NCBI RefSeq assembly: GCF_000327285.1
Contig: NZ_HE998570.1
Coordinates: 231,387-295,386 of the forward strand
DNA from: Holdemania massiliensis AP2
GTDB lineage: Bacteria > Bacillota_I > Bacilli_A > Erysipelotrichales > Erysipelotrichaceae
Length of the DNA: 64,000 nucleotides
Direction of reading: 5' to 3'
A model generated the notes under the pieces. It ran no database searches. It was not told where the DNA came from and saw only the letters and a list, made by a program, of their open reading frames with translations. Both the position numbers and the translations under genes were made by a program. Positions 1-64,000 of the stretch are shown one piece after another (within the stretch, counting starts at the first letter, position 1; every line of letters starts with the position of its first letter).

Positions 1-650
1 TGCCGGAAGCAACGACCCAGGACGAATTGATGGCGGTTGTCCGCCGCCTGAACGAAGATCCGGCCGTCGATGGAATTCTTTGTCAGCTGCCGCTGCCGCG
101 GGGGCTGGACAGCGCCCAGGTTATTCGTGAAATCCGGCCGGATAAGGACGTCGATGGATTCCATCCGATCAACGTCGGAAAGCTGCACTTAAAGGAAGAC
201 GGATTTGTACCATGCACACCGCTGGGCTGCATGGAGCTGCTGCACCGCATGGGCGTCAATCCGTCGGGCAAGCGGGCGGTGGTGCTGGGCCGAAGCAATC
301 TGGTCGGCGCGCCGGTAGCCCGGCTGCTTCTCAATGAAAACGCGACGGTTACGATCTGCCATTCCAAAACGGAAAATCTGCCGCAGGTGTGCGCTGAAGC
401 GGATATTCTGATCGCGGCGGTCGGCCGGGCAAAAATGGTCACAGCGGAGTATGTCAAGGAAGGCGCGGCTGTCATCGACGTGGGGATTAACCGCAATGAA
501 CAGGGCAAGCTGGTCGGCGACGTGGATTTCGCGTCGGTTGAACCGAAGGCCGGGTTCATTACCCCGGTTCCCAAAGGCGTAGGCCCGATGACAATCACGA
601 TGCTGCTGAAAAATACCTTGAAGGCCTATCGCCAACATGAAGGGGAATAG
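1..650 (+). CDS. folD: FolD, methylenetetrahydrofolate dehydrogenase/cyclohydrolase (5' end outside window)
   Basis: Bifunctional cytosolic enzyme of one-carbon metabolism that oxidises 5,10-methylene-THF with NADP and hydrolyses the product to 10-formyl-THF. The open frame runs in from base 3 with no start, so the N-terminal third, including the catalytic Lys region, is outside the window. Visible family motifs are [24 protein letters not shown], the Rossmann segment [14 protein letters not shown], and the C-terminal signature [15 protein letters not shown]. The stop is 3 bases before the next start, so it is probably cotranscribed with the DUF951 gene. The family assignment is secure; nothing looks damaged. 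Confidence 0.97.
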
Positions 651-653
651 CTT

Positions 654-896
654 ATGATTACAGATTATGATTTAAACGATATTGTTGAAATGAAGAAGGA
701 ACATCCCTGCCACAAATCAAAATACTGGAAGATCATCCGCATGGGCGCCGACATTAAAATTAAATGTTTGGGCTGCGGCGCGGCGATCATGTTTCCCCGT
801 TCGGAATTTGAGCGGAAATGCAAAAAAACTCATCGAGAAAGCGGACAAGGCGGAGTAAAACCGTCTTTTCTGTTTTTACCGCATGCTGCATCTTGA
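654..896 (+). CDS. DUF951 family small protein
   Basis: An 80-residue protein of the DUF951 family, whose function is unknown. The family hallmark is visible: DIVEMKKEHPCHKSKYW followed by GADIKIKCLGCGAAIMFPR. This resembles a compact nucleic-acid-binding or zinc-binding fold with Cys at HPC and CLGC. The last 20 or so residues go beyond the usual 60-65 residue length and look unconserved. It starts 3 bases after folD and lies directly upstream of ychF, the arrangement common in Bacillota, where DUF951 is a frequent ychF neighbour. Role not known. Confidence 0.85.
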   Translation: MITDYDLNDIVEMKKEHPCHKSKYWKIIRMGADIKIKCLGCGAAIMFPRSEFERKCKKTHRESGQGGVKPSFLFLPHAAS

Positions 897-935
897 GAAT
901 CAGCCTGAAAAAAGGTAAACTAATAAAGGATTCGA

Positions 936-960
936 GCGGTCTGAATCAGAAGAAGACCGC
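936..960 (+). promoter_or_regulatory. Hairpin in the ychF leader
   Basis: A perfect 7-bp inverted repeat, GCGGTCT at 936-942 and AGACCGC at 954-960, sits just upstream of the ychF ribosome binding site (GAAAGGATG). There is no T-run, so it is not a standard terminator. It may be a 5' mRNA structure near the start codon. Function inferred only from position. Confidence 0.35.
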
Positions 961-982
961 ACAGTGAAAGGATGAAAAACTT

Positions 983-2083
983 ATGTCATTAACCGCAGGT
1001 ATCGTAGGACTGCCGAATGTCGGCAAGTCCACCCTGTTTAACGCCATCACCCAAAGTCAGGTCGAGGCGGCGAACTATCCGTTCGCAACGATTCAGCCCA
1101 ATGTCGGCGTTGTCGAGGTGCCGGATGAGCGGATCGACAACATTTCGGCGTTGTTCAGGCCGAAGAAAATTATCCGCACGACTTTTGAATTTACAGACAT
1201 CGCCGGGTTAGTCAAAGGGGCTTCCCAGGGGGAAGGGCTGGGGAATCAGTTTCTGAGTCATATCCGTCAGGTTGACGCGGTCTGCCATGTCGTGCGCTGC
1301 TTTGACAATCCGGATATCACCCATGTTGAAGGCTCTGTCGATCCGATCCGCGATATTGAGATTATCAATCTGGAGCTGGCGCTGGCCGACTTGCAGACGG
1401 TGGAAAACCGCATTACAAAGGTCGAGCGCAAAGCCCAGGCGAAAGATAAGGAAGCCGCGGCAGAATATGCCGTGTTAAGCAAACTGGTGGAAGCGCTGCG
1501 CGAGGGCAAGGCTGCCCGCGGCGTTGAGCTGACTAAAGAAGAAGCCCTGATCGCCAAGGGATATCAGCTGCTGACGGCTAAACCGATGATTTATGTCGCG
1601 AATATGTCGGAGGATGATATTGCCGATCCTGAAAACAATGGCTATTATCAAAAGGTGAAAGCCTACGCCGAGGCGGAGAATAACGATGTGATCGCCATCT
1701 GCGCCCAGATTGAAGAAGAACTGTCATCGCTGGAAAAAGAAGAAAAGCGGACGTTTCTGGAAGAATTGGGAATTCCGGAATCGGGTCTGGATCGGGTGAT
1801 CAAATCGGCTTATCATTTGCTGGGCTTAAAAACCTACTTCACGGCCGGGGAACCGGAAGTGCGGGCCTGGACGTTCCGCGAAGGCATGACAGCTCCGGAA
1901 TGCGCGGGCATTATCCACACGGATTTCCAGCGCGGTTTCATTCGGGCGGAAACTTACAGTTATGAGGATCTGATGACGTACAAGAGCGAAGCGGCGTTGA
2001 AGGAAGCAGGCCGGCTGCGTCTGGAAGGCAAGGACTATATCGTTCAGGACGGCGACGTCATGCATTTCCGTTTTAACGTCTGA
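983..2083 (+). CDS. ychF: YchF/EngD, redox-regulated P-loop ATPase
   Basis: A 366-residue member of the Obg-related YchF family, a ribosome-associated ATPase linked to translation and oxidative stress responses. Seen: the P-loop GLPNVGKST at residues 9-17, the DIAG switch II motif near residue 70, and the altered G4 motif NMSE that gives ATP rather than GTP preference. A central coiled coil lies around 130-170, and the C-terminal TGS domain ([16 protein letters not shown] onward) is present. Length matches the family (about 365). It is a single gene with a downstream terminator, and the start is supported by the GAAAGGATG ribosome binding site. Confidence 0.97.
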
Positions 2084-2109
2084 TTCTTTCCAAAGAAGGA
2101 TCTGAAATG

Positions 2110-2145
2110 CTCTGCGGATCTTGTTGATCCACAGAGTTTTCTTTT
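2110..2145 (+). terminator. Intrinsic terminator after ychF
   Basis: Arms CTCTGCGGATC (2110-2120) and GATCCACAGAG (2126-2136) pair with one mismatch around a TTGTT loop and are followed by TTTTCTTTT. Confidence 0.8.
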
Positions 2146-2287
2146 GGTTTTAATCTTCATCCGGTCAGCCCGTTTCCCTTTGTGTCTTTACAGAGAGTAT
2201 GGATAAGAGGATCAAGAGTATGGATCAGCTTATTCTGTTTCTTTCCAAGAGTGCCTATAATTAAGCCCGGAAAGAAGGAAATACACG

Positions 2288-3319
2288 ATGAAAAAACTGT
2301 TTGCGATCGCGGCTTCGCTGGCGCTGCTTGCCGGCTGTGCTGCCCAGAATAAACCAGAACCGACCATGACTCCAACCACAGAACCTTCTGCTGCCCCGGA
2401 AACGACGGGAACTTGGCAGGCTGGTATTGCTAGTGTCACGAGTTTGAAAACGAACGATGCCCAGGCAGATAAGGAAGGCTCGATTGAAATCAATACGACA
2501 ATCGCTTCCCTTGTTTTGGATGACATGGGCAAGGTAGTCTATGTTTCTCTGGATACCGCTCAAAACAGCGGTGCCTTCAGCAACGAAGGACTGGGAGATG
2601 CCGAGAAGAATGCAGCCCGTCCGACAAAAAAGGAACAGGGCGAAGGTTACGGCATGATCAAAGCCAGCTCCATCGGCAAGGAATGGCATCAGCAGGCAGA
2701 AGCTCTGGAGGCCTGGATGACAGGAAAGACGATGGAAGAAATCATGAATTTGCCGGTAGGCGAAGATGGAAAGACGACCGAAGCGGATGTGATGACTTCC
2801 TGCACGATCGGCGTCAGTGATTTCCTGGCTGCTGTGGAAAAAGCCTCGCAATCGCTGCAGCCGGTTGCTAACGCAGCAGCGATGCACAGTGCCAGTGAAT
2901 CCGAACTGACCGTCAAGGATGCGGCCGCTGACGCTTTAGGCAGCGTTCAGGTCAATACAAGCTACATTTTGATGGGGACTGACGAGCAGGGAACGGTTCT
3001 CTTTACACTGCTGGATACCGCCCAGAATCAGGGACAGTTCTCAGCCGAAGGCAAAGTCGACATGGAAAAGAGTCAGTCGTCCCTGACCAAAGGCGAACTG
3101 AAAGACGGCTACGGCATGGTCAAAGCCAGCTCTATCGGCAAGGAATGGTATCAGCAGATTGAAGGCCTGACCCATTGGATGGAGGGGAAATCCGCAGCTG
3201 AGATTGAAGCGCTGCCGGTGGATGAAGCAGGCAAGACGACGGATCCGGATCTGATGACTTCCTGCACGATCGGCGTTGATGGCTTCAAAGCGTTGGCTGC
3301 GAAAGCTCTGGCAGATTAA
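2288..3319 (+). CDS. Secreted lipoprotein with two copies of an uncharacterised domain
   Basis: A 343-residue predicted lipoprotein: signal sequence with lipobox LLAGC (Cys17), then a Thr/Pro/Glu-rich linker. Two homologous domains follow, at roughly 55-190 and 212-340. Each holds the block GYGM(I/V)KASSIGKEW near residues 120 and 275, and each ends with MTSCTIGV. Between them lies an E/Q-rich helix and a short motif containing LPV. The same domain occurs singly in many Clostridia proteins of unknown function, sometimes labelled FMN-binding-like, which I cannot confirm here. The two copies indicate an internal duplication. It stands alone with its own TATAAT-like upstream element and a downstream terminator. 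Confidence 0.75.
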   Translation: MKKLFAIAASLALLAGCAAQNKPEPTMTPTTEPSAAPETTGTWQAGIASVTSLKTNDAQADKEGSIEINTTIASLVLDDMGKVVYVSLDTAQNSGAFSNEGLGDAEKNAARPTKKEQGEGYGMIKASSIGKEWHQQAEALEAWMTGKTMEEIMNLPVGEDGKTTEADVMTSCTIGVSDFLAAVEKASQSLQPVANAAAMHSASESELTVKDAAADALGSVQVNTSYILMGTDEQGTVLFTLLDTAQNQGQFSAEGKVDMEKSQSSLTKGELKDGYGMVKASSIGKEWYQQIEGLTHWMEGKSAAEIEALPVDEAGKTTDPDLMTSCTIGVDGFKALAAKALAD

Positions 3320-3380
3320 TTCAACAATTCAAATTTCGATGAAACGGCTGAGGAACCGCCGTGCCGGAATCTGAAATATA

Positions 3381-3453
3381 AAAAACTCTGAACACATAGC
3401 CTCACCTTTTCTGAATCAAGGAAACGGACGGCTTTGGAATCGGAGTTTTTTCT
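3381..3453. terminator. Bidirectional terminator between the lipoprotein and an AraC gene
   Basis: AAAAACTCTGA (3381-3391) pairs with TCGGAGTTTTT (3440-3450) with one G-U pair. The loop contains a nested CCTT/AAGG stem. T-runs follow on both strands, which suits the convergent genes ending at 3319 and 3472. Confidence 0.6.
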
Positions 3454-3471
3454 TTATCTGCGAATCCGCGG

Positions 3472-4371
3472 TTATTCTGGATTCAGCAGCATTTCATTCT
3501 GTTCCTGAAGCTGACGGCGGTAGCCCGTAGGCGAAATGCCGACATGCTTGCGGAAGATCGAGGAGAAATGATGCGGACTTGCAAATCCCAATTCATCCGC
3601 GATCATCTTAACGGTATAGTCAGGATTGCTCAGATAGTCTTTGGCGATCAGCAGCCGATAATTGAGGATAAACAGCTGAACAGATTGACCGGTATGCGCC
3701 TTAAACAGTTTGTAGAGATAGATTTCGCTGATTCCCAAATGCTGAGCTAATCCTTTCACACTCAGGTTTTCCTGAAGATGAAGCTGAATATAGCTGACCG
3801 CCCGGCTGATCAGATAGTTGGTGTTTTTGACGGGAACCGGAGCCAGGGAGTGAGGTGCCAGACCTTTCTGCGCCTGCCGTACCATGAAGATCAGCAGGGA
3901 AGAAAACAAGTTCTGAATGATCAGACAGCCGCCGGGCTGATGGTTAGAAGCTTCCGCAAAGATGTTTTCCAACATAAATTTCATCGCCTGATCTTCCGTA
4001 TCCCGGACCTGAAACTGGGGTATCAGACTGCTCATGCGTCTTAAAAATTCCTGCCGCATCGGCAGATTGCTGATCTCAAAGTTGACAAAATAAACCTCTA
4101 GTTCTTCCTGTTCTTCGGTGGGGATCAATAAAGCGCTGGGCGGAAGAAAGACCGCAGAGCCGGCTTCCACCGGATAAACCTGCTGATCCGCCAGAATTAA
4201 TCCGTGGCCTCTTACGATATAGTCGATGCGGAATAAATGAATATACGACTGCGGGTTTTCCTCGGCAGCGGCTTTGAGATAGCCGGCATGAAACGCCTTG
4301 ATCCGGTATTGATAAAGGCGCCTGCCTAATTCATCCGGATGAATATCATATTGAAAAATTGTGTTTTCCAT
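3472..4371 (-). CDS. AraC family transcriptional regulator (copy 1)
   Basis: A 299-residue regulator: N-terminal cupin-like sensing domain (about 1-170) and a C-terminal double helix-turn-helix (about 195-290). The HTH region ends in the AraC signature, ADELGFASPHHFSSIFRKH then GISPTGYRRQ. GAGGAA lies 6 bases before the ATG. It is a close paralogue of the gene immediately upstream on the same strand; both open with a FQY-x-I-x-PD-x-LG-x-RLY pattern and share the YIHLFR segment. The ligand is unknown. AraC proteins of this size with an N-terminal cupin usually sense sugars or small metabolites, but no sugar genes lie nearby. Confidence 0.9.
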   Translation of the reverse strand: MENTIFQYDIHPDELGRRLYQYRIKAFHAGYLKAAAEENPQSYIHLFRIDYIVRGHGLILADQQVYPVEAGSAVFLPPSALLIPTEEQEELEVYFVNFEISNLPMRQEFLRRMSSLIPQFQVRDTEDQAMKFMLENIFAEASNHQPGGCLIIQNLFSSLLIFMVRQAQKGLAPHSLAPVPVKNTNYLISRAVSYIQLHLQENLSVKGLAQHLGISEIYLYKLFKAHTGQSVQLFILNYRLLIAKDYLSNPDYTVKMIADELGFASPHHFSSIFRKHVGISPTGYRRQLQEQNEMLLNPE

Positions 4372-4429
4372 AACGATTCCTCATTTTATTTGCTGAATAA
4401 GCCAACGGATTAAAGGGTTGGATTTTTGA

Positions 4430-5338
4430 TCAGGGATGCTTCTTGCTTTGGATTGGAATTAGATTGGCAGGGAGCTGCTTTTGACGGTAGGCTGAAGGTG
4501 AACAGCCGGCATATTTATGAAAGCTGGCTGAAAAATAATCCGCGCTCGCAAAGCCCAGCTGCTGCGCGATCTCCTTCATCGAATATTCCGGGTTGCTGAG
4601 ATATTCGCAGGCCAGCTGCATTCGATATTCAAGAATAAAGGTCTGCGGCGATTGCTGAGTGTGTTCCTTGAACAGCTTATAAAGATAGATCTCACTGATA
4701 TTCAGATGGTCCGCTACCGCTTTGACGCTGACTGGATTGCCGATATGCTGATAAATGTAGCTGACCGCCCGGCTGATCAGATAATGCGTTGAATTGATGG
4801 CAGTAGGCTGCAGATTGAAAACGGCTTCGCCCTCACAAGCCAGGCGCACCATTTTAATAAGCAGGGAACAAAACAGATTCTGCACTATCAGACAGGAACC
4901 TAAATTGGAGTGGGAGGCTTCCTTAAAAATCTGTTCAAAGAAATAAAGCAGGATTTCCCGATTGTTGTCATGGACCTGATAGAATGGAAACCACTCCAGC
5001 AGCCGGGTTAAAAACTCATCGCGCAGGGTCAGATTGCTGACGTCAAAATTGATGAAGTAAGCTTCGACTTCCGCTGTGGGATCAGCTTGAGTTAAAATTC
5101 CTCGCGGCGGAATGATAACGGCATGGCCTGAACAGACCGGAAAAGCCTGATCGTCGATGATTAACATCGCTTTGCCTCGAAGAATATAATTGACGCGGAA
5201 TAAATGAATGTAGGACTGAGGATTTTCCTCAGCCTTGGCTAAAATCCGCCCGATACGGAAAGCCTTAAGCCGATAGTGATATAAGCGCTGGCCCAGGGCG
5301 TCCGGCTGAATCGTATATTGAAAGACTTCGTTTTGCAT
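4430..5338 (-). CDS. AraC family transcriptional regulator (copy 2)
   Basis: A 302-residue cupin plus AraC-type HTH regulator, paralogous to the gene ending at 4371 and separated from it by 58 bases. The start at 5338 is preferred because AAGGG lies 8 bases upstream. Longer readings of this frame extend across the promoter and body of darA on the other strand and encode hydrophobic, low-complexity sequence, so they are rejected. The HTH signature AQQLGFASADYFSASFHK then GCSPSAYRQ is intact. The tandem pair probably arose by local duplication; target genes are unknown. Confidence 0.9.
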   Translation of the reverse strand: MQNEVFQYTIQPDALGQRLYHYRLKAFRIGRILAKAEENPQSYIHLFRVNYILRGKAMLIIDDQAFPVCSGHAVIIPPRGILTQADPTAEVEAYFINFDVSNLTLRDEFLTRLLEWFPFYQVHDNNREILLYFFEQIFKEASHSNLGSCLIVQNLFCSLLIKMVRLACEGEAVFNLQPTAINSTHYLISRAVSYIYQHIGNPVSVKAVADHLNISEIYLYKLFKEHTQQSPQTFILEYRMQLACEYLSNPEYSMKEIAQQLGFASADYFSASFHKYAGCSPSAYRQKQLPANLIPIQSKKHP

Positions 5339-5552
5339 GACCGTATCCCTTCTCATGAATTCAGTATAGCAGAATCCAACAAAAAGATTGTAAATATGAC
5401 TGAAGATCCGTGAATAAACAAAGAAAAAGGAGAGGAAAAGAAAAAAATTATCAATGTAAGAAGAAATGAAATTTGTATGAAAATGCATGGAAAGGGATTT
5501 CAAGGCGGGCAAAATATGGTAAAATAGAAATACATAAAAGGAGGCCTTGATT

Positions 5553-5876
5553 ATGAAACTGATCTTAGCCATTGTATCTAATGATGATAGTTCCAGTGTT
5601 TCTTCTGCTTTAACCAAAGCCAATTTCCAGGTAACGCGGCTGGCGACTACCGGCGGATTCCTGCGGGCAGGCAATACAACGATGATCGTCGGCACAGATG
5701 ACGACAAGGTGGATCAGGCTATTGAAATTATCGGCAATGAAAGTAAGCGCAGAACGGAAATCGTTCCTTCGACGGCTTCTTACGATATCGGCCGGTATGC
5801 TTCATTCCCGGTAGAAGTTCAGGTCGGAGGAGCAACCATCTTCGTTCTGGATGTCGAGAAATTCCTGAAACTGTAA
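5553..5876 (+). CDS. darA: DarA-type PII-like cyclic-di-AMP receptor
   Basis: A 107-residue PII-like protein of the DarA/PstA (YaaQ) family, a trimeric cytosolic receptor for the second messenger c-di-AMP. The conserved TTGGFLRAGNTT segment (about residues 28-39) forms part of the nucleotide pocket in this family, and VDQAIEIIGNESK resembles the T-loop flank. The ATG at 5553 follows GGAGG by 8 bases. A TTG two codons earlier is in frame but sits too close to the Shine-Dalgarno. It is monocistronic with its own terminator. Downstream partners of DarA are not firmly established. Confidence 0.93.
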   Translation: MKLILAIVSNDDSSSVSSALTKANFQVTRLATTGGFLRAGNTTMIVGTDDDKVDQAIEIIGNESKRRTEIVPSTASYDIGRYASFPVEVQVGGATIFVLDVEKFLKL

Positions 5877-5886
5877 TCCAAGGTCA

Positions 5887-5914
5887 AAAACGGAGGGAAA
5901 CTTCCGTTTTTCTT
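5887..5914 (+). terminator. Terminator after darA
   Basis: AAAACGGA (5887-5894) and TCCGTTTT (5903-5910) form the stem, followed by TCTT. Confidence 0.7.
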
Positions 5915-6021
5915 ATGCGAAAGAAAGCCGGGAAAATGTTTAGATAAGCAGGCCGTTTTGATCATTTTCAGTTTAAAACTGAGGTCATTGAACCATCCTG
6001 AAATCAGGAGGATCGTTAACA

Positions 6022-6450
6022 ATGAAAAAATGTATGGTTATGTATGCTTCATCGACCGGCAATACAGAACAGATGGCGATGGCAATTGTGGAACAGGCGC
6101 GGAAAGAAGGCGCAGAGGTGGTGCTGTGCACAGCGTCCACACTGCCTGCGGCCGAGCTGCCAACCATTACCCATTGGGCTTTGGGCTGTTCAGCCCATGG
6201 CGTTGAGGAATTGGATGAAGCGGAGTTTATGCCTGCTTTGGAACAGATTGAGCCGTATCTGCGTGGAAAACCGGTGCTGTTGTTTGGCTCCTATGGCTGG
6301 GGTGCGGGTGCGTATATGAAGCCGTGGGAGGAACGGACGCGGCTGATCGGCGGGATTCTGTGCGGCGAAGGTTTCGTGTTTGAAGGCGCACCGGCGGAAG
6401 CGGCGGTTGAAGAAGGAAGACAACGGGCGAAGACACTGCTGGCGCAGTAA
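6022..6450 (+). CDS. Flavodoxin
   Basis: A 142-residue flavodoxin, a soluble FMN electron carrier. The phosphate-binding loop is SSTGNTEQMA (about residues 11-20), and GSYGWGAGAYMKPW (about 90-103) matches the isoalloxazine-contact loop with its aromatic residue. Length is that of a short-chain flavodoxin. AGGAGG lies about 12 bases before the ATG. It is a single gene. It could supply electrons to anaerobic redox enzymes, or replace ferredoxin under iron shortage; neither role is shown by the immediate context. Confidence 0.92.
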   Translation: MKKCMVMYASSTGNTEQMAMAIVEQARKEGAEVVLCTASTLPAAELPTITHWALGCSAHGVEELDEAEFMPALEQIEPYLRGKPVLLFGSYGWGAGAYMKPWEERTRLIGGILCGEGFVFEGAPAEAAVEEGRQRAKTLLAQ

Positions 6451-6522
6451 ATCTTCGCTTTTCTTATGGTGAGGGAAGCTTGTTTTGTGATACACTGAAA
6501 GCATGGACAAAAGGAGTCAGAT

Positions 6523-7704
6523 ATGCGCAGCATGACGAAAGAACAAGCGGTCTGCCGGATGCGGCATGCTCATCATCTGGACAGAAAGCTGCCCCGAGAT
6601 CAAATTCTGGAAGCGGCTTCAGCCTGCGGTTTTGTCAACAGTCCGCCGGGAAGCTGGGAACTGGCTGTCAGGGCGCGGGTTGAAGCCGTCAGCCGGAATG
6701 ATCTGCATTGCGAGCTGATCGAAACCAAACGCTTAATGCAGGCGTGGAGTCTGCGCGGGGCACCGACGATTTTTCCAACGGCCGAAGCCGGGACTTTTTT
6801 AGGCGCACTGGCCGCGCAGGAGGATGAAGTTCCGATCTATGCCCAACCGCTGAGCTACACTGCCCAAGCGTTAAAGGCAGATCAAAAGGTCTTGCTGGAA
6901 GCATTGCGGCAGGCCTGCCGCATTTTAGACGACAGCGTGGTTGTCGGCAAAGCACAGCTGGATCATGTTCTGGCGGAAGCGATGAAATCTTATTTGCCTC
7001 CATCCGTGCGCAGCCAGGCGGATGAACCTTCGCTGGTTGCCAAAAATCAAACGCTGCTGGAAGCGGCGGTGTCGTATCTGCTTCGGCAGTGTTCGCTGGA
7101 AGGGCGCGTGATGATGGGAGAAAGACAGAAGCAGGAACCCGTCTTTCTCAGTCCCTCCGCCTGGTTTGGAAGCGCGCTTGATAATCAGCAGCAGCCGCAA
7201 CGGATCGTCGATCAATTTCTGCACTGCTACGGTCCAGCCTCGGTTCAGGATTTTGCCCGCTGGACGGGCTGCAGCCGGATGCAGGCGCAACGGCTGTGGG
7301 CGTTGAGTGAGGCTGAGCGGATTGAGGTTGACGTGCAGGGCCAGCGTGGATGGATGCTGAAAGCGGATCTGGAAGAGCTGGACAGGCTGCCGCAGGAAAC
7401 TTCCGCGATGCAGCTGCTGGGCACACATGATCCGTTTCTGGATTTGCCTCAGCGCAGCTGGATTCTGACGGATCCGGCCGCACAGAAAAAAGTCTGGCGG
7501 CTTGTCGGAAGTCCCGGCGTTGTGCTTCACAAGTCACAGATTGTTGGGATCTGGAACGCCCCGGTACAAAAGGGGAAGGCTCAGGCCCGCATCACCTTGT
7601 TCAAAGCGCTGACTCCTGCACAACGGGACCAGGTTTGTGCTGAAATGATCCAGCTGCAGGGCTTTCTCCAACGCCCTATGGGAACCTGCGATTTTTTGGA
7701 ATAA
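6523..7704 (+). CDS. AlkZ-like winged-helix DNA-binding protein (HTH_42)
   Basis: A 393-residue protein of the HTH_42 (formerly DUF1006) family, which includes the DNA glycosylases AlkZ of Streptomyces and YcaQ of E. coli. Those enzymes unhook interstrand crosslinks or alkylated bases. The recognisable core is KRLMQAWSLRGAPTIFP (around residues 69-85), the block in which family members read R-x-WxxRGT. Three winged-helix modules and a C-terminal beta barrel are expected, and the length agrees. I could not place the catalytic QxQ/QxD motif with confidence, so repair activity is only an inference. The start follows AAGGAG by 8 bases. Confidence 0.75.
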   Translation: MRSMTKEQAVCRMRHAHHLDRKLPRDQILEAASACGFVNSPPGSWELAVRARVEAVSRNDLHCELIETKRLMQAWSLRGAPTIFPTAEAGTFLGALAAQEDEVPIYAQPLSYTAQALKADQKVLLEALRQACRILDDSVVVGKAQLDHVLAEAMKSYLPPSVRSQADEPSLVAKNQTLLEAAVSYLLRQCSLEGRVMMGERQKQEPVFLSPSAWFGSALDNQQQPQRIVDQFLHCYGPASVQDFARWTGCSRMQAQRLWALSEAERIEVDVQGQRGWMLKADLEELDRLPQETSAMQLLGTHDPFLDLPQRSWILTDPAAQKKVWRLVGSPGVVLHKSQIVGIWNAPVQKGKAQARITLFKALTPAQRDQVCAEMIQLQGFLQRPMGTCDFLE

Positions 7705-7758
7705 GCCAGAAAGAAAGGAACTCAGAGGATCAGAAAAAGAAGAAAAGGGGGAATCGGA

Positions 7759-8271
7759 ATGGAACTCAGAAGAATGGAAACCCATGATCTGCCGGCTGTG
7801 ATGGCGATTCTGCATCAGGCGCAGGCATACTTCAAAGCCCAGGGAATTGATCAGTGGCAGGATGGCTATCCGGATGAAGCAACCCTGCTTCAGGATATTC
7901 AAAACGGCACTGCTTACGTTGCGGAGCAGGATAAGATGATCGCGGGCTGCGCGACGGTGGCGTTTACACCGGATGAAAACTACACGACGATGGTCAGCGG
8001 CCAATGGCTGACGGATCGGCCCTATGCCGTGATTCACCGCATCGCTGTCGATGAGCAGCTGAAAGGTCAGGGGATTGCCGGCTGGATTCTGGCACAGGCA
8101 GAACAGATGTGCTCTCAGCGCGGCGTGCTGAGCATCAAAATTGACACGCATCAGGACAATGCTTCGATGCGGCGTTTGCTGGAAAAACACAACTATCAGT
8201 TATGCGGCGTCATTCAGCTGCATCGTGACCTGAGTTTACGGGTTGCTTATGAAAAGAGGTTAGAAGAATGA
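7759..8271 (+). CDS. GNAT family N-acetyltransferase
   Basis: A 170-residue acetyltransferase of the GNAT fold. The acetyl-CoA motif A is seen as VIHRIAVDEQLKGQGIAGWI (about residues 92-111), and IKIDTHQDNASMRRLLEKHNY gives the usual C-terminal motif B. The substrate is not predictable. The stop overlaps the start of the M28 peptidase by 4 bases (ATGA), so the two are translationally coupled and may act on related peptide or amino-acid substrates. Confidence 0.92.
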   Translation: MELRRMETHDLPAVMAILHQAQAYFKAQGIDQWQDGYPDEATLLQDIQNGTAYVAEQDKMIAGCATVAFTPDENYTTMVSGQWLTDRPYAVIHRIAVDEQLKGQGIAGWILAQAEQMCSQRGVLSIKIDTHQDNASMRRLLEKHNYQLCGVIQLHRDLSLRVAYEKRLEE

Positions 8272-9509
8272 AAACAACACAATGGGAATTACTGCAGAAA
8301 ATCGGCTTTGTCCGCGTCAGCGGCACCCAACAGGAAAAACAGGCGGCAGAGCTTTTGCGGGAAGCCGTAGAAGCTTGCGGGGAAAAGGCGCGTCTGGAAA
8401 TGTTTGAGGTTGCCGATCAGAGCATCGAAAAGGTCAGCTGTGCCACGGAGAAAACCAGCTACACGGTCACGGCTTACGGCGGCTGTGGGGAAACCGAAGA
8501 CAGCGGCATCACCGCACCGTTCTATTATATGGAATATCCCGGCGCCGTCAGTCAGCAACAGGCCAGCGGCAAGATCGTCCTGGTCAACGGCTATCTGAAT
8601 TATAAATTGTATAAGGCTTTAGTTGAAAGCGGCGCTGTCGGCTTTATTACCTACAATGGCGAAGCGCGGGACAGTGCGGAAACCACGGATATCGCCCATC
8701 GCGAACTGCGCGACAAACTGGCGGAATTAGGCCGTCTTCCGGGCGTCAACATGACGATTCAGGATGCGATGCGGCTGGTGCAGGAAAACCCGAAGATGAT
8801 CACGCTGGTGGTCCAACAGAAGCCGCTGAAGGCGGTTTCGCAGAACGTCATCGCTGAAATTCAGGGCTTAACCCGACCGGAAGAGGTCATCGTGCTGACC
8901 GCGCATTATGATTCCGTTGAATACAGCACCGGTGTGTATGACAACGGCGCAGGCAGCGTCATTTTGATGGAGCTGCTGCAACATTTCCACGATCATCAGC
9001 CTAACCGCACGCTGCGTTTTATCTGGTGCGGCAGTGAGGAACGGGGCTTATTGGGCTCCCATGCCTATGTGGATACGCATGAAGACGATCTCAAGGCGAT
9101 CCGTTTTAACGTGAATGTGGATGTGGCCGGTGCTGTTTTGGGGCATGACAGCGCCTGGTGCTTAGGCCCGATTGAACTGGAAGCGATGGTAAAAACCTAT
9201 GCGGCGCAGGCTGGGATTCAGCTCGAGGTAAAAAGCGAGGTTTATTCCAGCGATGAAGTCCCGTTCTCTGATCAGGGCATTCCTTCCGTCAGCTTCATGC
9301 GTTTCGGGGAAAGAGGCGCCAACTACATTCACAACCGGCATGACGTGCTGGATTATCTGAGTGCCGACAGTCTTGCAAAGACGACCCAAATTGTGCTGAA
9401 TTTCCTCAAGCAGCTCGATCAAAGCGTCGTGTTCCCGATTGAGCGGAAGATTCCGGAAGATCAGAAAAAGAAGATCGACGAATATTTGAATAAAACCGAG
9501 AAAAAATAA
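8268..9509 (+). CDS. M28 family zinc aminopeptidase
   Basis: A 413-residue member of peptidase family M28 with a PA-like insert around residues 80-190. The metal ligands of the family are visible: AHYDS (His near 212), YDNGAGS (Asp near 225), the catalytic pair in GSEERG (near 256), and NVDVAG and YIHNRHD farther on. No signal peptide is seen, so it is probably cytosolic and acts on imported peptides. It is coupled by a 4-base overlap to the GNAT gene and followed by a strong terminator. Confidence 0.93.
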   Translation: MKTTQWELLQKIGFVRVSGTQQEKQAAELLREAVEACGEKARLEMFEVADQSIEKVSCATEKTSYTVTAYGGCGETEDSGITAPFYYMEYPGAVSQQQASGKIVLVNGYLNYKLYKALVESGAVGFITYNGEARDSAETTDIAHRELRDKLAELGRLPGVNMTIQDAMRLVQENPKMITLVVQQKPLKAVSQNVIAEIQGLTRPEEVIVLTAHYDSVEYSTGVYDNGAGSVILMELLQHFHDHQPNRTLRFIWCGSEERGLLGSHAYVDTHEDDLKAIRFNVNVDVAGAVLGHDSAWCLGPIELEAMVKTYAAQAGIQLEVKSEVYSSDEVPFSDQGIPSVSFMRFGERGANYIHNRHDVLDYLSADSLAKTTQIVLNFLKQLDQSVVFPIERKIPEDQKKKIDEYLNKTEKK

Positions 9510-9517
9510 CAGGAAAG

Positions 9518-9563
9518 AAAGCGGCAGCGGCGTTAAAGGATGCGCAGAACTGCCGCTTTTTGT
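9518..9563 (+). terminator. Terminator after the M28 peptidase gene
   Basis: AAAGCGGCAG (9518-9527) pairs with CTGCCGCTTT (9550-9559), followed by further T residues. Confidence 0.85.
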
Positions 9564-10145
9564 ATTGTGAGTGCAGGGAACTTTTGATTTTGATTCATTT
9601 AGGTTACTCGTGAGTCCTGCAGAATGGTCTTGATCCTGTTTCCTGGGCATGAGATTATGGCAATTGCTGACACTCAATCCCATCTTTGACAGTTAGACAA
9701 AGTTAAGCCTCAGGAAACACCTTTAATAAAGGCATCCTGAAGCTTTTAGCTATTTAAAAAATGTAGTAATTTTAAGGCCGAGTTTTAATTGGACGAAGAA
9801 TTGATCGTAGTTGTGAAGTCTAATAATTTAAGTGTCGATATAAAATCTAAAAAGTAGATGAAGCTTATTTGTCAATTCCGTGCGCTGATTAGCCTTTGGT
9901 ACAATTTGCACTTTTGCGCCGACCTTGATATCGGGTCTGTTTTATTCTTCATAATACTGAAGCATAAAGCATGTTCTGATTACTTTAATTTTAATCGCTA
10001 CTCTCTTTAAGTCAAGATTTGCGCAGGAAAATTAAAGATATAGGATAGTAATAGCCATGATACTTGATATTTATGAGGCTGAGGTTCAATTCAAAAGTGT
10101 TTTTTTATTGTTGAAGTAGTCTAAGATATAAAAAAGACTTATTCT
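9564..10145. other. AT-rich gene-poor stretch with gene remnants
   Basis: About 580 bases, clearly more AT-rich than the flanks, with no intact gene. It contains an imperfect hairpin (CAGGA near 9711 to TCCTG near 9739) and one recognisable decayed coding fragment on the minus strand, listed separately. The rest shows stop codons in every frame. It looks like an eroded accessory patch. Confidence 0.6.
9860..9952 (-). pseudogene. Remnant of a YwbE-like (DUF2196) gene
   Basis: Read on the minus strand, the segment translates to RPDIKVGAKVQIVPKANQRT then LTNK. This closely resembles the N-terminal signature of the small YwbE family (R-x-DI-x-PG-x-x-V-x-IVLK-x-x-QRTG-x-LT). A stop and a frameshift lie upstream of it, the Gly after QRT is missing, and the conserved remainder (GIVKDILT and onward) is gone. 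So the fragment is non-functional. The match is recognised from memory of the family and has not been searched. Confidence 0.5.
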
Positions 10146-10709
10146 CTATTTGTTATAAATACAGCCCTTATCATCAGAATATGTTCTAAGATCATCTTTG
10201 GAAATTTCATGGGGTATAAAATACATAGTGTTTCCGTCCAGTCTTGTATAACCATCAATAGTTTTATCTGTTATTTCAGGCATAATAAAACAACCCTCGC
10301 CCTCACAACTTGTCAATTTAGTATAATCGAGTACTTCCCCATAGTAATAGAACAAATTCTCTTCTATTTCTTCAAATCTTCCATAATAATAATCTCCTCC
10401 AGTTTCACTATAACCAATTCTAAAAGTGCCGTCACTATAAAAAACAAGATAGAAACCAGACCCTAGTTTTTCTTCGGTAAGACCATAATACTCTAAAGAT
10501 GGACATGTGAATTTAGTCATTTCATTAGAAAAAATATTAATAGAATCATTACTTGATGAGCTATCTAAGGTAGAAATAGGAGTTGATATTAACTCTGGAT
10601 TGTTAGAGGTGGCAGGATCAGAATCCGGTACAGCAGATTTATCATTTGAATCACAGGCGCATAAAGCAAATAAAACAAAAACACAGATACAAAGAATTTT
10701 TCTATACAT
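10146..10709 (-). CDS. Orphan secreted lipoprotein, AT-rich
   Basis: A 187-residue protein with a signal sequence and lipobox ending at Cys19 (LCAC), then a Ser/Thr/Pro/Asn-rich linker to about residue 55. The C-terminal domain of about 130 residues is unrecognised; it is rich in Tyr/Gly (DYYYGRFEEIEENLFYYYGE) and Asp/Glu. The start at 10709 follows AGGAGG. Base composition is far more AT-rich than neighbouring genes, which suggests recent acquisition. No partner genes adjoin it. Function unknown. Confidence 0.7.
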   Translation of the reverse strand: MYRKILCICVFVLFALCACDSNDKSAVPDSDPATSNNPELISTPISTLDSSSSNDSINIFSNEMTKFTCPSLEYYGLTEEKLGSGFYLVFYSDGTFRIGYSETGGDYYYGRFEEIEENLFYYYGEVLDYTKLTSCEGEGCFIMPEITDKTIDGYTRLDGNTMYFIPHEISKDDLRTYSDDKGCIYNK

Positions 10710-10879
10710 TGTTTTGCCTCCTAACATAACTATATCATTTGATTAAAATCTATAGAAATTTTTTTAGTCTTTCTTTGATATTTCATTATAATATCCTTGC
10801 TAGTGTGACATAAGATTCCAGCAATCGCTGACGCTGTAAGAAAGAAGTATGATAAAATAAGAACAGAAAAAGGGGAAGT

Positions 10880-12601
10880 ATGATGAAGTTCAGCATCCGG
10901 CATAAAATTATATTCTTCTTTTCGCTGGCCAGCCTGCTGGTCTTTTCCGCGTTGGGCGCGTATATCGGCTTTTCTGTCCGTCCCCGGACGATGACACAGA
11001 CCCGGTTTGCGATCAGTCAGATGGTTGAATCCAAAGCCAATGAGGTCAGCATGTGGGTGAAGCGCATGGCTGTGGAATACCGCACGATCGCGGCGATTCC
11101 CGCTTTCAGTTCGATGGACGTGCGGGAAATTACGCCGCTGATCGACCGTTTTACCGAGCTGTATAAAAAGAACGGAGAAACGATGGAAACCTTCTCCTAC
11201 ATCGGAAAAAATGGGTTCTGCTGGATTAATTCCAGCGCTGTGGAGAACCTGATGGATCACAACGATTATCAGCTGGCTTATCAGGATGACCGCGAATTTA
11301 TTCTCTCCCTGCCGGTTGTCAATCCGGAGCATCGGCAGGTGATGCTTTTCTACTACCCGGTTCTGGGCGGGACCGGCATCAAAGAAGCGCTGCTCTGCGC
11401 AGCGATTCCGACGGTGCGGTTAAAGGAAATTGTCAATCCCGTTCAGATTTATGAAGGCCGCAGCTGGGTCATGACCCGGAATAAGGATCTGATCACGACG
11501 GATGAGGAATACTTTGTGGAAAACGTCCTCTCCCGCCCTGCTTTGGATCAGCTGGATATGCAGGCCATTATCAGTTCCGATCAATTCCGCGTGCGCGATG
11601 CACGGGGGCAGTGGGCAACGCTGTTTGTGTCGCCGGTGACGGAATACGACGACTGGGTATTCTGTACGCTGGTGCAGGATTCCGTGATCGGCCGTTCGAC
11701 CAACCAGATCCTGATCGGCGTTCTGATTTTGTTCTGCGTTTTGCTTGTGATCAACATCGTCATGGGCGCTTCGCTGGTGCAGTGGGTGCTTAAGCCGATC
11801 CGGGCGCTGCAGGGACAGATGAAGCGGGTGGAGGAAGGAACGCTGGACGCCTATTATACGCTGCCGGGAACGCGCGATGAAATTGATTCGCTGGGCCGTT
11901 CCTACAATGCGATGCTCGATGAAATCATTTCGCTGATCGACCGGATTTATGAGGAACAGGCGGAAAAACGTCAGGCTGAGTTGAAAGTGCTGCAGGCTCA
12001 GATCAAGCCGCATTTCCTTTACAATACGCTGGACAACCTCAAATGGATGGCTAAAGCGCAGGGGGCGGATGAAGTCGCCAAAGCGATTACATCGCTGTCA
12101 ACCTACTTTCGGATCTTTTTGAGCAACGGTCAGGAAAAGATTACGCTGGCGCAGGAATTTAAGCATACGGAAGCCTATCTGACGATGCAGAAAATCCGTT
12201 ACGGTCAGAAACTAAATTATACATTGGAGCTGGATGAGGCGGCGCGCGATCTGCCGATGCTGAAAATCCTGATTCAGCCGTTGGTTGAAAATGCGATTAA
12301 CCATGGCTTAAAACCGAAGGAAAACGGCGGAACAATTCGTGTCAGCGCCAGCTTGCTGGACGATACGCTGCAGATTCAGGTGACGGATGATGGCGTGGGC
12401 ATGGATGAAGGGACGCTGCAGACACTGCGTCAGGCGCTGCAGAATCAACAGATGGAAGGTCACTATGGATTACAGAATGTGCTGCGCCGCTGTCGGATTG
12501 AATATGGCGAAAAGGCCCAGCTGAACATCGAGAGCACATTGGGGCAGGGTACCTGCATCACGCTCATTCTGCCTATCGATAAAAAGGAGGAATCGGTATG
12601 A
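10880..12601 (+). CDS. YesM-type membrane sensor histidine kinase
   Basis: A 573-residue class II sensor kinase. TM1 lies near residues 10-30, an extracellular sensing domain of about 240 residues follows (Cache-like by position, not confirmed), then TM2 near 277-300, HAMP, and His_kinase (PF06580) with the phosphoacceptor His378 in QIKPHFLYNT. The ATPase domain has the N-box LVENAINHGLK and the G-box VTDDGVGMD. The last 4 bases overlap the response regulator gene (ATGA). The downstream secreted flavoprotein is likely the regulated output, so the ligand may be its electron acceptor. That is an inference. Confidence 0.93.
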   Translation: MMKFSIRHKIIFFFSLASLLVFSALGAYIGFSVRPRTMTQTRFAISQMVESKANEVSMWVKRMAVEYRTIAAIPAFSSMDVREITPLIDRFTELYKKNGETMETFSYIGKNGFCWINSSAVENLMDHNDYQLAYQDDREFILSLPVVNPEHRQVMLFYYPVLGGTGIKEALLCAAIPTVRLKEIVNPVQIYEGRSWVMTRNKDLITTDEEYFVENVLSRPALDQLDMQAIISSDQFRVRDARGQWATLFVSPVTEYDDWVFCTLVQDSVIGRSTNQILIGVLILFCVLLVINIVMGASLVQWVLKPIRALQGQMKRVEEGTLDAYYTLPGTRDEIDSLGRSYNAMLDEIISLIDRIYEEQAEKRQAELKVLQAQIKPHFLYNTLDNLKWMAKAQGADEVAKAITSLSTYFRIFLSNGQEKITLAQEFKHTEAYLTMQKIRYGQKLNYTLELDEAARDLPMLKILIQPLVENAINHGLKPKENGGTIRVSASLLDDTLQIQVTDDGVGMDEGTLQTLRQALQNQQMEGHYGLQNVLRRCRIEYGEKAQLNIESTLGQGTCITLILPIDKKEESV

Positions 12602-13350
12602 TCCGCGCTTTAGTCGGCGATGATGAAGAAAATATCCGCAATGGTTTAATTCGCCAGATCGAATCGCTGAATCTGGGAATTCAGGTCGTCGCGGCGGCGG
12701 AAAACGGCCGTCAGGTCATGGACTGCTATGAAAAAATGACGCCGGATCTGTTGGTGCTGGATATCAACATGCCGCTGATGAACGGGCTGGAATGCATCGA
12801 GCAGATCCGCGCTCAGGATCAGGACTGCGTGATTCTGATCCTGTCCGGCTATGATTCTTTCAGTTATGCCCAGAAAGCGATCCAGCATCATGTGGACTTC
12901 TATTTGTTGAAGCCGGTGGAGGATGAGGAATTGGAAGACGCGCTGCGTCAGTCGGCGCAGCGATTTCAAAGCCGCATGGAACAGCGCAAGCTGCTTCGCC
13001 TAGTGAAGGAAAAAGAACCTGAACCCGCTTCGCTGATCCGCTATTTATATGAACATTTTACCGATCCGGATCTCAATGCCGAAAAGCTGCAGGAACAGTT
13101 TTCAATCAGTCATTCAACCTTGTTCAAGCTGGTGAAAACGGCTACCGGAAAAACGCTGGTGGAACTGATCACGGATTTGCGGATGGATCTGGCGCAGCGG
13201 CTGCTGAGGCAGAAAGAGCTGCCGGTGAAGGAAGTTGCCGGACGGTGCGGTTACAGCGATCAGTTCTATTTCTCGCGGATCTTTAAGAAACAAACCGGTC
13301 TTTCCCCCAAGGAATACCGCAATGCCGCTGATCAGGGAGAAGGACGATGA
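12598..13350 (+). CDS. YesN-type response regulator (REC plus AraC HTH)
   Basis: A 250-residue response regulator. The receiver domain has the acidic pocket D8-D9-E10 and phosphoacceptor Asp55 in LDINMPLMNG, with the conserved Lys in LKPVEDEE. A C-terminal AraC-type HTH covers about 148-245 and ends AGRCGYSDQFYFSRIFKK then GLSPKEYR. The position usually held by Val before the DDE is Gly7, a mild deviation. It overlaps both the kinase and the flavoprotein genes by 4 bases, which ties the three into one operon. Confidence 0.95.
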   Translation: MIRALVGDDEENIRNGLIRQIESLNLGIQVVAAAENGRQVMDCYEKMTPDLLVLDINMPLMNGLECIEQIRAQDQDCVILILSGYDSFSYAQKAIQHHVDFYLLKPVEDEELEDALRQSAQRFQSRMEQRKLLRLVKEKEPEPASLIRYLYEHFTDPDLNAEKLQEQFSISHSTLFKLVKTATGKTLVELITDLRMDLAQRLLRQKELPVKEVAGRCGYSDQFYFSRIFKKQTGLSPKEYRNAADQGEGR

Positions 13351-15122
13351 AGCGGGGGTGGAGGATCCTGGTTCTCTGTCTGGTTCTTTCCGGCTGCGCG
13401 CCTTCTGCCCGTGTGGTGAAAGAAGTCGATGATCAAGGCCGGATCAGCGGAACTTTTACGGGAACCGGCCAGGGCAAGCAGGGAGAAATTCAGGTGGATG
13501 TGATGATCGACCGCAATCAAATTCAGCACATTGAGATCCTTTCGCATAATGAAATTCCCGGTTTTGATACAGCGATGGTGCAGATGAGCGATGAGATCTT
13601 GTCCAAGAACTCCCTGCAGGTGGAGCCGGTCAGCGGCGCGACGTATACCTCTCAGGGTTTTTTGCAGGCGGTTCACAACGCGCTGGATCAGGCTGGGCTC
13701 AGCGAGCAGCAGCTGGGCTGGAGCGATGAGGAAAAAAACGAACAGGCAACGGAATGCGACGTACTGATTGTCGGCGGCGGCGGCGCCGGGTTTGCCGCGG
13801 CGATCGAGGCGCTTTCGCAAAGTGAGGACGAAGTTCTGATCGTGGAAAAAATGTCCTTCGGCGGCGGCAATACGCGGATGTCCGGAGGTGAATTTGCCGC
13901 TCCGCTAAACTGGGTGCAGCGGCAGGAGGGAATCGACAAGGACAGTCCGGATTTGTTTTATGATGATTTAATGAAGGGCGGCAAGCAATTAGGCAATCCC
14001 GAATTGGTGCGGATTTTAGCGCAGAACGCGCTGCCCAACGCGCAGTGGCTGCGGGATTTTGTCGGGGTCCAATATCGCGATTACCAATCCTGGTACGGCG
14101 GCCATACCGTGGCAAGAACACTGTGGCCGATCGGCGATGGCCCGCAATATGTGGATACCTTGATCAAAAAAGCAGAATCTCTGGGCGTGCAGGTTGAATA
14201 CAACACCCGTGCCGAACGCTTTCTGCAGGATGAAAGCGGCCGGGTAATCGGCATTGAAGCCACCCGCGGCGGACGCCCGCTGCGTTTCTATGCCCGCAAA
14301 GGCGTGATCTTAACGACCGGCGGATTCGGCGCCAACGTAGAAATGCGGATGCAGTATGATACGCATTGGAACAAGCTGGATGAGAAGATCCCGACAACCA
14401 ATTCCCCGGCAATCACCGGCGACGGTTTGCGGATGGCCCAAGCGATTGGCGCTCAACTGATCGGGATGGAATATATCCAGCTCTATCCGGTCAACAATCC
14501 GGCGACCGGCAACTATTACTTTCTCGACTATGCGCGCCTGACAGCCAACGCTTTATTGGTGAACAAGGAAGGCCGGCGGTTTGTCGATGAGAAGGAAACC
14601 CGGGATAATTTGTCGGAAGCTGCGCTGAATCAAACCGGAGCGATGATCTACGAGCTGATCGAACAATCCGTCGTTGATGAAATGCAGCTGGATGAAACGA
14701 TTGAAGCGGAGGTTCAGCGCTGTTATGATCAGGGAGTTCTGGCGATGGGAACGCTGCAGGAATGCGCCGCGTTTTTCGATATTCCCCCAGCCGGACTGGA
14801 AGCGGCGGTGAATCGTTATAATCAATATGCCGCGAAAGGATCAGATCCGGATTTCGGCCGCAAGGACCAGCTGCAGCCGTTAGGTGAAGGCCCATATATG
14901 ATGTTTTCCGCAGTGGTTTCCGTTCATCATACGATGGGCGGAGTTCAGATTGACACGGAGGCCCGTGTCCTCGACTCACAGGGTGAGCCGATCCCCGGCC
15001 TGTATGCGGCAGGAGAAGTGACCGGCGGGATTCACGGTGCGAACCGTCTGGGTTCCTGTTCGATCCCCGATACTGTGACCTTCGGCCGGATTGCCGCGCG
15101 CAGCGCTCTGGCGATGAAATAG
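13347..15122 (+). CDS. Secreted FMN/FAD flavoprotein reductase (flavocytochrome c / fumarate-reductase family) lipoprotein
   Basis: A 591-residue surface reductase. Lipobox Cys17 is followed by an FMN-binding domain (about 36-112) with the flavinylation motif EPVSGAT (Thr99). The FAD_binding_2 catalytic domain follows from about 137 (DVLIVGGGGAGFAAA) to the end, with VHHTMGG and GLYAAGEVTGG near the C-terminus. Related enzymes reduce fumarate, urocanate, methacrylate or cinnamate-type acceptors outside the membrane; the substrate here is not readable. Covalent FMN loading needs an ApbE transferase, which is not in this window. It overlaps the response regulator, suggesting acceptor-responsive control. 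Confidence 0.92.
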   Translation: MKRGWRILVLCLVLSGCAPSARVVKEVDDQGRISGTFTGTGQGKQGEIQVDVMIDRNQIQHIEILSHNEIPGFDTAMVQMSDEILSKNSLQVEPVSGATYTSQGFLQAVHNALDQAGLSEQQLGWSDEEKNEQATECDVLIVGGGGAGFAAAIEALSQSEDEVLIVEKMSFGGGNTRMSGGEFAAPLNWVQRQEGIDKDSPDLFYDDLMKGGKQLGNPELVRILAQNALPNAQWLRDFVGVQYRDYQSWYGGHTVARTLWPIGDGPQYVDTLIKKAESLGVQVEYNTRAERFLQDESGRVIGIEATRGGRPLRFYARKGVILTTGGFGANVEMRMQYDTHWNKLDEKIPTTNSPAITGDGLRMAQAIGAQLIGMEYIQLYPVNNPATGNYYFLDYARLTANALLVNKEGRRFVDEKETRDNLSEAALNQTGAMIYELIEQSVVDEMQLDETIEAEVQRCYDQGVLAMGTLQECAAFFDIPPAGLEAAVNRYNQYAAKGSDPDFGRKDQLQPLGEGPYMMFSAVVSVHHTMGGVQIDTEARVLDSQGEPIPGLYAAGEVTGGIHGANRLGSCSIPDTVTFGRIAARSALAMK

Positions 15123-15132
15123 ATCGTCGCCG

Positions 15133-15162
15133 TTGAAAAAGAACCCGGACTTCCGTTACAAT
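15133..15162 (+). promoter_or_regulatory. Sigma-A promoter of the ArsC/yaaA/EamA operon
   Basis: TTGAAA (15133-15138), an 18-bp spacer, then TACAAT (15157-15162), about 33 bases before the first start codon. Confidence 0.6.
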
Positions 15163-15194
15163 AAAGACATTGAATTGAAATCAGGAGGAAAATC

Positions 15195-15542
15195 ATGTTA
15201 TTACTTTGTTATCCGAAGTGCAGTACATGCATGAAAGCAAAAAAACATTTGAATCAGCTGGGTGTGGTGTTTGATGAGCGCGATATTTCCCGGGAAAATC
15301 CGACGGCCGCGGAGCTGAAGCAGTGGATCGTCCGCAGCGGCCTTCCGGTTAAGAAATTCTTTAATACGTCCGGCAAGCTGTATCAGTCGCTGCAGCTGAA
15401 AGACCGACTTTTGCAGATGAGTGAAGCGGACATGATCGAGCTGTTGGCGAGCGACGGCATGCTTGTCAAACGTCCGCTGTTGATTGATCAGGATCGGGTG
15501 CTGGTCGGCTATCGGGCCGAGGCGTACGAACAGCTCGTATGA
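15195..15542 (+). CDS. ArsC/Spx-family thioredoxin-fold protein
   Basis: A 115-residue ArsC/Spx/YffB family protein. The N-terminal active-site loop is YPKCSTCMKA, with a CxxC at residues 9-12. FDERDISRENPTAAEL and VKRPLLIDQDRVLVGY are family blocks. It is probably a glutaredoxin-like reductase or Spx-like regulator and not necessarily an arsenate reductase, since no ars genes lie nearby. It overlaps yaaA by 4 bases. The company of yaaA favours a role in oxidative stress. Confidence 0.88.
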   Translation: MLLLCYPKCSTCMKAKKHLNQLGVVFDERDISRENPTAAELKQWIVRSGLPVKKFFNTSGKLYQSLQLKDRLLQMSEADMIELLASDGMLVKRPLLIDQDRVLVGYRAEAYEQLV

Positions 15543-16246
15543 AGATCCTGTTATCTCCTGCAAAAACGTTCCGCAAAGAAGCGCTGAGCAGCGTCCCTTC
15601 CATCCAAGCGCCGCGGTTTCCAGAAATGACAGAACAGCTTCATGAGGAATTGAAAAAGCTGACGGCGGCGCAGTGGCAGAAACAATTCAAACTGTCCGAG
15701 AAGGCGGCGCGGGAAAACGCCGCGCGTATGAATTCAGCGCAGCCGCTCACCGCCGCGCTGGCGGCTTTTCATGGAGAGGCGTTCCGCAGCTTTCATGCTG
15801 AAACGCTGAAAGCGGAAGACTGGCGGTATTGCGAGGAACATCTGCGGATTTTATCGGCTTACTATGGGCTGCTTCGGCCGCTCGACGCGATTGTGCCCTA
15901 TCGTTTAGACCCGGGGGATAAAATCGGAGGTTTGCTTCCATTAAACTTGTGGAAGCCGATCCTGACGCGGGCGCTGGCTGAAGAAGAGGTGCTGATCTTG
16001 GCTTCGCAGGAATACGCCCGGATGGTTGAAGCGGCGGATGCGGTTTTCGTGCAGTTTATGAAGAACGGCCGGAAAGCACCGTCGATGGAGGCTAAAAAGC
16101 TGCGCGGAACGATGGCGCGGCAGATTGTCGATCTCAAGCTGGAGCAGCGGAATGCAGTTCGTCAGCTCCAGGTTGGAAACTATCGGTATAACCCAGAACA
16201 ATCCCAAGCGAAGCTCTGGGTGTTTGAGGAAGGGGAACAAGAATGA
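15539..16246 (+). CDS. yaaA: YaaA, peroxide stress response protein
   Basis: A 235-residue UPF0246/YaaA protein. In E. coli, YaaA limits intracellular free iron and DNA damage during peroxide stress. The N-terminal signature MKILLSPAKTF is present, along with AYYGLLRPLDAIVPYRLD in the middle and a C-terminal YNPEQS-type segment. Length is slightly below the usual 250 or so. It overlaps the genes on both sides by 4 bases, so it is the middle gene of a tightly coupled operon. Confidence 0.92.
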   Translation: MKILLSPAKTFRKEALSSVPSIQAPRFPEMTEQLHEELKKLTAAQWQKQFKLSEKAARENAARMNSAQPLTAALAAFHGEAFRSFHAETLKAEDWRYCEEHLRILSAYYGLLRPLDAIVPYRLDPGDKIGGLLPLNLWKPILTRALAEEEVLILASQEYARMVEAADAVFVQFMKNGRKAPSMEAKKLRGTMARQIVDLKLEQRNAVRQLQVGNYRYNPEQSQAKLWVFEEGEQE

Positions 16247-17097
16247 AAAACAAAGGGGTTCAGTTTATTCTGTTATCCGCATTTTTCTTTGCGGTCATGA
16301 ATTTGTTCGTGAAATTATCCGGCGATCTGCCGTCCATTCAGAAAAGCTTCTTCCGCAATTTGGTCGCGGCCGGCGTCGCGGCGGTTATTCTGATCCGCGG
16401 CGGCCAGGGATTCCGCTTTCAGAAAAAGAATCTGCCGCTATTGATCCTGCGCTCAACGCTGGGTACGATTGGCATTCTGTGCAATTTCTACGCCGTTGAT
16501 CATCTGGTAATGTCCGACGCCTCGATGTTAAGCAAGCTTTCACCGTTTTTCGTCATTATTTTTTCGGCTGTTTTTCTCAAAGAAAAAGCCGATCCGGTGC
16601 AGAAGCTCAGCGTTGTTGCGGCCTTTGTCGGCAGTCTGTTCATCATCAAACCGGGGCTGCGGATCGATCAGATCGTTCCGTCTTTGATTGGCTTTGCCGG
16701 AGCGATGGCTGCCGGCAGTGCCTATACCTGTGTGCGGGGGCTGAGTCAGCGTGGGGAACGCGGCCCGCTGATCGTGTTTTTCTTTTCCGCTTTTTCCTGT
16801 CTGGCAACCCTGCCGTATTTGATGTTCAGCTTCGCACCGATGACGGGATTTCAGCTGGGATCGTTATTATTAGCGGGTGTTGCGGCAGCCTGCGCGCAGT
16901 TCAGCGTGACGGCGGCTTACAGCTATGCGCCGGCGAAGGAAATTTCCGTCTTTGATTATTCTCAGGTTGTATTTTCAGCTTTGCTGGGCTGGATTGTATT
17001 TGGTCAGATTCCCGATACCCTGTCATTTGTCGGCTACGCGGTGATCATTGCGGTCGCCGTGATGCTTTATCGGCATAATCGGAAGGTATCCAGCTGA
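16243..17097 (+). CDS. EamA-domain DMT-family transporter
   Basis: A 284-residue inner-membrane protein with two EamA repeats and ten predicted transmembrane helices. The helices are visible as regular hydrophobic stretches from GVQFILLSAFFFAVMNLFV to AVIIAVAVMLY. Family members export amino acids, nucleobases or other metabolites; specificity is unknown. It is the last gene of the operon, overlapping yaaA by 4 bases. Confidence 0.9.
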   Translation: MKNKGVQFILLSAFFFAVMNLFVKLSGDLPSIQKSFFRNLVAAGVAAVILIRGGQGFRFQKKNLPLLILRSTLGTIGILCNFYAVDHLVMSDASMLSKLSPFFVIIFSAVFLKEKADPVQKLSVVAAFVGSLFIIKPGLRIDQIVPSLIGFAGAMAAGSAYTCVRGLSQRGERGPLIVFFFSAFSCLATLPYLMFSFAPMTGFQLGSLLLAGVAAACAQFSVTAAYSYAPAKEISVFDYSQVVFSALLGWIVFGQIPDTLSFVGYAVIIAVAVMLYRHNRKVSS

Positions 17098-17119
17098 ACT
17101 TCGATAATTCAACATTTGA

Positions 17120-17160
17120 GAATAAAAAAAGAACGGAAATCCGAAAAATCAGATTCCGTC
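17120..17160 (-). terminator. Terminator of the locus regulator gene (minus strand)
   Basis: An imperfect inverted repeat (ACGGAA near 17133, TTCCGT near 17155) is followed on the minus strand by CTTTTTTTA. This fits termination of the gene ending at 17177. Confidence 0.55.
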
Positions 17161-17176
17161 ACGATGATTTCAGTTC

Positions 17177-18676
17177 TTATCGAGTCTCGGAAGCTTCCAG
17201 CCGGGCAATCAGACTATGAAGCTGGGCTTTGATCTCAGACCGCCGAAAACCCCGGTATCCGATTTCATCTGCAGTTCGATTTAAGTATTCCCAACAAAGT
17301 AAAATTCGCTGACGTTCGGCAAGTTCAATGACGTTCGGCGTTTTTTTATTTTGGAGGATAACCGCATGCTGATCCTCTTCAACCATAAACGTATAATCCG
17401 AACGCTGACTGCGATTCAGCGGAACAAAGTGATAATTCTGAACCTGTTCCAGCAGGTTCAGAATATTTTTCAAATGGGCCAGATATAAGGAAACCGTATA
17501 GGTGACGGGCAGAAAAATCGGCCCGCATGCCAAAGTTACAGTGACCTGTCCTGCCAGAACATCCTCTGGCTGAGCCAGATAACCAAGATCAATCAATTCT
17601 TCGTTCCGGCATGCCTGCATTAATTGAATTGCCTGAGCAAAATACCGGCTGATTTTCTTGTGGCCGTTTTGTTCTAAGATTTGAGTGCAATATTCAGTTA
17701 AGGCGCTGGGAGCCGTATTCATAGACAAGGCGGGTGTTTTCTGGATGCGGTTTCCCTGAGAACTGAAAAAATGGGTAAAGAGTCGCATCTGCGAATCGGG
17801 TGATTCATGATTGTGAAGCAGCGGCCGGCAAAGTGACAGATAATCATGAAATTCCGTCATATAGGTCTGAATCAAGGGCTCATCGGTAGCGAGAATGGTA
17901 ACACAGCTGTCTGTGCGGTGGGCGATAGAGTGAGAAGAAAGGACTAGTTTTCCGGGAATAATGAATAATGTGCGCCGGTGAACCCGGTCCCGAAGCCCTG
18001 GATAGTAATAGGCTTTGATTTTTCCGGTGGCATAAGCATTCAGCCAGCGTGTTAAGGATTGATAAGCCATCTCTGCCGACAGCGGTGGCGGTGCAATATG
18101 TACGAGCTGACAGCCTTTTTCGATTAAAGCAGCCAGCCAGTCCCGGTTGTCAGCAGAGTAAGGATCCGCCTCCTGAATCCAGGCGTCAGATTCATCCGAG
18201 TAAAGATAGACAACAGCCGAAGGCGCGATCGTTAAAGCCGTGTTGAAAAACAAAGCGGCGGCTGTCCGCTTTCCAGCATTGCCGTAATATAGTTTGTTTT
18301 TAGCATGAGTCGGCGAAAGACTGCCCACACCGGTGGTTTTTTTTAATTCCTCAGGCAAAAGTTTCGTATTCCGAGTTAAGAGGTCCTGTTCGCAAAGCCA
18401 GGTATATAAAATTTCCGTCAGCAGTTCCGGCTGAGCTGTTAACGAAGCTTTGACATTCAGCTTGTCGGCAATTGCCTGACGCTGCACTGAACAGGAGCAG
18501 CGCTTGGCAAAATAGGAACTCATGGATTTGAGCTGTTCAAGCTGACGGGGGCGATTGCGATCCCCAGTTCTGAGCCGGCTGATCAAGGATGGATCAACCT
18601 TGAGCTCCTGGGCTAACATCCGGTTTGAGGTTTGTGTGGTTTTCATCAGAAAGTCCAGCATTTCCCAAAATTGCAT
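17177..18676 (-). CDS. Large HTH regulator, divergent from the SipW/TasA-like operon
   Basis: A 499-residue protein I cannot assign to a named family. Residues about 5-60 read as an XRE-like helix-turn-helix: MLAQELKVDPSLISRLRTGDRN, a classic helix-turn-recognition-helix spacing. The remaining 430 or so residues have no recognised domain, no membrane segment and no signal peptide, and contain a soluble alpha/beta pattern. The start matches the first ATG after a TTCCT-complement ribosome site (AGGAGG on the minus strand, 8 bases upstream). It is transcribed away from the secretion locus across a 384-base region full of TGTCA inverted repeats. The likely role is locus-specific control, inferred from position and the HTH. 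Confidence 0.7.
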   Translation of the reverse strand: MQFWEMLDFLMKTTQTSNRMLAQELKVDPSLISRLRTGDRNRPRQLEQLKSMSSYFAKRCSCSVQRQAIADKLNVKASLTAQPELLTEILYTWLCEQDLLTRNTKLLPEELKKTTGVGSLSPTHAKNKLYYGNAGKRTAAALFFNTALTIAPSAVVYLYSDESDAWIQEADPYSADNRDWLAALIEKGCQLVHIAPPPLSAEMAYQSLTRWLNAYATGKIKAYYYPGLRDRVHRRTLFIIPGKLVLSSHSIAHRTDSCVTILATDEPLIQTYMTEFHDYLSLCRPLLHNHESPDSQMRLFTHFFSSQGNRIQKTPALSMNTAPSALTEYCTQILEQNGHKKISRYFAQAIQLMQACRNEELIDLGYLAQPEDVLAGQVTVTLACGPIFLPVTYTVSLYLAHLKNILNLLEQVQNYHFVPLNRSQRSDYTFMVEEDQHAVILQNKKTPNVIELAERQRILLCWEYLNRTADEIGYRGFRRSEIKAQLHSLIARLEASETR

Positions 18677-18730
18677 GGCGTATTCCTCCTTTTTTTAGTA
18701 TAAAACCGAATGTTAGAAATAACAACAATA

Positions 18731-18749
18731 ATGTCACAAATGGTGACAT
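18731..18749. promoter_or_regulatory. Inverted repeat ATGTCAC-N5-GTGACAT
   Basis: Perfect 7-bp arms with a 5-base centre. It lies 55 bases from the start of the divergent regulator gene, a typical operator position. Confidence 0.55.
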
Positions 18750-18752
18750 GAT

Positions 18753-18765
18753 TTGTCAATGACAA
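18753..18765. promoter_or_regulatory. Inverted repeat TTGTCA-A-TGACAA
   Basis: Perfect 6-bp arms around a single base, 3 bases after the previous repeat. It carries the same TGTCA half-site. Confidence 0.5.
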
Positions 18766-18830
18766 TTAACGCGATTATCTTGAATGTTAAAAACAAATCG
18801 GTTATCCTAAATTTGTATTTATATCGTTAT

Positions 18831-18858
18831 TGTCATATAAATTACACAATTAATGACA
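18831..18858. promoter_or_regulatory. Inverted repeat TGTCAT-N16-ATGACA
   Basis: Two TGTCAT half-sites face each other across 16 bases. This is the third TGTCA pair in the intergenic region. Confidence 0.4.
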
Positions 18859-18874
18859 GACCTAAATAAGCTTG

Positions 18875-18902
18875 AAAATTGCCATTTTAGGCAATTTTTT
18901 AT
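18875..18902 (+). terminator. Leader terminator upstream of the secretion operon
   Basis: AAAATTGCC (18875-18883) and GGCAATTTT (18890-18898) form a perfect stem around ATTTTA, followed by TT. It lies upstream of the first gene and downstream of the TGTCA sites. It either ends a short leader transcript or acts as an attenuator. Confidence 0.6.
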
Positions 18903-19060
18903 ATCTATAAATTAGGAAAGACCATGGCTAAAAAAGTGTACTTTTTTTGACGATTTAAATGTTTATGTAATTAATTCTAGTTATTCGTTCTTAGTTAAGT
19001 GATTTTGTTCGGTTTAAATGAAGAAAAAAGCAACAACTAGATTTGATCAGGGGGGATGGC

Positions 19061-19687
19061 ATGAATGAGAAGAAAAAAAGAATTTCATTCCGGAGTATTC
19101 TGAATGTTCTTCTTTGCGCTATCTTGATTCCGATTATTCTTATTAATTTAGTCTTGATTCTACGTGGCTATCTGCATCCGGAAGAACTGCCGGGAATCTT
19201 TGGGATAAAACCCGCTGTCGTCTTATCGGGCTCCATGGAGCCGACGATTAAAATCGGAGATCTGATTTTGGTTCACAGCGTGGATTCCGCTTCGCTGAAG
19301 AAAGGCGATGTGGTTTGCTACTTATATTCAGGGAAGGCGGTTACACACCGAATTCTGGAGATAACCCAAGATGCTGAAGGCCGGATTCAATATGTGACTC
19401 AGGGAGATGCCAATAATGTCCGGGATGATCAGGCCGTAAGACCGGAGCAGATTCAGGGGATTTATAAAGGTGAGCGGTTTTCCGGTTTGGGTCAGGCCAT
19501 CCTGTTTATGCAGTCAACACAGGGAATGGTTTTGTTTATCCTTTGCCCGCTGTTCTTGTTTTTGATCTGGGATCTCTGGCGCCGGCGTCAGCTGGATCAG
19601 GCAGAGGCAAAACGAACGGCTGAGCTTGAAGCTGAGCTGGCTGCACTCAAAGCGGAAAAAGAAACTGCAGCCAAGGATCAGCCTTAG
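19061..19687 (+). CDS. ER-type (SipW-like) signal peptidase I
   Basis: A 208-residue membrane signal peptidase of the archaeal/ER type, the class that includes B. subtilis SipW. TM1 is near residues 10-35; the catalytic Ser58 lies in LSGSMEPTIK, and the usual bacterial Lys is replaced by His96 in AVTHRI. A second TM (about 155-175) is followed by a charged, Ala/Glu-rich cytoplasmic tail of about 30 residues. The start at 19061 follows AGGGGGG; an in-frame TTG 18 bases earlier lies within the Shine-Dalgarno and is rejected. The dedicated substrates are likely the subunits encoded just downstream. Confidence 0.92.
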   Translation: MNEKKKRISFRSILNVLLCAILIPIILINLVLILRGYLHPEELPGIFGIKPAVVLSGSMEPTIKIGDLILVHSVDSASLKKGDVVCYLYSGKAVTHRILEITQDAEGRIQYVTQGDANNVRDDQAVRPEQIQGIYKGERFSGLGQAILFMQSTQGMVLFILCPLFLFLIWDLWRRRQLDQAEAKRTAELEAELAALKAEKETAAKDQP

Positions 19688-19824
19688 TTTATATGTGCCA
19701 GCCTGCCAAAACGAGATACAGGCTGTACAGACTCGGAATTTTCCGGGGAGATATAAATTGCTTTTGCGCAATTGAAAGCAAACTTGGAGGGGAAATTTCC
19801 CAATAAAGAAAGCGAGGAGCTTGT

Positions 19825-20451
19825 ATGAAGAAAAAAGTTTATGCAGCACGCCTGGGCGTCACCGCCCTCGCTCTAACGTTGGTCACAACCTGTCTTATGG
19901 GTTCTACCTTAGCACGTTACGTTACTGAGGTAACCGGTTCAGCCAGTGCAGCCGTGGCTAAGTGGTCATTTAAGGCCAATGATAGCGCTGGAAGCACAGC
20001 ATTTACTAACATTGATCTAGGAAAGACTGTTGCTTACGATTCAACTACGATTAAAGCGGGGGTGATTGCGCCGGGAACATCCGGTTCGTTTAACATTGTC
20101 ATCGACGGTACGGACAGCGAAGTTGGAATCGACTATGAAATTAAGTTGGAAGCAGCAACTGATACCACGTTCCCTGATGATATGGTGTTTTCAACAGAAG
20201 CGATTACTGAAGCAAAGCCTGGAAAGGGTTTTAGTGAGTTCATAAAAACAGCTATAAAAGGTTCTGTAGATCAGTCAGATGGCGCTGAGGCAATGAAGAA
20301 AACAGTCACAATTTATTGGGCTTGGCCTTTGGACGGAGGAGCGGACAAAGACGCTAAAGATACTGCTATGAATGACAAGGATTTGTCAATCGACATCACT
20401 GTTACCGGCAAGCAGGCAGCCCCTAAACCAACACCAGCATCAGCAAGCTGA
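19825..20451 (+). CDS. TasA/camelysin-like major subunit with SipW-type signal peptide
   Basis: A 208-residue secreted protein. The hydrophobic N-terminus is followed by the SipW-cognate pattern GSTLARYVTEVTGSASAAVA, with predicted cleavage near residue 31 (after LA). The mature part is a beta-rich domain like TasA/camelysin: IAPGTSGSFNIVIDG then VTIYWAWPLDGG and DLSIDITVTG. It ends in a short Pro/Ala/Ser tail. GAGGAG precedes the ATG. A terminator-like hairpin follows the gene, which would make this the most abundant product of the locus. The role as a fibre subunit is inferred from TasA. Confidence 0.82.
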   Translation: MKKKVYAARLGVTALALTLVTTCLMGSTLARYVTEVTGSASAAVAKWSFKANDSAGSTAFTNIDLGKTVAYDSTTIKAGVIAPGTSGSFNIVIDGTDSEVGIDYEIKLEAATDTTFPDDMVFSTEAITEAKPGKGFSEFIKTAIKGSVDQSDGAEAMKKTVTIYWAWPLDGGADKDAKDTAMNDKDLSIDITVTGKQAAPKPTPASAS

Positions 20452-20522
20452 TCGCAGGAAAGATGAAGGATTCCTTCAAAAACAAAGACTTTGATATCAA
20501 GGGCATTCAGCCCAGGCAATCG

Positions 20523-20546
20523 GGCGTGGAACAGCCACGCCTTTTG
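20523..20546 (+). terminator. Partial terminator after the major subunit gene
   Basis: GGCGTGG (20523-20529), loop AACAG, CCACGCC (20535-20541), then TTTTG. The short T-run suggests partial read-through into the downstream genes. Confidence 0.6.
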
Positions 20547-20583
20547 CCGTTGATTGTCCGTTCCTAAGAGGGAGGGGATCGTG

Positions 20584-22068
20584 ATGGAAGCAAAAGCAGT
20601 GTTTAAGACTGGTAAAAATGAACAAAAGAACAAAAGAGGCGGACATCTGTGGTTTCTTTTGCTGATTTTTATAGCGTTAGTCACATCCAGTATTCTCGGA
20701 TTTATTCTGGGCAGACAAACAGGATCCATGCCCTTAGGCCAAATCGTCGATACCATTGTATTGGAACCGGAGGTGCCGGTGTTTCATTTATCTGGTCAGA
20801 CGTTATATACAGATGGCTCTCCGGCAGCCGGATTGAGGATGCAGCTGCATAGTGAACCGATGGAAACGCAGACCGATTCCACCGGGAACTTTTTGTTTCC
20901 AAAAGTTGAACAGGGAGAACATATCATGTCGGTGCTGAGCGCATCCGGTGATGTACTGGCTCAGCGGGAAGTCCAGATTTTACGTCAAAATCAAACCAGT
21001 CAAGCCAACGTTAAACTCACTGAAACAGGCAGTTATGTGATTGAACTTTCCGTGGATGTTCGAGTTCTGGAAATTACGATTGAATTGGATCAAGACCGTT
21101 TCTTTATTGATCCTAATCTGACTTTCAGCACTTCAGAGGGACTGGTCAGTACGCCGTATGGAACCGCCAATATCAGTCAGGGGACGATTGTTACGCCGCA
21201 GGGAAATATTTATCTGACAGACGGCCATGTGATTTTTCCCGGAGGAACACAGGAGGATCCGACTAAAATCCTGCTTCCGGATGATCAGGTGATCATGGAT
21301 CGTCCATTGTCTAGCGAGGCCTATGACGTGACCCGTGAAGGCGTTGTAACCCTGCCTGATGGAACTGTGATTAAACCAGGAGGACAAATCATAACCAATG
21401 AAGGAATACAGGAAAGGCCGGGCGAAACAGGGGTTATTGTCAGTCAACAGACAGTAACGCCAATCGGTTCTTCCCGCGAAGAAGAAACTCAAAAACCTGA
21501 GCCAACACCAGAAGTTGGAGATCTGTCAGAACCCTCTGAAGAGATTGGAGTGCAGGAGCCGGAGAAACCAGAAGAAGAAATTAAGCCGACTTTGCCGCCT
21601 TATATTGATCCTGGGGAAACCAAAATCTCCGCTTCACAGAAGGATGGAAGCTTCACATCCTGGGACCAGCACCGCACGCTTGACTTATTCTACAACCAGA
21701 CGACCGGTCGGAATGAAAAGATAGCACCGGGTTCTCAAGGCTATTATTTATTTCAGCTTGAAAATGAGCGTCAGGAAAAACTGATCATCACGTTGACCTT
21801 TACAAAGGAAGCAGGCAGTCCTTATCTGCCGTTAGTATTTACGCTGCAGCCTTATCAGAAAACAGGGAATCCAGTTTCCGGAACGTTAACGCAGGATCAG
21901 CCGCTGACATTAAAGAGTGAGATGGAAGCAAAGTCTACCATGATTTATCGCTTGGACTGGCAATGGCCGTGGGACAGCGGAATGGATGAGGCGGACACCT
22001 TGGCGGGGAAACAGGGAGGAACGTACAAACTGAATTTAGCCCTTCATCTTGAAGGGGTACATGAATGA
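20584..22068 (+). CDS. Membrane-anchored protein with carboxypeptidase-regulatory-like and TasA-like domains
   Basis: A 494-residue protein. A basic cytoplasmic N-terminus precedes one TM (about 25-47) with no cleavage motif. A Cna-B/carboxypeptidase-regulatory-like beta domain follows (about 62-130, LYTDGSPAAGLRMQLHS). Then come strand repeats of the form TPYG/TPQG/LPDG with G-TIV or G-VVT (about 185-295) and an acidic Pro/Glu linker (about 305-345). The C-terminal domain resembles the TasA-like subunit: IAPGSQGYYLFQLEN and YRLDWQWPWDSGMDE match IAPGTSGSFNIVIDG and VTIYWAWPLDGGADK. The ATG at 20584 follows GGAGGGG by 6 bases. A likely role is a fibre anchor. Confidence 0.75.
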   Translation: MEAKAVFKTGKNEQKNKRGGHLWFLLLIFIALVTSSILGFILGRQTGSMPLGQIVDTIVLEPEVPVFHLSGQTLYTDGSPAAGLRMQLHSEPMETQTDSTGNFLFPKVEQGEHIMSVLSASGDVLAQREVQILRQNQTSQANVKLTETGSYVIELSVDVRVLEITIELDQDRFFIDPNLTFSTSEGLVSTPYGTANISQGTIVTPQGNIYLTDGHVIFPGGTQEDPTKILLPDDQVIMDRPLSSEAYDVTREGVVTLPDGTVIKPGGQIITNEGIQERPGETGVIVSQQTVTPIGSSREEETQKPEPTPEVGDLSEPSEEIGVQEPEKPEEEIKPTLPPYIDPGETKISASQKDGSFTSWDQHRTLDLFYNQTTGRNEKIAPGSQGYYLFQLENERQEKLIITLTFTKEAGSPYLPLVFTLQPYQKTGNPVSGTLTQDQPLTLKSEMEAKSTMIYRLDWQWPWDSGMDEADTLAGKQGGTYKLNLALHLEGVHE

Positions 22069-22562
22069 ATCAGGAATGTCCATCCCTCTGGAAAAAAGGG
22101 TTTAAGGTTATCATCCTAATACTTCTTTTGACGGCAGGTCTGACGTTGATCAAAACCTATTCGTCCCATTCAAGGATAAAACGATTTGGATATTCTTTTC
22201 TCGTTGTGACCTCCGGCAGTATGGAACCGGTGCTTACGCCGGGGGATTTGATTATCGTTCAGGCTCAATCTGAATATCGGGCGGGAGAGATTGTAACGTA
22301 TCCGGCAGATGGATTTCTGGTTACTCATCGGGTTAAGGAAATCGTGGATGAGAATTTGATTCTGCAGGGAGATGCCAACAATGCCGCTGACGCGAACCCT
22401 GTGCCGGCAGAACAGATTTTAGGCAAAGTCATCCTCACCGTACCGTGGCTTGGACACGCTGCGCTTTTCTTAAAAACGCCGGTTGGATTTTTGTGTTTTC
22501 TGGTTATCGGGTTCTTGATTGAGTGCGGATTATCCTGGCTGAGTAAAAAAAGAAAGGAGTAA
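22065..22562 (+). CDS. Second ER-type (SipW-like) signal peptidase I
   Basis: A 165-residue signal peptidase. TM1 is near residues 12-30, the catalytic Ser52 lies in VTSGSMEPVL and the general base His88 in LVTHRV, and TM2 is near 138-158. It is shorter than the first peptidase of the locus, has no long C-terminal tail, and is clearly a divergent paralogue. It overlaps the anchor gene by 4 bases. A second peptidase in the same operon suggests division of labour among the substrates. Confidence 0.92.
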   Translation: MNQECPSLWKKGFKVIILILLLTAGLTLIKTYSSHSRIKRFGYSFLVVTSGSMEPVLTPGDLIIVQAQSEYRAGEIVTYPADGFLVTHRVKEIVDENLILQGDANNAADANPVPAEQILGKVILTVPWLGHAALFLKTPVGFLCFLVIGFLIECGLSWLSKKRKE

Positions 22563-22566
22563 GCGA

Positions 22567-23124
22567 ATGAAAAAGCATTTGACAAAGGCGAGAATCTTCA
22601 GTTACGGCTGCTATTTTCTGCTCGCTTGCACTTTAGTCTTAGGCGCAACGTATGCCCGCTTTAATACTGAAATCACAGGCTCTGCTGGGGGGGAAACTGC
22701 GGAGGTTCTGATGGATGTCGCCAGCAAGGAAATTACCGATCAGCTGAAAGGGATAACACCAAAGAATCCAGTAATAATTGAATTCTCGGTGGTTAACTTC
22801 AAACAAGAAGAGGGTAGCCAAAAGATCAGCGAGGTCGCTCAGGAATATACGGTAACCGTGAAAACAATGGGAAATCTGCCGCTTAACTTTACGTTAAGCG
22901 CTGTTGGATCAACGTCAGCGGATTATATAAAAACGTTTCAGGTTTCCCCATCAGATCCGACGCAGTGGATGGGAATTGGCGGCAGGCTGCCAATAGGATA
23001 TGCAGTTAATCACACGTATCAGTTAAGCGTCAACTGGACCGGGTCCGAGGACTATGAGAAGTATCTGGATGAAATCGACCGAGTCTTGTTGATCATTGAA
23101 GCGAAACAAGTTCAGCCACAGTGA
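22567..23124 (+). CDS. Second TasA-like subunit with SipW-type signal peptide
   Basis: A 185-residue secreted protein. Its signal region ends GATYARFNTEITGSAGG, the same processing pattern as the major subunit, with predicted cleavage after YA near residue 29. The mature part has a beta-sandwich look (EYTVTVKTMGNLPLNFTLS, HTYQLSVNWTG). It starts 4 bases after the second peptidase, so the pair may form a dedicated enzyme and substrate. It resembles minor matrix subunits such as B. subtilis TapA in position only. Confidence 0.75.
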   Translation: MKKHLTKARIFSYGCYFLLACTLVLGATYARFNTEITGSAGGETAEVLMDVASKEITDQLKGITPKNPVIIEFSVVNFKQEEGSQKISEVAQEYTVTVKTMGNLPLNFTLSAVGSTSADYIKTFQVSPSDPTQWMGIGGRLPIGYAVNHTYQLSVNWTGSEDYEKYLDEIDRVLLIIEAKQVQPQ

Positions 23125-23138
23125 AAGGGGACGATGAA

Positions 23139-23873
23139 ATGAAAGCGAAGAAAAAGTTTCCAATCCAAGGCTTTGGGATTGCTTTTTTTAGTCTGCTTCT
23201 CATCCTTGGAGTGCTGGCGATCCGAACAACGGCAGGCCGTTATCTGATTCAAAAGCAAAGCAGTCAGGCGGCAGAGCCTCAGAATTTCTTTTTCGCCAGC
23301 GACTTGCTTCAGGCAGATTCTGCACTGTATTATATTGATCCGAAGACAAGCTCGTTTGCGATTCAGCTTTATAATTATGAACCGGACAACAGCCTGCGGC
23401 ATACGACTGCGGATATCCAGTATTCGATTGAAGTGACAGGGGGAACGGCTTCCCCAACAACGGGATTCTTGAGTGGGGAAAAGGCTAGTTTAGTAACATT
23501 GAAGATTACCCCAACAGACAAAGAAGCCGTAAAAGTTACAGTCAATGCGGCAGAGCCTTATAAAAAAACACTAAAGGCGCAATTTGTTTTTGCGAAAGGA
23601 AATCAATATTCCATCACGGATAATATAGGAAATAAAGCGGCGGTTTTAACCATGATCAGCACAGACAGCGGCGGTAGAATTGAATTAACTCTGCCAGCGG
23701 GTATAATCGCGGATCCGACAGACAGCCGTCTGGAAAAAACAAATTCTTCGCTTTATTTTAATTCGCCTGGTTCAGGTATTTATTCACTTGTTTTGTTGAA
23801 AAATGACACGAACCATGACTGGACTCGACCAGAAACAGAGTTTGCCAATAAAATAGAAATCAATGAGAAGTGA
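23139..23873 (+). CDS. Third secreted subunit with a degenerate SipW-type signal
   Basis: A 244-residue secreted protein. The hydrophobic segment at about 8-27 is followed by RTTAGRYLIQKQSSQAAEPQNFFFASD, a weaker version of the A-R-Y/F processing pattern. The mature region looks beta-rich (SSFAIQLYNYEPD, ADIQYSIEVTGGT). The ATG at 23139 follows AAAGGGG by about 8 bases; a GTG 18 bases earlier overlaps the previous stop and is less likely. Its family is otherwise unrecognised. It overlaps the frame of the giant gene only if that gene used its early start, which is not favoured. Confidence 0.65.
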   Translation: MKAKKKFPIQGFGIAFFSLLLILGVLAIRTTAGRYLIQKQSSQAAEPQNFFFASDLLQADSALYYIDPKTSSFAIQLYNYEPDNSLRHTTADIQYSIEVTGGTASPTTGFLSGEKASLVTLKITPTDKEAVKVTVNAAEPYKKTLKAQFVFAKGNQYSITDNIGNKAAVLTMISTDSGGRIELTLPAGIIADPTDSRLEKTNSSLYFNSPGSGIYSLVLLKNDTNHDWTRPETEFANKIEINEK

Positions 23874-23914
23874 ATTGGATGATTCATTTCATCTGGGCAA
23901 AGGAGGGAAACATC

Positions 23915-26900
23915 ATGAAAGAAAAACGAAAGTTGAGTAACTTAAAACATCATGAACATCGTCTTTTAACGATGCTGGTGACCGTCTGTCTGCTTTTGGG
24001 AACGATTCAGGGTAAGTCTTCGGTTATCCGTGCCGAAAGTTCAGCCGCAGTATTTCAAATTGGCGATCAGGCGGTAGCCATTTTGGAGAATGGCCGTTTG
24101 ACCGTGTCCGGCAGCGGAGATACCTATGACTATGAAGCACAGACCAGTCCCTTCCTGCATGACAGAGAAAAGATTCAGTCAATCAGAATTGAAGAAGGAA
24201 TCACGTATATCGGGGCTTATCTGTTCTATAATTTGGGTCAGGTAAGCGGTATTCTTGAACTGCCTTCGACAATTTTGGGAATGGGGGAAGCGGCGTTTTC
24301 AGGCGATAATTTTGAAAATGCTCCAAAGTTTACAGGAATCCGCAATCATTTCGTCAGCGGTGTGATTGAGCAGGAATTCAAGCAGGAGGAAGGCGGGGAA
24401 CTTCCAGGATCAAAAGGGAATGAAACTCCCCCTTCAGCTTCGCCGGAAGGGCCTGAGCATTCAGAAGGAACGCCGGATTCAGATTTGGATCACAATTCTG
24501 CTTCAGAAGAAGCTCCCGCGATGGAGGATGAAGAAACCAATGCGGAAACTGAAACTCCTTTGCTGCCGACACCGTGGCCGGCCGTCAATGAACCGGTCAA
24601 AGCGGCGGGCAGTCAGACGGGCATAGTTAAGCTGACGGTTGATCAGGAAGCGGAAAATGAATCCGGATCGATTCCGATTGTGGAACAGCGGATTGCTAAT
24701 CCATCGACGCTGTTTTACGCCGGTCAGTCGGGGTATGTTGTGTGTTCTCAACAAAACACAACTTTTCTGAAAGCGGCAGAGGACGCGGGATATCAAAGTG
24801 CTGAAGAATTCGCTGAAATCAGTCTGGATGATTGTTTGCGGATAACTTTACCGATGACACAAGGACAGATTCAACTCCCGGAATGTCCGGAAACGCTTAT
24901 GCAGTCCGCAGGGGAAGATCCGCTGTTTAAGCTCTCTTTTCACGGCTGGTCAAAGACAAAACCGGATGATTTGCAAGCCGAAGCGCTCACGGCTTTGACT
25001 CCAGGCGAAAGTCTGGACCTTGGTGATGATAAAAGTTTATCACTTTATTCAATATGGAAGCTTGTCCCGCAATATACCCTCTCAGTTCATACGGAATTTT
25101 CTAATTCGGCATCTGTTATCTATTCCTTAATTGATTCGCGAACCGGAGAAGAATTTATCGCACCCTCAGGATTCCGTCTGCAGTATCAATGGCAGTATCG
25201 CAATCCCAATGAGGAAGTCTGGCGGAATATTGAGAACGCAGACCAAAGTATGTATCAAAGAGAAATTCAGCCTGAGGACAATAAACGTCAATTTCGCTGC
25301 GGTATTCAGGCTGTCAGTTTAATGCGGGCTGTTCAACCGGGTGAATTCAAAACGTTGTATTCCGATCCGGCAGCAGGCATAACTGAAAACACGGCAATTT
25401 ATATTGATCAAACGAATGGAAATGATAACAACACAGGTCTGTCTGATAAGAACGCTGTAGCCACCTTTGAAAAAGCCTTAAGTTTTTTAAAATCCATGGA
25501 TGAGGGAGGCAGCCTGGAAAACAACACGCTTATCATCATAGGAAAATATAATTTTTCAGTTGATGCTGCTGCTGGAACAACGATTTCGCTTTTGGAAGAA
25601 GGAAAACCTGCGACGATCAAAGGGGCAACACCCGAGGCGGCCCTTATCGGCATTGATTCAAACCCTAGCGGGAATGATAATGACTGCGGAATTGAAGTTC
25701 TGGCTGATGTAAAAATCGAATCAATTCAGCTTCAATGTTTAAATCACTTTTATGGGAACGGACATAACATCACCTTGGGCGAGGGTGTTTCTAATACAGG
25801 ATTAAAAAGTTCGATTTATCTTTATGGGGGAGGACGGTCTGTCATTAAAGATTCTGTCGGTGAAATTTCCGTTTCCAGCGGCAACATTGTGAGAATCGTC
25901 GGTTATGTCCGCAGCTTCAGCGGAATCAATTTGGAGGCCGGGAATAAACTGTCCAAGATCACGGTAAAGAATAATGCCTCCGTGGGCACAATTGTCGCCG
26001 GCGTAGCCAGCGGCGGAGTAAGCAACGGAAATGTTGAGATCAATGTAGAAGGAGGCTCGGTCACCAGCATTCTGGGTGGTAATCAAGGCTTTAATAATAC
26101 CGCGGCAGCTTATGTGGGCCGCACCAATATCAATATATCCGGAGGAAAAGTAGGTACGGTCTGGGGGGCGGGTACAGGCCGAATTGTCAGTATTCCTACT
26201 TTTCAGGGTGCTTTGAATATGAATATTACTGGCGGAAGTGTTGCGGAAATCTATGGCGCCGGCTCTGCGGCATATACAGTAAGCCCAGCGTCAGGTGAAA
26301 AAACAAAAGTAACGATCACTGTTGAAAACGCAACAGTGGGTACTATTTATGCTGCGGGAAAAGGTGCGGATTCGGCAATTAAAACAACGGACGCCTATAA
26401 GGACTTAACTAAAGATCCTAAAGACTTCGGCAGTTTTACCGGAGAATTTAAAATTGAGGCAGGCTCTGGAGCCCTCATCACAGGGGATATTTACGGCAGC
26501 GGAGCAGGCGTCGTCAAAGGCAATACCATTACTTATGAAACGAATGAGAATGCTTACTTTAAGGGTCAGGGAGAAATTTTGATCAATAAGGGGGCTGTTG
26601 TCCAAGGCAGCGTCTACGGCGGCGGAAAAGGAGTTGCTGAAAATGGATATGAGAAATGTGCCCGGATTTGCGAGGATTCAAGCGTCAACGTTGTTTTAAA
26701 CGGCGGCCAGATTCAGGGCAGTATCTTTGGCGGCGGTCAGACTGCGGGAGTTTTAGGATCAACGTCAGTAGAAATTAAAAGTGGCACGGTGATTGGGAAT
26801 GTTTACGGCGGCGGTAAACAGGGCCTGGTAACGGGGAAGGCGAATGTCACAATCCAGGGCGGAACAATGGAAAGTTCTGTTTATGGCGGCGCCCTGGGTG

Positions 26901-29900
26901 AAACCGAAAAATTTATGCTTTTAGGAGGCGCGACAGTGAACATGACCGGCGGATGGATTCGAGGGAATCTGTATGGCGGCAGTGAGCTCAGCAATGATGG
27001 TAAGGAAGGAAACAAACCAGAAGCAGGTTGGCCGGATATCGTTTTCGTCAATCTTGTCGGCGGAACTGTCAGCGGAAAAGTTTTTGGCGGTGGTTATCGT
27101 GGGATCGTGAACGGATCAACTCATCTGCATATCGGCTCCGGGGCAATGGATGAATGTCTGTATTACCAGAATCATTCCGCTGAGAAACCAGCGCTGACTT
27201 GTTCGGAACTGGAAGTGCGGGATTCGGTTTACGCGGGCGGTGATTACGGCGGAGCGGACGCCAAAGACTATTCAAAAATTACCGTTCAGGGAACTTCCCA
27301 TGTGTATATCGACGGGACCGGATATAAAACAGGAAATTCATTGACAGCTCCGGAAATGAAAATTGACGGCGGCGTCTTTGGCAGCGGAGCTTCCTGCGAT
27401 GCGGGTTCTACGCGGTTAGTTACGCTGAAAAATTATGGCGGGGCAACACGCGGGGAAGGAAGTAACGGTGTTCTTGATGTGTCAAGAACTTTATCTGCGA
27501 TTCAGCGGGCTGACCGTGTTACTCTAATCAACTCGCATGTTCGCCTGACCGGATTAAGCGATATTGCGAATACCAACCAAACAGCGTTATATTCCCTGAA
27601 TCGAATTGGCGATCATGGGAAAGTTGCCGAGGACTATGATAATGGACTGGTGCTTCAAGGCGGAAGTACGCTTGTGCTGGAATCCGCAATGATAGAAACC
27701 GCAAATTTTAAAAGTATGGATCTTAATGGGAAGAATGCCTTGACTCAGGAAACTTTGAAAGCTTCCCCCAATACAGTAAAATTTGAAACCGGCACTGTGT
27801 TTCAAGTGTCGTATGAAGGCTTAAAAGAAACTCTGTATGGCGCCGTAATTGGCTATGCATATATGCAGGCGGCGGAAAAAGCCAGTGTTTATGCTTATGC
27901 CCGGCCTAAAATTACTGATGCCAGTTCTATAATGAATAAGGATGACGGCGGATTTGTTGCCGTCACGGAAACCGAACCTATGAAAGAAATCCCTTATCAG
28001 AATGTGGAAACAAATTATCGGTATTGGCAGCTTTCTGGAGAAAATGCCAGCGCCGATCGGCAGACTGTATTAACCGCGCAGAAAATAGAGGGAGAGGAAG
28101 GTTTTTTAGTCGCGGAAGGCGTCGTTGAACTGCCGCAATTATTGCAGGAATCACACTATAAAATTGAAAGCATCACATTGCCGAATGGCTTGGTGCTGGT
28201 ACAAGCTGCGATGGATGGGACAAGCAAGTGGATTGATGAAAGTATTAATAAGTCCTCTGGGGAAACTTCTGAAAATATGATCAAGTTAGCTCAAGATACA
28301 ATGCAAATGAATCCACTGACTTGTTTCGGTTTATTTATGGAGATTGGCGAAGGTTTTGATACAACGGATACATCCAATACGGTTGGTAAAATAATATCCG
28401 CAGATTCAATAAAATCAGAGAGTTCTTCTTCCATTGTGGGGCAAACGAGTCCAAGCGCGCAGGCCAATTCCCGGCCGAAATTGAATTTCTATCTAACCTA
28501 CTATAACCCAGGAATCACTGCGAGTACCGATCTAGGAAAAGTAGAGATTTTATTAGCGGTGGTTGATGGAATAAATAATCATGAAAAGATAGAAATCAGC
28601 GTTGATATTCTAACCCAGGCAAATTCGCTGGAAGATCAGACGGTGGACTTGTATGCGACGTCCAATGGCAGTTACACTGGACAGCTGATCATTCCAGCCG
28701 GTGCTGACAGAGAGCTGAGTCTGACAAGTGTTGTATCAAAGCCTGAGAATATGGTGCCCAAAGCATCGAACTATACTCAGCATCAATTCTCCGTCGCGAT
28801 GGTTCCGGCTCCTTCTCAGGGCTGGATGAGCGCTGGATTGATGACAGAGGCTTGTGATTTGAAAGAGGTGTCGAAACCGGTCACGATTGGGAAAACGGAT
28901 AGTCGTTATCAAGCGGTGATTAATTTCACGTTGGAGAATAACGGACAATTCCAAGCGAAAAATGAATCGGATAAGGTTGAATTAAAGCTGACTGAAGGGA
29001 CGGGGAAAACGGTTACGATCACGCTGAGAATTCATTGGCAGGAATCAATTGTAAGAAAGATTACAGCCCAGCCGGGCCGGAAATACAATCTTGCTTCATT
29101 GAATTCGGCGGCAAACTTAGAAATCAATCGGTACAGTTCACTGACCGTAGAATTTGAGCTGGCAGGCAGTCCTTCGATGAAGGATTTGTGGCTGGAATTC
29201 AGAGATGAGAAGGGGAATGCAGCACTGCCCAAAGCAGCCCGGTTGACGTTGATTCACGGATCTGATTATTATGTTTATTCAATAACCGGCAACGAAGCTA
29301 AAGGTCAAATTCTGTTATCTGAATTCCGCAGCATTGAAGATAACACAACAATCGAAAGCGGTGTCAGCAAGCCGATCAGGGTTATTGTCGATTTTGATAA
29401 AGCGGAAATCTCGGTTGGGGCGTACACGCTGCGTCTGCGGAATTCAACGGGCGCCGATACGCAGTGGTGTACACTGACGGTGAATAATGAAGCAGCGAAT
29501 ATCGCTGAATTCAGTCGAACAGAACCCGATCCTGTCTTTACGAAAGATAAAGTAAACCTGAATTTGGAAGTAACGCCTTCGTCGGATACTCGTTATACGG
29601 AGGTCGGCGCCGTGTTCGGCTTAGAGGCCGGTCAGCGCTTTCCTGAAGGAACAGTCTTTACTTATGCTGGGAAGGCCTACTATCCGGCTCAGGATCAGGT
29701 TTATATTCCCCTAGGCGCAGGGGGTGATTATTCTATAGAATTGGATACAACTCAGTCTGCGGGATTCACGGAGGGTGAGGTCTCGTTAAATGCAAAAATT
29801 TTCCCGATGGGTGAAAATGCGGTGAACAGCAAAGGGGAAAGTTTAGAGCGTTCGCTGGCTATGACTGTGAAAAAAGAGAAGGAAACCGGGCTGAACGTTG

Positions 29901-30202
29901 AATTGGCGGAAGGCAGCCGGATTTTCAAGGCGGATGAAGGGAGATCTTTCAAGTTCAGCGTAACTTATTTGAGCGACGCGAGTGAAACGGTGGAGGTGAT
30001 ACCGCAAACCAAGACAGCGGAGGGAAACTATGAATTTTCTGCGGACTGGAAAATTGAGCAAGAAGATTCTGCCGATTCTAACAAGAATGGCCGAACTAAA
30101 ATCATAACAGTAACACCTCCGCAATCCATCCCGGCCGGAACGTATCGGCTGAGATTTAAAGCGGCAGGACAGGAAGTGCCTTACAATCTCATTGCGGAAT
30201 AA
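23915..30202 (+). CDS. Giant secreted repeat protein (2095 residues)
   Basis: Signal sequence near residues 18-42. A short BspA-like leucine-rich segment follows (about 85-145, IQSIRIEEGITYIG), then an acidic Pro/Glu/Ser linker to about 250. A pectin-lyase-like entry block lies near 494 (IYIDQTNGNDNNTGL). A long glycine-rich right-handed beta-helix runs from about 595 to 1170, with repeated GG-T/S-V-x-G-x-V-YGGG units. The remaining 900 residues are probably several Ig-like beta domains. The C-terminus (PYNLIAE) has no LPXTG, GW or SLH anchor. The ATG at 23915 follows AGGAGGG. It is the last gene of the locus and is likely carried on the surface through the co-encoded subunits. Confidence 0.85.
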   Translation: MKEKRKLSNLKHHEHRLLTMLVTVCLLLGTIQGKSSVIRAESSAAVFQIGDQAVAILENGRLTVSGSGDTYDYEAQTSPFLHDREKIQSIRIEEGITYIGAYLFYNLGQVSGILELPSTILGMGEAAFSGDNFENAPKFTGIRNHFVSGVIEQEFKQEEGGELPGSKGNETPPSASPEGPEHSEGTPDSDLDHNSASEEAPAMEDEETNAETETPLLPTPWPAVNEPVKAAGSQTGIVKLTVDQEAENESGSIPIVEQRIANPSTLFYAGQSGYVVCSQQNTTFLKAAEDAGYQSAEEFAEISLDDCLRITLPMTQGQIQLPECPETLMQSAGEDPLFKLSFHGWSKTKPDDLQAEALTALTPGESLDLGDDKSLSLYSIWKLVPQYTLSVHTEFSNSASVIYSLIDSRTGEEFIAPSGFRLQYQWQYRNPNEEVWRNIENADQSMYQREIQPEDNKRQFRCGIQAVSLMRAVQPGEFKTLYSDPAAGITENTAIYIDQTNGNDNNTGLSDKNAVATFEKALSFLKSMDEGGSLENNTLIIIGKYNFSVDAAAGTTISLLEEGKPATIKGATPEAALIGIDSNPSGNDNDCGIEVLADVKIESIQLQCLNHFYGNGHNITLGEGVSNTGLKSSIYLYGGGRSVIKDSVGEISVSSGNIVRIVGYVRSFSGINLEAGNKLSKITVKNNASVGTIVAGVASGGVSNGNVEINVEGGSVTSILGGNQGFNNTAAAYVGRTNINISGGKVGTVWGAGTGRIVSIPTFQGALNMNITGGSVAEIYGAGSAAYTVSPASGEKTKVTITVENATVGTIYAAGKGADSAIKTTDAYKDLTKDPKDFGSFTGEFKIEAGSGALITGDIYGSGAGVVKGNTITYETNENAYFKGQGEILINKGAVVQGSVYGGGKGVAENGYEKCARICEDSSVNVVLNGGQIQGSIFGGGQTAGVLGSTSVEIKSGTVIGNVYGGGKQGLVTGKANVTIQGGTMESSVYGGALGETEKFMLLGGATVNMTGGWIRGNLYGGSELSNDGKEGNKPEAGWPDIVFVNLVGGTVSGKVFGGGYRGIVNGSTHLHIGSGAMDECLYYQNHSAEKPALTCSELEVRDSVYAGGDYGGADAKDYSKITVQGTSHVYIDGTGYKTGNSLTAPEMKIDGGVFGSGASCDAGSTRLVTLKNYGGATRGEGSNGVLDVSRTLSAIQRADRVTLINSHVRLTGLSDIANTNQTALYSLNRIGDHGKVAEDYDNGLVLQGGSTLVLESAMIETANFKSMDLNGKNALTQETLKASPNTVKFETGTVFQVSYEGLKETLYGAVIGYAYMQAAEKASVYAYARPKITDASSIMNKDDGGFVAVTETEPMKEIPYQNVETNYRYWQLSGENASADRQTVLTAQKIEGEEGFLVAEGVVELPQLLQESHYKIESITLPNGLVLVQAAMDGTSKWIDESINKSSGETSENMIKLAQDTMQMNPLTCFGLFMEIGEGFDTTDTSNTVGKIISADSIKSESSSSIVGQTSPSAQANSRPKLNFYLTYYNPGITASTDLGKVEILLAVVDGINNHEKIEISVDILTQANSLEDQTVDLYATSNGSYTGQLIIPAGADRELSLTSVVSKPENMVPKASNYTQHQFSVAMVPAPSQGWMSAGLMTEACDLKEVSKPVTIGKTDSRYQAVINFTLENNGQFQAKNESDKVELKLTEGTGKTVTITLRIHWQESIVRKITAQPGRKYNLASLNSAANLEINRYSSLTVEFELAGSPSMKDLWLEFRDEKGNAALPKAARLTLIHGSDYYVYSITGNEAKGQILLSEFRSIEDNTTIESGVSKPIRVIVDFDKAEISVGAYTLRLRNSTGADTQWCTLTVNNEAANIAEFSRTEPDPVFTKDKVNLNLEVTPSSDTRYTEVGAVFGLEAGQRFPEGTVFTYAGKAYYPAQDQVYIPLGAGGDYSIELDTTQSAGFTEGEVSLNAKIFPMGENAVNSKGESLERSLAMTVKKEKETGLNVELAEGSRIFKADEGRSFKFSVTYLSDASETVEVIPQTKTAEGNYEFSADWKIEQEDSADSNKNGRTKIITVTPPQSIPAGTYRLRFKAAGQEVPYNLIAE

Positions 30203-30232
30203 AACAAGTCTGAGAAATTATGTTATCATGCA

Positions 30233-30270
30233 AAACAGCGGCTGTTCAAAGCGAACAGCCGCTGTTTGTC
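30233..30270 (+). terminator. Terminator-like hairpin after the giant gene
   Basis: A perfect 15-bp stem, 30233-30247 with 30253-30267, around AAAGC. The T-run is short on the plus strand (TTTG). Confidence 0.7.
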
Positions 30271-30363
30271 TGGGATCCAAGCATGCCGCACTCGCGGAAG
30301 ATTCCCGCTGTTGACTTGGCGGATGATCCTGCTAAAATTTATGATAGAAAAAGAGGAATCAGA

Positions 30364-30501
30364 ATGAAATTAAGCGCGGGACAATATCGAAGAAAAAGGC
30401 CGGAGAAAAGGATTGGGCGGCCGCTTCCAGCTGGGAAAGGTCGGTTGTCGGAAGATTTTCCTAAGCAAAAGAGCAGAGATGAGAGGAAGCTTGTTTTATG
30501 A
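30364..30501 (+). CDS. Possible small basic protein upstream of the HD gene
   Basis: A 45-codon frame (MKLSAGQYRRKRPEKRIGR onward) with AGAGGAA about 6 bases before its ATG. Its stop overlaps the HD gene start by 4 bases (ATGA), as many real gene pairs in this window do. The product would be very basic and matches no family I know. It may simply be a translated leader; low confidence. Confidence 0.3.
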   Translation: MKLSAGQYRRKRPEKRIGRPLPAGKGRLSEDFPKQKSRDERKLVL

Positions 30502-31502
30502 TCCGCGAAGGGATTTTATTTCCGATCCTGAACGAATCGATTCCGGACTGGCTTTGCGAGTTCGCGCAGACGCCGGCGATGCAGCGGCTAAAGGGAATTG
30601 GAATGAACTGCGGTTTGGAGTACACCCGGTTTCCTATTTACCGGCATCTGACAAAGCCGTATTCCCGCTATGAACACAGCATCGGCACGGCCTTAATCAT
30701 CTGGCATTTTACGCAGGATCTGGCACAAAGCGCGGCAGGATTGTTCCACGATATCAGCACGCCTGTTTTTGCCCATGTGATTGATTTTCTTAATCATGAT
30801 CATCTCAGGCAGGAATCGACGGAAGGTCCGACCCGGCAGATCATAGAAAAGGATCCCCAGCTGCAGCGTTTGTTAAAAAAGTGGGGCCTGCATCCATCGC
30901 AGGTGGCGGATTATCATCAATACCCCATTGCCGATAATGATTCTCCCCAGCTGTCTGCCGACCGGCTGGAATATACGTTGGGCAACGCTATTGCGTTTCA
31001 AGCTTATCCGCTTGTCCGATTACAGGCGCTGGTCGATGATCTGGCAGTGTCCGCAGATGAACATGGACAGCCGGAGCTGGTCTTTCGATCCTTTGCCCGG
31101 GCTAAAGAATTTGCCCGGCTGGCCTTGATTAATTCGTGGATTTATGTGGCGGATGAGGATCGGTATGCCATGCAGCGGCTGGCGAATTTGATCCGTCAGG
31201 CGCTGACGTTGCAAGTTCTTGCCCCGCAGGATCTGATGAGCAGCGAAGCGCAGGTGATTGCCAAGCTGAAAAATGATCCGCAGACGGCTGACGCCTGGGA
31301 GGCTTATTGCCAATGGGATCATGTGCGGCGGCATCCGCATCCGGAAAATCAAGCTGACTGGCTGCAGATTCCTGCCAAGCTTCGCTGGATTGACTCGCTA
31401 GTGCGGGGCCAAGGCCGGCTCAGTCAAATCGATTCTTTTTATCAAGCGGAAATTGAACAATTTTTGCGGCAGGATCAAACGGTTTGGCTGCGTGCTGATT
31501 AA
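30498..31502 (+). CDS. HD-superfamily phosphohydrolase
   Basis: A 334-residue cytosolic HD-domain protein. The metal-binding residues are seen as RYEHSIGTAL (His near 60) and AAGLFHDISTPVFAHVID (HD near 83), as in dGTPase-like and YpgQ/YedJ-type hydrolases. The C-terminal half is all-helical. The substrate (nucleotide or cyclic dinucleotide) is not predictable from sequence. The start is supported by GAGAGGAAG and overlaps the small frame before it. Confidence 0.85.
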   Translation: MIREGILFPILNESIPDWLCEFAQTPAMQRLKGIGMNCGLEYTRFPIYRHLTKPYSRYEHSIGTALIIWHFTQDLAQSAAGLFHDISTPVFAHVIDFLNHDHLRQESTEGPTRQIIEKDPQLQRLLKKWGLHPSQVADYHQYPIADNDSPQLSADRLEYTLGNAIAFQAYPLVRLQALVDDLAVSADEHGQPELVFRSFARAKEFARLALINSWIYVADEDRYAMQRLANLIRQALTLQVLAPQDLMSSEAQVIAKLKNDPQTADAWEAYCQWDHVRRHPHPENQADWLQIPAKLRWIDSLVRGQGRLSQIDSFYQAEIEQFLRQDQTVWLRAD

Positions 31503-31519
31503 AATGTTTTGAATTTTTG

Positions 31520-31548
31520 TTGACACAGATGTTAGACTGTGGTAACAT
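31520..31548 (+). promoter_or_regulatory. Sigma-A promoter of the predicted small RNA
   Basis: TTGACA (31520-31525), a 17-bp spacer, TAACAT (31543-31548). The same -35, spacer length and -10 recur at 47660-47688 before the second feo locus. Confidence 0.75.
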
Positions 31549-31556
31549 GTAACCAT

Positions 31557-31576
31557 AAGTTAGATAATGCTAACTT
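31557..31576. promoter_or_regulatory. DtxR-type operator, AAGTTAG-N6-CTAACTT
   Basis: Perfect 7-bp arms around ATAATG, placed at the expected transcription start. The half-site resembles the GTTAG/CTAAC core of the DtxR/IdeR consensus. Confidence 0.7.
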
Positions 31577-31736
31577 AAATCGCAGATTCTCCTCTTTTCT
31601 GCGAATCCCTGCAAAGTGAACTGCGGTCCCGGTTCTTTATGAAGCATAAAGAATCCGCGGTTGACTCTGAATGATCATCCCAACCTCTATATTTCCTAAC
31701 TATTTCCCCAAAAATAAAAAACGGATGATCGAAACA

Positions 31737-31772
31737 GAACTCTCTAACGCTGGCCGCGGAGAGTTCTTTTTT
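31737..31772 (+). terminator. Intrinsic terminator of the predicted small RNA
   Basis: GAACTCTC (31737-31744) pairs perfectly with GAGAGTTC (31759-31766), followed by TTTTTT. Confidence 0.85.
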
Positions 31773-31791
31773 GTTTTTGATCTGTCTTTCC

Positions 31792-31820
31792 AAGGCAACA
31801 TGAAAAGTTAAAGTTGCCTT
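31792..31820. repeat. 8-bp inverted repeat AAGGCAAC/GTTGCCTT
   Basis: Perfect arms at 31792-31799 and 31813-31820, between the small RNA terminator and the feoA promoter. It may be a regulator site or a hairpin. Confidence 0.4.
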
Positions 31821-31829
31821 CTGCTAATA

Positions 31830-31883
31830 AAGTTAGTCATTCTTAACAAAATACGTTGACAAGGCGGGGTACAATGCTAAAAT
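31830..31883 (+). promoter_or_regulatory. feoA promoter with upstream DtxR-type operator
   Basis: The operator AAGTTAG-TCATTC-TTAACAA (31830-31849, right arm degenerate) lies 6 bases upstream of TTGACA (31856-31861). A 16-bp spacer and TAAAAT (31878-31883) follow. Confidence 0.6.
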
Positions 31884-31915
31884 TGTACTGTGTATAGTGA
31901 GAAAGAGGGGTTGGC

Positions 31916-32146
31916 ATGACCTTATTTGATTGTCAGGTCGGCGAAAAGGCGGAGGTTCTCGGCGTCAGTGGGGAACGGGCAATCCGCAAACGTTTGATCG
32001 ATATGGGAATTACCACAGGCACAGTCCTGTTTATCCGAAAAGTAGCGCCGATGGGCGATCCCATTGAAATTCGCTGCCGCGGTTATGAATTGTCGCTGCG
32101 CAAAGAGGAAGCGAAAACCATTGAAGTCAGGAGGATTGACCGATGA
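31916..32146 (+). CDS. feoA: FeoA, ferrous iron transport accessory protein (locus 1)
   Basis: A 76-residue SH3-like cytosolic protein that supports FeoB. Seen: GERAIRKRLIDMGITTGTVL and PIEIRCRGYELSLRKEEA, the two family blocks. It overlaps feoB by 4 bases (ATGA). Its promoter carries a DtxR-type box, so expression should rise when iron falls. Closest relative in the window is the second feoA of locus 2 (47974), which shares most of the C-terminal half. Confidence 0.95.
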   Translation: MTLFDCQVGEKAEVLGVSGERAIRKRLIDMGITTGTVLFIRKVAPMGDPIEIRCRGYELSLRKEEAKTIEVRRIDR

Positions 32147-34137
32147 ACTTTAAAGTGGCGCTGGCAGGAAATCCAAACTCCGGGAAAACGACGCTGTTCA
32201 ACCGATTGACCGGTTCGAAGCAGCATGTTGGCAACTGGCCGGGCGTGACGATTGAAAAAAAAGAAGGTTCTTTCCAGATTGAAGAACATGAGATCACATT
32301 GGTGGATCTGCCGGGGATTTACTCGATGTCTGTTTACAGTATGGAGGAAATTGTCGCCCGGGATTTCATTATGGAAGAACATCCGGATTTGATTTTGAAC
32401 ATTGTCGATGGTACGAACATTGAACGGAATCTGTATTTAAGCCTGCAGCTGAAAGAACTGGGCATTCCGATGGTCATCGCGGTCAATATGCTGGATGAGC
32501 TGAAAGGCAAAGGCATCACTCTGGATCTAAAACAATTGTCCGCGCTTCTGGATACGCCGGTGGTGGCGATTAGCGCGAAAAACGGCAGCGGCATGGCGGA
32601 ACTGATTCACGAACTTGTCCACAATACGCACAGTTCTGTTTTGGAATATGATTCGGCAACCGAAGCGATTATAAGACAGATCAGCGTGATTCGCGAAGCC
32701 TGTCGGCATGATCATGTGCACGACAAGTTCTATGCGATGAAAATGCTGGAAAATGATGAAGCGATCGTCCGGGATCTGCGGATGTCTGAGGCGCAGCTCA
32801 ATCAGCTTGAAGGGCTGCAGAAACAGTTCTGCGATCAGCGCGGCCAGCGGGAAATTGATATGGCTGTTGCGGATATGCTCTATTCCCTGATTGAAATGAT
32901 GATGAAGCAGTGCGTCAAAAAACGGGAAAGTGAAACGTCGGTATCAGATCGGATCGACATGATTGTTACGCATAAATATCTTGGCATTCCCGTCTTCTTT
33001 CTGATTTTGTTCTGCATGTTTATCGTGACCTTCGGACCGATCGGCGAAGGGCTAAAGGGCTGGGTTGAAATGGTGATCAACGAGGTGCTGGCTGCGAATC
33101 TGTTGGCGGCGCTGGCGTCCATGGCGGTCGCGCCGTGGGCTTTGGATCTGGTCAATACCGTTATCGGCGGGGTTGGCAGCGTCCTGTCATTCATGCCTCA
33201 GATCATGCTTCTGTTTTTATTTTTGTCGGTATTGGAGGACAGCGGCTACATGTCGCGGGCCGCCTTTCTGATGGATGGCATGCTGCGGAAAATCGGATTG
33301 AACGGCAAGGCGTTTATCCCGATGCTGATGGGCTTTGGCTGTACAGTGCCGGCGGTCATGGCTTCGCGGGTTCTGGAGCATGAACAGGATCGTAAAATGA
33401 CGATTCTGCTGATTCCGTTTATGTCCTGCGGCGCCAAGCTGCCGGTCTACGCGCTGTTTGCCGGGATCTTCTTTCCCGCGCATTCCGGTATCGCGATCTT
33501 CAGCATGTACGTGCTGGGGATTCTGGTTGCGGTCGGCTGCGGCTTTCTGCTGCGGCATACGGTTTTTAAAGACAATGAATCCACGTTTATTCTGGAACTG
33601 CCGCCGTATCGGATTCCTTCGTTTCAGGTCACGATGAACCACATGTGGCAGAAAGCCAAGGGCTTTTTGATCAAAGCCGGAACGATCATCTTCTCCATGA
33701 CCGTGCTGCTGTGGGTACTCACCAATTTCAGCTTTGCATTGCAGATGGTGGATGATCCGACGGCGAGCATTTTGGGGCTGATCGGCCGGTTCATTGCCCC
33801 GCTGTTCATCCCGCTGGGTTTTGGCCACTGGCAGTCGGCAATCGCTTTGATCTCCGGGCTGATCGCGAAGGAAAGCGTTGTGTCCTCGATGGCCGTGATG
33901 TATAACGTCGGCAACGTTTCTCAATTGGCGACGGTGCTGACCCAAGTCTTTACCCCGGCTTCCGCGATTGCCTTTATGACCTTTGTTCTGCTTTATGCCC
34001 CATGCGTTGCCGCCATTTCGGCGATTCACTCCGAAGCGGGAAGCTGGAAATACACGCTGAAGTCGATGGGGTTTCAGATCGGCGTGGCCTACTGCGTGTC
34101 GTTTGTCGTCTATCATGTCGTTTCCCTGCTGATATAA
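32143..34137 (+). CDS. feoB: FeoB, ferrous iron transporter with GTPase domain (locus 1)
   Basis: A 664-residue membrane transporter for Fe2+. The N-terminal G domain has GNPNSGKTT (residues 9-17), DLPG, and NMLDE as the G4 motif. A helical spacer follows, then the Gate and core membrane region from about 285, with GFGCTVPAVMASR and SCGAKLPVYALF holding the conserved Cys residues of the permeation path. It is shorter than many FeoB proteins, mainly at the C-terminus. It is coupled to feoA by overlap; the next gene is separated by 97 bases and reads as a different unit. Confidence 0.96.
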   Translation: MNFKVALAGNPNSGKTTLFNRLTGSKQHVGNWPGVTIEKKEGSFQIEEHEITLVDLPGIYSMSVYSMEEIVARDFIMEEHPDLILNIVDGTNIERNLYLSLQLKELGIPMVIAVNMLDELKGKGITLDLKQLSALLDTPVVAISAKNGSGMAELIHELVHNTHSSVLEYDSATEAIIRQISVIREACRHDHVHDKFYAMKMLENDEAIVRDLRMSEAQLNQLEGLQKQFCDQRGQREIDMAVADMLYSLIEMMMKQCVKKRESETSVSDRIDMIVTHKYLGIPVFFLILFCMFIVTFGPIGEGLKGWVEMVINEVLAANLLAALASMAVAPWALDLVNTVIGGVGSVLSFMPQIMLLFLFLSVLEDSGYMSRAAFLMDGMLRKIGLNGKAFIPMLMGFGCTVPAVMASRVLEHEQDRKMTILLIPFMSCGAKLPVYALFAGIFFPAHSGIAIFSMYVLGILVAVGCGFLLRHTVFKDNESTFILELPPYRIPSFQVTMNHMWQKAKGFLIKAGTIIFSMTVLLWVLTNFSFALQMVDDPTASILGLIGRFIAPLFIPLGFGHWQSAIALISGLIAKESVVSSMAVMYNVGNVSQLATVLTQVFTPASAIAFMTFVLLYAPCVAAISAIHSEAGSWKYTLKSMGFQIGVAYCVSFVVYHVVSLLI

Positions 34138-34234
34138 AACAGGGAAAAAAGATCGCTGGGTTGGCAGCTGCTGAGTCAGCGGACAAACAGATAAAATGGA
34201 AAGATTCTGCCCGTTTTATCAAAAAGGAGCTCGG

Positions 34235-34903
34235 ATGAAAACAATTTGTTATGCAACGCATAATGCGAATAAAATTGAAGAAATGCAGCGCTGGCTGGCG
34301 GATTATGCGGTGCGGGTAGTCGGACCGGATACGTTTAATGTCCCGCTGATTGTGGAGGAAACCGCGGACAGTCCCTGCGGCAATGCATTGTTGAAAGCAC
34401 GCGTTGGTTTTGCGCAGACCCACATGGCCTGCATCGGTCAGGATTCGGCCTTTCAGTTTCTTGATCTGGATCCTCAGGATCCGGATCAGCCAGGTTTGTA
34501 TGTTCGGCGGAAAGACGGCGTGCATGAGATGAGTGATGATGAAATGCTGACGCATTATCAGCGCCTTGCCCATCGCCATGGCGGAAGACTGATGGCGGCT
34601 TATCTGGATGGCTGGGCGGTTGTTGATGAAACCGGACAGGAAGCGGTGTTTCAGCTGACAGATCCAAAGCTGATTCGAGCCGGCGGATTCTGGCTGTGTG
34701 AGAGCGCTCATCCTGTCCGTCATCCCGGCTGGCCTTTGGACAGCCTCAGTCTTGACCCGGAAACCGATCTTTACTTTACCGAGGAACGGCCTGATGAAAG
34801 ACAAAGCAGCTCAACACGCAGCCAGGCACGAAAAGAGGGGCTGCGGCAAACGGTGGAGTTTCTTGCCCGATCTTTAAAATTGCGGCGAAAGAAAGCGGTT
34901 TAG
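34235..34903 (+). CDS. RdgB/HAM1-like nucleoside triphosphate pyrophosphatase (divergent)
   Basis: A 222-residue protein related to the RdgB/HAM1 family, which removes non-canonical purine nucleotides (dITP, XTP). The N-terminal block ATHNANKIEEMQRWL corresponds to the family's T/S-x-N-x-x-K signature, and PLIVEETADSPCGNALLKA fits the next block. The catalytic DDSGL segment is replaced by GQDSAFQF, so activity is uncertain. The ATG at 34235 follows AAGGAG; the frame extends upstream but without a ribosome site. It lies between feoB and the DtxR gene with no obvious functional link. Confidence 0.65.
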   Translation: MKTICYATHNANKIEEMQRWLADYAVRVVGPDTFNVPLIVEETADSPCGNALLKARVGFAQTHMACIGQDSAFQFLDLDPQDPDQPGLYVRRKDGVHEMSDDEMLTHYQRLAHRHGGRLMAAYLDGWAVVDETGQEAVFQLTDPKLIRAGGFWLCESAHPVRHPGWPLDSLSLDPETDLYFTEERPDERQSSSTRSQARKEGLRQTVEFLARSLKLRRKKAV

Positions 34904-34932
34904 TTGTCCAAGTTCAAAGGATTTGTTATAAT
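34904..34932 (+). promoter_or_regulatory. Promoter of the DtxR-family regulator
   Basis: TTGTCC (34904-34909), 17-bp spacer, TATAAT (34927-34932). No DtxR-type box is visible here, so autoregulation is not indicated. Confidence 0.6.
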
Positions 34933-34961
34933 AAACTGCAGAAAGCGAGGACAGGATCATT

Positions 34962-35360
34962 ATGGAAAGAATGAATGAATCATCAGAAAATTATCTGGAA
35001 AGCATATTGATTCTGGAACAGCGCAACCCGAGCGTCAGAATGAGCGATATCGCCGCCATGCTTCATGTCAGCAAGCCCAGCGTCAATAAGGCCATGGGTG
35101 TCTTGAAGGATGCCGGATACATTCATCAGGAAGTTTACGGTACGATCCACTTAACCGAATCCGGCCGGCATTATGCCCAGAAAGTTTACAGCCGGCACGT
35201 CTTGTTTAAACGATTTCTGATGGAGGTGCTTGAGATCGACGAACAGACAGCAGAGGAAGATGCCTGCCATATGGAGCACTGTGTCAGTGATGCCACGATG
35301 GACAAACTGCGGATCTTTCTAACCGAGGCTCTGGAACGCAGTGATCAGAAACAAAAGTAA
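34962..35360 (+). CDS. DtxR-family metal-dependent repressor, iron-type
   Basis: A 132-residue regulator with an N-terminal winged helix (about 1-65: SDIAAMLHVSKPSVNKAMGVLKDAGYI) and a dimerisation/metal domain (about 66-130), but no SH3 domain. The metal ligands align with DtxR numbering: Cys102, Glu105 and His106 in ACHMEHC, plus His79. MntR has Glu, not Cys, at the first of these positions, so Fe2+ is the more likely co-repressor. Position 10 is Asn, where DtxR has Met and MntR has Asp. Probable targets are the AAGTTAG-N6-CTAACTT boxes at both feo loci and the small RNA. The target assignment is an inference. Confidence 0.85.
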   Translation: MERMNESSENYLESILILEQRNPSVRMSDIAAMLHVSKPSVNKAMGVLKDAGYIHQEVYGTIHLTESGRHYAQKVYSRHVLFKRFLMEVLEIDEQTAEEDACHMEHCVSDATMDKLRIFLTEALERSDQKQK

Positions 35361-35378
35361 AAATACAGGAACCAGTCA

Positions 35379-35403
35379 GGCGGCGCTATAGGCCGCTTTT
35401 CTG
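35379..35403 (+). terminator. Terminator after the DtxR gene
   Basis: GCGGC (35380-35384) and GCCGC (35392-35396) form a short GC stem, followed by TTTT. Confidence 0.6.
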
Positions 35404-35464
35404 TTGGAAAAAAGTTCTGACAGTTTGTGAATGACTGGAGTCGTTGCCGGAAGTTTGCGGACAT

Positions 35465-35500
35465 AATAAAACGCCGTCTCCAATTAGTCAGAAACGGCGT
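35465..35500 (-). terminator. Terminator of the secreted flavoprotein gene (minus strand)
   Basis: ACGCCGT (35471-35477) and ACGGCGT (35494-35500) form a perfect stem. On the minus strand it is followed by TTTTATTAT. Confidence 0.75.
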
Positions 35501-35537
35501 GATCGCAGGGGTGCGATTCTTTTATATCGGTTATAAC

Positions 35538-36989
35538 TTAGTTTGCGGATTGAATCTGTGAAGCCGCATGCTGAGCAGCGATCCGACCAAAGGTGATCGC
35601 GTTGGAGATGGTGTAGCCATTGGAATTGGTAACGGTGGTCACTTCACCGGCGGCATATAAGCCTTCGATAACGCTGCCGTCAATGCGTGTTGCCTGAGCA
35701 TTGGCGTTTTTGGTGATGCCGCCATGACAAACGCTGGAGAAGAAGGTCGTCTTTAACGCATAGAACGGACCTGTGGAAATCGGGAACCAGAACTGGGCTG
35801 TCCGGTTGTAATCTTCATCTTCCATTTTAGCCGCAAAGGAATTCCAGCGGTCTACTGTTGCTTTTAACGCTTCCGCATCCATTCCGGTCTTCTGCGCCAG
35901 CTCATCCAGGGTATCCGCAACCACGATTCCTTCGTGATCTTTGGCTGCATCTGCGATCTGCATCATCTGCAGAGAAGCTTCATCCGCAAGACTCCAGAAA
36001 TAATCCACACCGGTTCTTCCATAAAGCTCAACGACATCATCTTTAATTTCCTGATTCCAGGTCTGCGCCGTTCTCTTCTCATCCATGAAGCGGCGGCCAT
36101 CCTGTCCGACAAAAATCGTAAACATGTACGGGAACTGACTTGTGCTGTTTTCCACTTCGCGCAGATAGACCTGAATCTGATCCAGATTTTGGACGCCGGC
36201 TCCGATGGCCGAAGCCATGACCAGGCCGTCACCGCTTTGATAGCTCAGATTGGAAGTCTGGAAATAACGATTTGGTTCAGCAGCGCTGGCCATCAGCTCA
36301 GCGTTTGCGCTGTACCCGCCGGTGGCTAAAAGCGTTGCCTTGGCTTTGATCCGGATTGTTTTTCCGTTTTCATCCACACATTCAGCGCCGATCACCTTGC
36401 CGTTTTCAGTGATGAGCGAGGTTGCTTTGGTATTCTTGCGGACTTCGATGGAGCGATCCGCAATGGCTTTTTCAAAAGGTTCTCTGAGACCTGAACCTTC
36501 CCCTTCAACCAAATGAATCGTCTGCAGCGTTCCATATCCGTCTTTGACGATCACTTCCGGCTGGAACTGAACGCCTAAGGTGCCGATCATCCAGTCGATC
36601 GTTTTGCCTGCGCTTTCGATGGTCAGACGGGTTAATTCATCGTTCAGGATATAATGCTTTTCACGCTGCTGCTCGGCAATCACCTCTTCGATATCGACGT
36701 GCAGATCCAGAGCTTTGGTGATTTCAGTTTCAACGCCGCCGAAGATGCCGCCGGAATACACGGCCGCACCGCCCAGCATACCGGTCTTTTCAACGATCAT
36801 GATTTTTTCAATTCCCTGATCAGCCGCTTCAACCGCGCTGGCAATGCCCGCGGCCCCTCCGCCGACGATCAGATAATCGACCTCTGCATCAAAATTCGTG
36901 GTGGTTGTTGTCTGGGGCGCAGGGGCTGCCGTACATCCGCCTAACAGCAGCGCTGCCAGAAGGGGTAAGAAGATCCGTTTCATTTTCAT
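35538..36989 (-). CDS. Secreted FAD-dependent reductase lipoprotein (fumarate-reductase family)
   Basis: A 483-residue lipoprotein with lipobox LLGGC (Cys19). A FAD_binding_2 domain starts near residue 35 (VDYLIVGGGAAGIASAVEAA), with the catalytic region at FSSVCHGGITKNANAQATRI and the C-terminal GLYAAGEVTTV. Unlike the flavoprotein at 13347, it has no FMN-binding domain, so it needs a separate electron donor or FMN protein. The start at 36989 is preferred because GAGAGG lies about 9 bases upstream; an ATG 24 bases earlier is possible. It is divergent from a MerR gene. The acceptor is unknown. Confidence 0.9.
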   Translation of the reverse strand: MKMKRIFLPLLAALLLGGCTAAPAPQTTTTTNFDAEVDYLIVGGGAAGIASAVEAADQGIEKIMIVEKTGMLGGAAVYSGGIFGGVETEITKALDLHVDIEEVIAEQQREKHYILNDELTRLTIESAGKTIDWMIGTLGVQFQPEVIVKDGYGTLQTIHLVEGEGSGLREPFEKAIADRSIEVRKNTKATSLITENGKVIGAECVDENGKTIRIKAKATLLATGGYSANAELMASAAEPNRYFQTSNLSYQSGDGLVMASAIGAGVQNLDQIQVYLREVENSTSQFPYMFTIFVGQDGRRFMDEKRTAQTWNQEIKDDVVELYGRTGVDYFWSLADEASLQMMQIADAAKDHEGIVVADTLDELAQKTGMDAEALKATVDRWNSFAAKMEDEDYNRTAQFWFPISTGPFYALKTTFFSSVCHGGITKNANAQATRIDGSVIEGLYAAGEVTTVTNSNGYTISNAITFGRIAAQHAASQIQSAN

Positions 36990-37053
36990 CTCTTTTTTCC
37001 TCTCTTCGCTCATGCCGCACCTTACGGCGCAATGAGCCTTTCTTCTTGATTTC

Positions 37054-37084
37054 AGAATACAACATCCGTCACAAGGACAGTCAA
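37054..37084 (-). promoter_or_regulatory. Long-spacer promoter of the flavoprotein gene
   Basis: On the minus strand, TTGACT (37084-37079), a 19-bp spacer (37078-37060) and TATTCT (37059-37054). The 19-bp spacer is the MerR-activated class, and a MerR gene lies next door. Confidence 0.6.
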
Positions 37085-37218
37085 CCCCGCTTTTTCTTTG
37101 CCTTTTTTCTGTTTTTTAGCCCCGGAAAAAAGATTTTCTGAACATTTAATTATTAATTTCACAAATTATCTTGCAAAATCTGTCCTGTAAGGGTATGCTT
37201 TGGCTGAGGTGAATTTCG

Positions 37219-38241
37219 ATGCGTGTTCATGAAGTCTGCAAGAAAACCGGGTTAAGCCGTAAAGCGGTACATTTTTATATCCAGGAAGGTCTGATCTCTC
37301 CGGCTAAAAATGAAAATGGCTACTATGACTTAAACGAATCTGATCTGAAAACGCTGGAAATTATTCAGCGGCTGCGGCAGTTGGATCTTCCCATTGAAGT
37401 CATTCATGAAGCGTTTCGCTATCCGATCTCGCTGAATTTCTTTCTTCATCGTCATGTTTATCAGAGAAAACAGAAAATCAATGAAATGGCTGCTCAGCTG
37501 GAAGTAATTCGTTATCTGCTGGAAACCATCCCCTGCAATGCCACGCCGGAGTTTCTGCTGAAACTGCCGCATCAGCATTTTGACACGCTGCCGCAGATCC
37601 GACTGGCTGATTCCATGGACGTGGTTTCGGATGCGCGCATGATTGCCATTTTATTGCTGGCGCCGTTTTTGGATATTGAAGTTGATCCGTACCGGCAGTT
37701 TCTCTGGGATCGGATTTCTTCTGAACTCAAGCTGCACTTCAAAGAGAACCTGAAGTATTTGCAGAGGCTGATTTACCACCTCAGCGCTCAGGAAATTCAA
37801 CAGTCGACGGAAGCTCAATATGCGTTGTTTCTTCGTTTATCCCAAGGCGAATCTCTGGATCCGTTTGAAACAGAACTTCTGAACCAGTGCCGCCGTTTAA
37901 GTCATGACGAGCATCTACAATCGATCTGGATCTTGTTGTATGAGTTTATCCTGCGTCCGAATTTGGAATTTTATCAAAGCGCCATTCTGGGCTTAATGAT
38001 GGAATTCAGCGATCGTTTCACGCTTTGCATGCAGCGTCTGGAAGCAATTCTGCTGCGTGTTCAGAACAATCCGGAGCATCTTCCGCTTATTCAGGAGCTG
38101 AAAGAAGCGCTGCAGGGAAAATTCCAGCTGGGACAGGGCTTGAATTCCGATTTATTCCTTGTTTATACCTTTAGCTGCAGCCTGTTTTCTTCCTGCGCAC
38201 AGCAGCAGCTGCAGGACTGGCTGAAACCGCCGCTCTTTTGA
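37219..38241 (+). CDS. MerR-family regulator with large effector domain
   Basis: A 340-residue regulator. The N-terminal MerR winged helix (residues 1-70) is clear: HEVCKKTGLSRKAVHFYIQEGLISP then NGYYDLNESDLKTLEII. The following 270 or so residues are mostly helical and unrecognised, longer than in typical MerR proteins. It is divergent from the secreted flavoprotein gene, whose promoter has a 19-bp spacer. The regulator probably activates that gene in response to a substrate-like ligand, which is an inference from the arrangement. Confidence 0.88.
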   Translation: MRVHEVCKKTGLSRKAVHFYIQEGLISPAKNENGYYDLNESDLKTLEIIQRLRQLDLPIEVIHEAFRYPISLNFFLHRHVYQRKQKINEMAAQLEVIRYLLETIPCNATPEFLLKLPHQHFDTLPQIRLADSMDVVSDARMIAILLLAPFLDIEVDPYRQFLWDRISSELKLHFKENLKYLQRLIYHLSAQEIQQSTEAQYALFLRLSQGESLDPFETELLNQCRRLSHDEHLQSIWILLYEFILRPNLEFYQSAILGLMMEFSDRFTLCMQRLEAILLRVQNNPEHLPLIQELKEALQGKFQLGQGLNSDLFLVYTFSCSLFSSCAQQQLQDWLKPPLF

Positions 38242-38477
38242 AGCGTGATTCTAAGATAATAGAAATGTATTTGCTATTTAAATAAGGAATACCGCAAAAG
38301 CTGCGGTCTGAGCAGAGCGGTAAAAATCCGGAGGCTGAAAGAATAAATAATAGAACTTGGGGCATACCTAAAGCGCTGAACTTCTGCGGAAACCGCAAAA
38401 TGCAACGCCTGTAACGGTGGATTGTCCTTGAATTTAAAAAGAAATGGAAAAAAACGAAAAAGTCTGTGCTTTTCTCG
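38242..38477. other. Gene-free stretch with strong potential RNA structure
   Basis: About 235 bases between the MerR gene and the rpsL promoter. There is a nested stem TACCGC(38288)-CTGC-GCAG-GCGGTA(38321) and a second hairpin TGCGG-AAA-CCGCA near 38386-38398. No promoter or terminator is clear around them, and no known riboswitch family was recognised. Confidence 0.4.
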
Positions 38478-38506
38478 TTGACAATTCTTCGTTTATCCGC
38501 TAGAAT
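38478..38506 (+). promoter_or_regulatory. Promoter of the rpsL-rpsG-fusA operon
   Basis: TTGACA (38478-38483), 17-bp spacer, TAGAAT (38501-38506): a near-consensus sigma-A promoter. It gives a leader of about 100 nt that contains the hairpin CCAAG/CTTGG (about 38561-38580). Confidence 0.85.
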
Positions 38507-38615
38507 TAACCTCGCTTAGCTACGAATAAGGGTTTCCTATGCGGAAACTTATATTTATGCCAAGGAATGGCACGCTTGGAAGTGTGTGCTTGAAAAGATC
38601 GAAAGGAGAAAAACC

Positions 38616-39035
38616 ATGCCAACGATTAATCAGTTAGTCCGCAAGGGCCGTGAGAACAAGGTTTGGAAATCGAAGTCCCCGGCTTTAAACAGAGGTTACA
38701 ACAGCCTGCAGCGTCAGGCCACCAACATTGCATCGCCACAGAAGAGAGGCGTCTGCACCCGTGTCGGAACCATGACACCGAAAAAGCCGAACTCGGCTCT
38801 GCGTAAATACGCGCGTGTTCGTCTCAGCAACGGAATGGAAGTTACAGCTTATATCCCAGGAATCGGTCACAACCTGCAGGAGCACAGTGTTGTTCTGATC
38901 CGCGGCGGCCGTGTTAAGGACCTCCCAGGTGTCCGTTATCACATCATCCGCGGAACTCTGGACTGCGCCGGCGTTGCCAACCGGAATCAGAGCCGTTCTC
39001 TGTACGGGGCAAAGAAGCCGAAAGCTAAGAAATAA
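38616..39035 (+). CDS. rpsL: 30S ribosomal protein S12
   Basis: A 139-residue protein of the decoding centre. It carries the conserved [19 protein letters not shown] block, whose lysines are the classic streptomycin-resistance positions (Lys of PKKPNS). It also has the S12 tail. ATG at 38616 follows AAGGAG; an earlier in-frame TTG is not needed. It is the first gene of the str operon, with rpsG 14 bases downstream. Confidence 0.98.
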
Positions 39036-39049
39036 GGAGGGAATAACAC

Positions 39050-39520
39050 ATGCCAAGAAAAGGTTATATTGCGAAGAGAGATGTATTGGTCGATCCAATT
39101 TACAATTCTAAACTGGTCACTCGCCTGATCAACAAGCTGATGCTGGACGGCAAGAAAAATGTCGCTCAGGATATCCTGTATAACGCTTTCGATATCGTCG
39201 AAGCGAAGACAGGCCGTCAGCCGATGGAAGTTTTTGAACAGGCTCTGTCCAACATCATGCCGCTGCTGGAACTGAAAGTTCGCCGTGTCGGCGGTGCCAA
39301 CTACCAGGTACCAATCGAAGTTTCTTCTGAAAGAAGACTGACGCTGGGTCTGCGTTGGCTGGTTAACTACAGCCGTCTGCGCCATGAAAAGACCATGGAA
39401 CAGCGCCTGGCTGCGGAAATTATGGATGCGGCCAACGGCACTGGGGCTTCCGTCAAGAAGAAGGAAGATACCCACAAGATGGCCGAAGCCAACAAGGCCT
39501 TCGCTCATTACCGCTGGTAA
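39050..39520 (+). CDS. rpsG: 30S ribosomal protein S7
   Basis: A 156-residue protein that nucleates assembly of the 3' domain of 16S r[23 protein letters not shown] and the C-terminal KAFAHYRW are typical. AAGGAGGG lies 10 bases before the start. It sits between rpsL and fusA as usual for the str operon. Confidence 0.98.
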
Positions 39521-39559
39521 GCGGCTGCAGAATCTGCAGAGTTACGAAAGGAGAAATTT

Positions 39560-41638
39560 ATGGCTCGTGAATTTTCGCTAGAAAATACCCGTAATATCGG
39601 AATCATGGCTCACATTGATGCTGGCAAAACCACCACAACGGAACGTATCCTTTATTACACCGGAAAAACTCATAAATTGGGAGAAACCCATGACGGCGCC
39701 TCTCAGATGGACTGGATGGCGCAGGAACAGGAACGTGGCATCACGATCACTTCCGCGGCTACAACCGCTTCTTGGAAAGGTCACCGCATCAACATCATCG
39801 ATACTCCGGGTCACGTTGACTTCACCGTTGAAGTTGAACGTTCCCTGCGTGTTCTGGATGGCGCGGTTACAGTTCTGGACGCGAAAGCCGGCGTTGAACC
39901 GCAGACGGAAACCGTTTGGCGTCAGGCAACGACCTACAAGGTTCCGCGTATTGTCTTCTGTAATAAAATGGATGCGACCGGCGCAGACTTCATGATGTCT
40001 GTCCGCAGCATCGGCGATCGTTTAGGCGCGAAAGCGGCGGCGATCCAGCTGCCGATCGGCGCGGAAAACACATTCCGCGGCATCATCGACCTGCTGGAAA
40101 TGCATGCGATCTTCTATGCGGATGATCTGGGAACCAAGATGGAAATCAAGGAAATCCCGGCTGATATGCTGGATCAGGCGCAGCAGCTGCGGGCTGAATT
40201 AATCGAGAAAGCCGCTGATTACGATGATGAACTGATGATGAAGGTATTGGAAGGCGAAGAGCCGACGATTCCTGAAATCAAGGCAGCGATCCGTAAGGGA
40301 GTCTGCTCCTCGGAATTCTTCCCGGTTCTGTGCGGTTCCGCGTACAAGAACAAAGGCGTACAGCTGATGCTGGATGCCGTTATTGATTACCTGCCTTCTC
40401 CGCTGGATATTCCGGCGATTCAGGGTCATCTGGAAGATGGAACGCAGGAAGCTCGTCACGCTGACGATAAAGAACCCTTCTCAGCGCTGGCCTTCAAAGT
40501 TGCGACGGACCCGTTTGTCGGCCGTCTGACTTACTTCCGGGTTTACTCGGGGATGGCCAATGCCGGTTCTTATGTCTTAAACGCAACTAAGGATACCCGT
40601 GAACGTTTCGGCCGTATCGTTCAGATGCATGCCAATCACCGTGCGGAAATCACGGAAGTGTATGCGGGCGATATCGCGGCGGCGGTTGGCTTAAAAGCCA
40701 CGACGACCGGCGATACGCTGTGCGATGAAAAAGCGCCGATCATTCTGGAATCCATGGTGTTCCCGGAACCGGTTATTCAGATGTCCGTTGAACCGAAGAC
40801 CAAGGCTGACTCCGACAAGATGGGCTTAGCGTTAGCGAAGCTGGCGGAAGAAGATCCGACGTTCAAAACGTATACGGATGAAGAAACCGGCCAGACGATC
40901 ATCGCGGGTATGGGTGAACTTCACCTCGATATCATCGTTGACCGGATGCGCCGTGAATTCAAGGTAGACTGCAACGTCGGCGCGCCGCAGGTTGCTTACC
41001 GTGAAACAATCCGTCAGGAAGCTGAATGTGAAGGTAAGTTTGTCCGTCAGTCCGGCGGCCGCGGCCAGTATGGTCACGTTTGGATCCGCTTTGCACCAAA
41101 TGAAGAAGGCAAAGGCTTTGAATTTGTCGACGGTGTTGTCGGCGGTACCGTTCCGCGCGAATACATCAAACCGACTCAGGAAGGCTTAGAAGCAGCCCTG
41201 AACAATGGTTTGGTTGCCGGCTATCCGGTAGTCGATATCAAGGCTACACTGTTTGACGGTTCTTACCATGAAGTCGACTCGTCTGAAATGGCGTTTAAGA
41301 TTGCGGCTTCGATGGCCTTAAAAGAAGCGGCTAAGAAATGTAAGCCGGTTCTGCTGGAACCGATCATGTCGGTTGAAGTCACAGCACCAAACGAATATCT
41401 CGGCAGCGTTATGGGTGATATCACCAAGCGCCGCGGTCAGATCCGCGATCAGGAAGAACGGGCTAACGCTATCGTTGTCCGGGCTTTTGTACCGCTGTCT
41501 GAAATGTTCGGTTATTCCACGGACCTGCGTTCATTTACTCAGGGCCGCGGCAACTATGTAATGCAGATGGACCACTATTCAGAAGTTCCGAAGAGCATTG
41601 CTGAAAAAATCGCCAAGAAAAACGCTTCCGCTGAGTAA
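39560..41638 (+). CDS. fusA: Elongation factor G
   Basis: A 692-residue translocase GTPase. G1 is [10 protein letters not shown]3 DTPGHVDF, G4 [10 protein letters not shown]; the five EF-G domains follow at the usual length. Nothing suggests a tetracycline-protection variant. It is cotranscribed with rpsL and rpsG. A candidate extra promoter lies between it and tuf. Confidence 0.98.
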
Positions 41639-41645
41639 TCTGACC

Positions 41646-41674
41646 TTGATTTCTTCGGACGTTTATCTTAAAAT
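41646..41674 (+). promoter_or_regulatory. Candidate tuf promoter in the fusA-tuf gap
   Basis: TTGATT (41646-41651), 17-bp spacer, TAAAAT (41669-41674). This could add to read-through and give the high EF-Tu level. Confidence 0.55.
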
Positions 41675-41716
41675 AGACTTGGCTAATTGAATGGAAAATT
41701 AGGAGGAATTTGCAAA

Positions 41717-42901
41717 ATGGCAAAAGCAAAATTTGACAGATCTAAAGAGCATGTCAATATCGGTACCATCGGTCACGTTGACCATGGTAAAACTACACTG
41801 ACAGCCGCTATTACAAACCACCTGGCTAAGAACGGTATGGCTGAAGCTAAGGCTTACGACCAGATCGATGGTGCGCCGGAAGAGAAGCAGCGCGGTATTA
41901 CAATCAACACTGCACACGTTGAATACCAGACGGCAACTCGCCACTATGCTCACGTTGACTGCCCGGGCCACGCTGACTACATCAAGAACATGATCACAGG
42001 TGCAGCTCAGATGGACGGCGCGATCTTGGTTGTTGCGGCAACTGACGGACCGATGCCTCAGACACGTGAACACATCCTGCTGGCTCGCCAGGTAGGCGTT
42101 CCTGCAATCGTTGTATTCCTGAACAAGTGCGACATGGTCGATGATGAAGAACTGATCGACCTGGTTGAAATGGAAGTTCGCGAACTGCTGAGCGAATATG
42201 GCTTTGATGGCGAAAACGCTCCGGTTATCCGCGGTTCCGCTCTGAAGGCTCTGGAAGGCGATCCGGCTTGGGAAGGCAAGATCGACGAACTGATGGATGC
42301 AGTTGACAGCTATGTTCCAACTCCGGAACGTGACGCTGACAAGCCGTTCCTGATGGCTGTTGAAGACGTCTTCACAATCACAGGCCGTGGTACTGTTGCG
42401 ACAGGCCGTGTTGAACGTGGTATCCTGAAGCTGGGCGAAGAAGTTGAAATCGTTGGTATCCACGATTCCAAGAAAACGGTTGTTACAGGTATCGAAATGT
42501 TCCGTAAACTGCTGGACTTCGCTGAAGCTGGCGATAACATCGGTGCGCTGCTGCGTGGTGTTAACCGTGATGAAGTACAGCGTGGACAGGTTCTGGCGAA
42601 GCCGGGAAGTGTTCATCCGCATACTGAATTCAAGGCTCAGGTTTACGTTCTGACCAAAGAAGAAGGCGGACGTCATACACCGTTCGTTTCCAACTACCGT
42701 CCTCAGTTCTACTTCCGTACAACGGACGTAACGGGCGTCATCAAACTGCCGGAAGGCGTTGAAATGTGCATGCCTGGCGACAACGTTGAAATGACCGTTG
42801 AACTGATCGCTCCGATCGCTGTTGAACAGGGAACAAAGTTCTCTATTCGTGAAGGCGGCCGTACAGTTGGTTCTGGAAACGTTATCGAAATCATTAAATA
42901 A
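41717..42901 (+). CDS. tuf: Elongation factor Tu
   Basis: A 394-residue GTPase that delivers aminoacyl-tRNA. [17 protein letters not shown] and [10 protein letters not shown] are the G motifs, and the [12 protein letters not shown] turn of domain 2 is present. The ATG at 41717 follows AGGAGG; an upstream in-frame start would precede the ribosome site. Ends the str cluster with a strong terminator. Codon use is strongly biased, as expected for an abundant protein. Confidence 0.98.
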
Positions 42902-42931
42902 GTTGAGTGATTCGTTAAAAATCCTGAAAAA

Positions 42932-42955
42932 GAGATCCGTGAGGATCTCTTTTTG
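42932..42955 (+). terminator. Terminator after tuf
   Basis: GAGATCC (42932-42938), GTGA loop, GGATCTC (42943-42949), TTTTT. Confidence 0.9.
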
Positions 42956-43001
42956 CGTTTGTCAAACGCCGATGGTATAATAAAAAACAGGAGAATTTGG
43001 C

Positions 43002-44330
43002 ATGAATACAACCCGACACGATTACATTAGCTCATATGTTCTGCAGTTTCATCAGACAGCATTGCGTCATTCTGGGACAGCGCTGACGCTTGTCGCGGTA
43101 CTTCAGGGGCAGGCTCAGGTCAAGCGGTTCAGCCGGCTGACGGAAATGAATGCCGGCGATGTTTTTTTTGTCAATGCCGGTGAGGTGTGGGCCATGACAT
43201 CGCGGGAAGGCTGCGTGGCCTTGTGTGTGGATGTGGAAACGGCGCTTCTGCCGCTGGTGAGCTATCCTTACGCGGATCGGATTCAGCTGGTGGATTCCCT
43301 GGTGGATCCGGAAGAAACCCGGGAAGTTTCGCTGGTTTACCGCGACTGTATCTTTTTGAAAGACGTGCTTGAAAGCTATCGGCTGTTCAATCAGGAGGGA
43401 CTGGCCGGTCAGCGTCAGCTGATGGAAGAAAAGCTGGGACTGACTTTGGTGATGGAGTATAATGTACAGAATGAAATCAATCGTCAGTTCCGATCTGTCA
43501 GTGAGGATAAATTCGTCCGCTATTATCGGATCATTGATTATATTCAGACGCATTTGGATGCCAAGCTGACGCTGCAGCAGGCGGCTGAGGCTGAAAAAAT
43601 GCAGAAGAGCTATTTTGCCCAGCTGTGGAAACAAAATGACAACATGACTTTTCTGGAATGCGTCAGCCGTTACCGGCTGCGGGAAGCGGAACGGCGGCTG
43701 TTGTTTACAGCGGCCAGCAACGGAGAAATCTGCAAGGCCTGCGGGTTTTCTGATTCCAAATACTTTTACCGCAATTTCCAACAGGAATTCGGGATGACGC
43801 CGAGTCAATGGAAAAGTCTGTGGACAAAATCCCGCATCCCGGATGAGCGGATCCTGCCTCCGGCAGAGGGGCAGCGCTATGTTGCGGCGCAGCAGTGCCA
43901 GCTGGATTATGTCAAAACCGATACCCGCCTTTATCAGCAATATCTGTGGCTGCGGGATCAGCCTGCTTTAAAAGCTTCGTCCTCGCTCGAACTCAAGCTG
44001 GATTTGTATCATCCGGACAACGTGCTGATGCTGGGGCAGCAGCGAGTATTAACCTGGTACGGCTTTGATCTGTTAATGAATCTGGTTCGTCAGCGGCAGC
44101 TGAGCGTAACGCTGCAGATTCGGATGGATTGCCTGCAGGAAGAGCAGGATCAACAGGAATTTGAAGAACTCATCGCTCAGGTTTATGCTCGTCTGGGAAC
44201 CCGTGTCACGAAAAACTGGAAATTTGAGCTGCATAGCCGCCAGCCGCAGGAGCTTAGGGAAGCGGAAAAGTTATGCGGGTGGCTGCGGAAGAAGCTGCCT
44301 GCCTGCAAAGTGATTTGCGTGCTTGCTTAA
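43002..44330 (+). CDS. AraC-family regulator with C-terminal extension
   Basis: A 442-residue protein. The cupin domain is N-terminal (about 15-110) and the AraC double HTH is central (about 183-280: ICKACGFSDSKYFYRNFQQEFGMTPSQWK), not at the end. The last 150 or so residues form an additional alpha/beta domain I do not recognise (KLDLYHPDNVLMLGQQRVLTWYGFDLL). AraC proteins with C-terminal extensions of glycosidase-like fold exist, but this one is too short for me to call. A TATAAT box lies about 20 bases before the start. No target is evident; the Tat genes follow. Confidence 0.85.
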   Translation: MNTTRHDYISSYVLQFHQTALRHSGTALTLVAVLQGQAQVKRFSRLTEMNAGDVFFVNAGEVWAMTSREGCVALCVDVETALLPLVSYPYADRIQLVDSLVDPEETREVSLVYRDCIFLKDVLESYRLFNQEGLAGQRQLMEEKLGLTLVMEYNVQNEINRQFRSVSEDKFVRYYRIIDYIQTHLDAKLTLQQAAEAEKMQKSYFAQLWKQNDNMTFLECVSRYRLREAERRLLFTAASNGEICKACGFSDSKYFYRNFQQEFGMTPSQWKSLWTKSRIPDERILPPAEGQRYVAAQQCQLDYVKTDTRLYQQYLWLRDQPALKASSSLELKLDLYHPDNVLMLGQQRVLTWYGFDLLMNLVRQRQLSVTLQIRMDCLQEEQDQQEFEELIAQVYARLGTRVTKNWKFELHSRQPQELREAEKLCGWLRKKLPACKVICVLA

Positions 44331-44430
44331 GTAGTCAATATATCAAAAAATAAAATGATTAAAATATAAATATTCGCTATACAAATGCGGAATGACTTGT
44401 TATAATAATCTCACAAAGGAGAAACGGGGT

Positions 44431-44913
44431 ATGAAGATAGGAATTACCGAGATCATTGTGATCTGTGTGATCGCGTTGGTGGTTCTGGGACCGGAGAAGC
44501 TTCCGATCTACGCTAAAAAGCTGGGTGCATCGCTGAAAGAAGTCAAAAAAGTGACGGGCGATCTGTCCAAGGACATCCGCGAGAATATCGTCGAGCCGCT
44601 CGACGAAGCCAGTGCGCCGCTGAAAGAAGCGATTGAACCAATCGTTTCACTGAAAGAGGACGTCAATAAGTCGATTGACGACGTCACCAAGTCGTTTAAG
44701 TCAATTGGCAAGCCGGCAAAGAAGGAAGAACCGAAGCCGGAAGTGATTGAGGCGGAAGTCAGTGAAGCTGCGGTAGAAGCAGAAACGGAAGTTTTGGCGC
44801 AGACAGAGGAAACAGAAACACCGTCGCTGGCGGAAACCTACACGGGCCGCAAGGCGCCGCGCCGTTCACGTCCAACGGCAAAAACTACAGGACGCCGCAC
44901 GCATAATGCGTAA
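44431..44913 (+). CDS. tatA: TatA/TatB-type twin-arginine translocase subunit
   Basis: A 160-residue membrane protein: one N-terminal helix (EIIVICVIALVVLGPEKLP) followed by an amphipathic helix and a long acidic, Glu/Ala-rich tail ending in a basic patch (RKAPRRSRPTAKTTGRR). The FGP/LGPEKLP hinge is typical of TatA/TatB. The length resembles TatB more than TatA. ATG 44431 follows AAGGAG. It is first in a tatA-tatA-tatC operon. Confidence 0.85.
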   Translation: MKIGITEIIVICVIALVVLGPEKLPIYAKKLGASLKEVKKVTGDLSKDIRENIVEPLDEASAPLKEAIEPIVSLKEDVNKSIDDVTKSFKSIGKPAKKEEPKPEVIEAEVSEAAVEAETEVLAQTEETETPSLAETYTGRKAPRRSRPTAKTTGRRTHNA

Positions 44914-44938
44914 TGAATAAAATCAGGAGGGAAAACTT

Positions 44939-45109
44939 ATGTTTGGAAGATTTGGTACGACTGAATTATTAGTCATCTTGGTCATTGTTATCATCGTTTT
45001 TGGTCCGAAGCAGCTGCCGAAGTTAAGCAAAATGTTTGGCAAGACAATTAAGAACTTTAAGGAAGGCATGTCCGAAAAGGATTCCGACAAGTCTGACGAC
45101 GAAGAATAA
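44939..45109 (+). CDS. tatA: Short TatA subunit
   Basis: A 56-residue protein: MFGRFGTTELLVILVIVIIV as the transmembrane helix, the FGPKQLPKL hinge, an amphipathic helix (SKMFGKTIKNFKEG) and an acidic tail. This is the classic minimal TatA of Bacillota, which forms the translocation pore for folded proteins. AGGAGGG lies about 9 bases upstream. It lies 26 bases after the longer Tat subunit and 6 bases before tatC. Confidence 0.93.
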   Translation: MFGRFGTTELLVILVIVIIVFGPKQLPKLSKMFGKTIKNFKEGMSEKDSDKSDDEE

Positions 45110-45114
45110 GCACT

Positions 45115-45906
45115 ATGGCGAAGCATAAACAGAAACAGGAACAAGAGAATGAAGAAGCGGTCATGTCGCTGACCGGTCATCTGAAGGAACTGCGCAATCG
45201 AGTTCTGATTGTGATCGCGGTTCTGTTCGCTGGCTTACTGATCTGTTTCAATTACGCGGGGCCTATCGTTAACCTGCTGACGGAACAAGGGACAGAACTG
45301 GGGTATCAGTTTGTGTACCTTTCACCGCAGGCTTTGTTCATGCAGTATATCAAGGTTGCGCTGATCGGGGCGGTATGTCTTGGTTCACCGGTCATTCTGT
45401 ATGAAATCTGGGCGTTTATCCGTCCCGGGCTGGAACGCAGGGAAAACTTTGTCTTTTTCTTCGCGATGGTCGCCGGTTTGTTTTTCTTCATTCTCGGCGC
45501 GGTTTTTGCTTATAAGATTGCGCTGCCGTTTATGTTGTATTTTTTCATTAATGTCAACGCCTCAACTACCATTGTCGCGTCCATTTCGATCGAAAGCTAT
45601 CTCAGCTTCATCATGACGATTTTCATTACTTTTGGCACAGTGTTTGAAATGCCGGTCGCTACGGTCATCCTGACACAGCTGGGATTAATGCGTCCGGAAT
45701 GGATGGTAAAAGGCCGCTCTGTGGTCATCGTTGTGATCTTTATTGTCGCGGCTGTTATCACGCCGCCGGATGTTGTGTCGCAGGTTATGATTGCGGTGCC
45801 GATGCTTCTGTTGTATCAGCTGAGCATTGGACTGTGCCGCATTTTCAGGAAGCGCAAAGTGGCGAACAGTGAAGATGAGGATGAAGAGGAAGAAACAAAA
45901 GAATAG
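45115..45906 (+). CDS. tatC: TatC, twin-arginine translocase receptor
   Basis: A 263-residue membrane protein with six helices that recognises twin-arginine signal peptides. The N-terminal HLKELRNRV motif, the periplasmic-side FLSPQALF-like VYLSPQALFMQYIK, and the loop IWAFIRPGLERRE are intact, with PPD at the end of TM5. It has an acidic Glu-rich tail. Tat substrates are not evident within the window; both secreted flavoproteins appear to use Sec lipoprotein signals. Confidence 0.96.
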   Translation: MAKHKQKQEQENEEAVMSLTGHLKELRNRVLIVIAVLFAGLLICFNYAGPIVNLLTEQGTELGYQFVYLSPQALFMQYIKVALIGAVCLGSPVILYEIWAFIRPGLERRENFVFFFAMVAGLFFFILGAVFAYKIALPFMLYFFINVNASTTIVASISIESYLSFIMTIFITFGTVFEMPVATVILTQLGLMRPEWMVKGRSVVIVVIFIVAAVITPPDVVSQVMIAVPMLLLYQLSIGLCRIFRKRKVANSEDEDEEEETKE

Positions 45907-45938
45907 CCGAAACAGTCATTCAATACCGTTTCCATTCT

Positions 45939-45966
45939 GATCAGGTGAAATTCCTGATCTTTTTTG
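45939..45966 (+). terminator. Terminator after tatC
   Basis: GATCAGG (45939-45945), TGAAATT loop, CCTGATC (45953-45959), TTTTTT. Confidence 0.88.
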
Positions 45967-46047
45967 TTCGAAAATGGACAAACTCTGCCGCAATCCTAGG
46001 ATTTTGAGGGATCTTCGTGTAAAATAAAAGCAGAGGAGGGGATGGTT

Positions 46048-46809
46048 ATGTTTGTACGTGCTGAATTAAAGCGCCGAGCCAAAGAGGTGCTGAGCCGGAA
46101 ATATTTAAAATTGTTTCTGGCCGCGTTGATTTTGTACTGGCTGACGGATGGAATACCAAACTTCAAGATTTTTTCAGTGAATTTTAATTTTGGAGTTCCG
46201 ACATCACAATGGCTGGACGCCATGACGATTACGCTGCTGGGCAAAACGTATGTGGGCTTGTCTTCGCTATGGGGGCTGTTTGGTCCGCTGGTTTTGATGT
46301 ATACGCTGCTGAGTGCGGCTGTCGCGGTTTTACTGCGGCTGGTCGTTTTCAATCCGCTGGGATTTGGCGTCATGAATTACTTTAAACGCGCCGCAACGGA
46401 TGAGGAAAATGTCAACGATGTCTTCCGCAGCTTTAATCAATGGGAAGAACTGAAACGTGCTGCGCTGACGGGCTTCTGGCGTGATCTTAAGGTTTTTCTG
46501 TATTCCTTATTATTTATTATTCCGGGTATTGTCAAATCGTACAGCTATCGTTTTGTGCCCTACTTGACGGAAGATGAACCGGATCTCGATCCCCAACAGA
46601 TCCTTGCGCTTTCCCAGGAAATGACGCAGGGGATTAAGCTAGATTTGTTTGTGCTGGATCTTTCCTTCTTTTTATGGTATGTATTAGGGGCGATCACGTT
46701 CAATATCGGCACTTATTTCATCCATCCTTATATTTATCAGACGGATGCGGAGTGCTATCTGGAGGTTCGCAGTCAATACTATGGAGGAATGCATGAGAAC
46801 TGGGATTAA
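46048..46809 (+). CDS. DUF975 family membrane protein
   Basis: A 253-residue integral membrane protein of the DUF975 family, function unknown. Segments characteristic of the family are NPLGFGVMNYFKRA, LYSLLFIIPGIVKSYSYRFVPYL and the FIHPYIYQTDAECYLEVR end. Four to six transmembrane helices are expected. The start at 46048 is preferred because GGAGGGG ends 6 bases before it; an ATG at 46042 directly abuts the Shine-Dalgarno. The end overlaps the next gene by 17 bases. Confidence 0.82.
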   Translation: MFVRAELKRRAKEVLSRKYLKLFLAALILYWLTDGIPNFKIFSVNFNFGVPTSQWLDAMTITLLGKTYVGLSSLWGLFGPLVLMYTLLSAAVAVLLRLVVFNPLGFGVMNYFKRAATDEENVNDVFRSFNQWEELKRAALTGFWRDLKVFLYSLLFIIPGIVKSYSYRFVPYLTEDEPDLDPQQILALSQEMTQGIKLDLFVLDLSFFLWYVLGAITFNIGTYFIHPYIYQTDAECYLEVRSQYYGGMHENWD

Positions 46810-47455
46810 GGGAATTTTATTTGACTTGGATAATACGCTGATCGATCGGCAGGCCGCCGCGGACGCCAAGGTCAGAAAACTGGTGGCTGAGCTGTTTCCG
46901 CAGGTGCAGGATCCGGTGGAGTTTGAAAATATTGTTCAGAAGCTGTTGACCTGGGATGAATATGGGTCCATTCCCAAGATCCATATGTATTCGATGTTGG
47001 CAAAGGAATACGGCTTAAGTGAGGAACAGAGAGAGGCCTTATGTCAGGACTGGGGAGAAACCTTCGGCGATTATACCGTCGTTTTCCCGCAGGCCCGCGC
47101 CGTCATTGAACAGCTGAAAAAGAAATATAAAGTTGGGATTGTGACCAACGGCAGCTCTAAAATGCAGCGGCGCAAGCTGGAACTTTGCGGACTCGCGGAT
47201 CTGTTTGAGGTGATCGTCATTTCCGGTGAGTTTCAGGCCCATAAGCCGGATGTTGAAATCTTTCTGGAAGGCGCGCGTCAGTTACAGCTGCCGCCGCGGG
47301 AAATTGCATTTGTCGGAGATACGTTTTTTACGGATATCATCGGTGCGTATCGTGCCGGAATGCAGCCGATTTGGATTTTTTCCAACCCTGGCCAGCAATG
47401 TCAGGCGGATCTGCCGCGGATTTATCGGATTGAGGAACTGCTTGATCTGTTGTAA
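46793..47455 (+). CDS. HAD-superfamily hydrolase (subfamily IA)
   Basis: A 220-residue HAD phosphatase. Motif I FDLDNTLID holds the nucleophile Asp, motif II is IVTNGSS, the Lys is in QAHKPD, and motif IV is FVGDTFFTDIIGA. YjjG-like nucleotidases have a similar layout, but the substrate is not clear. ATG 46793 follows GGAGG by 5 bases and lies 17 bases inside the end of the DUF975 gene, which implies translational coupling. Confidence 0.92.
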   Translation: MRTGIKGILFDLDNTLIDRQAAADAKVRKLVAELFPQVQDPVEFENIVQKLLTWDEYGSIPKIHMYSMLAKEYGLSEEQREALCQDWGETFGDYTVVFPQARAVIEQLKKKYKVGIVTNGSSKMQRRKLELCGLADLFEVIVISGEFQAHKPDVEIFLEGARQLQLPPREIAFVGDTFFTDIIGAYRAGMQPIWIFSNPGQQCQADLPRIYRIEELLDLL

Positions 47456-47485
47456 ATCATGAGTGAAATATAGAAAAAAAGATCG

Positions 47486-47533
47486 AAAGCAGGAACCGGA
47501 AGCCTTGAGGGTAAAGCGGAAATCCTGCTTTTT
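47486..47533 (+). terminator. Terminator after the HAD gene
   Basis: AAAGCAGGA (47486-47494) pairs with TCCTGCTTT (47523-47531), followed by TT. Confidence 0.75.
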
Positions 47534-47659
47534 CATAGTGAGGGGATTGTTAAGCACAATCAATTCGGATGTGTCCGGCAGGTTTCACTAAATTGTTGGA
47601 ACAGCATCCTAACTGTCAAGCAAAATGACTGAAAAAAAGGAAAATTATGCAAAAAGAGA

Positions 47660-47716
47660 TTGACATAGCAGTTAGATAGAGGTAACATTAATGCGTAAGT
47701 TAGCTTAGGCTAATGA
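47660..47716 (+). promoter_or_regulatory. Promoter and DtxR-type operator of feo locus 2
   Basis: TTGACA (47660-47665), 17-bp spacer, TAACAT (47683-47688), then AAGTTAG-CTTAGG-CTAATGA (47697-47716) at the transcription start. The layout is the same as at 31520-31576. Confidence 0.75.
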
Positions 47717-47749
47717 TTGTGATCTTTCATTTGAAAAGGAGTGAGGTTG

Positions 47750-47959
47750 ATGCCGTTAACATTGGCGCAGACAGGACAGATCAACGCCGTTAAACGAATC
47801 GGCGGGAAGGAAGAGGTGCGCCGTTTCTTAAATTCATTGGGGTTGATCGAAGGCAGTGAAGTTATGCTTGTTTCCCAGAATCAGGGCAACGTCATCGTTA
47901 AGGTGAAAGAATCCCGGGTTGCCATCAGCAGGGAAATGGCCAATAAGATCATGATATAA
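47750..47959 (+). CDS. feoA: FeoA domain protein, first copy of locus 2
   Basis: A 69-residue FeoA-type protein (MPLTLAQTGQINAVKRIGGKEEVRRFLNSLGL then VAISREMANKIMI). It differs strongly from the other two FeoA proteins and resembles the FeoA type that precedes a second FeoA in many Clostridia. The start at 47750 follows AAGGAG by 9 bases; a GTG 9 bases earlier is less likely. Second feoA follows 14 bases later. Confidence 0.9.
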   Translation: MPLTLAQTGQINAVKRIGGKEEVRRFLNSLGLIEGSEVMLVSQNQGNVIVKVKESRVAISREMANKIMI

Positions 47960-47973
47960 AAAAGGAGAACAGA

Positions 47974-48195
47974 ATGAAAACGTTAAAAGACATTCCGGTC
48001 AGAGAAACGGTTTCCGTCAAGAAGCTGCATGGCGAGGGCGCTGTCAGACGGCGGATTATGGATATGGGAATCACCAAAGGCACGCAGGTGTACGTGCGTA
48101 AGGTTGCTCCGCTGGGCGATCCGATTGAGGTCAATGTCCGCGGTTATGAATTATCACTGCGCAAGGCAGACGCGCAGATGATAGAAGTGGAATAA
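47974..48195 (+). CDS. feoA: FeoA, second copy of locus 2
   Basis: A 73-residue FeoA with GEGAVRRRIMDMGITKGTQVYVRKVAPLGDPIEV, closely related to the FeoA of locus 1. AAAGGAG precedes the start. A terminator and a fresh promoter-operator lie between it and feoB, so feoB may not depend fully on this transcript. Confidence 0.94.
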   Translation: MKTLKDIPVRETVSVKKLHGEGAVRRRIMDMGITKGTQVYVRKVAPLGDPIEVNVRGYELSLRKADAQMIEVE

Positions 48196-48218
48196 AGGCG
48201 AAAACGCCTGTCTTTTTT
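48195..48218 (+). terminator. Terminator between feoA and feoB of locus 2
   Basis: AGGCG-AAAA-CGCCT followed by GTCTTTTTT. Confidence 0.75.
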
Positions 48219-48245
48219 GGAACAAAAGTTAGCTTTGACTAATTT
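48217..48245 (+). promoter_or_regulatory. Candidate feoB promoter with overlapping DtxR-type operator
   Basis: TTGGAA (48217-48222), 17-bp spacer, TAATTT (48240-48245). The spacer contains AAGTTAG-CTTTGA-CTAATTT (48226-48245), so a bound repressor would block RNA polymerase. Confidence 0.6.
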
Positions 48246-48261
48246 CGAGGAGGAACAGAAC

Positions 48262-50433
48262 ATGGGAATTAAAATAGCGCTGGCCGGCAATCCGAACAGC
48301 GGAAAAACAACACTTTTTAACGCGTTGACCGGTTCAAATCAGTTTGTGGGCAACTGGCCGGGCGTGACGGTTGAAAAGAAGGAAGGCCGGCTCAAGGATC
48401 AGAAAGACGTTACGATTACGGATTTGCCGGGAATTTACTCCCTTTCTCCCTATACGCTGGAGGAAGTCGTCGCCCGGAATTATCTGATTCACGAGCGGCC
48501 GGAAGCGATTTTGAATATCGTTGACGGTACCAATCTTGAACGCAATCTATATTTAACTACGCAGCTGCTGGAGTTAGGAATTCCGGTGGTCGTTGCGGTC
48601 AACATGATCGACGTCGTTAAGAAAAACGGCGATCAGATCCGCCTGCAGCCGCTGGCGGAAGCCTTGGGCTGCGAGGTTGTGGCGATTTCAGCCTTGAAGC
48701 AAACCGGAATCAAGGAAGCCGCCGCGCTGGCGGTCAAGTTGGCGCAGAATCAAAAAGCGTTGCCGCCGGTGCATCGATTCAGCTCCAATGTGGAACAGGT
48801 CCTGGATCAGATCATCCCACAGCTGCCTTCCGATATTCCCTCTGCCATGCAGCGTTTCTATGCGATCAAGCTGTTTGAGCGCGATGATAAAATCGCTTCG
48901 ATGATGAGCGCGGCGGTCAATGTTGAAGCTTTGATTAAAAAGGCGGAAGATAAACTGGATGAGGATGCCGAGAGTATTATTACGAATGAACGCTATAACT
49001 ATATCAGCTCGATTATTCATCAATGTTATGCAAAGAAAAATCAATCGCGGATGTCGGTCTCCGATAAAATTGATTCCATCGTCACCAACCGCTGGCTGGC
49101 ACTGCCGATTTTCATTGCGGTGATGGCGTTAGTTTATGCGGTTTCGATGGGCGGATGGTCGGTTTCGATCGGAACGCTGGGAACGGATTGGGCTAACGAT
49201 GTCCTGTTTGGCGAATGGGTTCCTGGCATGGTCGGAACGTTCTTGAATACGATGGGGGTTGGCGGATGGCTGGCCAGTTTGATTCAGGACGGCATTGTCG
49301 CCGGAGTCGGCGCGGTCTTAGGCTTTGTACCGCAGATGCTTGTGCTGTTCTTCCTGCTGTGTATTCTTGAGGATATCGGTTATATGGCTCGGATCGCGTT
49401 CATCATGGACCGGATCTTCCGGCGCTTTGGCCTCAGCGGCAAAAGCTTTATTCCAATGCTGGTGGCGACAGGCTGCGGTGTCCCGGGAATTATGGCTTCC
49501 CGAACGATTGAACAGGACCGCGACCGCAAGATGACGATTATGACGACTGGCTTTATTCCCTGCGGGGCCAAGATGCCGATCATCGGTCTGTTCGCCGGCG
49601 CGCTGTTCAACAATTCCGCTTGGGTAGCGACATCCGCTTACTTTATCGGTGTTGCGGCGGTGATCCTGTCCGGCATCCTGCTGAAAAAATTTAAGCTTTT
49701 CGCAGGCGATCCGGCACCGTTTGTCATGGAACTGCCGGCTTATCACATTCCATCCGCGTCGAATGTGCTGCGGGGCACTTGGGAGCGCGGCTGGTCGTTT
49801 ATCAAGCGGGCAGGTACAATCATTCTGCTGAGCTCCATCGTCTTGTGGTTCTTACAGGGATATGGCTTTGTCAACGGCGTATTTCAGGCGGTAGAGGATA
49901 ACAATCAATCCTTGTTGGCACTGATCGGCAATACGGTATCCTGGATCTTCTATCCGCTGGGCTGGATCGGCGATATGGGCTGGAAAGCGACCGTGGCGAC
50001 GATGACCGGTCTGATCGCCAAGGAGGAAGTCGTCAATACGTTTGCGGTGCTGTATCATTACAGCGGTGAATTGAGTGAAGCCGGCAATGAAATCTGGACC
50101 TTCGTCGCTGCGGACTTTACCGCGCTGTCGGCGTACAGCTTTATGATTTTCAATCTGCTATGCGCGCCGTGCTTCGCTGCGATGGGGGCGATCAAACGCG
50201 AAATGAACAATCCGAAGTGGACCGTCGGAGCGATCGGCTACATGTGCGGCTTCGCTTATGCTGCGGCGATGATCGTCTACCAGATCGGCGGCTTCATCAC
50301 CGGCGAGGTGCCGCTTACCCTGTTTACGGTCATCGCGGCCGTCCTGCTGGCGGGTCTGATTTACCTCTTAATCCGTCCCTATAAGGAAAGCAGGACGCTG
50401 CAGGTGGAGCTTAAGGAAACCGCGAAGATCTAA
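48262..50433 (+). CDS. feoB: FeoB, ferrous iron transporter (locus 2)
   Basis: A 723-residue FeoB: G1 GNPNSGKTT (9-17), G3 DLPG, G4 NMID, then membrane Gate motifs GCGVPGIMASR and PCGAKMPIIGLF. It is longer than locus 1 FeoB, with an extra C-terminal transmembrane end and basic tail. The start at 48262 follows GAGGAGG; an in-frame TTG 45 bases earlier coincides with the -35 element and is rejected. In some bacteria duplicated FeoB proteins divide iron and manganese. Metal choice here is open. Confidence 0.96.
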   Translation: MGIKIALAGNPNSGKTTLFNALTGSNQFVGNWPGVTVEKKEGRLKDQKDVTITDLPGIYSLSPYTLEEVVARNYLIHERPEAILNIVDGTNLERNLYLTTQLLELGIPVVVAVNMIDVVKKNGDQIRLQPLAEALGCEVVAISALKQTGIKEAAALAVKLAQNQKALPPVHRFSSNVEQVLDQIIPQLPSDIPSAMQRFYAIKLFERDDKIASMMSAAVNVEALIKKAEDKLDEDAESIITNERYNYISSIIHQCYAKKNQSRMSVSDKIDSIVTNRWLALPIFIAVMALVYAVSMGGWSVSIGTLGTDWANDVLFGEWVPGMVGTFLNTMGVGGWLASLIQDGIVAGVGAVLGFVPQMLVLFFLLCILEDIGYMARIAFIMDRIFRRFGLSGKSFIPMLVATGCGVPGIMASRTIEQDRDRKMTIMTTGFIPCGAKMPIIGLFAGALFNNSAWVATSAYFIGVAAVILSGILLKKFKLFAGDPAPFVMELPAYHIPSASNVLRGTWERGWSFIKRAGTIILLSSIVLWFLQGYGFVNGVFQAVEDNNQSLLALIGNTVSWIFYPLGWIGDMGWKATVATMTGLIAKEEVVNTFAVLYHYSGELSEAGNEIWTFVAADFTALSAYSFMIFNLLCAPCFAAMGAIKREMNNPKWTVGAIGYMCGFAYAAAMIVYQIGGFITGEVPLTLFTVIAAVLLAGLIYLLIRPYKESRTLQVELKETAKI

Positions 50434-50457
50434 GTCGAAGGGCGGAAAGGAGAAACA

Positions 50458-50685
50458 ATGCAGCCTGAAATTCAAAGTCTGTTGGGACAAAGTCTGGTCC
50501 TGATGCTTGTCGCGGGCGTTTGTCTGCTTGCGATCCGCAGTCTGATTCGGGAACACCGCAGCTCTGGTTCGTCCTGTAAAGGCGGCTGCAGCGGCTGCGG
50601 CATGGACGGAATTTGTCATAGTGATGCTGTCGAGAATCCCTTGGTCAGCGCATACCGCCAGGACCATCCGGTCCGGCACGGATAA
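50458..50685 (+). CDS. FeoB-associated Cys-rich membrane protein
   Basis: A 75-residue protein: one transmembrane helix (SLVLMLVAGVCLLAIRSLI) and a cytoplasmic Cys cluster (SSCKGGCSGCGMDGICH). Small proteins of this type often follow feoB and may sense or bind iron or iron-sulfur. It starts 25 bases after feoB and ends the operon with a terminator. The tail ends in a short HPVRHG stretch. Confidence 0.9.
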   Translation: MQPEIQSLLGQSLVLMLVAGVCLLAIRSLIREHRSSGSSCKGGCSGCGMDGICHSDAVENPLVSAYRQDHPVRHG

Positions 50686-50694
50686 ATTCATTTC

Positions 50695-50724
50695 ATCGAG
50701 GGGACTTGCTTCCCTCGATTTTTT
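50695..50724 (+). terminator. Terminator of feo locus 2
   Basis: ATCGAGGG (50695-50702) and CCCTCGAT (50712-50719), followed by TTTTT. Confidence 0.88.
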
Positions 50725-50909
50725 GTCCTCGTGAAGCAAGCGATTTTGCCGCCTGGATAAAGAAGCGGAATGGGAAAAGCGAGGATGGAAATAAAGACGT
50801 GGATTAACCGGATGTGTCATTGATTCAGATGTCGTAATCCCTGGCAGGCATTTCTATTTATTCTTTGTCCGCATCCGGATATAATAAGGAAAAGAAAGGT
50901 GGGGATCTT

Positions 50910-51098
50910 ATGGCAACGTTTCTAGTCGTGGGCGTGATCGGTTTGTGGACCGTGTACTGTCTGATTCGGCTGCGCTCGAAAAAACACCGGGGCTGCGCGG
51001 CCTGCGCCAGTTATCAAGCCGGCAGCTGCCAGGCCAAACAGGCATTGTGTGATTACCGCAAAGATCATCCCCTCCCGGATTCATCCATCAAAAAATAA
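50910..51098 (+). CDS. Second FeoB-associated-type Cys-rich membrane protein
   Basis: A 62-residue protein with one N-terminal helix (ATFLVVGVIGLWTVYCLIRL) and a Cys cluster (GCAACASYQAGSCQAKQALC). Layout is the same as the protein encoded at 50458, with the Cys spacing varied. It has its own TATAAT-like promoter (near 50878) and no visible DtxR box. ATG 50910 follows AAAGGTGGGG. Its location after the feo operon suggests it works with FeoB. Confidence 0.8.
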   Translation: MATFLVVGVIGLWTVYCLIRLRSKKHRGCAACASYQAGSCQAKQALCDYRKDHPLPDSSIKK

Positions 51099-51130
51099 AT
51101 CCCGCCTGTAGATCATGCCAGACGGGATTT
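51097..51130. terminator. Bidirectional terminator
   Basis: AAATCCCGCCTG (51097-51108) and CAGACGGGATTT (51119-51130) pair with one mismatch. T-rich runs follow on both strands, serving the convergent genes at 51098 and 51133. Confidence 0.75.
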
Positions 51131-51132
51131 GT

Positions 51133-51492
51133 TTATTTTGCCGAAGGAGTGCTGAATATTTTCATTTTCCTCTCCAGCACAGCGAGGTTTTCCTGCAACT
51201 GTTCAATCTGATGCTCAATCTGTGCCTTGTGATGCTCGAACAAATCGGCGCGCTGACTGAGCGTTGCATCGCCCTGGCGGATCAGCTCGGCAAACTGGCG
51301 GATTTCCTCAATCGGCATTCCGGTCTTTTTCAGACACTGGACGATCTGCAGCAGCTTGAGATCCTCTTCGGAAAACACGCGAACACCGGTCCGGCGCGCT
51401 AACGGGCCAATAATCCCACGTTTTTCATAATAGCGCAGCGTGGAGGCTGGAATATTGAGCCGTGCGGAAATTTCTTTGATCGAATAATTCAT
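51133..51492 (-). CDS. MerR-family regulator
   Basis: A 119-residue MerR protein. HTH: YSIKEISARLNIPASTLRYYEKRGII (residues 3-28), wing, then a coiled-coil dimerisation helix (about 78-112). No Cys is present in the effector region, so metal sensing is unlikely. It is divergent from the MFS gene. The shared 75-base interval holds a 19-bp-spacer promoter with a dyad. Confidence 0.92.
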   Translation of the reverse strand: MNYSIKEISARLNIPASTLRYYEKRGIIGPLARRTGVRVFSEEDLKLLQIVQCLKKTGMPIEEIRQFAELIRQGDATLSQRADLFEHHKAQIEHQIEQLQENLAVLERKMKIFSTPSAK

Positions 51493-51510
51493 AACTTTCC
51501 CTCTTTCATC

Positions 51511-51541
51511 TTGACTTCAACCTGGGTTTAACTTGTATTAT
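51511..51541 (+). promoter_or_regulatory. MerR-type promoter of the MFS gene
   Basis: TTGACT (51511-51516), 19-bp spacer, TATTAT (51536-51541). The dyad TTCAACC-TG-GGTTTAA (51516-51531, one mismatch) lies in the spacer, where MerR activators bind. Confidence 0.75.
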
Positions 51542-51567
51542 AGAGAAGTCGTGAGGGGGATGCAAGG

Positions 51568-52761
51568 ATGACAAAAAAGAAATCGGTTTTCAGGATGATG
51601 GTGATCACGGTGCTGTTGGGGATAGGGATGAATTTTCATCATCCGGTGACGCCGACATTGTATACGGCAATGGAACTTCCATCGCGGATTTTCGGAACAT
51701 CCATGGCCGTCATGTGCTTCTTTTCATTTTTAACTTCAGTCTTTTGGGGTGAATTCAGCAATCACATCGGCCGGGTCAAAGTGTTTACGATTTCCTGCGT
51801 GTGTTATGGCCTGGCGCAGCTGAGCCTGGGCTTTTCTGCGAGTGAGCTGGCCGTGCTGATTTCGCGCGGGGCGGCCGGGGCCTTTTCCGGCGGGGCGATC
51901 GTTGCGACCATGGCGTATGTGATCGACGTCAGCGAACCTTCCAAACAGGCCTCCAATCTGGCAGTCTACACCGCGATGCAGTCTGTGTCGCTGGCTGTGG
52001 GTTATCTGTTGGGCGGTGTGTTGGGAACAATTCATTTTCAGTTAGCGTTTAATGTTCAGGCGGCCTGGATGATTCTGCTGGGGCTGGGAACAGCGTTCTT
52101 TGTGGAAGATTCCATTGTGGACCCGCAGACCGTCAAGCCCCGTGAACTGCTGAAAACGGTGAATCCGTTCAATTCCTTCGCCAGTGCCCGCAGTCTGATG
52201 AGCACGGTCATGATTCTGTTTTTGATCGTTGTGTTTCTGACCGGCTTCGCTACCAATTGTCATGAAAATGCCTTCAACTATTTCTTAAAGGCCGAGCTGG
52301 ATTTTAAGCCAATTTATAATGGTTTGATCAAAGCGGTCATTGGCGTCATCGGACTGATCGCCAATTTCTCAATCAACCTGTGGATTATCCGCCGTACCGA
52401 TGCCAAGAAGTCGCTGATCGTAGTTCTGGCATTGTGCGCGCTGACGGCAGCCGGAGCGCTGATTCCGGGGAATCTGACGCTGTTTATCGCCATGAATCTG
52501 GCGTTCTTTACGGCCAATGCGGTATATCAGCCGATTACGCAGGCTTTGTCGGTGGAAGGGCGAAAAAATAATGAAGTCGGAATCATCACCGGTTTATTCA
52601 ATGCGATTAAATCGATGGGCAATGTTCTCGGCTCGCTGGCTGCGGGAATTGTTTATGATCTGAATATGTTGTTTCCGTTTATGCTGAGCGCGGGTGCCTT
52701 CGCACTTTCAGCTGCTGCAGCATGGGCCTACTGGCGCAGTGCCAAACGGCCGCAGCTCTAA
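51568..52761 (+). CDS. MFS transporter
   Basis: A 397-residue permease with twelve predicted helices. The N-terminal MFS loop motif is seen as GEFSNHIGRVKVF between TM2 and TM3 and the C-terminal repeat as RRTDAKKSLIVV. It resembles drug-efflux MFS proteins of Bacillota. The divergent MerR regulator and its dyad suggest ligand-induced expression, in the style of BmrR/BltR systems. The substrate is unknown. Confidence 0.9.
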   Translation: MTKKKSVFRMMVITVLLGIGMNFHHPVTPTLYTAMELPSRIFGTSMAVMCFFSFLTSVFWGEFSNHIGRVKVFTISCVCYGLAQLSLGFSASELAVLISRGAAGAFSGGAIVATMAYVIDVSEPSKQASNLAVYTAMQSVSLAVGYLLGGVLGTIHFQLAFNVQAAWMILLGLGTAFFVEDSIVDPQTVKPRELLKTVNPFNSFASARSLMSTVMILFLIVVFLTGFATNCHENAFNYFLKAELDFKPIYNGLIKAVIGVIGLIANFSINLWIIRRTDAKKSLIVVLALCALTAAGALIPGNLTLFIAMNLAFFTANAVYQPITQALSVEGRKNNEVGIITGLFNAIKSMGNVLGSLAAGIVYDLNMLFPFMLSAGAFALSAAAAWAYWRSAKRPQL

Positions 52762-52784
52762 AGACAGGCTAAAAAGGGAATTAA

Positions 52785-52850
52785 AAAGAAAGACCGAAAC
52801 GAAGGGATCCGGCAGAAGCCAAGTCCAATTTCCTTGCAGTCTTTCTTTAT
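52785..52850 (+). terminator. Terminator after the MFS gene
   Basis: AAAGAAAGAC (52785-52794) pairs with GTCTTTCTTT (52839-52848) across a long loop, followed by ATTT. Confidence 0.55.
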
Positions 52851-52938
52851 TTAGGATCGGGATGAAAAGTCGGGTAAAACAATGTTAAATTCGTTTAAGG
52901 GCAGGAAAGTGTCGAAAACTGAGAATAGAGGGGTTTGC

Positions 52939-53643
52939 TTAAAAATGGATCTGACCGTCAATAAACGCCGCGATCGTATGGAGTGCCATGGAGGCATAGG
53001 CCGGATCATCCAGAATTGCATGGCCTACCCCTTCCAGCAGAATTAAGCCTTTCTGTGCGGCCGGGATCTTCTTATAAATCTTACGGCTTGAAGAAACGGT
53101 AATCGTTTCATCTTCCGTGCCATGCAGGATCATGACCGGACATTCCACCAAGACGGCATCCTGTTTCAACAGATCGACAACATTCATAAAGACAGAAGTG
53201 AAATCAGAGGGCAGTGGCGGATAATCATCGGGCTGTTCTTTTTTATTGGGACTGCTGAACCAGCCGGTAATCAAATCTGCAGCGTTGCCGACATTGATAT
53301 AATTGAAGGCTGGCGCCAGCAGGATCAGCTTCTTCACCGGTTTGACAGCCGCCAGATGCGCGGCGATGACGCCGCCCATGGAAAATCCGATCAGAATGAC
53401 GTCGGCATTCTGCGCTGTCAGCTCGTCAACCACTTCCTCCGCCCGCTGAATCCATTTCTGCGGATCGACGTCCTGGGGGTTGCGCGGATTAAACAGCTCC
53501 GGCAGGATCAGCTCGATCTTCTTTTCCGCAAGAAAATTTTTAAGCGGCAGAAACTCATCGGTCCGGCGCCGGCCAAATCCATGCAGCGCGACAACGACGG
53601 TGCGGTGCTGTTCCTGCTTTTTTAATTTCAGAAATTCAAACAT
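52939..53643 (-). CDS. Alpha/beta hydrolase (carboxylesterase-like)
   Basis: A 234-residue alpha/beta hydrolase. The nucleophile elbow is GFSMGG, the acid is Asp in HGTEDET and the His is in VGHAIL. The oxyanion region is VVALHGFG. There is no signal peptide, so it is cytosolic. The start at 53643 follows AGGAGG on the minus strand. The frame continues upstream over the S10 promoter and leader, but that part is not gene-like. The substrate is unknown. Confidence 0.9.
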   Translation of the reverse strand: MFEFLKLKKQEQHRTVVVALHGFGRRRTDEFLPLKNFLAEKKIELILPELFNPRNPQDVDPQKWIQRAEEVVDELTAQNADVILIGFSMGGVIAAHLAAVKPVKKLILLAPAFNYINVGNAADLITGWFSSPNKKEQPDDYPPLPSDFTSVFMNVVDLLKQDAVLVECPVMILHGTEDETITVSSSRKIYKKIPAAQKGLILLEGVGHAILDDPAYASMALHTIAAFIDGQIHF

Positions 53644-53965
53644 ACCGGTATCCTCCTGGAAAGTATCCTTATTATAATATAAATTTTGGCTTGTGGGGAA
53701 TGGAATCCGATCCTGACCGGAATGAAATGTCGAATTTCCCCTTAATGTAAGCGCTGACATACGAGAAATGTCGCGAAAATGAGCAAAAAACAGTGAAATA
53801 TAGAAGCAATAAAGTAAGAAATAAAGTCTGCGGACGGAACAGGACAGGACTTTGGCACGCTGATCTTCGTTGCTATGAAAGCAAGGAAATCTATGATTTT
53901 CAAAAGTGGAAAAGAGCTTGATCTGAAGCCGTTTTTCTAACTTTTTAACTTTTTTGAAAAAAGTG
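53644..53965. other. Gene-free stretch before the S10 promoter
   Basis: About 320 AT-rich bases between divergent transcription units. It contains a TATAAT-like box for the hydrolase on the minus strand near 53670-53680. Apart from that and the flanking S10 promoter I see nothing specific. Confidence 0.5.
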
Positions 53966-53994
53966 TTGCATTGCCTGTTTTTGAGTGCTATAAT
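53966..53994 (+). promoter_or_regulatory. S10 operon promoter
   Basis: TTGCAT (53966-53971), 17-bp spacer, TATAAT (53989-53994). It would start a leader of about 135 nt. Confidence 0.8.
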
Positions 53995-54000
53995 AGCGAA

Positions 54001-54136
54001 GCATTCGCATGGACGTGGGAGGTTGCCGGCACGCTGATCGGCGTTGTCACGATAGCGCCAGCTAAGCGTGAAGACCGGGGAATTCACACCGAGCGAATCT
54101 GCCGTAAAGGCGGATGAAATGAAGGAGGAAGATTTC
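54001..54136 (+). promoter_or_regulatory. Structured 5' leader of rpsJ
   Basis: A leader with the hairpin GCCG/CGGC (about 54024-54042), a closing pairing ATTCGC (54003-54008) with GCGAAT (54093-54098), and TCTGCC/GGCGGA (54098-54114) just before AAGGAGG. It may be an autoregulatory r-protein binding RNA; this is not proved by the sequence. Confidence 0.5.
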
Positions 54137-54448
54137 ATGGCAAAAAACAGCGTAAGAATTCGTTTAAAAGCTTACGAACACAGAATCCTGGATACAGCCA
54201 GCGAAAAGATCGTTAAGGCTGCTCAGGAACACGGCGCAAAGAAAGTCGTCGGACCTGTACCCCTGCCGACTGAGAAGCAGGTGGTAACCATTTTGAGAGC
54301 TGTCCACAAGTACAAAGATTCCCGTGAACAGTTTGAAATCAGAACACATAAGCGTTTGATCGAGATCGTCGGACCGACTGCAGAAACCATTGACGCATTG
54401 AGCCGTCTGGAACTGCCGAGCGGCGTCGACATCGAGATCAAGCTGTAA
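54137..54448 (+). CDS. rpsJ: 30S ribosomal protein S10
   Basis: A 103-residue protein of the 30S head; also NusE in transcription antitermination. [20 protein letters not shown] and the C-terminal [11 protein letters not shown] are conserved. ATG 54137 follows AAGGAGGAA. It opens the S10 operon; rplC follows after 19 bases. Confidence 0.98.
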
Positions 54449-54467
54449 GGACAGTGGAGGTGACATC

Positions 54468-55160
54468 ATGAAAGGTATTTTAGGACGTAAACTTGGCATG
54501 ACGCAGGTATTCACTACGGATGGCGTATTGATCCCTGTCACAGTCGTTGAAGCACTGCCGAACGTAGTGCTGCAGAAGAAAACCCTGGAAAACGATGGCT
54601 ACGAAGCTGTTCAGCTGGGATTTGAAGATCTGAGCGAAAAGGGTTCCAACAAAGCTGAAAAGGGTCATGCTGCCAAGGCATCGACTGCAGCGAAGCGGTT
54701 TGTCCGCGAAATCCGCGGAGCGGAAATGATGAATCTGGAAGTCGGCAACGAAGTCAAGGTTGATCTGTTCGCAGCGGGTGAGATCGTCGATGTAACCGGC
54801 ACCAGCAAGGGCCGCGGCTACAACGGTACGATCGTCAGAAACAACGCGACAATGGGTCCGAAGACACACGGCGGATCGAAAAATATGCGGCATATCGGTT
54901 CTCTGGCAACAACCGGACGAAACAACGGCCGGATTGAAAAAGGAACAGCCGGAGCGGGTCAGGAAGGTGGCTACACCACAACGACTCAGAATCTGGAAAT
55001 CATCAAGGTTGATGTTGAAAACAACTACATGCTGGTCAAGGGCAATGTTCCGGGACCGAAGCGCGGACTGGTTGTTGTTAAGTCATCCGTCAAAGGAACA
55101 GCTGCTGTTTCGGCCAAAGATCTGATCAGCTATTCCGAAGAAGCAAAAGAGGAGGAATAA
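54468..55160 (+). CDS. rplC: 50S ribosomal protein L3
   Basis: A 230-residue protein that binds 23S rRNA near the peptidyl transferase centre. [10 protein letters not shown] at the N-terminus and the [18 protein letters not shown] region are typical. It is about 20 residues longer than usual because of an acidic C-terminal tail (YSEEAKEEE). GGAGG lies 7 bases upstream. Confidence 0.98.
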
Positions 55161-55163
55161 CAG

Positions 55164-55793
55164 ATGCCAAAGTTAAATGTATATAACCTGGAAGCTAAAG
55201 AGATTCGTGAAATCGAACTGGCTGAGGCTGTATTCGGCATTGAACCTAATCAGCAGGTCATGTTTGACGCGCTCATCATGCAGCGCGCGAATATGCGTCA
55301 GGGTACGCATGACACCAAGAGCCGTCACGAAGTCAGCGGCGGCGGCAAGAAGCCTTGGCGTCAGAAGGGCACAGGCCGTGCCCGTCAGGGTTCCATCCGT
55401 GCTCCGCAGTGGAGAGGCGGCGGCATCGCTTTCGGTCCTACACCGCGCAGCTATGCTTACCGTCTGAACCGCAAGGTTCGCCGGCTGGCTCTGAGATCGC
55501 TGCTTTCTGAAAAGGTCATTGAAAACAACCTGGTTGTCGTCGATGCGCTGAAGTTCGACGCGATCAAAACAAAGGAATTTGTCAAAGTGATGGACGCATT
55601 CAAGTTTGAAGGCAAGACGCTGTTTGTAGCGGATATCGCCGAGGACTTCGACAATGCCTTCATGTCGCTGCGCAATATTCCTAACGCTGCCTTATTGACA
55701 GTTGAAGAACTGAACGCCTTCGACATTGCCAACGCTGCGAAGCTGGTTATGACGGAAGCGGCTGCCAACAAAGCTGGGGAGGTATTCGCATAA
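55164..55793 (+). CDS. rplD: 50S ribosomal protein L4
   Basis: A 209-residue protein of the exit tunnel. The extended loop [20 protein letters not shown] is complete. It begins 3 bases after rplC, and its stop overlaps the rplW start by one base (TAATG). Residues in the loop tip affect macrolide binding in other bacteria; nothing unusual is seen here. Confidence 0.98.
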
Positions 55794-56080
55794 TGAGTAA
55801 CGCTAGAGATATCATTATCCGCCCGATCATCACAGAAAAGACGATGAAGCTGATGGACACCGACAACAAGATCACGTTTGAGGTTGCTAAAGGCACAAAC
55901 AAGACACAGGTTCGTCTGGCTGTTGAAGAAATCTTCGGTGTTAAGGTTGAACAGGTCAACATCCTGAACTGCAAGCCGAAGACAAAGAGAATGGGCAAAT
56001 ACGTCGGCAAGACGAGCGCTGTCCGCAAAGCAGTGGTCAAGCTGCCGGAAGGACAGGATATCAACTTATTCTCTGAATAA
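55793..56080 (+). CDS. rplW: 50S ribosomal protein L23
   Basis: A 95-residue protein at the tunnel exit, docking site for SRP and trigger factor. [16 protein letters not shown] opens the protein and the GKKxK-like [15 protein letters not shown] loop is present. One-base overlap with rplD. Confidence 0.97.
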
Positions 56081-56143
56081 GCTGAAAAACATATCGGAAG
56101 AACACGCTATTTCCGGAAAAATGCGTAAGGAGGACTAAATCCA

Positions 56144-56977
56144 ATGGCGATTAAGAAATATAAACCGACGACTCCAGGCCGTCGTGGTATGTCAAGCCTG
56201 AGCTTTGAAGAAATCACATCGACTTCTCCAGAACGCTCGCTGCTTGAACCGCTGTCCAAAAAGGGCGGCCGCAACAACACCGGTCGGATCACAACCCGTC
56301 ATCAGGGCGGCGGACACAAACGTCAGTATCGTGTCATCGACTTCAAGCGGAATAAAGACAACATTCCGGCTAAGGTCGCAACGATCGAGTACGATCCGAA
56401 CCGTTCCGCCAACATCGCGCTGCTGAACTATGCAGACGGTGAAAAGCGCTACATCCTGGCTCCGAAGGGGCTGCAGGTGGGACAGACCATCGTTTCCGGC
56501 GAAGCCGTCGATATCAAAGTCGGCAACGCTATGGAACTGCGCAACATCCCTGAAGGTACTTTCGTTCACAACGTTGAACTGAAGCCGGGTAAGGGCGGAC
56601 AGCTGGCTCGCTCCGCGGGTGTTTCCGCACAGATTCTGGGCTCTGAAGGCCGCTACACAATCCTGCGTTTGGCTTCCGGCGAAGTCCGCAAGGTTCTGAG
56701 CAACTGCCGCGCAACCATCGGCACAGTCGGCAATGAAGATCACAGCCTGGTCAATTTAGGTAAGGCTGGACGTTCCCGCTGGCTGGGCATTCGTCCGACA
56801 GTCCGCGGTTCTGTTATGAACCCGAATGATCACCCGCATGGCGGTGGTGAAGGCAGAACTCCGGTTGGCCGTAAGTCACCAATGACTCCATGGGGCAAGA
56901 AAGCGATGGGCGTCAAGACCCGCAAAGCCAAAAAGGCGTCTACTAAATTGATCACTCGCCGCCGCAACGGTAAGTAA
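56144..56977 (+). CDS. rplB: 50S ribosomal protein L2
   Basis: A 277-residue protein essential for subunit joining and peptidyl transfer. The [20 protein letters not shown] block and the C-terminal [20 protein letters not shown] motif with the critical His are present. AAGGAGG lies 11 bases upstream. Confidence 0.98.
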
Positions 56978-56997
56978 ACGAAAGGAAGGAAGCTAAA

Positions 56998-57267
56998 ATG
57001 AGTCGTAGTTTGAAAAAAGGACCGTTCTGTGATGACCATTTAATGAAAAAAGTGGAAAAGCTGAACGCGTCAGGCAAGAAAGAAGTCATCAAAACATGGT
57101 CTCGCCGTTCCACTATTTTCCCGCAGTTCGTTGAACATACGTTCGCGGTTTACAACGGTAAGGAACATGTCCCTGTCTATGTCACAGAAGATATGGTCGG
57201 CCATAAACTTGGCGAATTCGTCCCAACCCGCAAATTTGGCGGTCATGGCGACGACAAGAAAGCGTAG
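56998..57267 (+). CDS. rpsS: 30S ribosomal protein S19
   Basis: An 89-residue protein in the 30S head. [17 protein letters not shown] and [17 protein letters not shown] are conserved. GAAAGGAAGG precedes the start. Confidence 0.98.
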
Positions 57268-57278
57268 GAGGTGCCACA

Positions 57279-57611
57279 ATGGAAGTCAAAGCAACAGCGA
57301 AAACTGTCCGCATCGCCCCTCGCAAAGTCAGACTTGTTCTGGATTTAGTCAGAGGCAAAGATGCAAAAGAAGCGGAAGCAATCCTGAAGTTCACACCGAA
57401 CCACGCTGCCGATGCAGTTGGAAAAGTGCTGAAATCAGCCGTTGCCAATGCGGTCAACAATCATCAGCTGGATGAATCGAAATTGTATGTTAAAGCGTGC
57501 TATGCCGATGAGGGAATTACGATGAAGCGATTCATGCCTCGGGCAAAGGGCAACGCCGCTCAGATTTTAAAGCGCACCAGCCACATTACTGTTGTGGTTG
57601 AAGAACGGTAG
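57279..57611 (+). CDS. rplV: 50S ribosomal protein L22
   Basis: A 110-residue tunnel protein. [18 protein letters not shown] and the loop [20 protein letters not shown] that lines the exit tunnel are intact. It lies 11 bases after rpsS with GGAGGT upstream. Confidence 0.98.
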
Positions 57612-57622
57612 GAGGTACTCTC

Positions 57623-58417
57623 ATGGGTCAGAAAGTTAGTCCAATTGGAATGCGTGTCGGCGTCATCCGCGACTGGGAATCCAGATGGTATGCTGAAAAA
57701 GATTACGGCACCCTGTTGATGGAAGACGTCAAAATCCGTGAATTCCTGTTTAAGGAACTGCATGCGGCTTACGTTTCCAGAATCGAAATCGAACGCTCTA
57801 AGAACCGTGTTGAGATCATCATCCGTGCCGCGCGCCCGGGCGTGATCATCGGCAGCAACGGTGAGAGCATTGAAATCTTAAAGAAGAAGCTGCAGAAAAT
57901 GTGCAACGGCAAGCAGATCCACATCAAAGTGGTTGAAGTTGCCAATCCGGATCTGGATGCACATCTGGTTGCCCGCGCTATCGCTGAGCAGCTGGAACAG
58001 CGTGCTTCGTTCAGAACTTGCCAGAAGCGTCAGATTCAGAAGACGATGCGGGCAGGCGCTAAGGGTATCCGTACCCTGGTTTCCGGCCGTTTAGGCGGCG
58101 CGGATATCGCGCGCAGCGAAGGTTATTCTGAGGGCGTTGTTCCTCTGCATACCCTGCGTTCGGACATCGACTTCGCGATTGTTGAAGCGATGACCACTTA
58201 CGGCAAACTGGGCGTTAAGGTCTGGATCTGCCGCGGTGAGGTTCTGCCGGGCCAGATGGTTCAGGAACCAGAAGCACCGAAAATGCCTCAGGGCCGCGAT
58301 CGCCGGCGTGGCGGACGGAATGACCGCCGCGGCAACCGCAACAATAACAACAGCCGCAATGCCGAAGCTAAAGCAGCTGCGCCAAAGGCGGAAGGAACCG
58401 TTGAAGGAGGTAAGTAA
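57623..58417 (+). CDS. rpsC: 30S ribosomal protein S3, with long C-terminal extension
   Basis: A 264-residue protein at the mRNA entry. The KH motif ([20 protein letters not shown]) and the C-terminal domain [15 protein letters not shown] are typical. The last 50 or so residues are an unusual Arg/Asn/Gly-rich tail ([19 protein letters not shown]) ending in an Ala/Lys stretch, so the protein is about 45 residues longer than the common 218-residue form. Confidence 0.98.
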
Positions 58418-58419
58418 TC

Positions 58420-58836
58420 ATGTTAATGCCTAATCGAACAAAATATAGAAGACCTCATCGTCAGAGTTACGAGGGTCGCTCTAAGGCCGGACGTGAGATC
58501 GTATTCGGTGAATACGGATTAATTGCTTACTCCGGTGCATACGTCAGCAACCGTCAGATTGAAGCGGCACGTATCGCCATGACTCGTTACATGAAGCGTG
58601 GCGGCCAGGTTTGGATCAAAATCTTCCCGCATCTGGCAATTACGAAGAAACCGCTGGAAGTCCGAATGGGTTCCGGTAAAGGCGCACCTGAAGGATGGGT
58701 AGCCGTAGTTCAGCCAGGCCGTGTCCTGTTTGAAGTCGGCGGCGTCGATGAAGAAACCGCGCGTGAAGCTCTGCGCTTGGCAGCTCATAAGCTGCCGGTC
58801 AAGTGCAAGTTTGTGCGCCGAGGCGAGGAGGAATAG
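58420..58836 (+). CDS. rplP: 50S ribosomal protein L16
   Basis: A 138-residue protein near the A-site t[18 protein letters not shown] is the standard N-terminus, with the loop [15 protein letters not shown]. The start lies 2 bases after rpsC. Confidence 0.98.
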
Positions 58837-58839
58837 GAA

Positions 58840-59040
58840 ATGAACGTTAAGGAAATTCGTGATAAGAGCAATACTGAATTACTTCAGGAAATTGAATCTT
58901 TAAAAGAAGAGCTGTTCAACCTGCGTTTCCAGCAAGCTACCGGCCAGCTGGAGAATCCTTCCCGCATGAAGGAAATTCGCAAGACGATCGCTCGCATCAA
59001 GACTGTCATCACTGAGCGCGAACTCAGTGAGGCGAAATAA
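58840..59040 (+). CDS. rpmC: 50S ribosomal protein L29
   Basis: A 66-residue, two-helix protein at the tunnel exit. [31 protein letters not shown] is the family pattern. It starts 3 bases after rplP; GGAGGA sits inside the end of rplP. Confidence 0.97.
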
Positions 59041-59055
59041 GGAGGATAACTGGTC

Positions 59056-59316
59056 ATGGAAAGATCAAACCGTAAAGTATTACGCGGAAAAGTCGTTTCT
59101 GATAAGATGGACAAGACCATTACGGTTGAGGTAGCAACCAGCAAGAGTCATCCGCTTTATTCGAAGCGTATTAAATATTCAAAGAAATTCAAAGCACATG
59201 ATGAAAACAATGAGGCGAAGATCGGTGATATCGTAGAAATCATGGAAACCCGCCCGTTATCCGCAACCAAGCGTTTCCGCCTGGTTAAGATCGTCGAAAA
59301 GGCTGTAATTCTTTAA
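59056..59316 (+). CDS. rpsQ: 30S ribosomal protein S17
   Basis: An 86-residue OB-fold protein. [20 protein letters not shown] and the [18 protein letters not shown] end are conserved. AGGAGG lies about 12 bases upstream. Confidence 0.97.
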
Positions 59317-59337
59317 TAGCACAAGGAGGAACTGACA

Positions 59338-59706
59338 ATGATTACGAATGAAAGTAGATTAAATGTCGCGGACAACACCGGTGCTAAGGAATTATTAGTC
59401 ATCCGTTGCCTGGGCGGCAGCAAGCGCAAAAGAGCGAACATCGGCGATATCATCGTCTGCTCGGTCAAGACAGCAGCTCCTGGCGGAACTGTAAAGAAGG
59501 GCGACGTCGTTAAGGCGGTCATCGTCCGGACTCGTTACGGCATCCGTCGTGAAAACGGCAGCTACATCAAGTTTGATGACAATGCAGCGGTTATCATTAA
59601 GGACGACAACACACCAAGAGGAACCCGTATTTTCGGACCTGTTGCAAGAGAACTGCGTGACAAAGACTTCATGAAGATTGTTTCTTTGGCACCAGAAGTT
59701 TTATAG
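59338..59706 (+). CDS. rplN: 50S ribosomal protein L14
   Basis: A 122-residue protein at the intersubunit face. It is the first gene of the spc part. [21 protein letters not shown] and the C-terminal [19 protein letters not shown] are standard. No separate promoter is obvious before it. Confidence 0.98.
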
Positions 59707-59719
59707 GAGGTGGCTTGAG

Positions 59720-60040
59720 ATGAAAATTAAAAAAGGCGATAAAGTAAAAGTCATCACTGGACATTACAAGGGAACGATCGGCGAAGTTCTGGCTGTTATG
59801 CCGAAAGAGAACAAAGTCATCGTTGAGGGTGTCAATCTGATGAAGAAGCACCTGAAGCCGACTCAGGCTAACCCGGACGGAGGGATCATCGAAAAGGAAG
59901 CTCCGATTCATGTATCCAATGTCATGGCGTATGATTCCAAAGCCAAAACAGCCAGCCGGATCGGCTTTCAGGTCGAAAAGGGCGAAAAGGTCCGCGTATT
60001 CAAGAAATCCGGCAACGTCGTCAAGGGAGGTAAGAAATAA
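59720..60040 (+). CDS. rplX: 50S ribosomal protein L24
   Basis: A 106-residue assembly-initiating protein with a KOW motif, [21 protein letters not shown]. The ATG at 59720 follows AGGAGG by 9 bases. The longer frame overlapping rplN is not needed. One-base overlap with rplE. Confidence 0.97.
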
Positions 60041-60579
60041 TGAACCGTCTTGTTGAAAAATACCAGAAGACAGTCATTGAATCTCTGATGAAGCAGTTCA
60101 ATTACAGCTCTGTCATGCAGTGCCCGAAGATCGAAAAAGTCGTCATCAACATGGGTGTCGGCGATGCGATCGCTAACCCGAAGGCACTGGATGAAGCTGT
60201 TGCCGAACTGACTCAGCTGGCAGGCCAGAAGCCGGTCATCACCAAAGCGAAGAAGTCGATTGCGAACTTCAAGCTGCGTGAAGGCATGCCGATTGGCTGC
60301 AAGGTCACCCTGCGCGGTGAACACATGTATGAATTCCTGGACAAACTGTTCAACATTTCCCTGCCGCGTGTCCGCGACTTCCGCGGCGTCAGCACAACGG
60401 CGTTCGACGGTCGTGGCAACTACACGCTGGGCGTGAAAGAACAGATTATTTTCCCGGAAATCAACTTTGATAAAGTAAGCAAAGTACGCGGTATGGATAT
60501 CGTTATCGTAACGACAGCCAATACTGATGAAGAAGCAAAGGCATTGCTGGCAGGTATGGGCATGCCGTTTGCGAAATAA
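60040..60579 (+). CDS. rplE: 50S ribosomal protein L5
   Basis: A 179-residue protein binding 5S r[26 protein letters not shown] and the [20 protein letters not shown] region are conserved. It overlaps rplX by one base. Confidence 0.98.
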
Positions 60580-60593
60580 GGAGGACAACAACC

Positions 60594-60779
60594 ATGGCAA
60601 AGACATCAATGAAAATTAAGCAGCAGCGTCCTCAGAAGTACAAAGTCAGAGAATATACGCGCTGCGAACGTTGTGGACGTCCGCACTCGGTCTTAAGCAA
60701 GTACAAAGTCTGCCGCATCTGCTTCCGCGAATTAGCCTATAAGGGTCAGATTCCGGGAGTCAAGAAGGCAAGCTGGTAA
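60594..60779 (+). CDS. rpsZ: 30S ribosomal protein S14, zinc-binding type Z
   Basis: A 61-residue short S14 that keeps the Zn ribbon ([10 protein letters not shown] then [10 protein letters not shown]), the C+ form. C+ forms need zinc, and many Bacillota carry a second C- copy elsewhere that replaces it under zinc starvation. AAGGAGG is 11 bases upstream. Confidence 0.98.
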
Positions 60780-60802
60780 GGATACGGAAGGAGGAAAAAG
60801 CA

Positions 60803-61207
60803 ATGATGAATATGACTGATCCTATCGCAGATATGCTGACAAGAATCCGTAATGGTATTCAGGCACGTCACGAAGCCGTTGAAATTCCGGCAAGCAAGCA
60901 GAAGGTTGAAATTGCGAAGATCCTGAAGAATGAAGGATTTATCCTGAATTATGCAGTCACAGGTGAAACCGCTGCAGAAAAGAAGATTACAGTCACTTTG
61001 AAATACGGCCCGAATAACGAAAAAGTTATCAGCGGCATTAAGCGTATCTCGAAGCCGGGCTTACGCGTCTATGCCAAGAGCGGCTCGATCCCTCGTGTCC
61101 TGAATGGTTTAGGCATCGCGATCATCTCGACCTCGCAGGGGATGATGACGGATAAAGAAGCAAGAGCGAAGCATACGGGCGGCGAAGTCATCGCCTACGT
61201 ATGGTAA
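60803..61207 (+). CDS. rpsH: 30S ribosomal protein S8
   Basis: A 134-residue protein binding helix 21 of 16S r[17 protein letters not shown] and the C-terminal GEVIAYVW are standard. In E. coli it also represses the spc operon; a matching mRNA site was not located here. Confidence 0.98.
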
Positions 61208-61234
61208 GCGTGTTAGAGAAAGGAATAGAAAACA

Positions 61235-61780
61235 ATGTCACGTATCGGTAATAAAACGATTACCATTCCAGCCGGTGTTGAAATCACGGTTGCGGCTGGC
61301 AATGAGGTGACGGTCAAAGGACCTAAGGGTACTTTAACACGTCAGTTTAACGAAAACATGCAGATCGATGTCAACGGCAATGAAATCAAAGTCGTTCGTC
61401 CGAACGATATCAAGCAGATCAAACAGCTGCACGGGACAACCCGCGCGCTGCTGCACAACATGGTCGTCGGCGTTTCTGAGGGCTTCACCCGTGAACTGGA
61501 AGTTGTCGGTATCGGCTTCCGTGCCGCTGTCAGCGGTAACAAGCTGACATTGAACGTCGGCTTCTCTCATCCGGTTGAATTCGAGATTGAGGAAGGCCTG
61601 AAAGTTGAATGTCCGTCCGCAACGGAAATTAAAGTTTCCGGCATTGACAAGCAGCGCGTCGGCGAATTCGCTGCGGTTGTCCGTGCTACAAAGAAACCTG
61701 AACCTTACAAGGGTAAAGGTATTCGCTATAAAGGCGAACATGTCCGTCGTAAAGAAGGCAAGACGGCTGGTAAGAAATAG
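61235..61780 (+). CDS. rplF: 50S ribosomal protein L6
   Basis: A 181-residue protein close to the sarcin-ricin loop. [16 protein letters not shown] and [23 protein letters not shown] are typical. It starts 27 bases after rpsH with GAAAGGAA upstream. Confidence 0.98.
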
Positions 61781-61801
61781 TGGGAAAGGAGAGAGTGAAC
61801 A

Positions 61802-62158
61802 ATGCTTAAGAAAGTATCTAAAAATGATGAAAGAATTCGTCGTCACATTCGTGTCCGTACAAAGATCAGCGGAACTCCGGAACGCCCACGCCTGAACGTC
61901 TTCCGTTCTAACAGCCATATCCACTGCCAGATCATCGACGATGTCAACGGCACAACGTTGGTGGCTTGCAGCAGCGTGGATCTGAAGCTGGAAAACGGCG
62001 GAAACATCGAAGCCGCAAAGACAGTCGGAACCGAACTGGCGAAGCGTGCTTTAGCTAAGAACATTACAGAAGTTGTATTTGACCGTGGAGGTTATGTTTA
62101 TCACGGACGTGTCCAGGCCCTGGCCGATGCTGCCAGAGAGGCCGGACTGAAATTCTAG
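61802..62158 (+). CDS. rplR: 50S ribosomal protein L18
   Basis: A 118-residue 5S rRNA-binding protein. [20 protein letters not shown] and [19 protein letters not shown] are standard. GGAGAG precedes the start. Confidence 0.98.
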
Positions 62159-62171
62159 GAGGGCTCGCTGA

Positions 62172-62684
62172 ATGGAACGTAAACCAAGAAGAGTTGAACG
62201 CGATAAAGAATTTGAAGAACGCGTTGTTGTCATCAACCGAGTAACCAAGGTTGTTAAAGGTGGACGTCGTTTCCGCTTTGCCGCCCTGGTCGTCATTGGT
62301 GACAAAAAAGGCCGCGTAGGCTATGGCACAGGAAAGGCTAACGAAGTTCCTGATGCAATTAAGAAGGCCAGTGAAAATGCCAAGAAGAATCTGTTCAGAG
62401 TTCCTCTGGTAAACAATGGCTCCACGATCCCACATGCTGTCACAGGCGTTTATGGCGCAGGTGAAGTGTTCCTGAAACCGGCCGCAGAAGGTACCGGCGT
62501 TATCGCCGGCGGCGCTGTCCGTGCGGTTCTGGAACTGGCAGGCGTCAGCGACGTTCTGTCCAAGTGCATCGGTTCCCGGACTCCGATCAACATGGTTCAT
62601 GCCACCGTTGCCGGTCTGAAAGAACTGAAAACGATCGAAAGCGTTAGCAAACTGCGTGAGAAGAAGCCGCAGGAAATTCGCTAA
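62172..62684 (+). CDS. rpsE: 30S ribosomal protein S5
   Basis: A 170-residue protein of translational fidelity. [21 protein letters not shown] and [17 protein letters not shown] are conserved; the spectinomycin loop is intact. It ends 21 bases before rplO, so the rpmD gene that usually lies between them is absent. Confidence 0.98.
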
Positions 62685-62705
62685 GTTAGACGGGAGGCAG
62701 CTTAT

Positions 62706-63146
62706 ATGAAATTACATGAACTGAAATACACAGAAGGTGCACGTCGTAACTCGAAGAGAATCGGCCGCGGTCATGGCTCTGGATGGGGCAAAACCGCAGG
62801 CAAGGGTTCCAAGGGCCAGAACGCTCGTTCCGGCGGCGGAGTCGCACTGGGCTTTGAAGGCGGTCAGACACCGATCTGGCGTCGTCTGCCGAAGCGTGGA
62901 TTCACAAACTTTACCCGTAAGGAATTCTCGATTGTCAACATCGAACTGCTGAACCGGTTTGAAGACGGCACTGAGGTGACTCCTGAACTGCTGAAGCAGG
63001 CAGGCTTAGTTCGTAAAGAACTGGACGGCGTAAAGATTCTGGGCGTTGGCGAACTGGAAAAGAAGCTGACGGTCAAAGCCAATAAATTCTCTAAATCAGC
63101 TGTAGAAGCAATTGAAAAAGCAGGCGGAAAAGTAGAGGTGATCTAA
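62706..63146 (+). CDS. rplO: 50S ribosomal protein L15
   Basis: A 146-residue late-assembly protein. [30 protein letters not shown] and the [18 protein letters not shown] block match the family. It follows rpsE directly, without rpmD, and secY begins 1 base after its stop codon. Confidence 0.98.
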
Positions 63147-63147
63147 C

Positions 63148-64000
63148 ATGATCCAGACCTTTACCAGTCTGTTCAAGAATAAAGAAATCCGGACTAAGAT
63201 CTTCTTTACTCTGGCCATGCTGTTCATCTACCGTCTGGGTTCCGGCATTCCGGTTCCCGGGGTGGATGCGACAGCGCTGACCGCCGGTATTGCTGACAAT
63301 TCCATCTTAGGAATGATGAACTTGCTGGGCGGCGGCGCCTTACAGCGTCTGTCGGTATTCGCCTTAGGCGTTACACCGTACATCACCGCTTCGATCATCA
63401 TCCAGCTGATGTCGATGGATGTCATTCCGGCGTTGACGGAAATGGCGAAATCGGGTCAGCAGGGACGCATGAAAATGGATAAGATCACACGGTATATGGG
63501 TGTGGTCTTAGCGTTTATTCAAGCCTTTACGATGGTCTATGCCTTTGACAAGAGCTACGGCATTCTGTCCGGCGCCGGTGTTTCTACTTATTTGTATGTA
63601 GCGACGGTTCTGACGGCAGGCACGATGTTCCTGTTATGGGTCGGTGATCAAATCTCGGCGAAGGGGATCGGAAACGGCGTTTCCATCATCATCTTTGCGG
63701 GTATCGTTGCCAACATTCCGTTCCAGTTCATTCAGGTCTTCAATACATTGGTAGACACGACGAACAACACGGCGATGTTTAACGGCATCCTGACATTTAT
63801 GCTGTATGTGTTAATGTACTTGCTGATCATCGTGCTGGTTGTCTTCATGCAGCTGGCAACACGAAAGATTCCGGTTCAGTACACATCCAGCTCCATGACC
63901 AAGGGCCGCAACGATATGACGTATCTGCCGCTCAAAATCAACTCTGCCAGCGTCATTCCGGTTATCTTCGCTTCGGCGATCATGACGGCGCCGCTGACGA
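63148..64000 (+). CDS. secY: SecY, preprotein translocase channel (3' end outside window)
   Basis: The first 284 codons of the Sec channel subunit. Seen: the N-terminal KEIRTKIFFTLAMLFIYRLGSGIPVPGVD with TM1, the plug region with GGGALQRLSVFALGVTPYITASII, then TM3 to TM6 and part of the C5 region. No stop is reached. AGAGGTG lies 8 bases upstream, inside the end of rplO. It is the channel through which the Sec-dependent proteins of the window, including the SipW-processed ones, would pass. Confidence 0.97.
   Translation, partial: MIQTFTSLFKNKEIRTKIFFTLAMLFIYRLGSGIPVPGVDATALTAGIADNSILGMMNLLGGGALQRLSVFALGVTPYITASIIIQLMSMDVIPALTEMAKSGQQGRMKMDKITRYMGVVLAFIQAFTMVYAFDKSYGILSGAGVSTYLYVATVLTAGTMFLLWVGDQISAKGIGNGVSIIIFAGIVANIPFQFIQVFNTLVDTTNNTAMFNGILTFMLYVLMYLLIIVLVVFMQLATRKIPVQYTSSSMTKGRNDMTYLPLKINSASVIPVIFASAIMTAPLT

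Follow-up and report, generated by a model that had tools for sequence, protein, structure and literature searches.

The locus considered here lies within a window of 64,000 nucleotides, the whole stretch of DNA that was analyzed. Eight open reading frames are present between positions 17177 and 30202, at the coordinates listed by an earlier note on this sequence: seven collinear genes directed rightward (19061-30202) and a divergent HTH gene upstream of them. Starts were chosen by the presence of an ATG with a purine-rich sequence upstream, which places the first codons of peptidase 1, the anchor, SubC, and the giant at 19061, 20584, 23139, and 23915, respectively; the last of these agrees with the 2095 residues previously given for the giant protein. 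The features are as follows.

17098..30497, no strand: island of 13.4 kb; at this site two congeners lack it and have an ATGA overlap of the flanking genes
17177..18676, minus strand: HTH-domain protein, 499 aa, divergent, within the island
19061..19687, plus strand: peptidase 1 (SipW1), a signal peptidase of the ER type whose cytoplasmic tail is coiled-coil-like (TIGR02228, 96.6 bits; own clade)
19825..20451, plus strand: SubA, SipW-type secreted subunit, proposed main fiber subunit (open reading frame, profile comparison, structure model)
20515..20548, plus strand: hairpin 3' of SubA, GGCAATCGGGCGTGGAACAGCCACGCCTTTTGCC, terminator/attenuator-like (fold z -3.9)
20584..22068, plus strand: anchor, with a membrane segment, a CarboxypepD_reg-like beta domain, a linker, and a SubA-like C-terminal domain (profiles, model)
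22065..22562, plus strand: peptidase 2 (SipW2) (TIGR02228, 85.6 bits)
22567..23124, plus strand: SubB, SipW-type secreted subunit, relative of SubA (hhalign 97.1% to SubA)
23139..23873, plus strand: SubC, secreted protein of SipW type that may act as an adaptor to the giant (leader sequence, gene order)
23915..30202, plus strand: giant secreted protein, 2095 aa, with an ordinary Sec leader, a BspA-LRR-like N-terminal part, YGGG-type repeats, and a beta-rich C terminus, without LPXTG
30233..30267, plus strand: perfect 15-bp hairpin 3' of the giant gene (fold z -3.9), with no T run after it

Close packing of the genes starts at the anchor, and two large intergenic gaps flank SubA, one before and one after it. 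The hairpin downstream of the giant gene is the likely end of the transcription unit. When Pfam and NCBIfam profiles were used, no island protein except the two peptidases matched a named family above cut-off; sub-threshold resemblance was seen for a CarboxypepD_reg-like stretch in the anchor and a short BspA-LRR-like stretch in the giant.

Both peptidases exceed the curated cut-off of TIGR02228 (SipW/ER-type, S26B-like; 51.85 bits), and in 14 aligned peptidases Ser58, located in an S-M-E-P-like motif, His96, located in T-H-R, and Asp116 are invariant. The scores and the invariant active-site Ser and His thus confirm the presence of two ER-type signal peptidases. The Bacillus SipW equivalog NF046067 (cut-off of 190 bits) was not reached by either protein (100.3 and 87.3 bits), and both fell outside the Bacillaceae SipW clade in a tree of 59 peptidases. 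In this tree, first and second peptidases were labeled by position; the scan loci had been retrieved because they resemble peptidase 1 and are therefore biased towards it. Peptidase 1 of 13 loci formed a single clade (94/90; present in 98% of bootstrap trees) to which neither the second peptidases nor Bacillaceae SipW belonged, and the second peptidases did not form one clade. Since peptidase 1 stands in a clade of its own, separate from peptidase 2, a recent tandem duplication was rejected. The description of this locus as one that "doubles the peptidase" is therefore misleading: by their placement in the tree, peptidases 1 and 2 are old separate lineages. As for the role of the second enzyme, one relative (L122) carries a fusion of a second-type peptidase with a SubB-like domain, and at the equivalent place another (L120) encodes a long protein whose end resembles SubB. 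These arrangements suggest that peptidase 2 and SubB may act together.

Other SipW-linked genes were encountered in the course of this analysis. The genome of the window encodes a third SipW-like peptidase (L073, G000:C3:378302-378736; long form, 329 aa frame), which has counterparts in the congeners G002 and G003. A second SipW-linked set, in which the peptidase is accompanied by a DUF2357 protein and by a membrane-type protein of ~510-525 aa, was found in L121 (8665-12812), L122, L124, L126, L127, and L138 (1121-6448). Its hosts are Bacilli with small genomes and genomes of Ruminococcus type, and several of its copies have SubC-like proteins and YGGG giants beside them.

The three predicted substrates have lysine-rich, hydrophobic leaders that end in T-L-A-R-Y (SubA), T-Y-A-R-F (SubB), and T-A-G-R-Y (SubC), as in SipW substrates, in line with the three SipW-type substrates proposed before. 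Profile comparison by hhalign related SubA to the C terminus of the anchor (98.9%, E 1e-17) and to SubB (97.1%), and SubB to the anchor C terminus (93.5%), with shuffled controls at ~0; the anchor profile, when run against the phylum, also recovered SubA in the window's own genome. At the level of profiles, SubA, SubB, and the anchor C terminus are one family, to which SubC was not linked by the same comparison. The N terminus of the anchor contains a hydrophobic segment. Across loci, anchors of 217-1027 aa consist of a membrane segment, a variable Ig-like stalk (CarboxypepD_reg, Big_2, or Cadherin-like), and a SubA-like end, and in L095 a protein with the same SubA-like C-terminal domain finishes in a PNTGD sorting-signal-like tail. 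The varied stalks and the PNTGD tail suggest that conservation applies to the subunit-like domain held at the envelope and not to the way in which it is held there.

The relationship of these proteins to TasA was assessed from sequence and from predicted fold. SubA had no TasA/camelysin match in Pfam or NCBIfam, SubB remained below the cut-off of Peptidase_M73 (E 0.077, 13.3 bits versus 22.5), and comparison of SubA with Bacillaceae TasA profiles revealed a short P-G-x-x-x-x-x-F-x-L motif in register and nothing more. With no family match and one short motif, membership of the subunits in TasA/camelysin by sequence was rejected. Structure models were built on 8-9 sequences from the window and related loci. 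For the SubA model (pLDDT 64.6, moderate), the top match of 986 chains was the TasA fiber 8aur, with 141 residues at 4.5 A and a Z of 6.3, which is weak and within the range of common beta-sandwich arrangements. The fold matches of SubA also list the donor-strand pilins CsuA/B and FimG and the archaeal bundling pilin 7ueg, among virus capsid jelly-rolls. The model is evidence for, although not proof of, a TasA-like fold of SubA that would be capable of donor-strand assembly. The C-terminal domain of the anchor was predicted fairly confidently as a jelly-roll (pLDDT about 70-87), and its top folds were 4-1BB ligand and an enterotoxin C-terminal domain (Z up to 7.8); as generic jelly-rolls, these were rejected as relatives. 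A TasA fold shared by the subunits, as the earlier note had supposed, is thus upheld in part: SubA, SubB, and the anchor C terminus belong together and 8aur is the top match of SubA, but the Z of 6.3 is weak, the pLDDT of 65 is moderate, and SubC is unlinked. Likewise, the proposed anchor with a TasA-like C terminus has the membrane segment and a SubA-homologous C terminus, while the best folds of that domain are unrelated jelly-rolls.

A lack of conserved synteny in relatives had been named as the result that would count against the proposed locus. All seven genes were found in the same order in L058 (G067, from another family of the order), with identities to the window of 50% for peptidase 1, 39% for SubA, 32% for the anchor, 32% for SubB, 29% for SubC, and 30% for the giant. 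The seven-gene order is repeated in L116, a locus from a further family of the class; its giant matched the profile of the window and L058 giants, from which it had been left out, at 2e-42, the matching part being repetitive. A first contig scan of genomes with the anchor alignment yielded no relatives. With peptidase 1 as query against the named genomes, 80 loci were obtained. The core order, peptidase 1, SubA, anchor, peptidase 2, and a SubB-like gene, is seen in L129, L130, L134, L140, and L159, up to the contig end in L128, and with one extra gene in L119; L117, L118, L120, L123, and L136 contain the core in part. The hosts of L128-L130, L134, L140, and L159 are uncultured gut or rumen Bacilli, Clostridia, and one "Tenericutes" genome, and fragments of the core occur in 0.8-1.8 Mb genomes of the class. 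The seven-gene order is therefore shared with two other loci and its core with further Bacilli and with Clostridia. Together with the membrane anchor, this kept gene order substantiates the view of a self-contained SipW/TasA-type surface locus.

In contrast to the core, the giant is not a fixed component. YGGG-repeat giants with ordinary Sec leaders are encoded in the window, L058, and L116. In L094, peptidase 1, SubA, anchor, peptidase 2, and SubB are followed by a quite different giant of 2470 aa with 11 DUF285 stretches, and the giant of L117 has nine Listeria-Bacteroides repeats; both have SipW-type leaders and lie directly 3' of SubB, with no SubC between. A 513-578 aa protein takes the giant's place in L129, L134, and L159, and some loci have no giant at all. 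As judged from the encoded proteins, both the anchor stalk and the giant are exchanged between loci. In the few examples in which the giant starts with a SipW-type leader, SubC is missing, and we therefore propose that SubC may serve as an adaptor. The L117 giant (10571-16732) ends, after its SipW-type leader and repeats, in a tyrosine-phosphatase-family domain.

In each of the 15 loci examined, SubA is followed by a strong hairpin ahead of the next gene (z from -2.2 to -7.9), and the hairpin sequences are unrelated. Its recurrence at the same place suggests over-expression of SubA, which by this logic may be the abundant subunit. In Clostridium perfringens, a predicted terminator 3' of bsaA, with read-through, gives rise to a separate short sipW-bsaA transcript (PMC7395162).

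The island is bounded on the left by an EamA-type transporter gene (16243-17097; 93-94% protein identity to the congeners G002 and G003) and on the right by a gene for an HD-domain-type protein (30498-31502; 71-72% identity to the same two). In G002 and G003, both of the same genus, these two genes overlap by four bases, ATGA; in the window they are 13.4 kb apart. Since the flanking genes overlap in two congeners, the seven genes probably arrived together with the HTH gene as one 13.4-kb insertion; under the alternative, a deletion in other species would have had to recreate the four-base overlap exactly, which is much less probable. The G+C content of the island is 44-48%, slightly under that of most flanking 2-kb segments. 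Mobile-element ends or a recombinase were also considered and rejected, as no repeats flank the island at its borders and no recombinase gene is present in it. The anchor was present in 4 of 295 genomes of the order (four genera, two families), a distribution that fits horizontal spread. The HTH gene was not found beside the locus in the other relatives searched and is rare in relatives, and it was rejected as a conserved regulator of the system; yet it lies within the island and probably entered the window's genome together with the locus. The right neighbor is far less congener-like than the left one, and either faster evolution or replacement along with the island is possible.

Taken together, the island probably encodes a TasA-like donor-strand surface fiber with a membrane-bound base and exchangeable giant cargo. 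In the proposed mechanism, the subunits would be exported by Sec and their leaders cut by the SipW peptidases, which would free an N-terminal strand. SubA, in excess owing to the hairpin, would polymerize by donating this strand to the next subunit; donor-strand exchange is how TasA fibers form (PMC9674648). The SubA-like domain of the anchor would remain tied to the membrane through its stalk and, since it would have no freed strand of its own and could act as a strand acceptor only, would form the base. SubB, paired with peptidase 2, may be a start, stop, or minor subunit, and SubC would couple the ordinary-leader giant to the fiber, with the giant as an outward, adhesin-like part. We infer the tie between giant and fiber from gene order only.

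The main rival, which we consider less likely, is secretion and display without a fiber: a few surface proteins would be released by the SipW peptidases, and a short assembly of SubA, SubB, and SubC on the anchor would keep the giant at the surface. Homology between the base domain and the subunits is established here and polymerization is proposed, the giants are at least as long as any plausible stalk, and some loci have none, all of which would suit such a complex. On the other hand, the SubA hairpin in 15 loci suggests that one subunit is needed in excess, and the closest studied arrangement, C. perfringens sipW-bsaA, makes filaments (PMC7395162). Far less probable is a spore-coat or sporulation-matrix locus in place of a fiber on growing cells, a reading prompted by the original finding of TasA in association with spores (PMC9674648). 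Sporulation genes were not seen beside the locus. In L058 (G067) the gene directly 5' of peptidase 1 encodes a GGDEF-EAL protein with a SnoaL-like N terminus (3394-5166) and stops some 20 bases short of the peptidase gene, an arrangement compatible with surface or biofilm control in that genome only. Parts of the core also occur in genomes of 0.8-1.8 Mb, which are too small for sporulation to be expected. Finally, a chance neighborhood of unrelated SipW-linked secreted proteins that merely resembles one system is scarcely credible: SipW loci of the order are diverse and often have several secreted proteins, but five to seven genes stand in one order across Bacilli and Clostridia, and in the window's genome they were probably inserted as a block.

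The proposed fiber was compared with systems that use SipW-dependent or TasA-type subunits, namely, TasA, BsaA, and CapP/CalY (PMC9674648, PMC10151520, PMC7395162, and PMC13082335). With Bacillus subtilis tapA-sipW-tasA the island shares an ER-type signal peptidase with dedicated substrates and a beta-sandwich subunit: the best structural match of SubA is the TasA fiber, and donor-strand assembly is proposed here. It differs in having two peptidase lineages, giant cargo, and a tethered SubA-like base in TapA's place, and in subunits without sequence-level membership in the TasA family; family profiles alone gave no TapA match for any island protein. The C. perfringens sipW-bsaABCRSD locus likewise has, in this order, a peptidase, a main subunit, a predicted terminator where the island and its relatives have the hairpin, and further secreted proteins, and its BsaA filaments depend on sipW. 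That locus has one peptidase and a two-component system (PMC7395162), whereas the island encodes a second peptidase, an anchor, and an HTH protein, with no kinase or response regulator among its genes that would correspond to BsaRS. The TasA/CalY/CapP filaments of Bacillus cereus are, like the proposed fiber, sortase-independent and combine at least two structural subunits with an accessory protein (PMC13082335); a second peptidase, a tethered subunit-like base, and a giant do not appear in the abstract that describes them.

Relative to the accessible descriptions of these systems (PMC9674648, PMC10151520, PMC7395162, and PMC13082335), a second peptidase lineage in one locus, a tethered subunit-like base, and swappable giants are new, and a partial literature search found no description of two-peptidase SipW loci in gut bacteria. 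We tentatively suggest that these loci may represent a distinct, horizontally moving, sortase-independent class of Gram-positive pilus, spread in gut Bacilli and Clostridia. Such a class would be defined by two different signal peptidases, by a base in the form of a main-subunit copy tethered to the membrane, and by a giant tip protein that can be exchanged. The two peptidase lineages with different substrates suggest an ordered, staged release of subunits. The attachment of TasA-type fibers to the cell is only partly understood, and a stalk-tethered subunit-like domain would provide a concrete, testable base. Swapped giants on a constant core resemble the modular tips of other pili, and such swapping would give gut bacteria an easy change of adhesion target.

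Unlike loci for sortase-dependent pili, the island contains no sortase and its giant has no sorting signal; among relatives, the PNTGD tail is found in L095. The vWA/Cna_B-type SipW clusters found in the same order of bacteria (L055-L057, L059, and L060) also encode a giant surface protein, and L055-L057 have two SipW genes and several SipW-type substrates, but the peptidases of these clusters lie outside the peptidase 1 clade, the clusters contain vWA or Cna_B proteins and LPXTG-like tails, and no SubA-type anchor was found in them. All five of these clusters contain many SipW-type substrates together with LPXTG-like proteins, and two of them are located in the congener G003, which does not have the window's locus. 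Tyrosine-recombinase-like genes lie a few kb from SipW genes in two genomes (L058, 1005-1886; L059, 11061-11957); the two are alike by eye and may be linked to the mobility of SipW loci.
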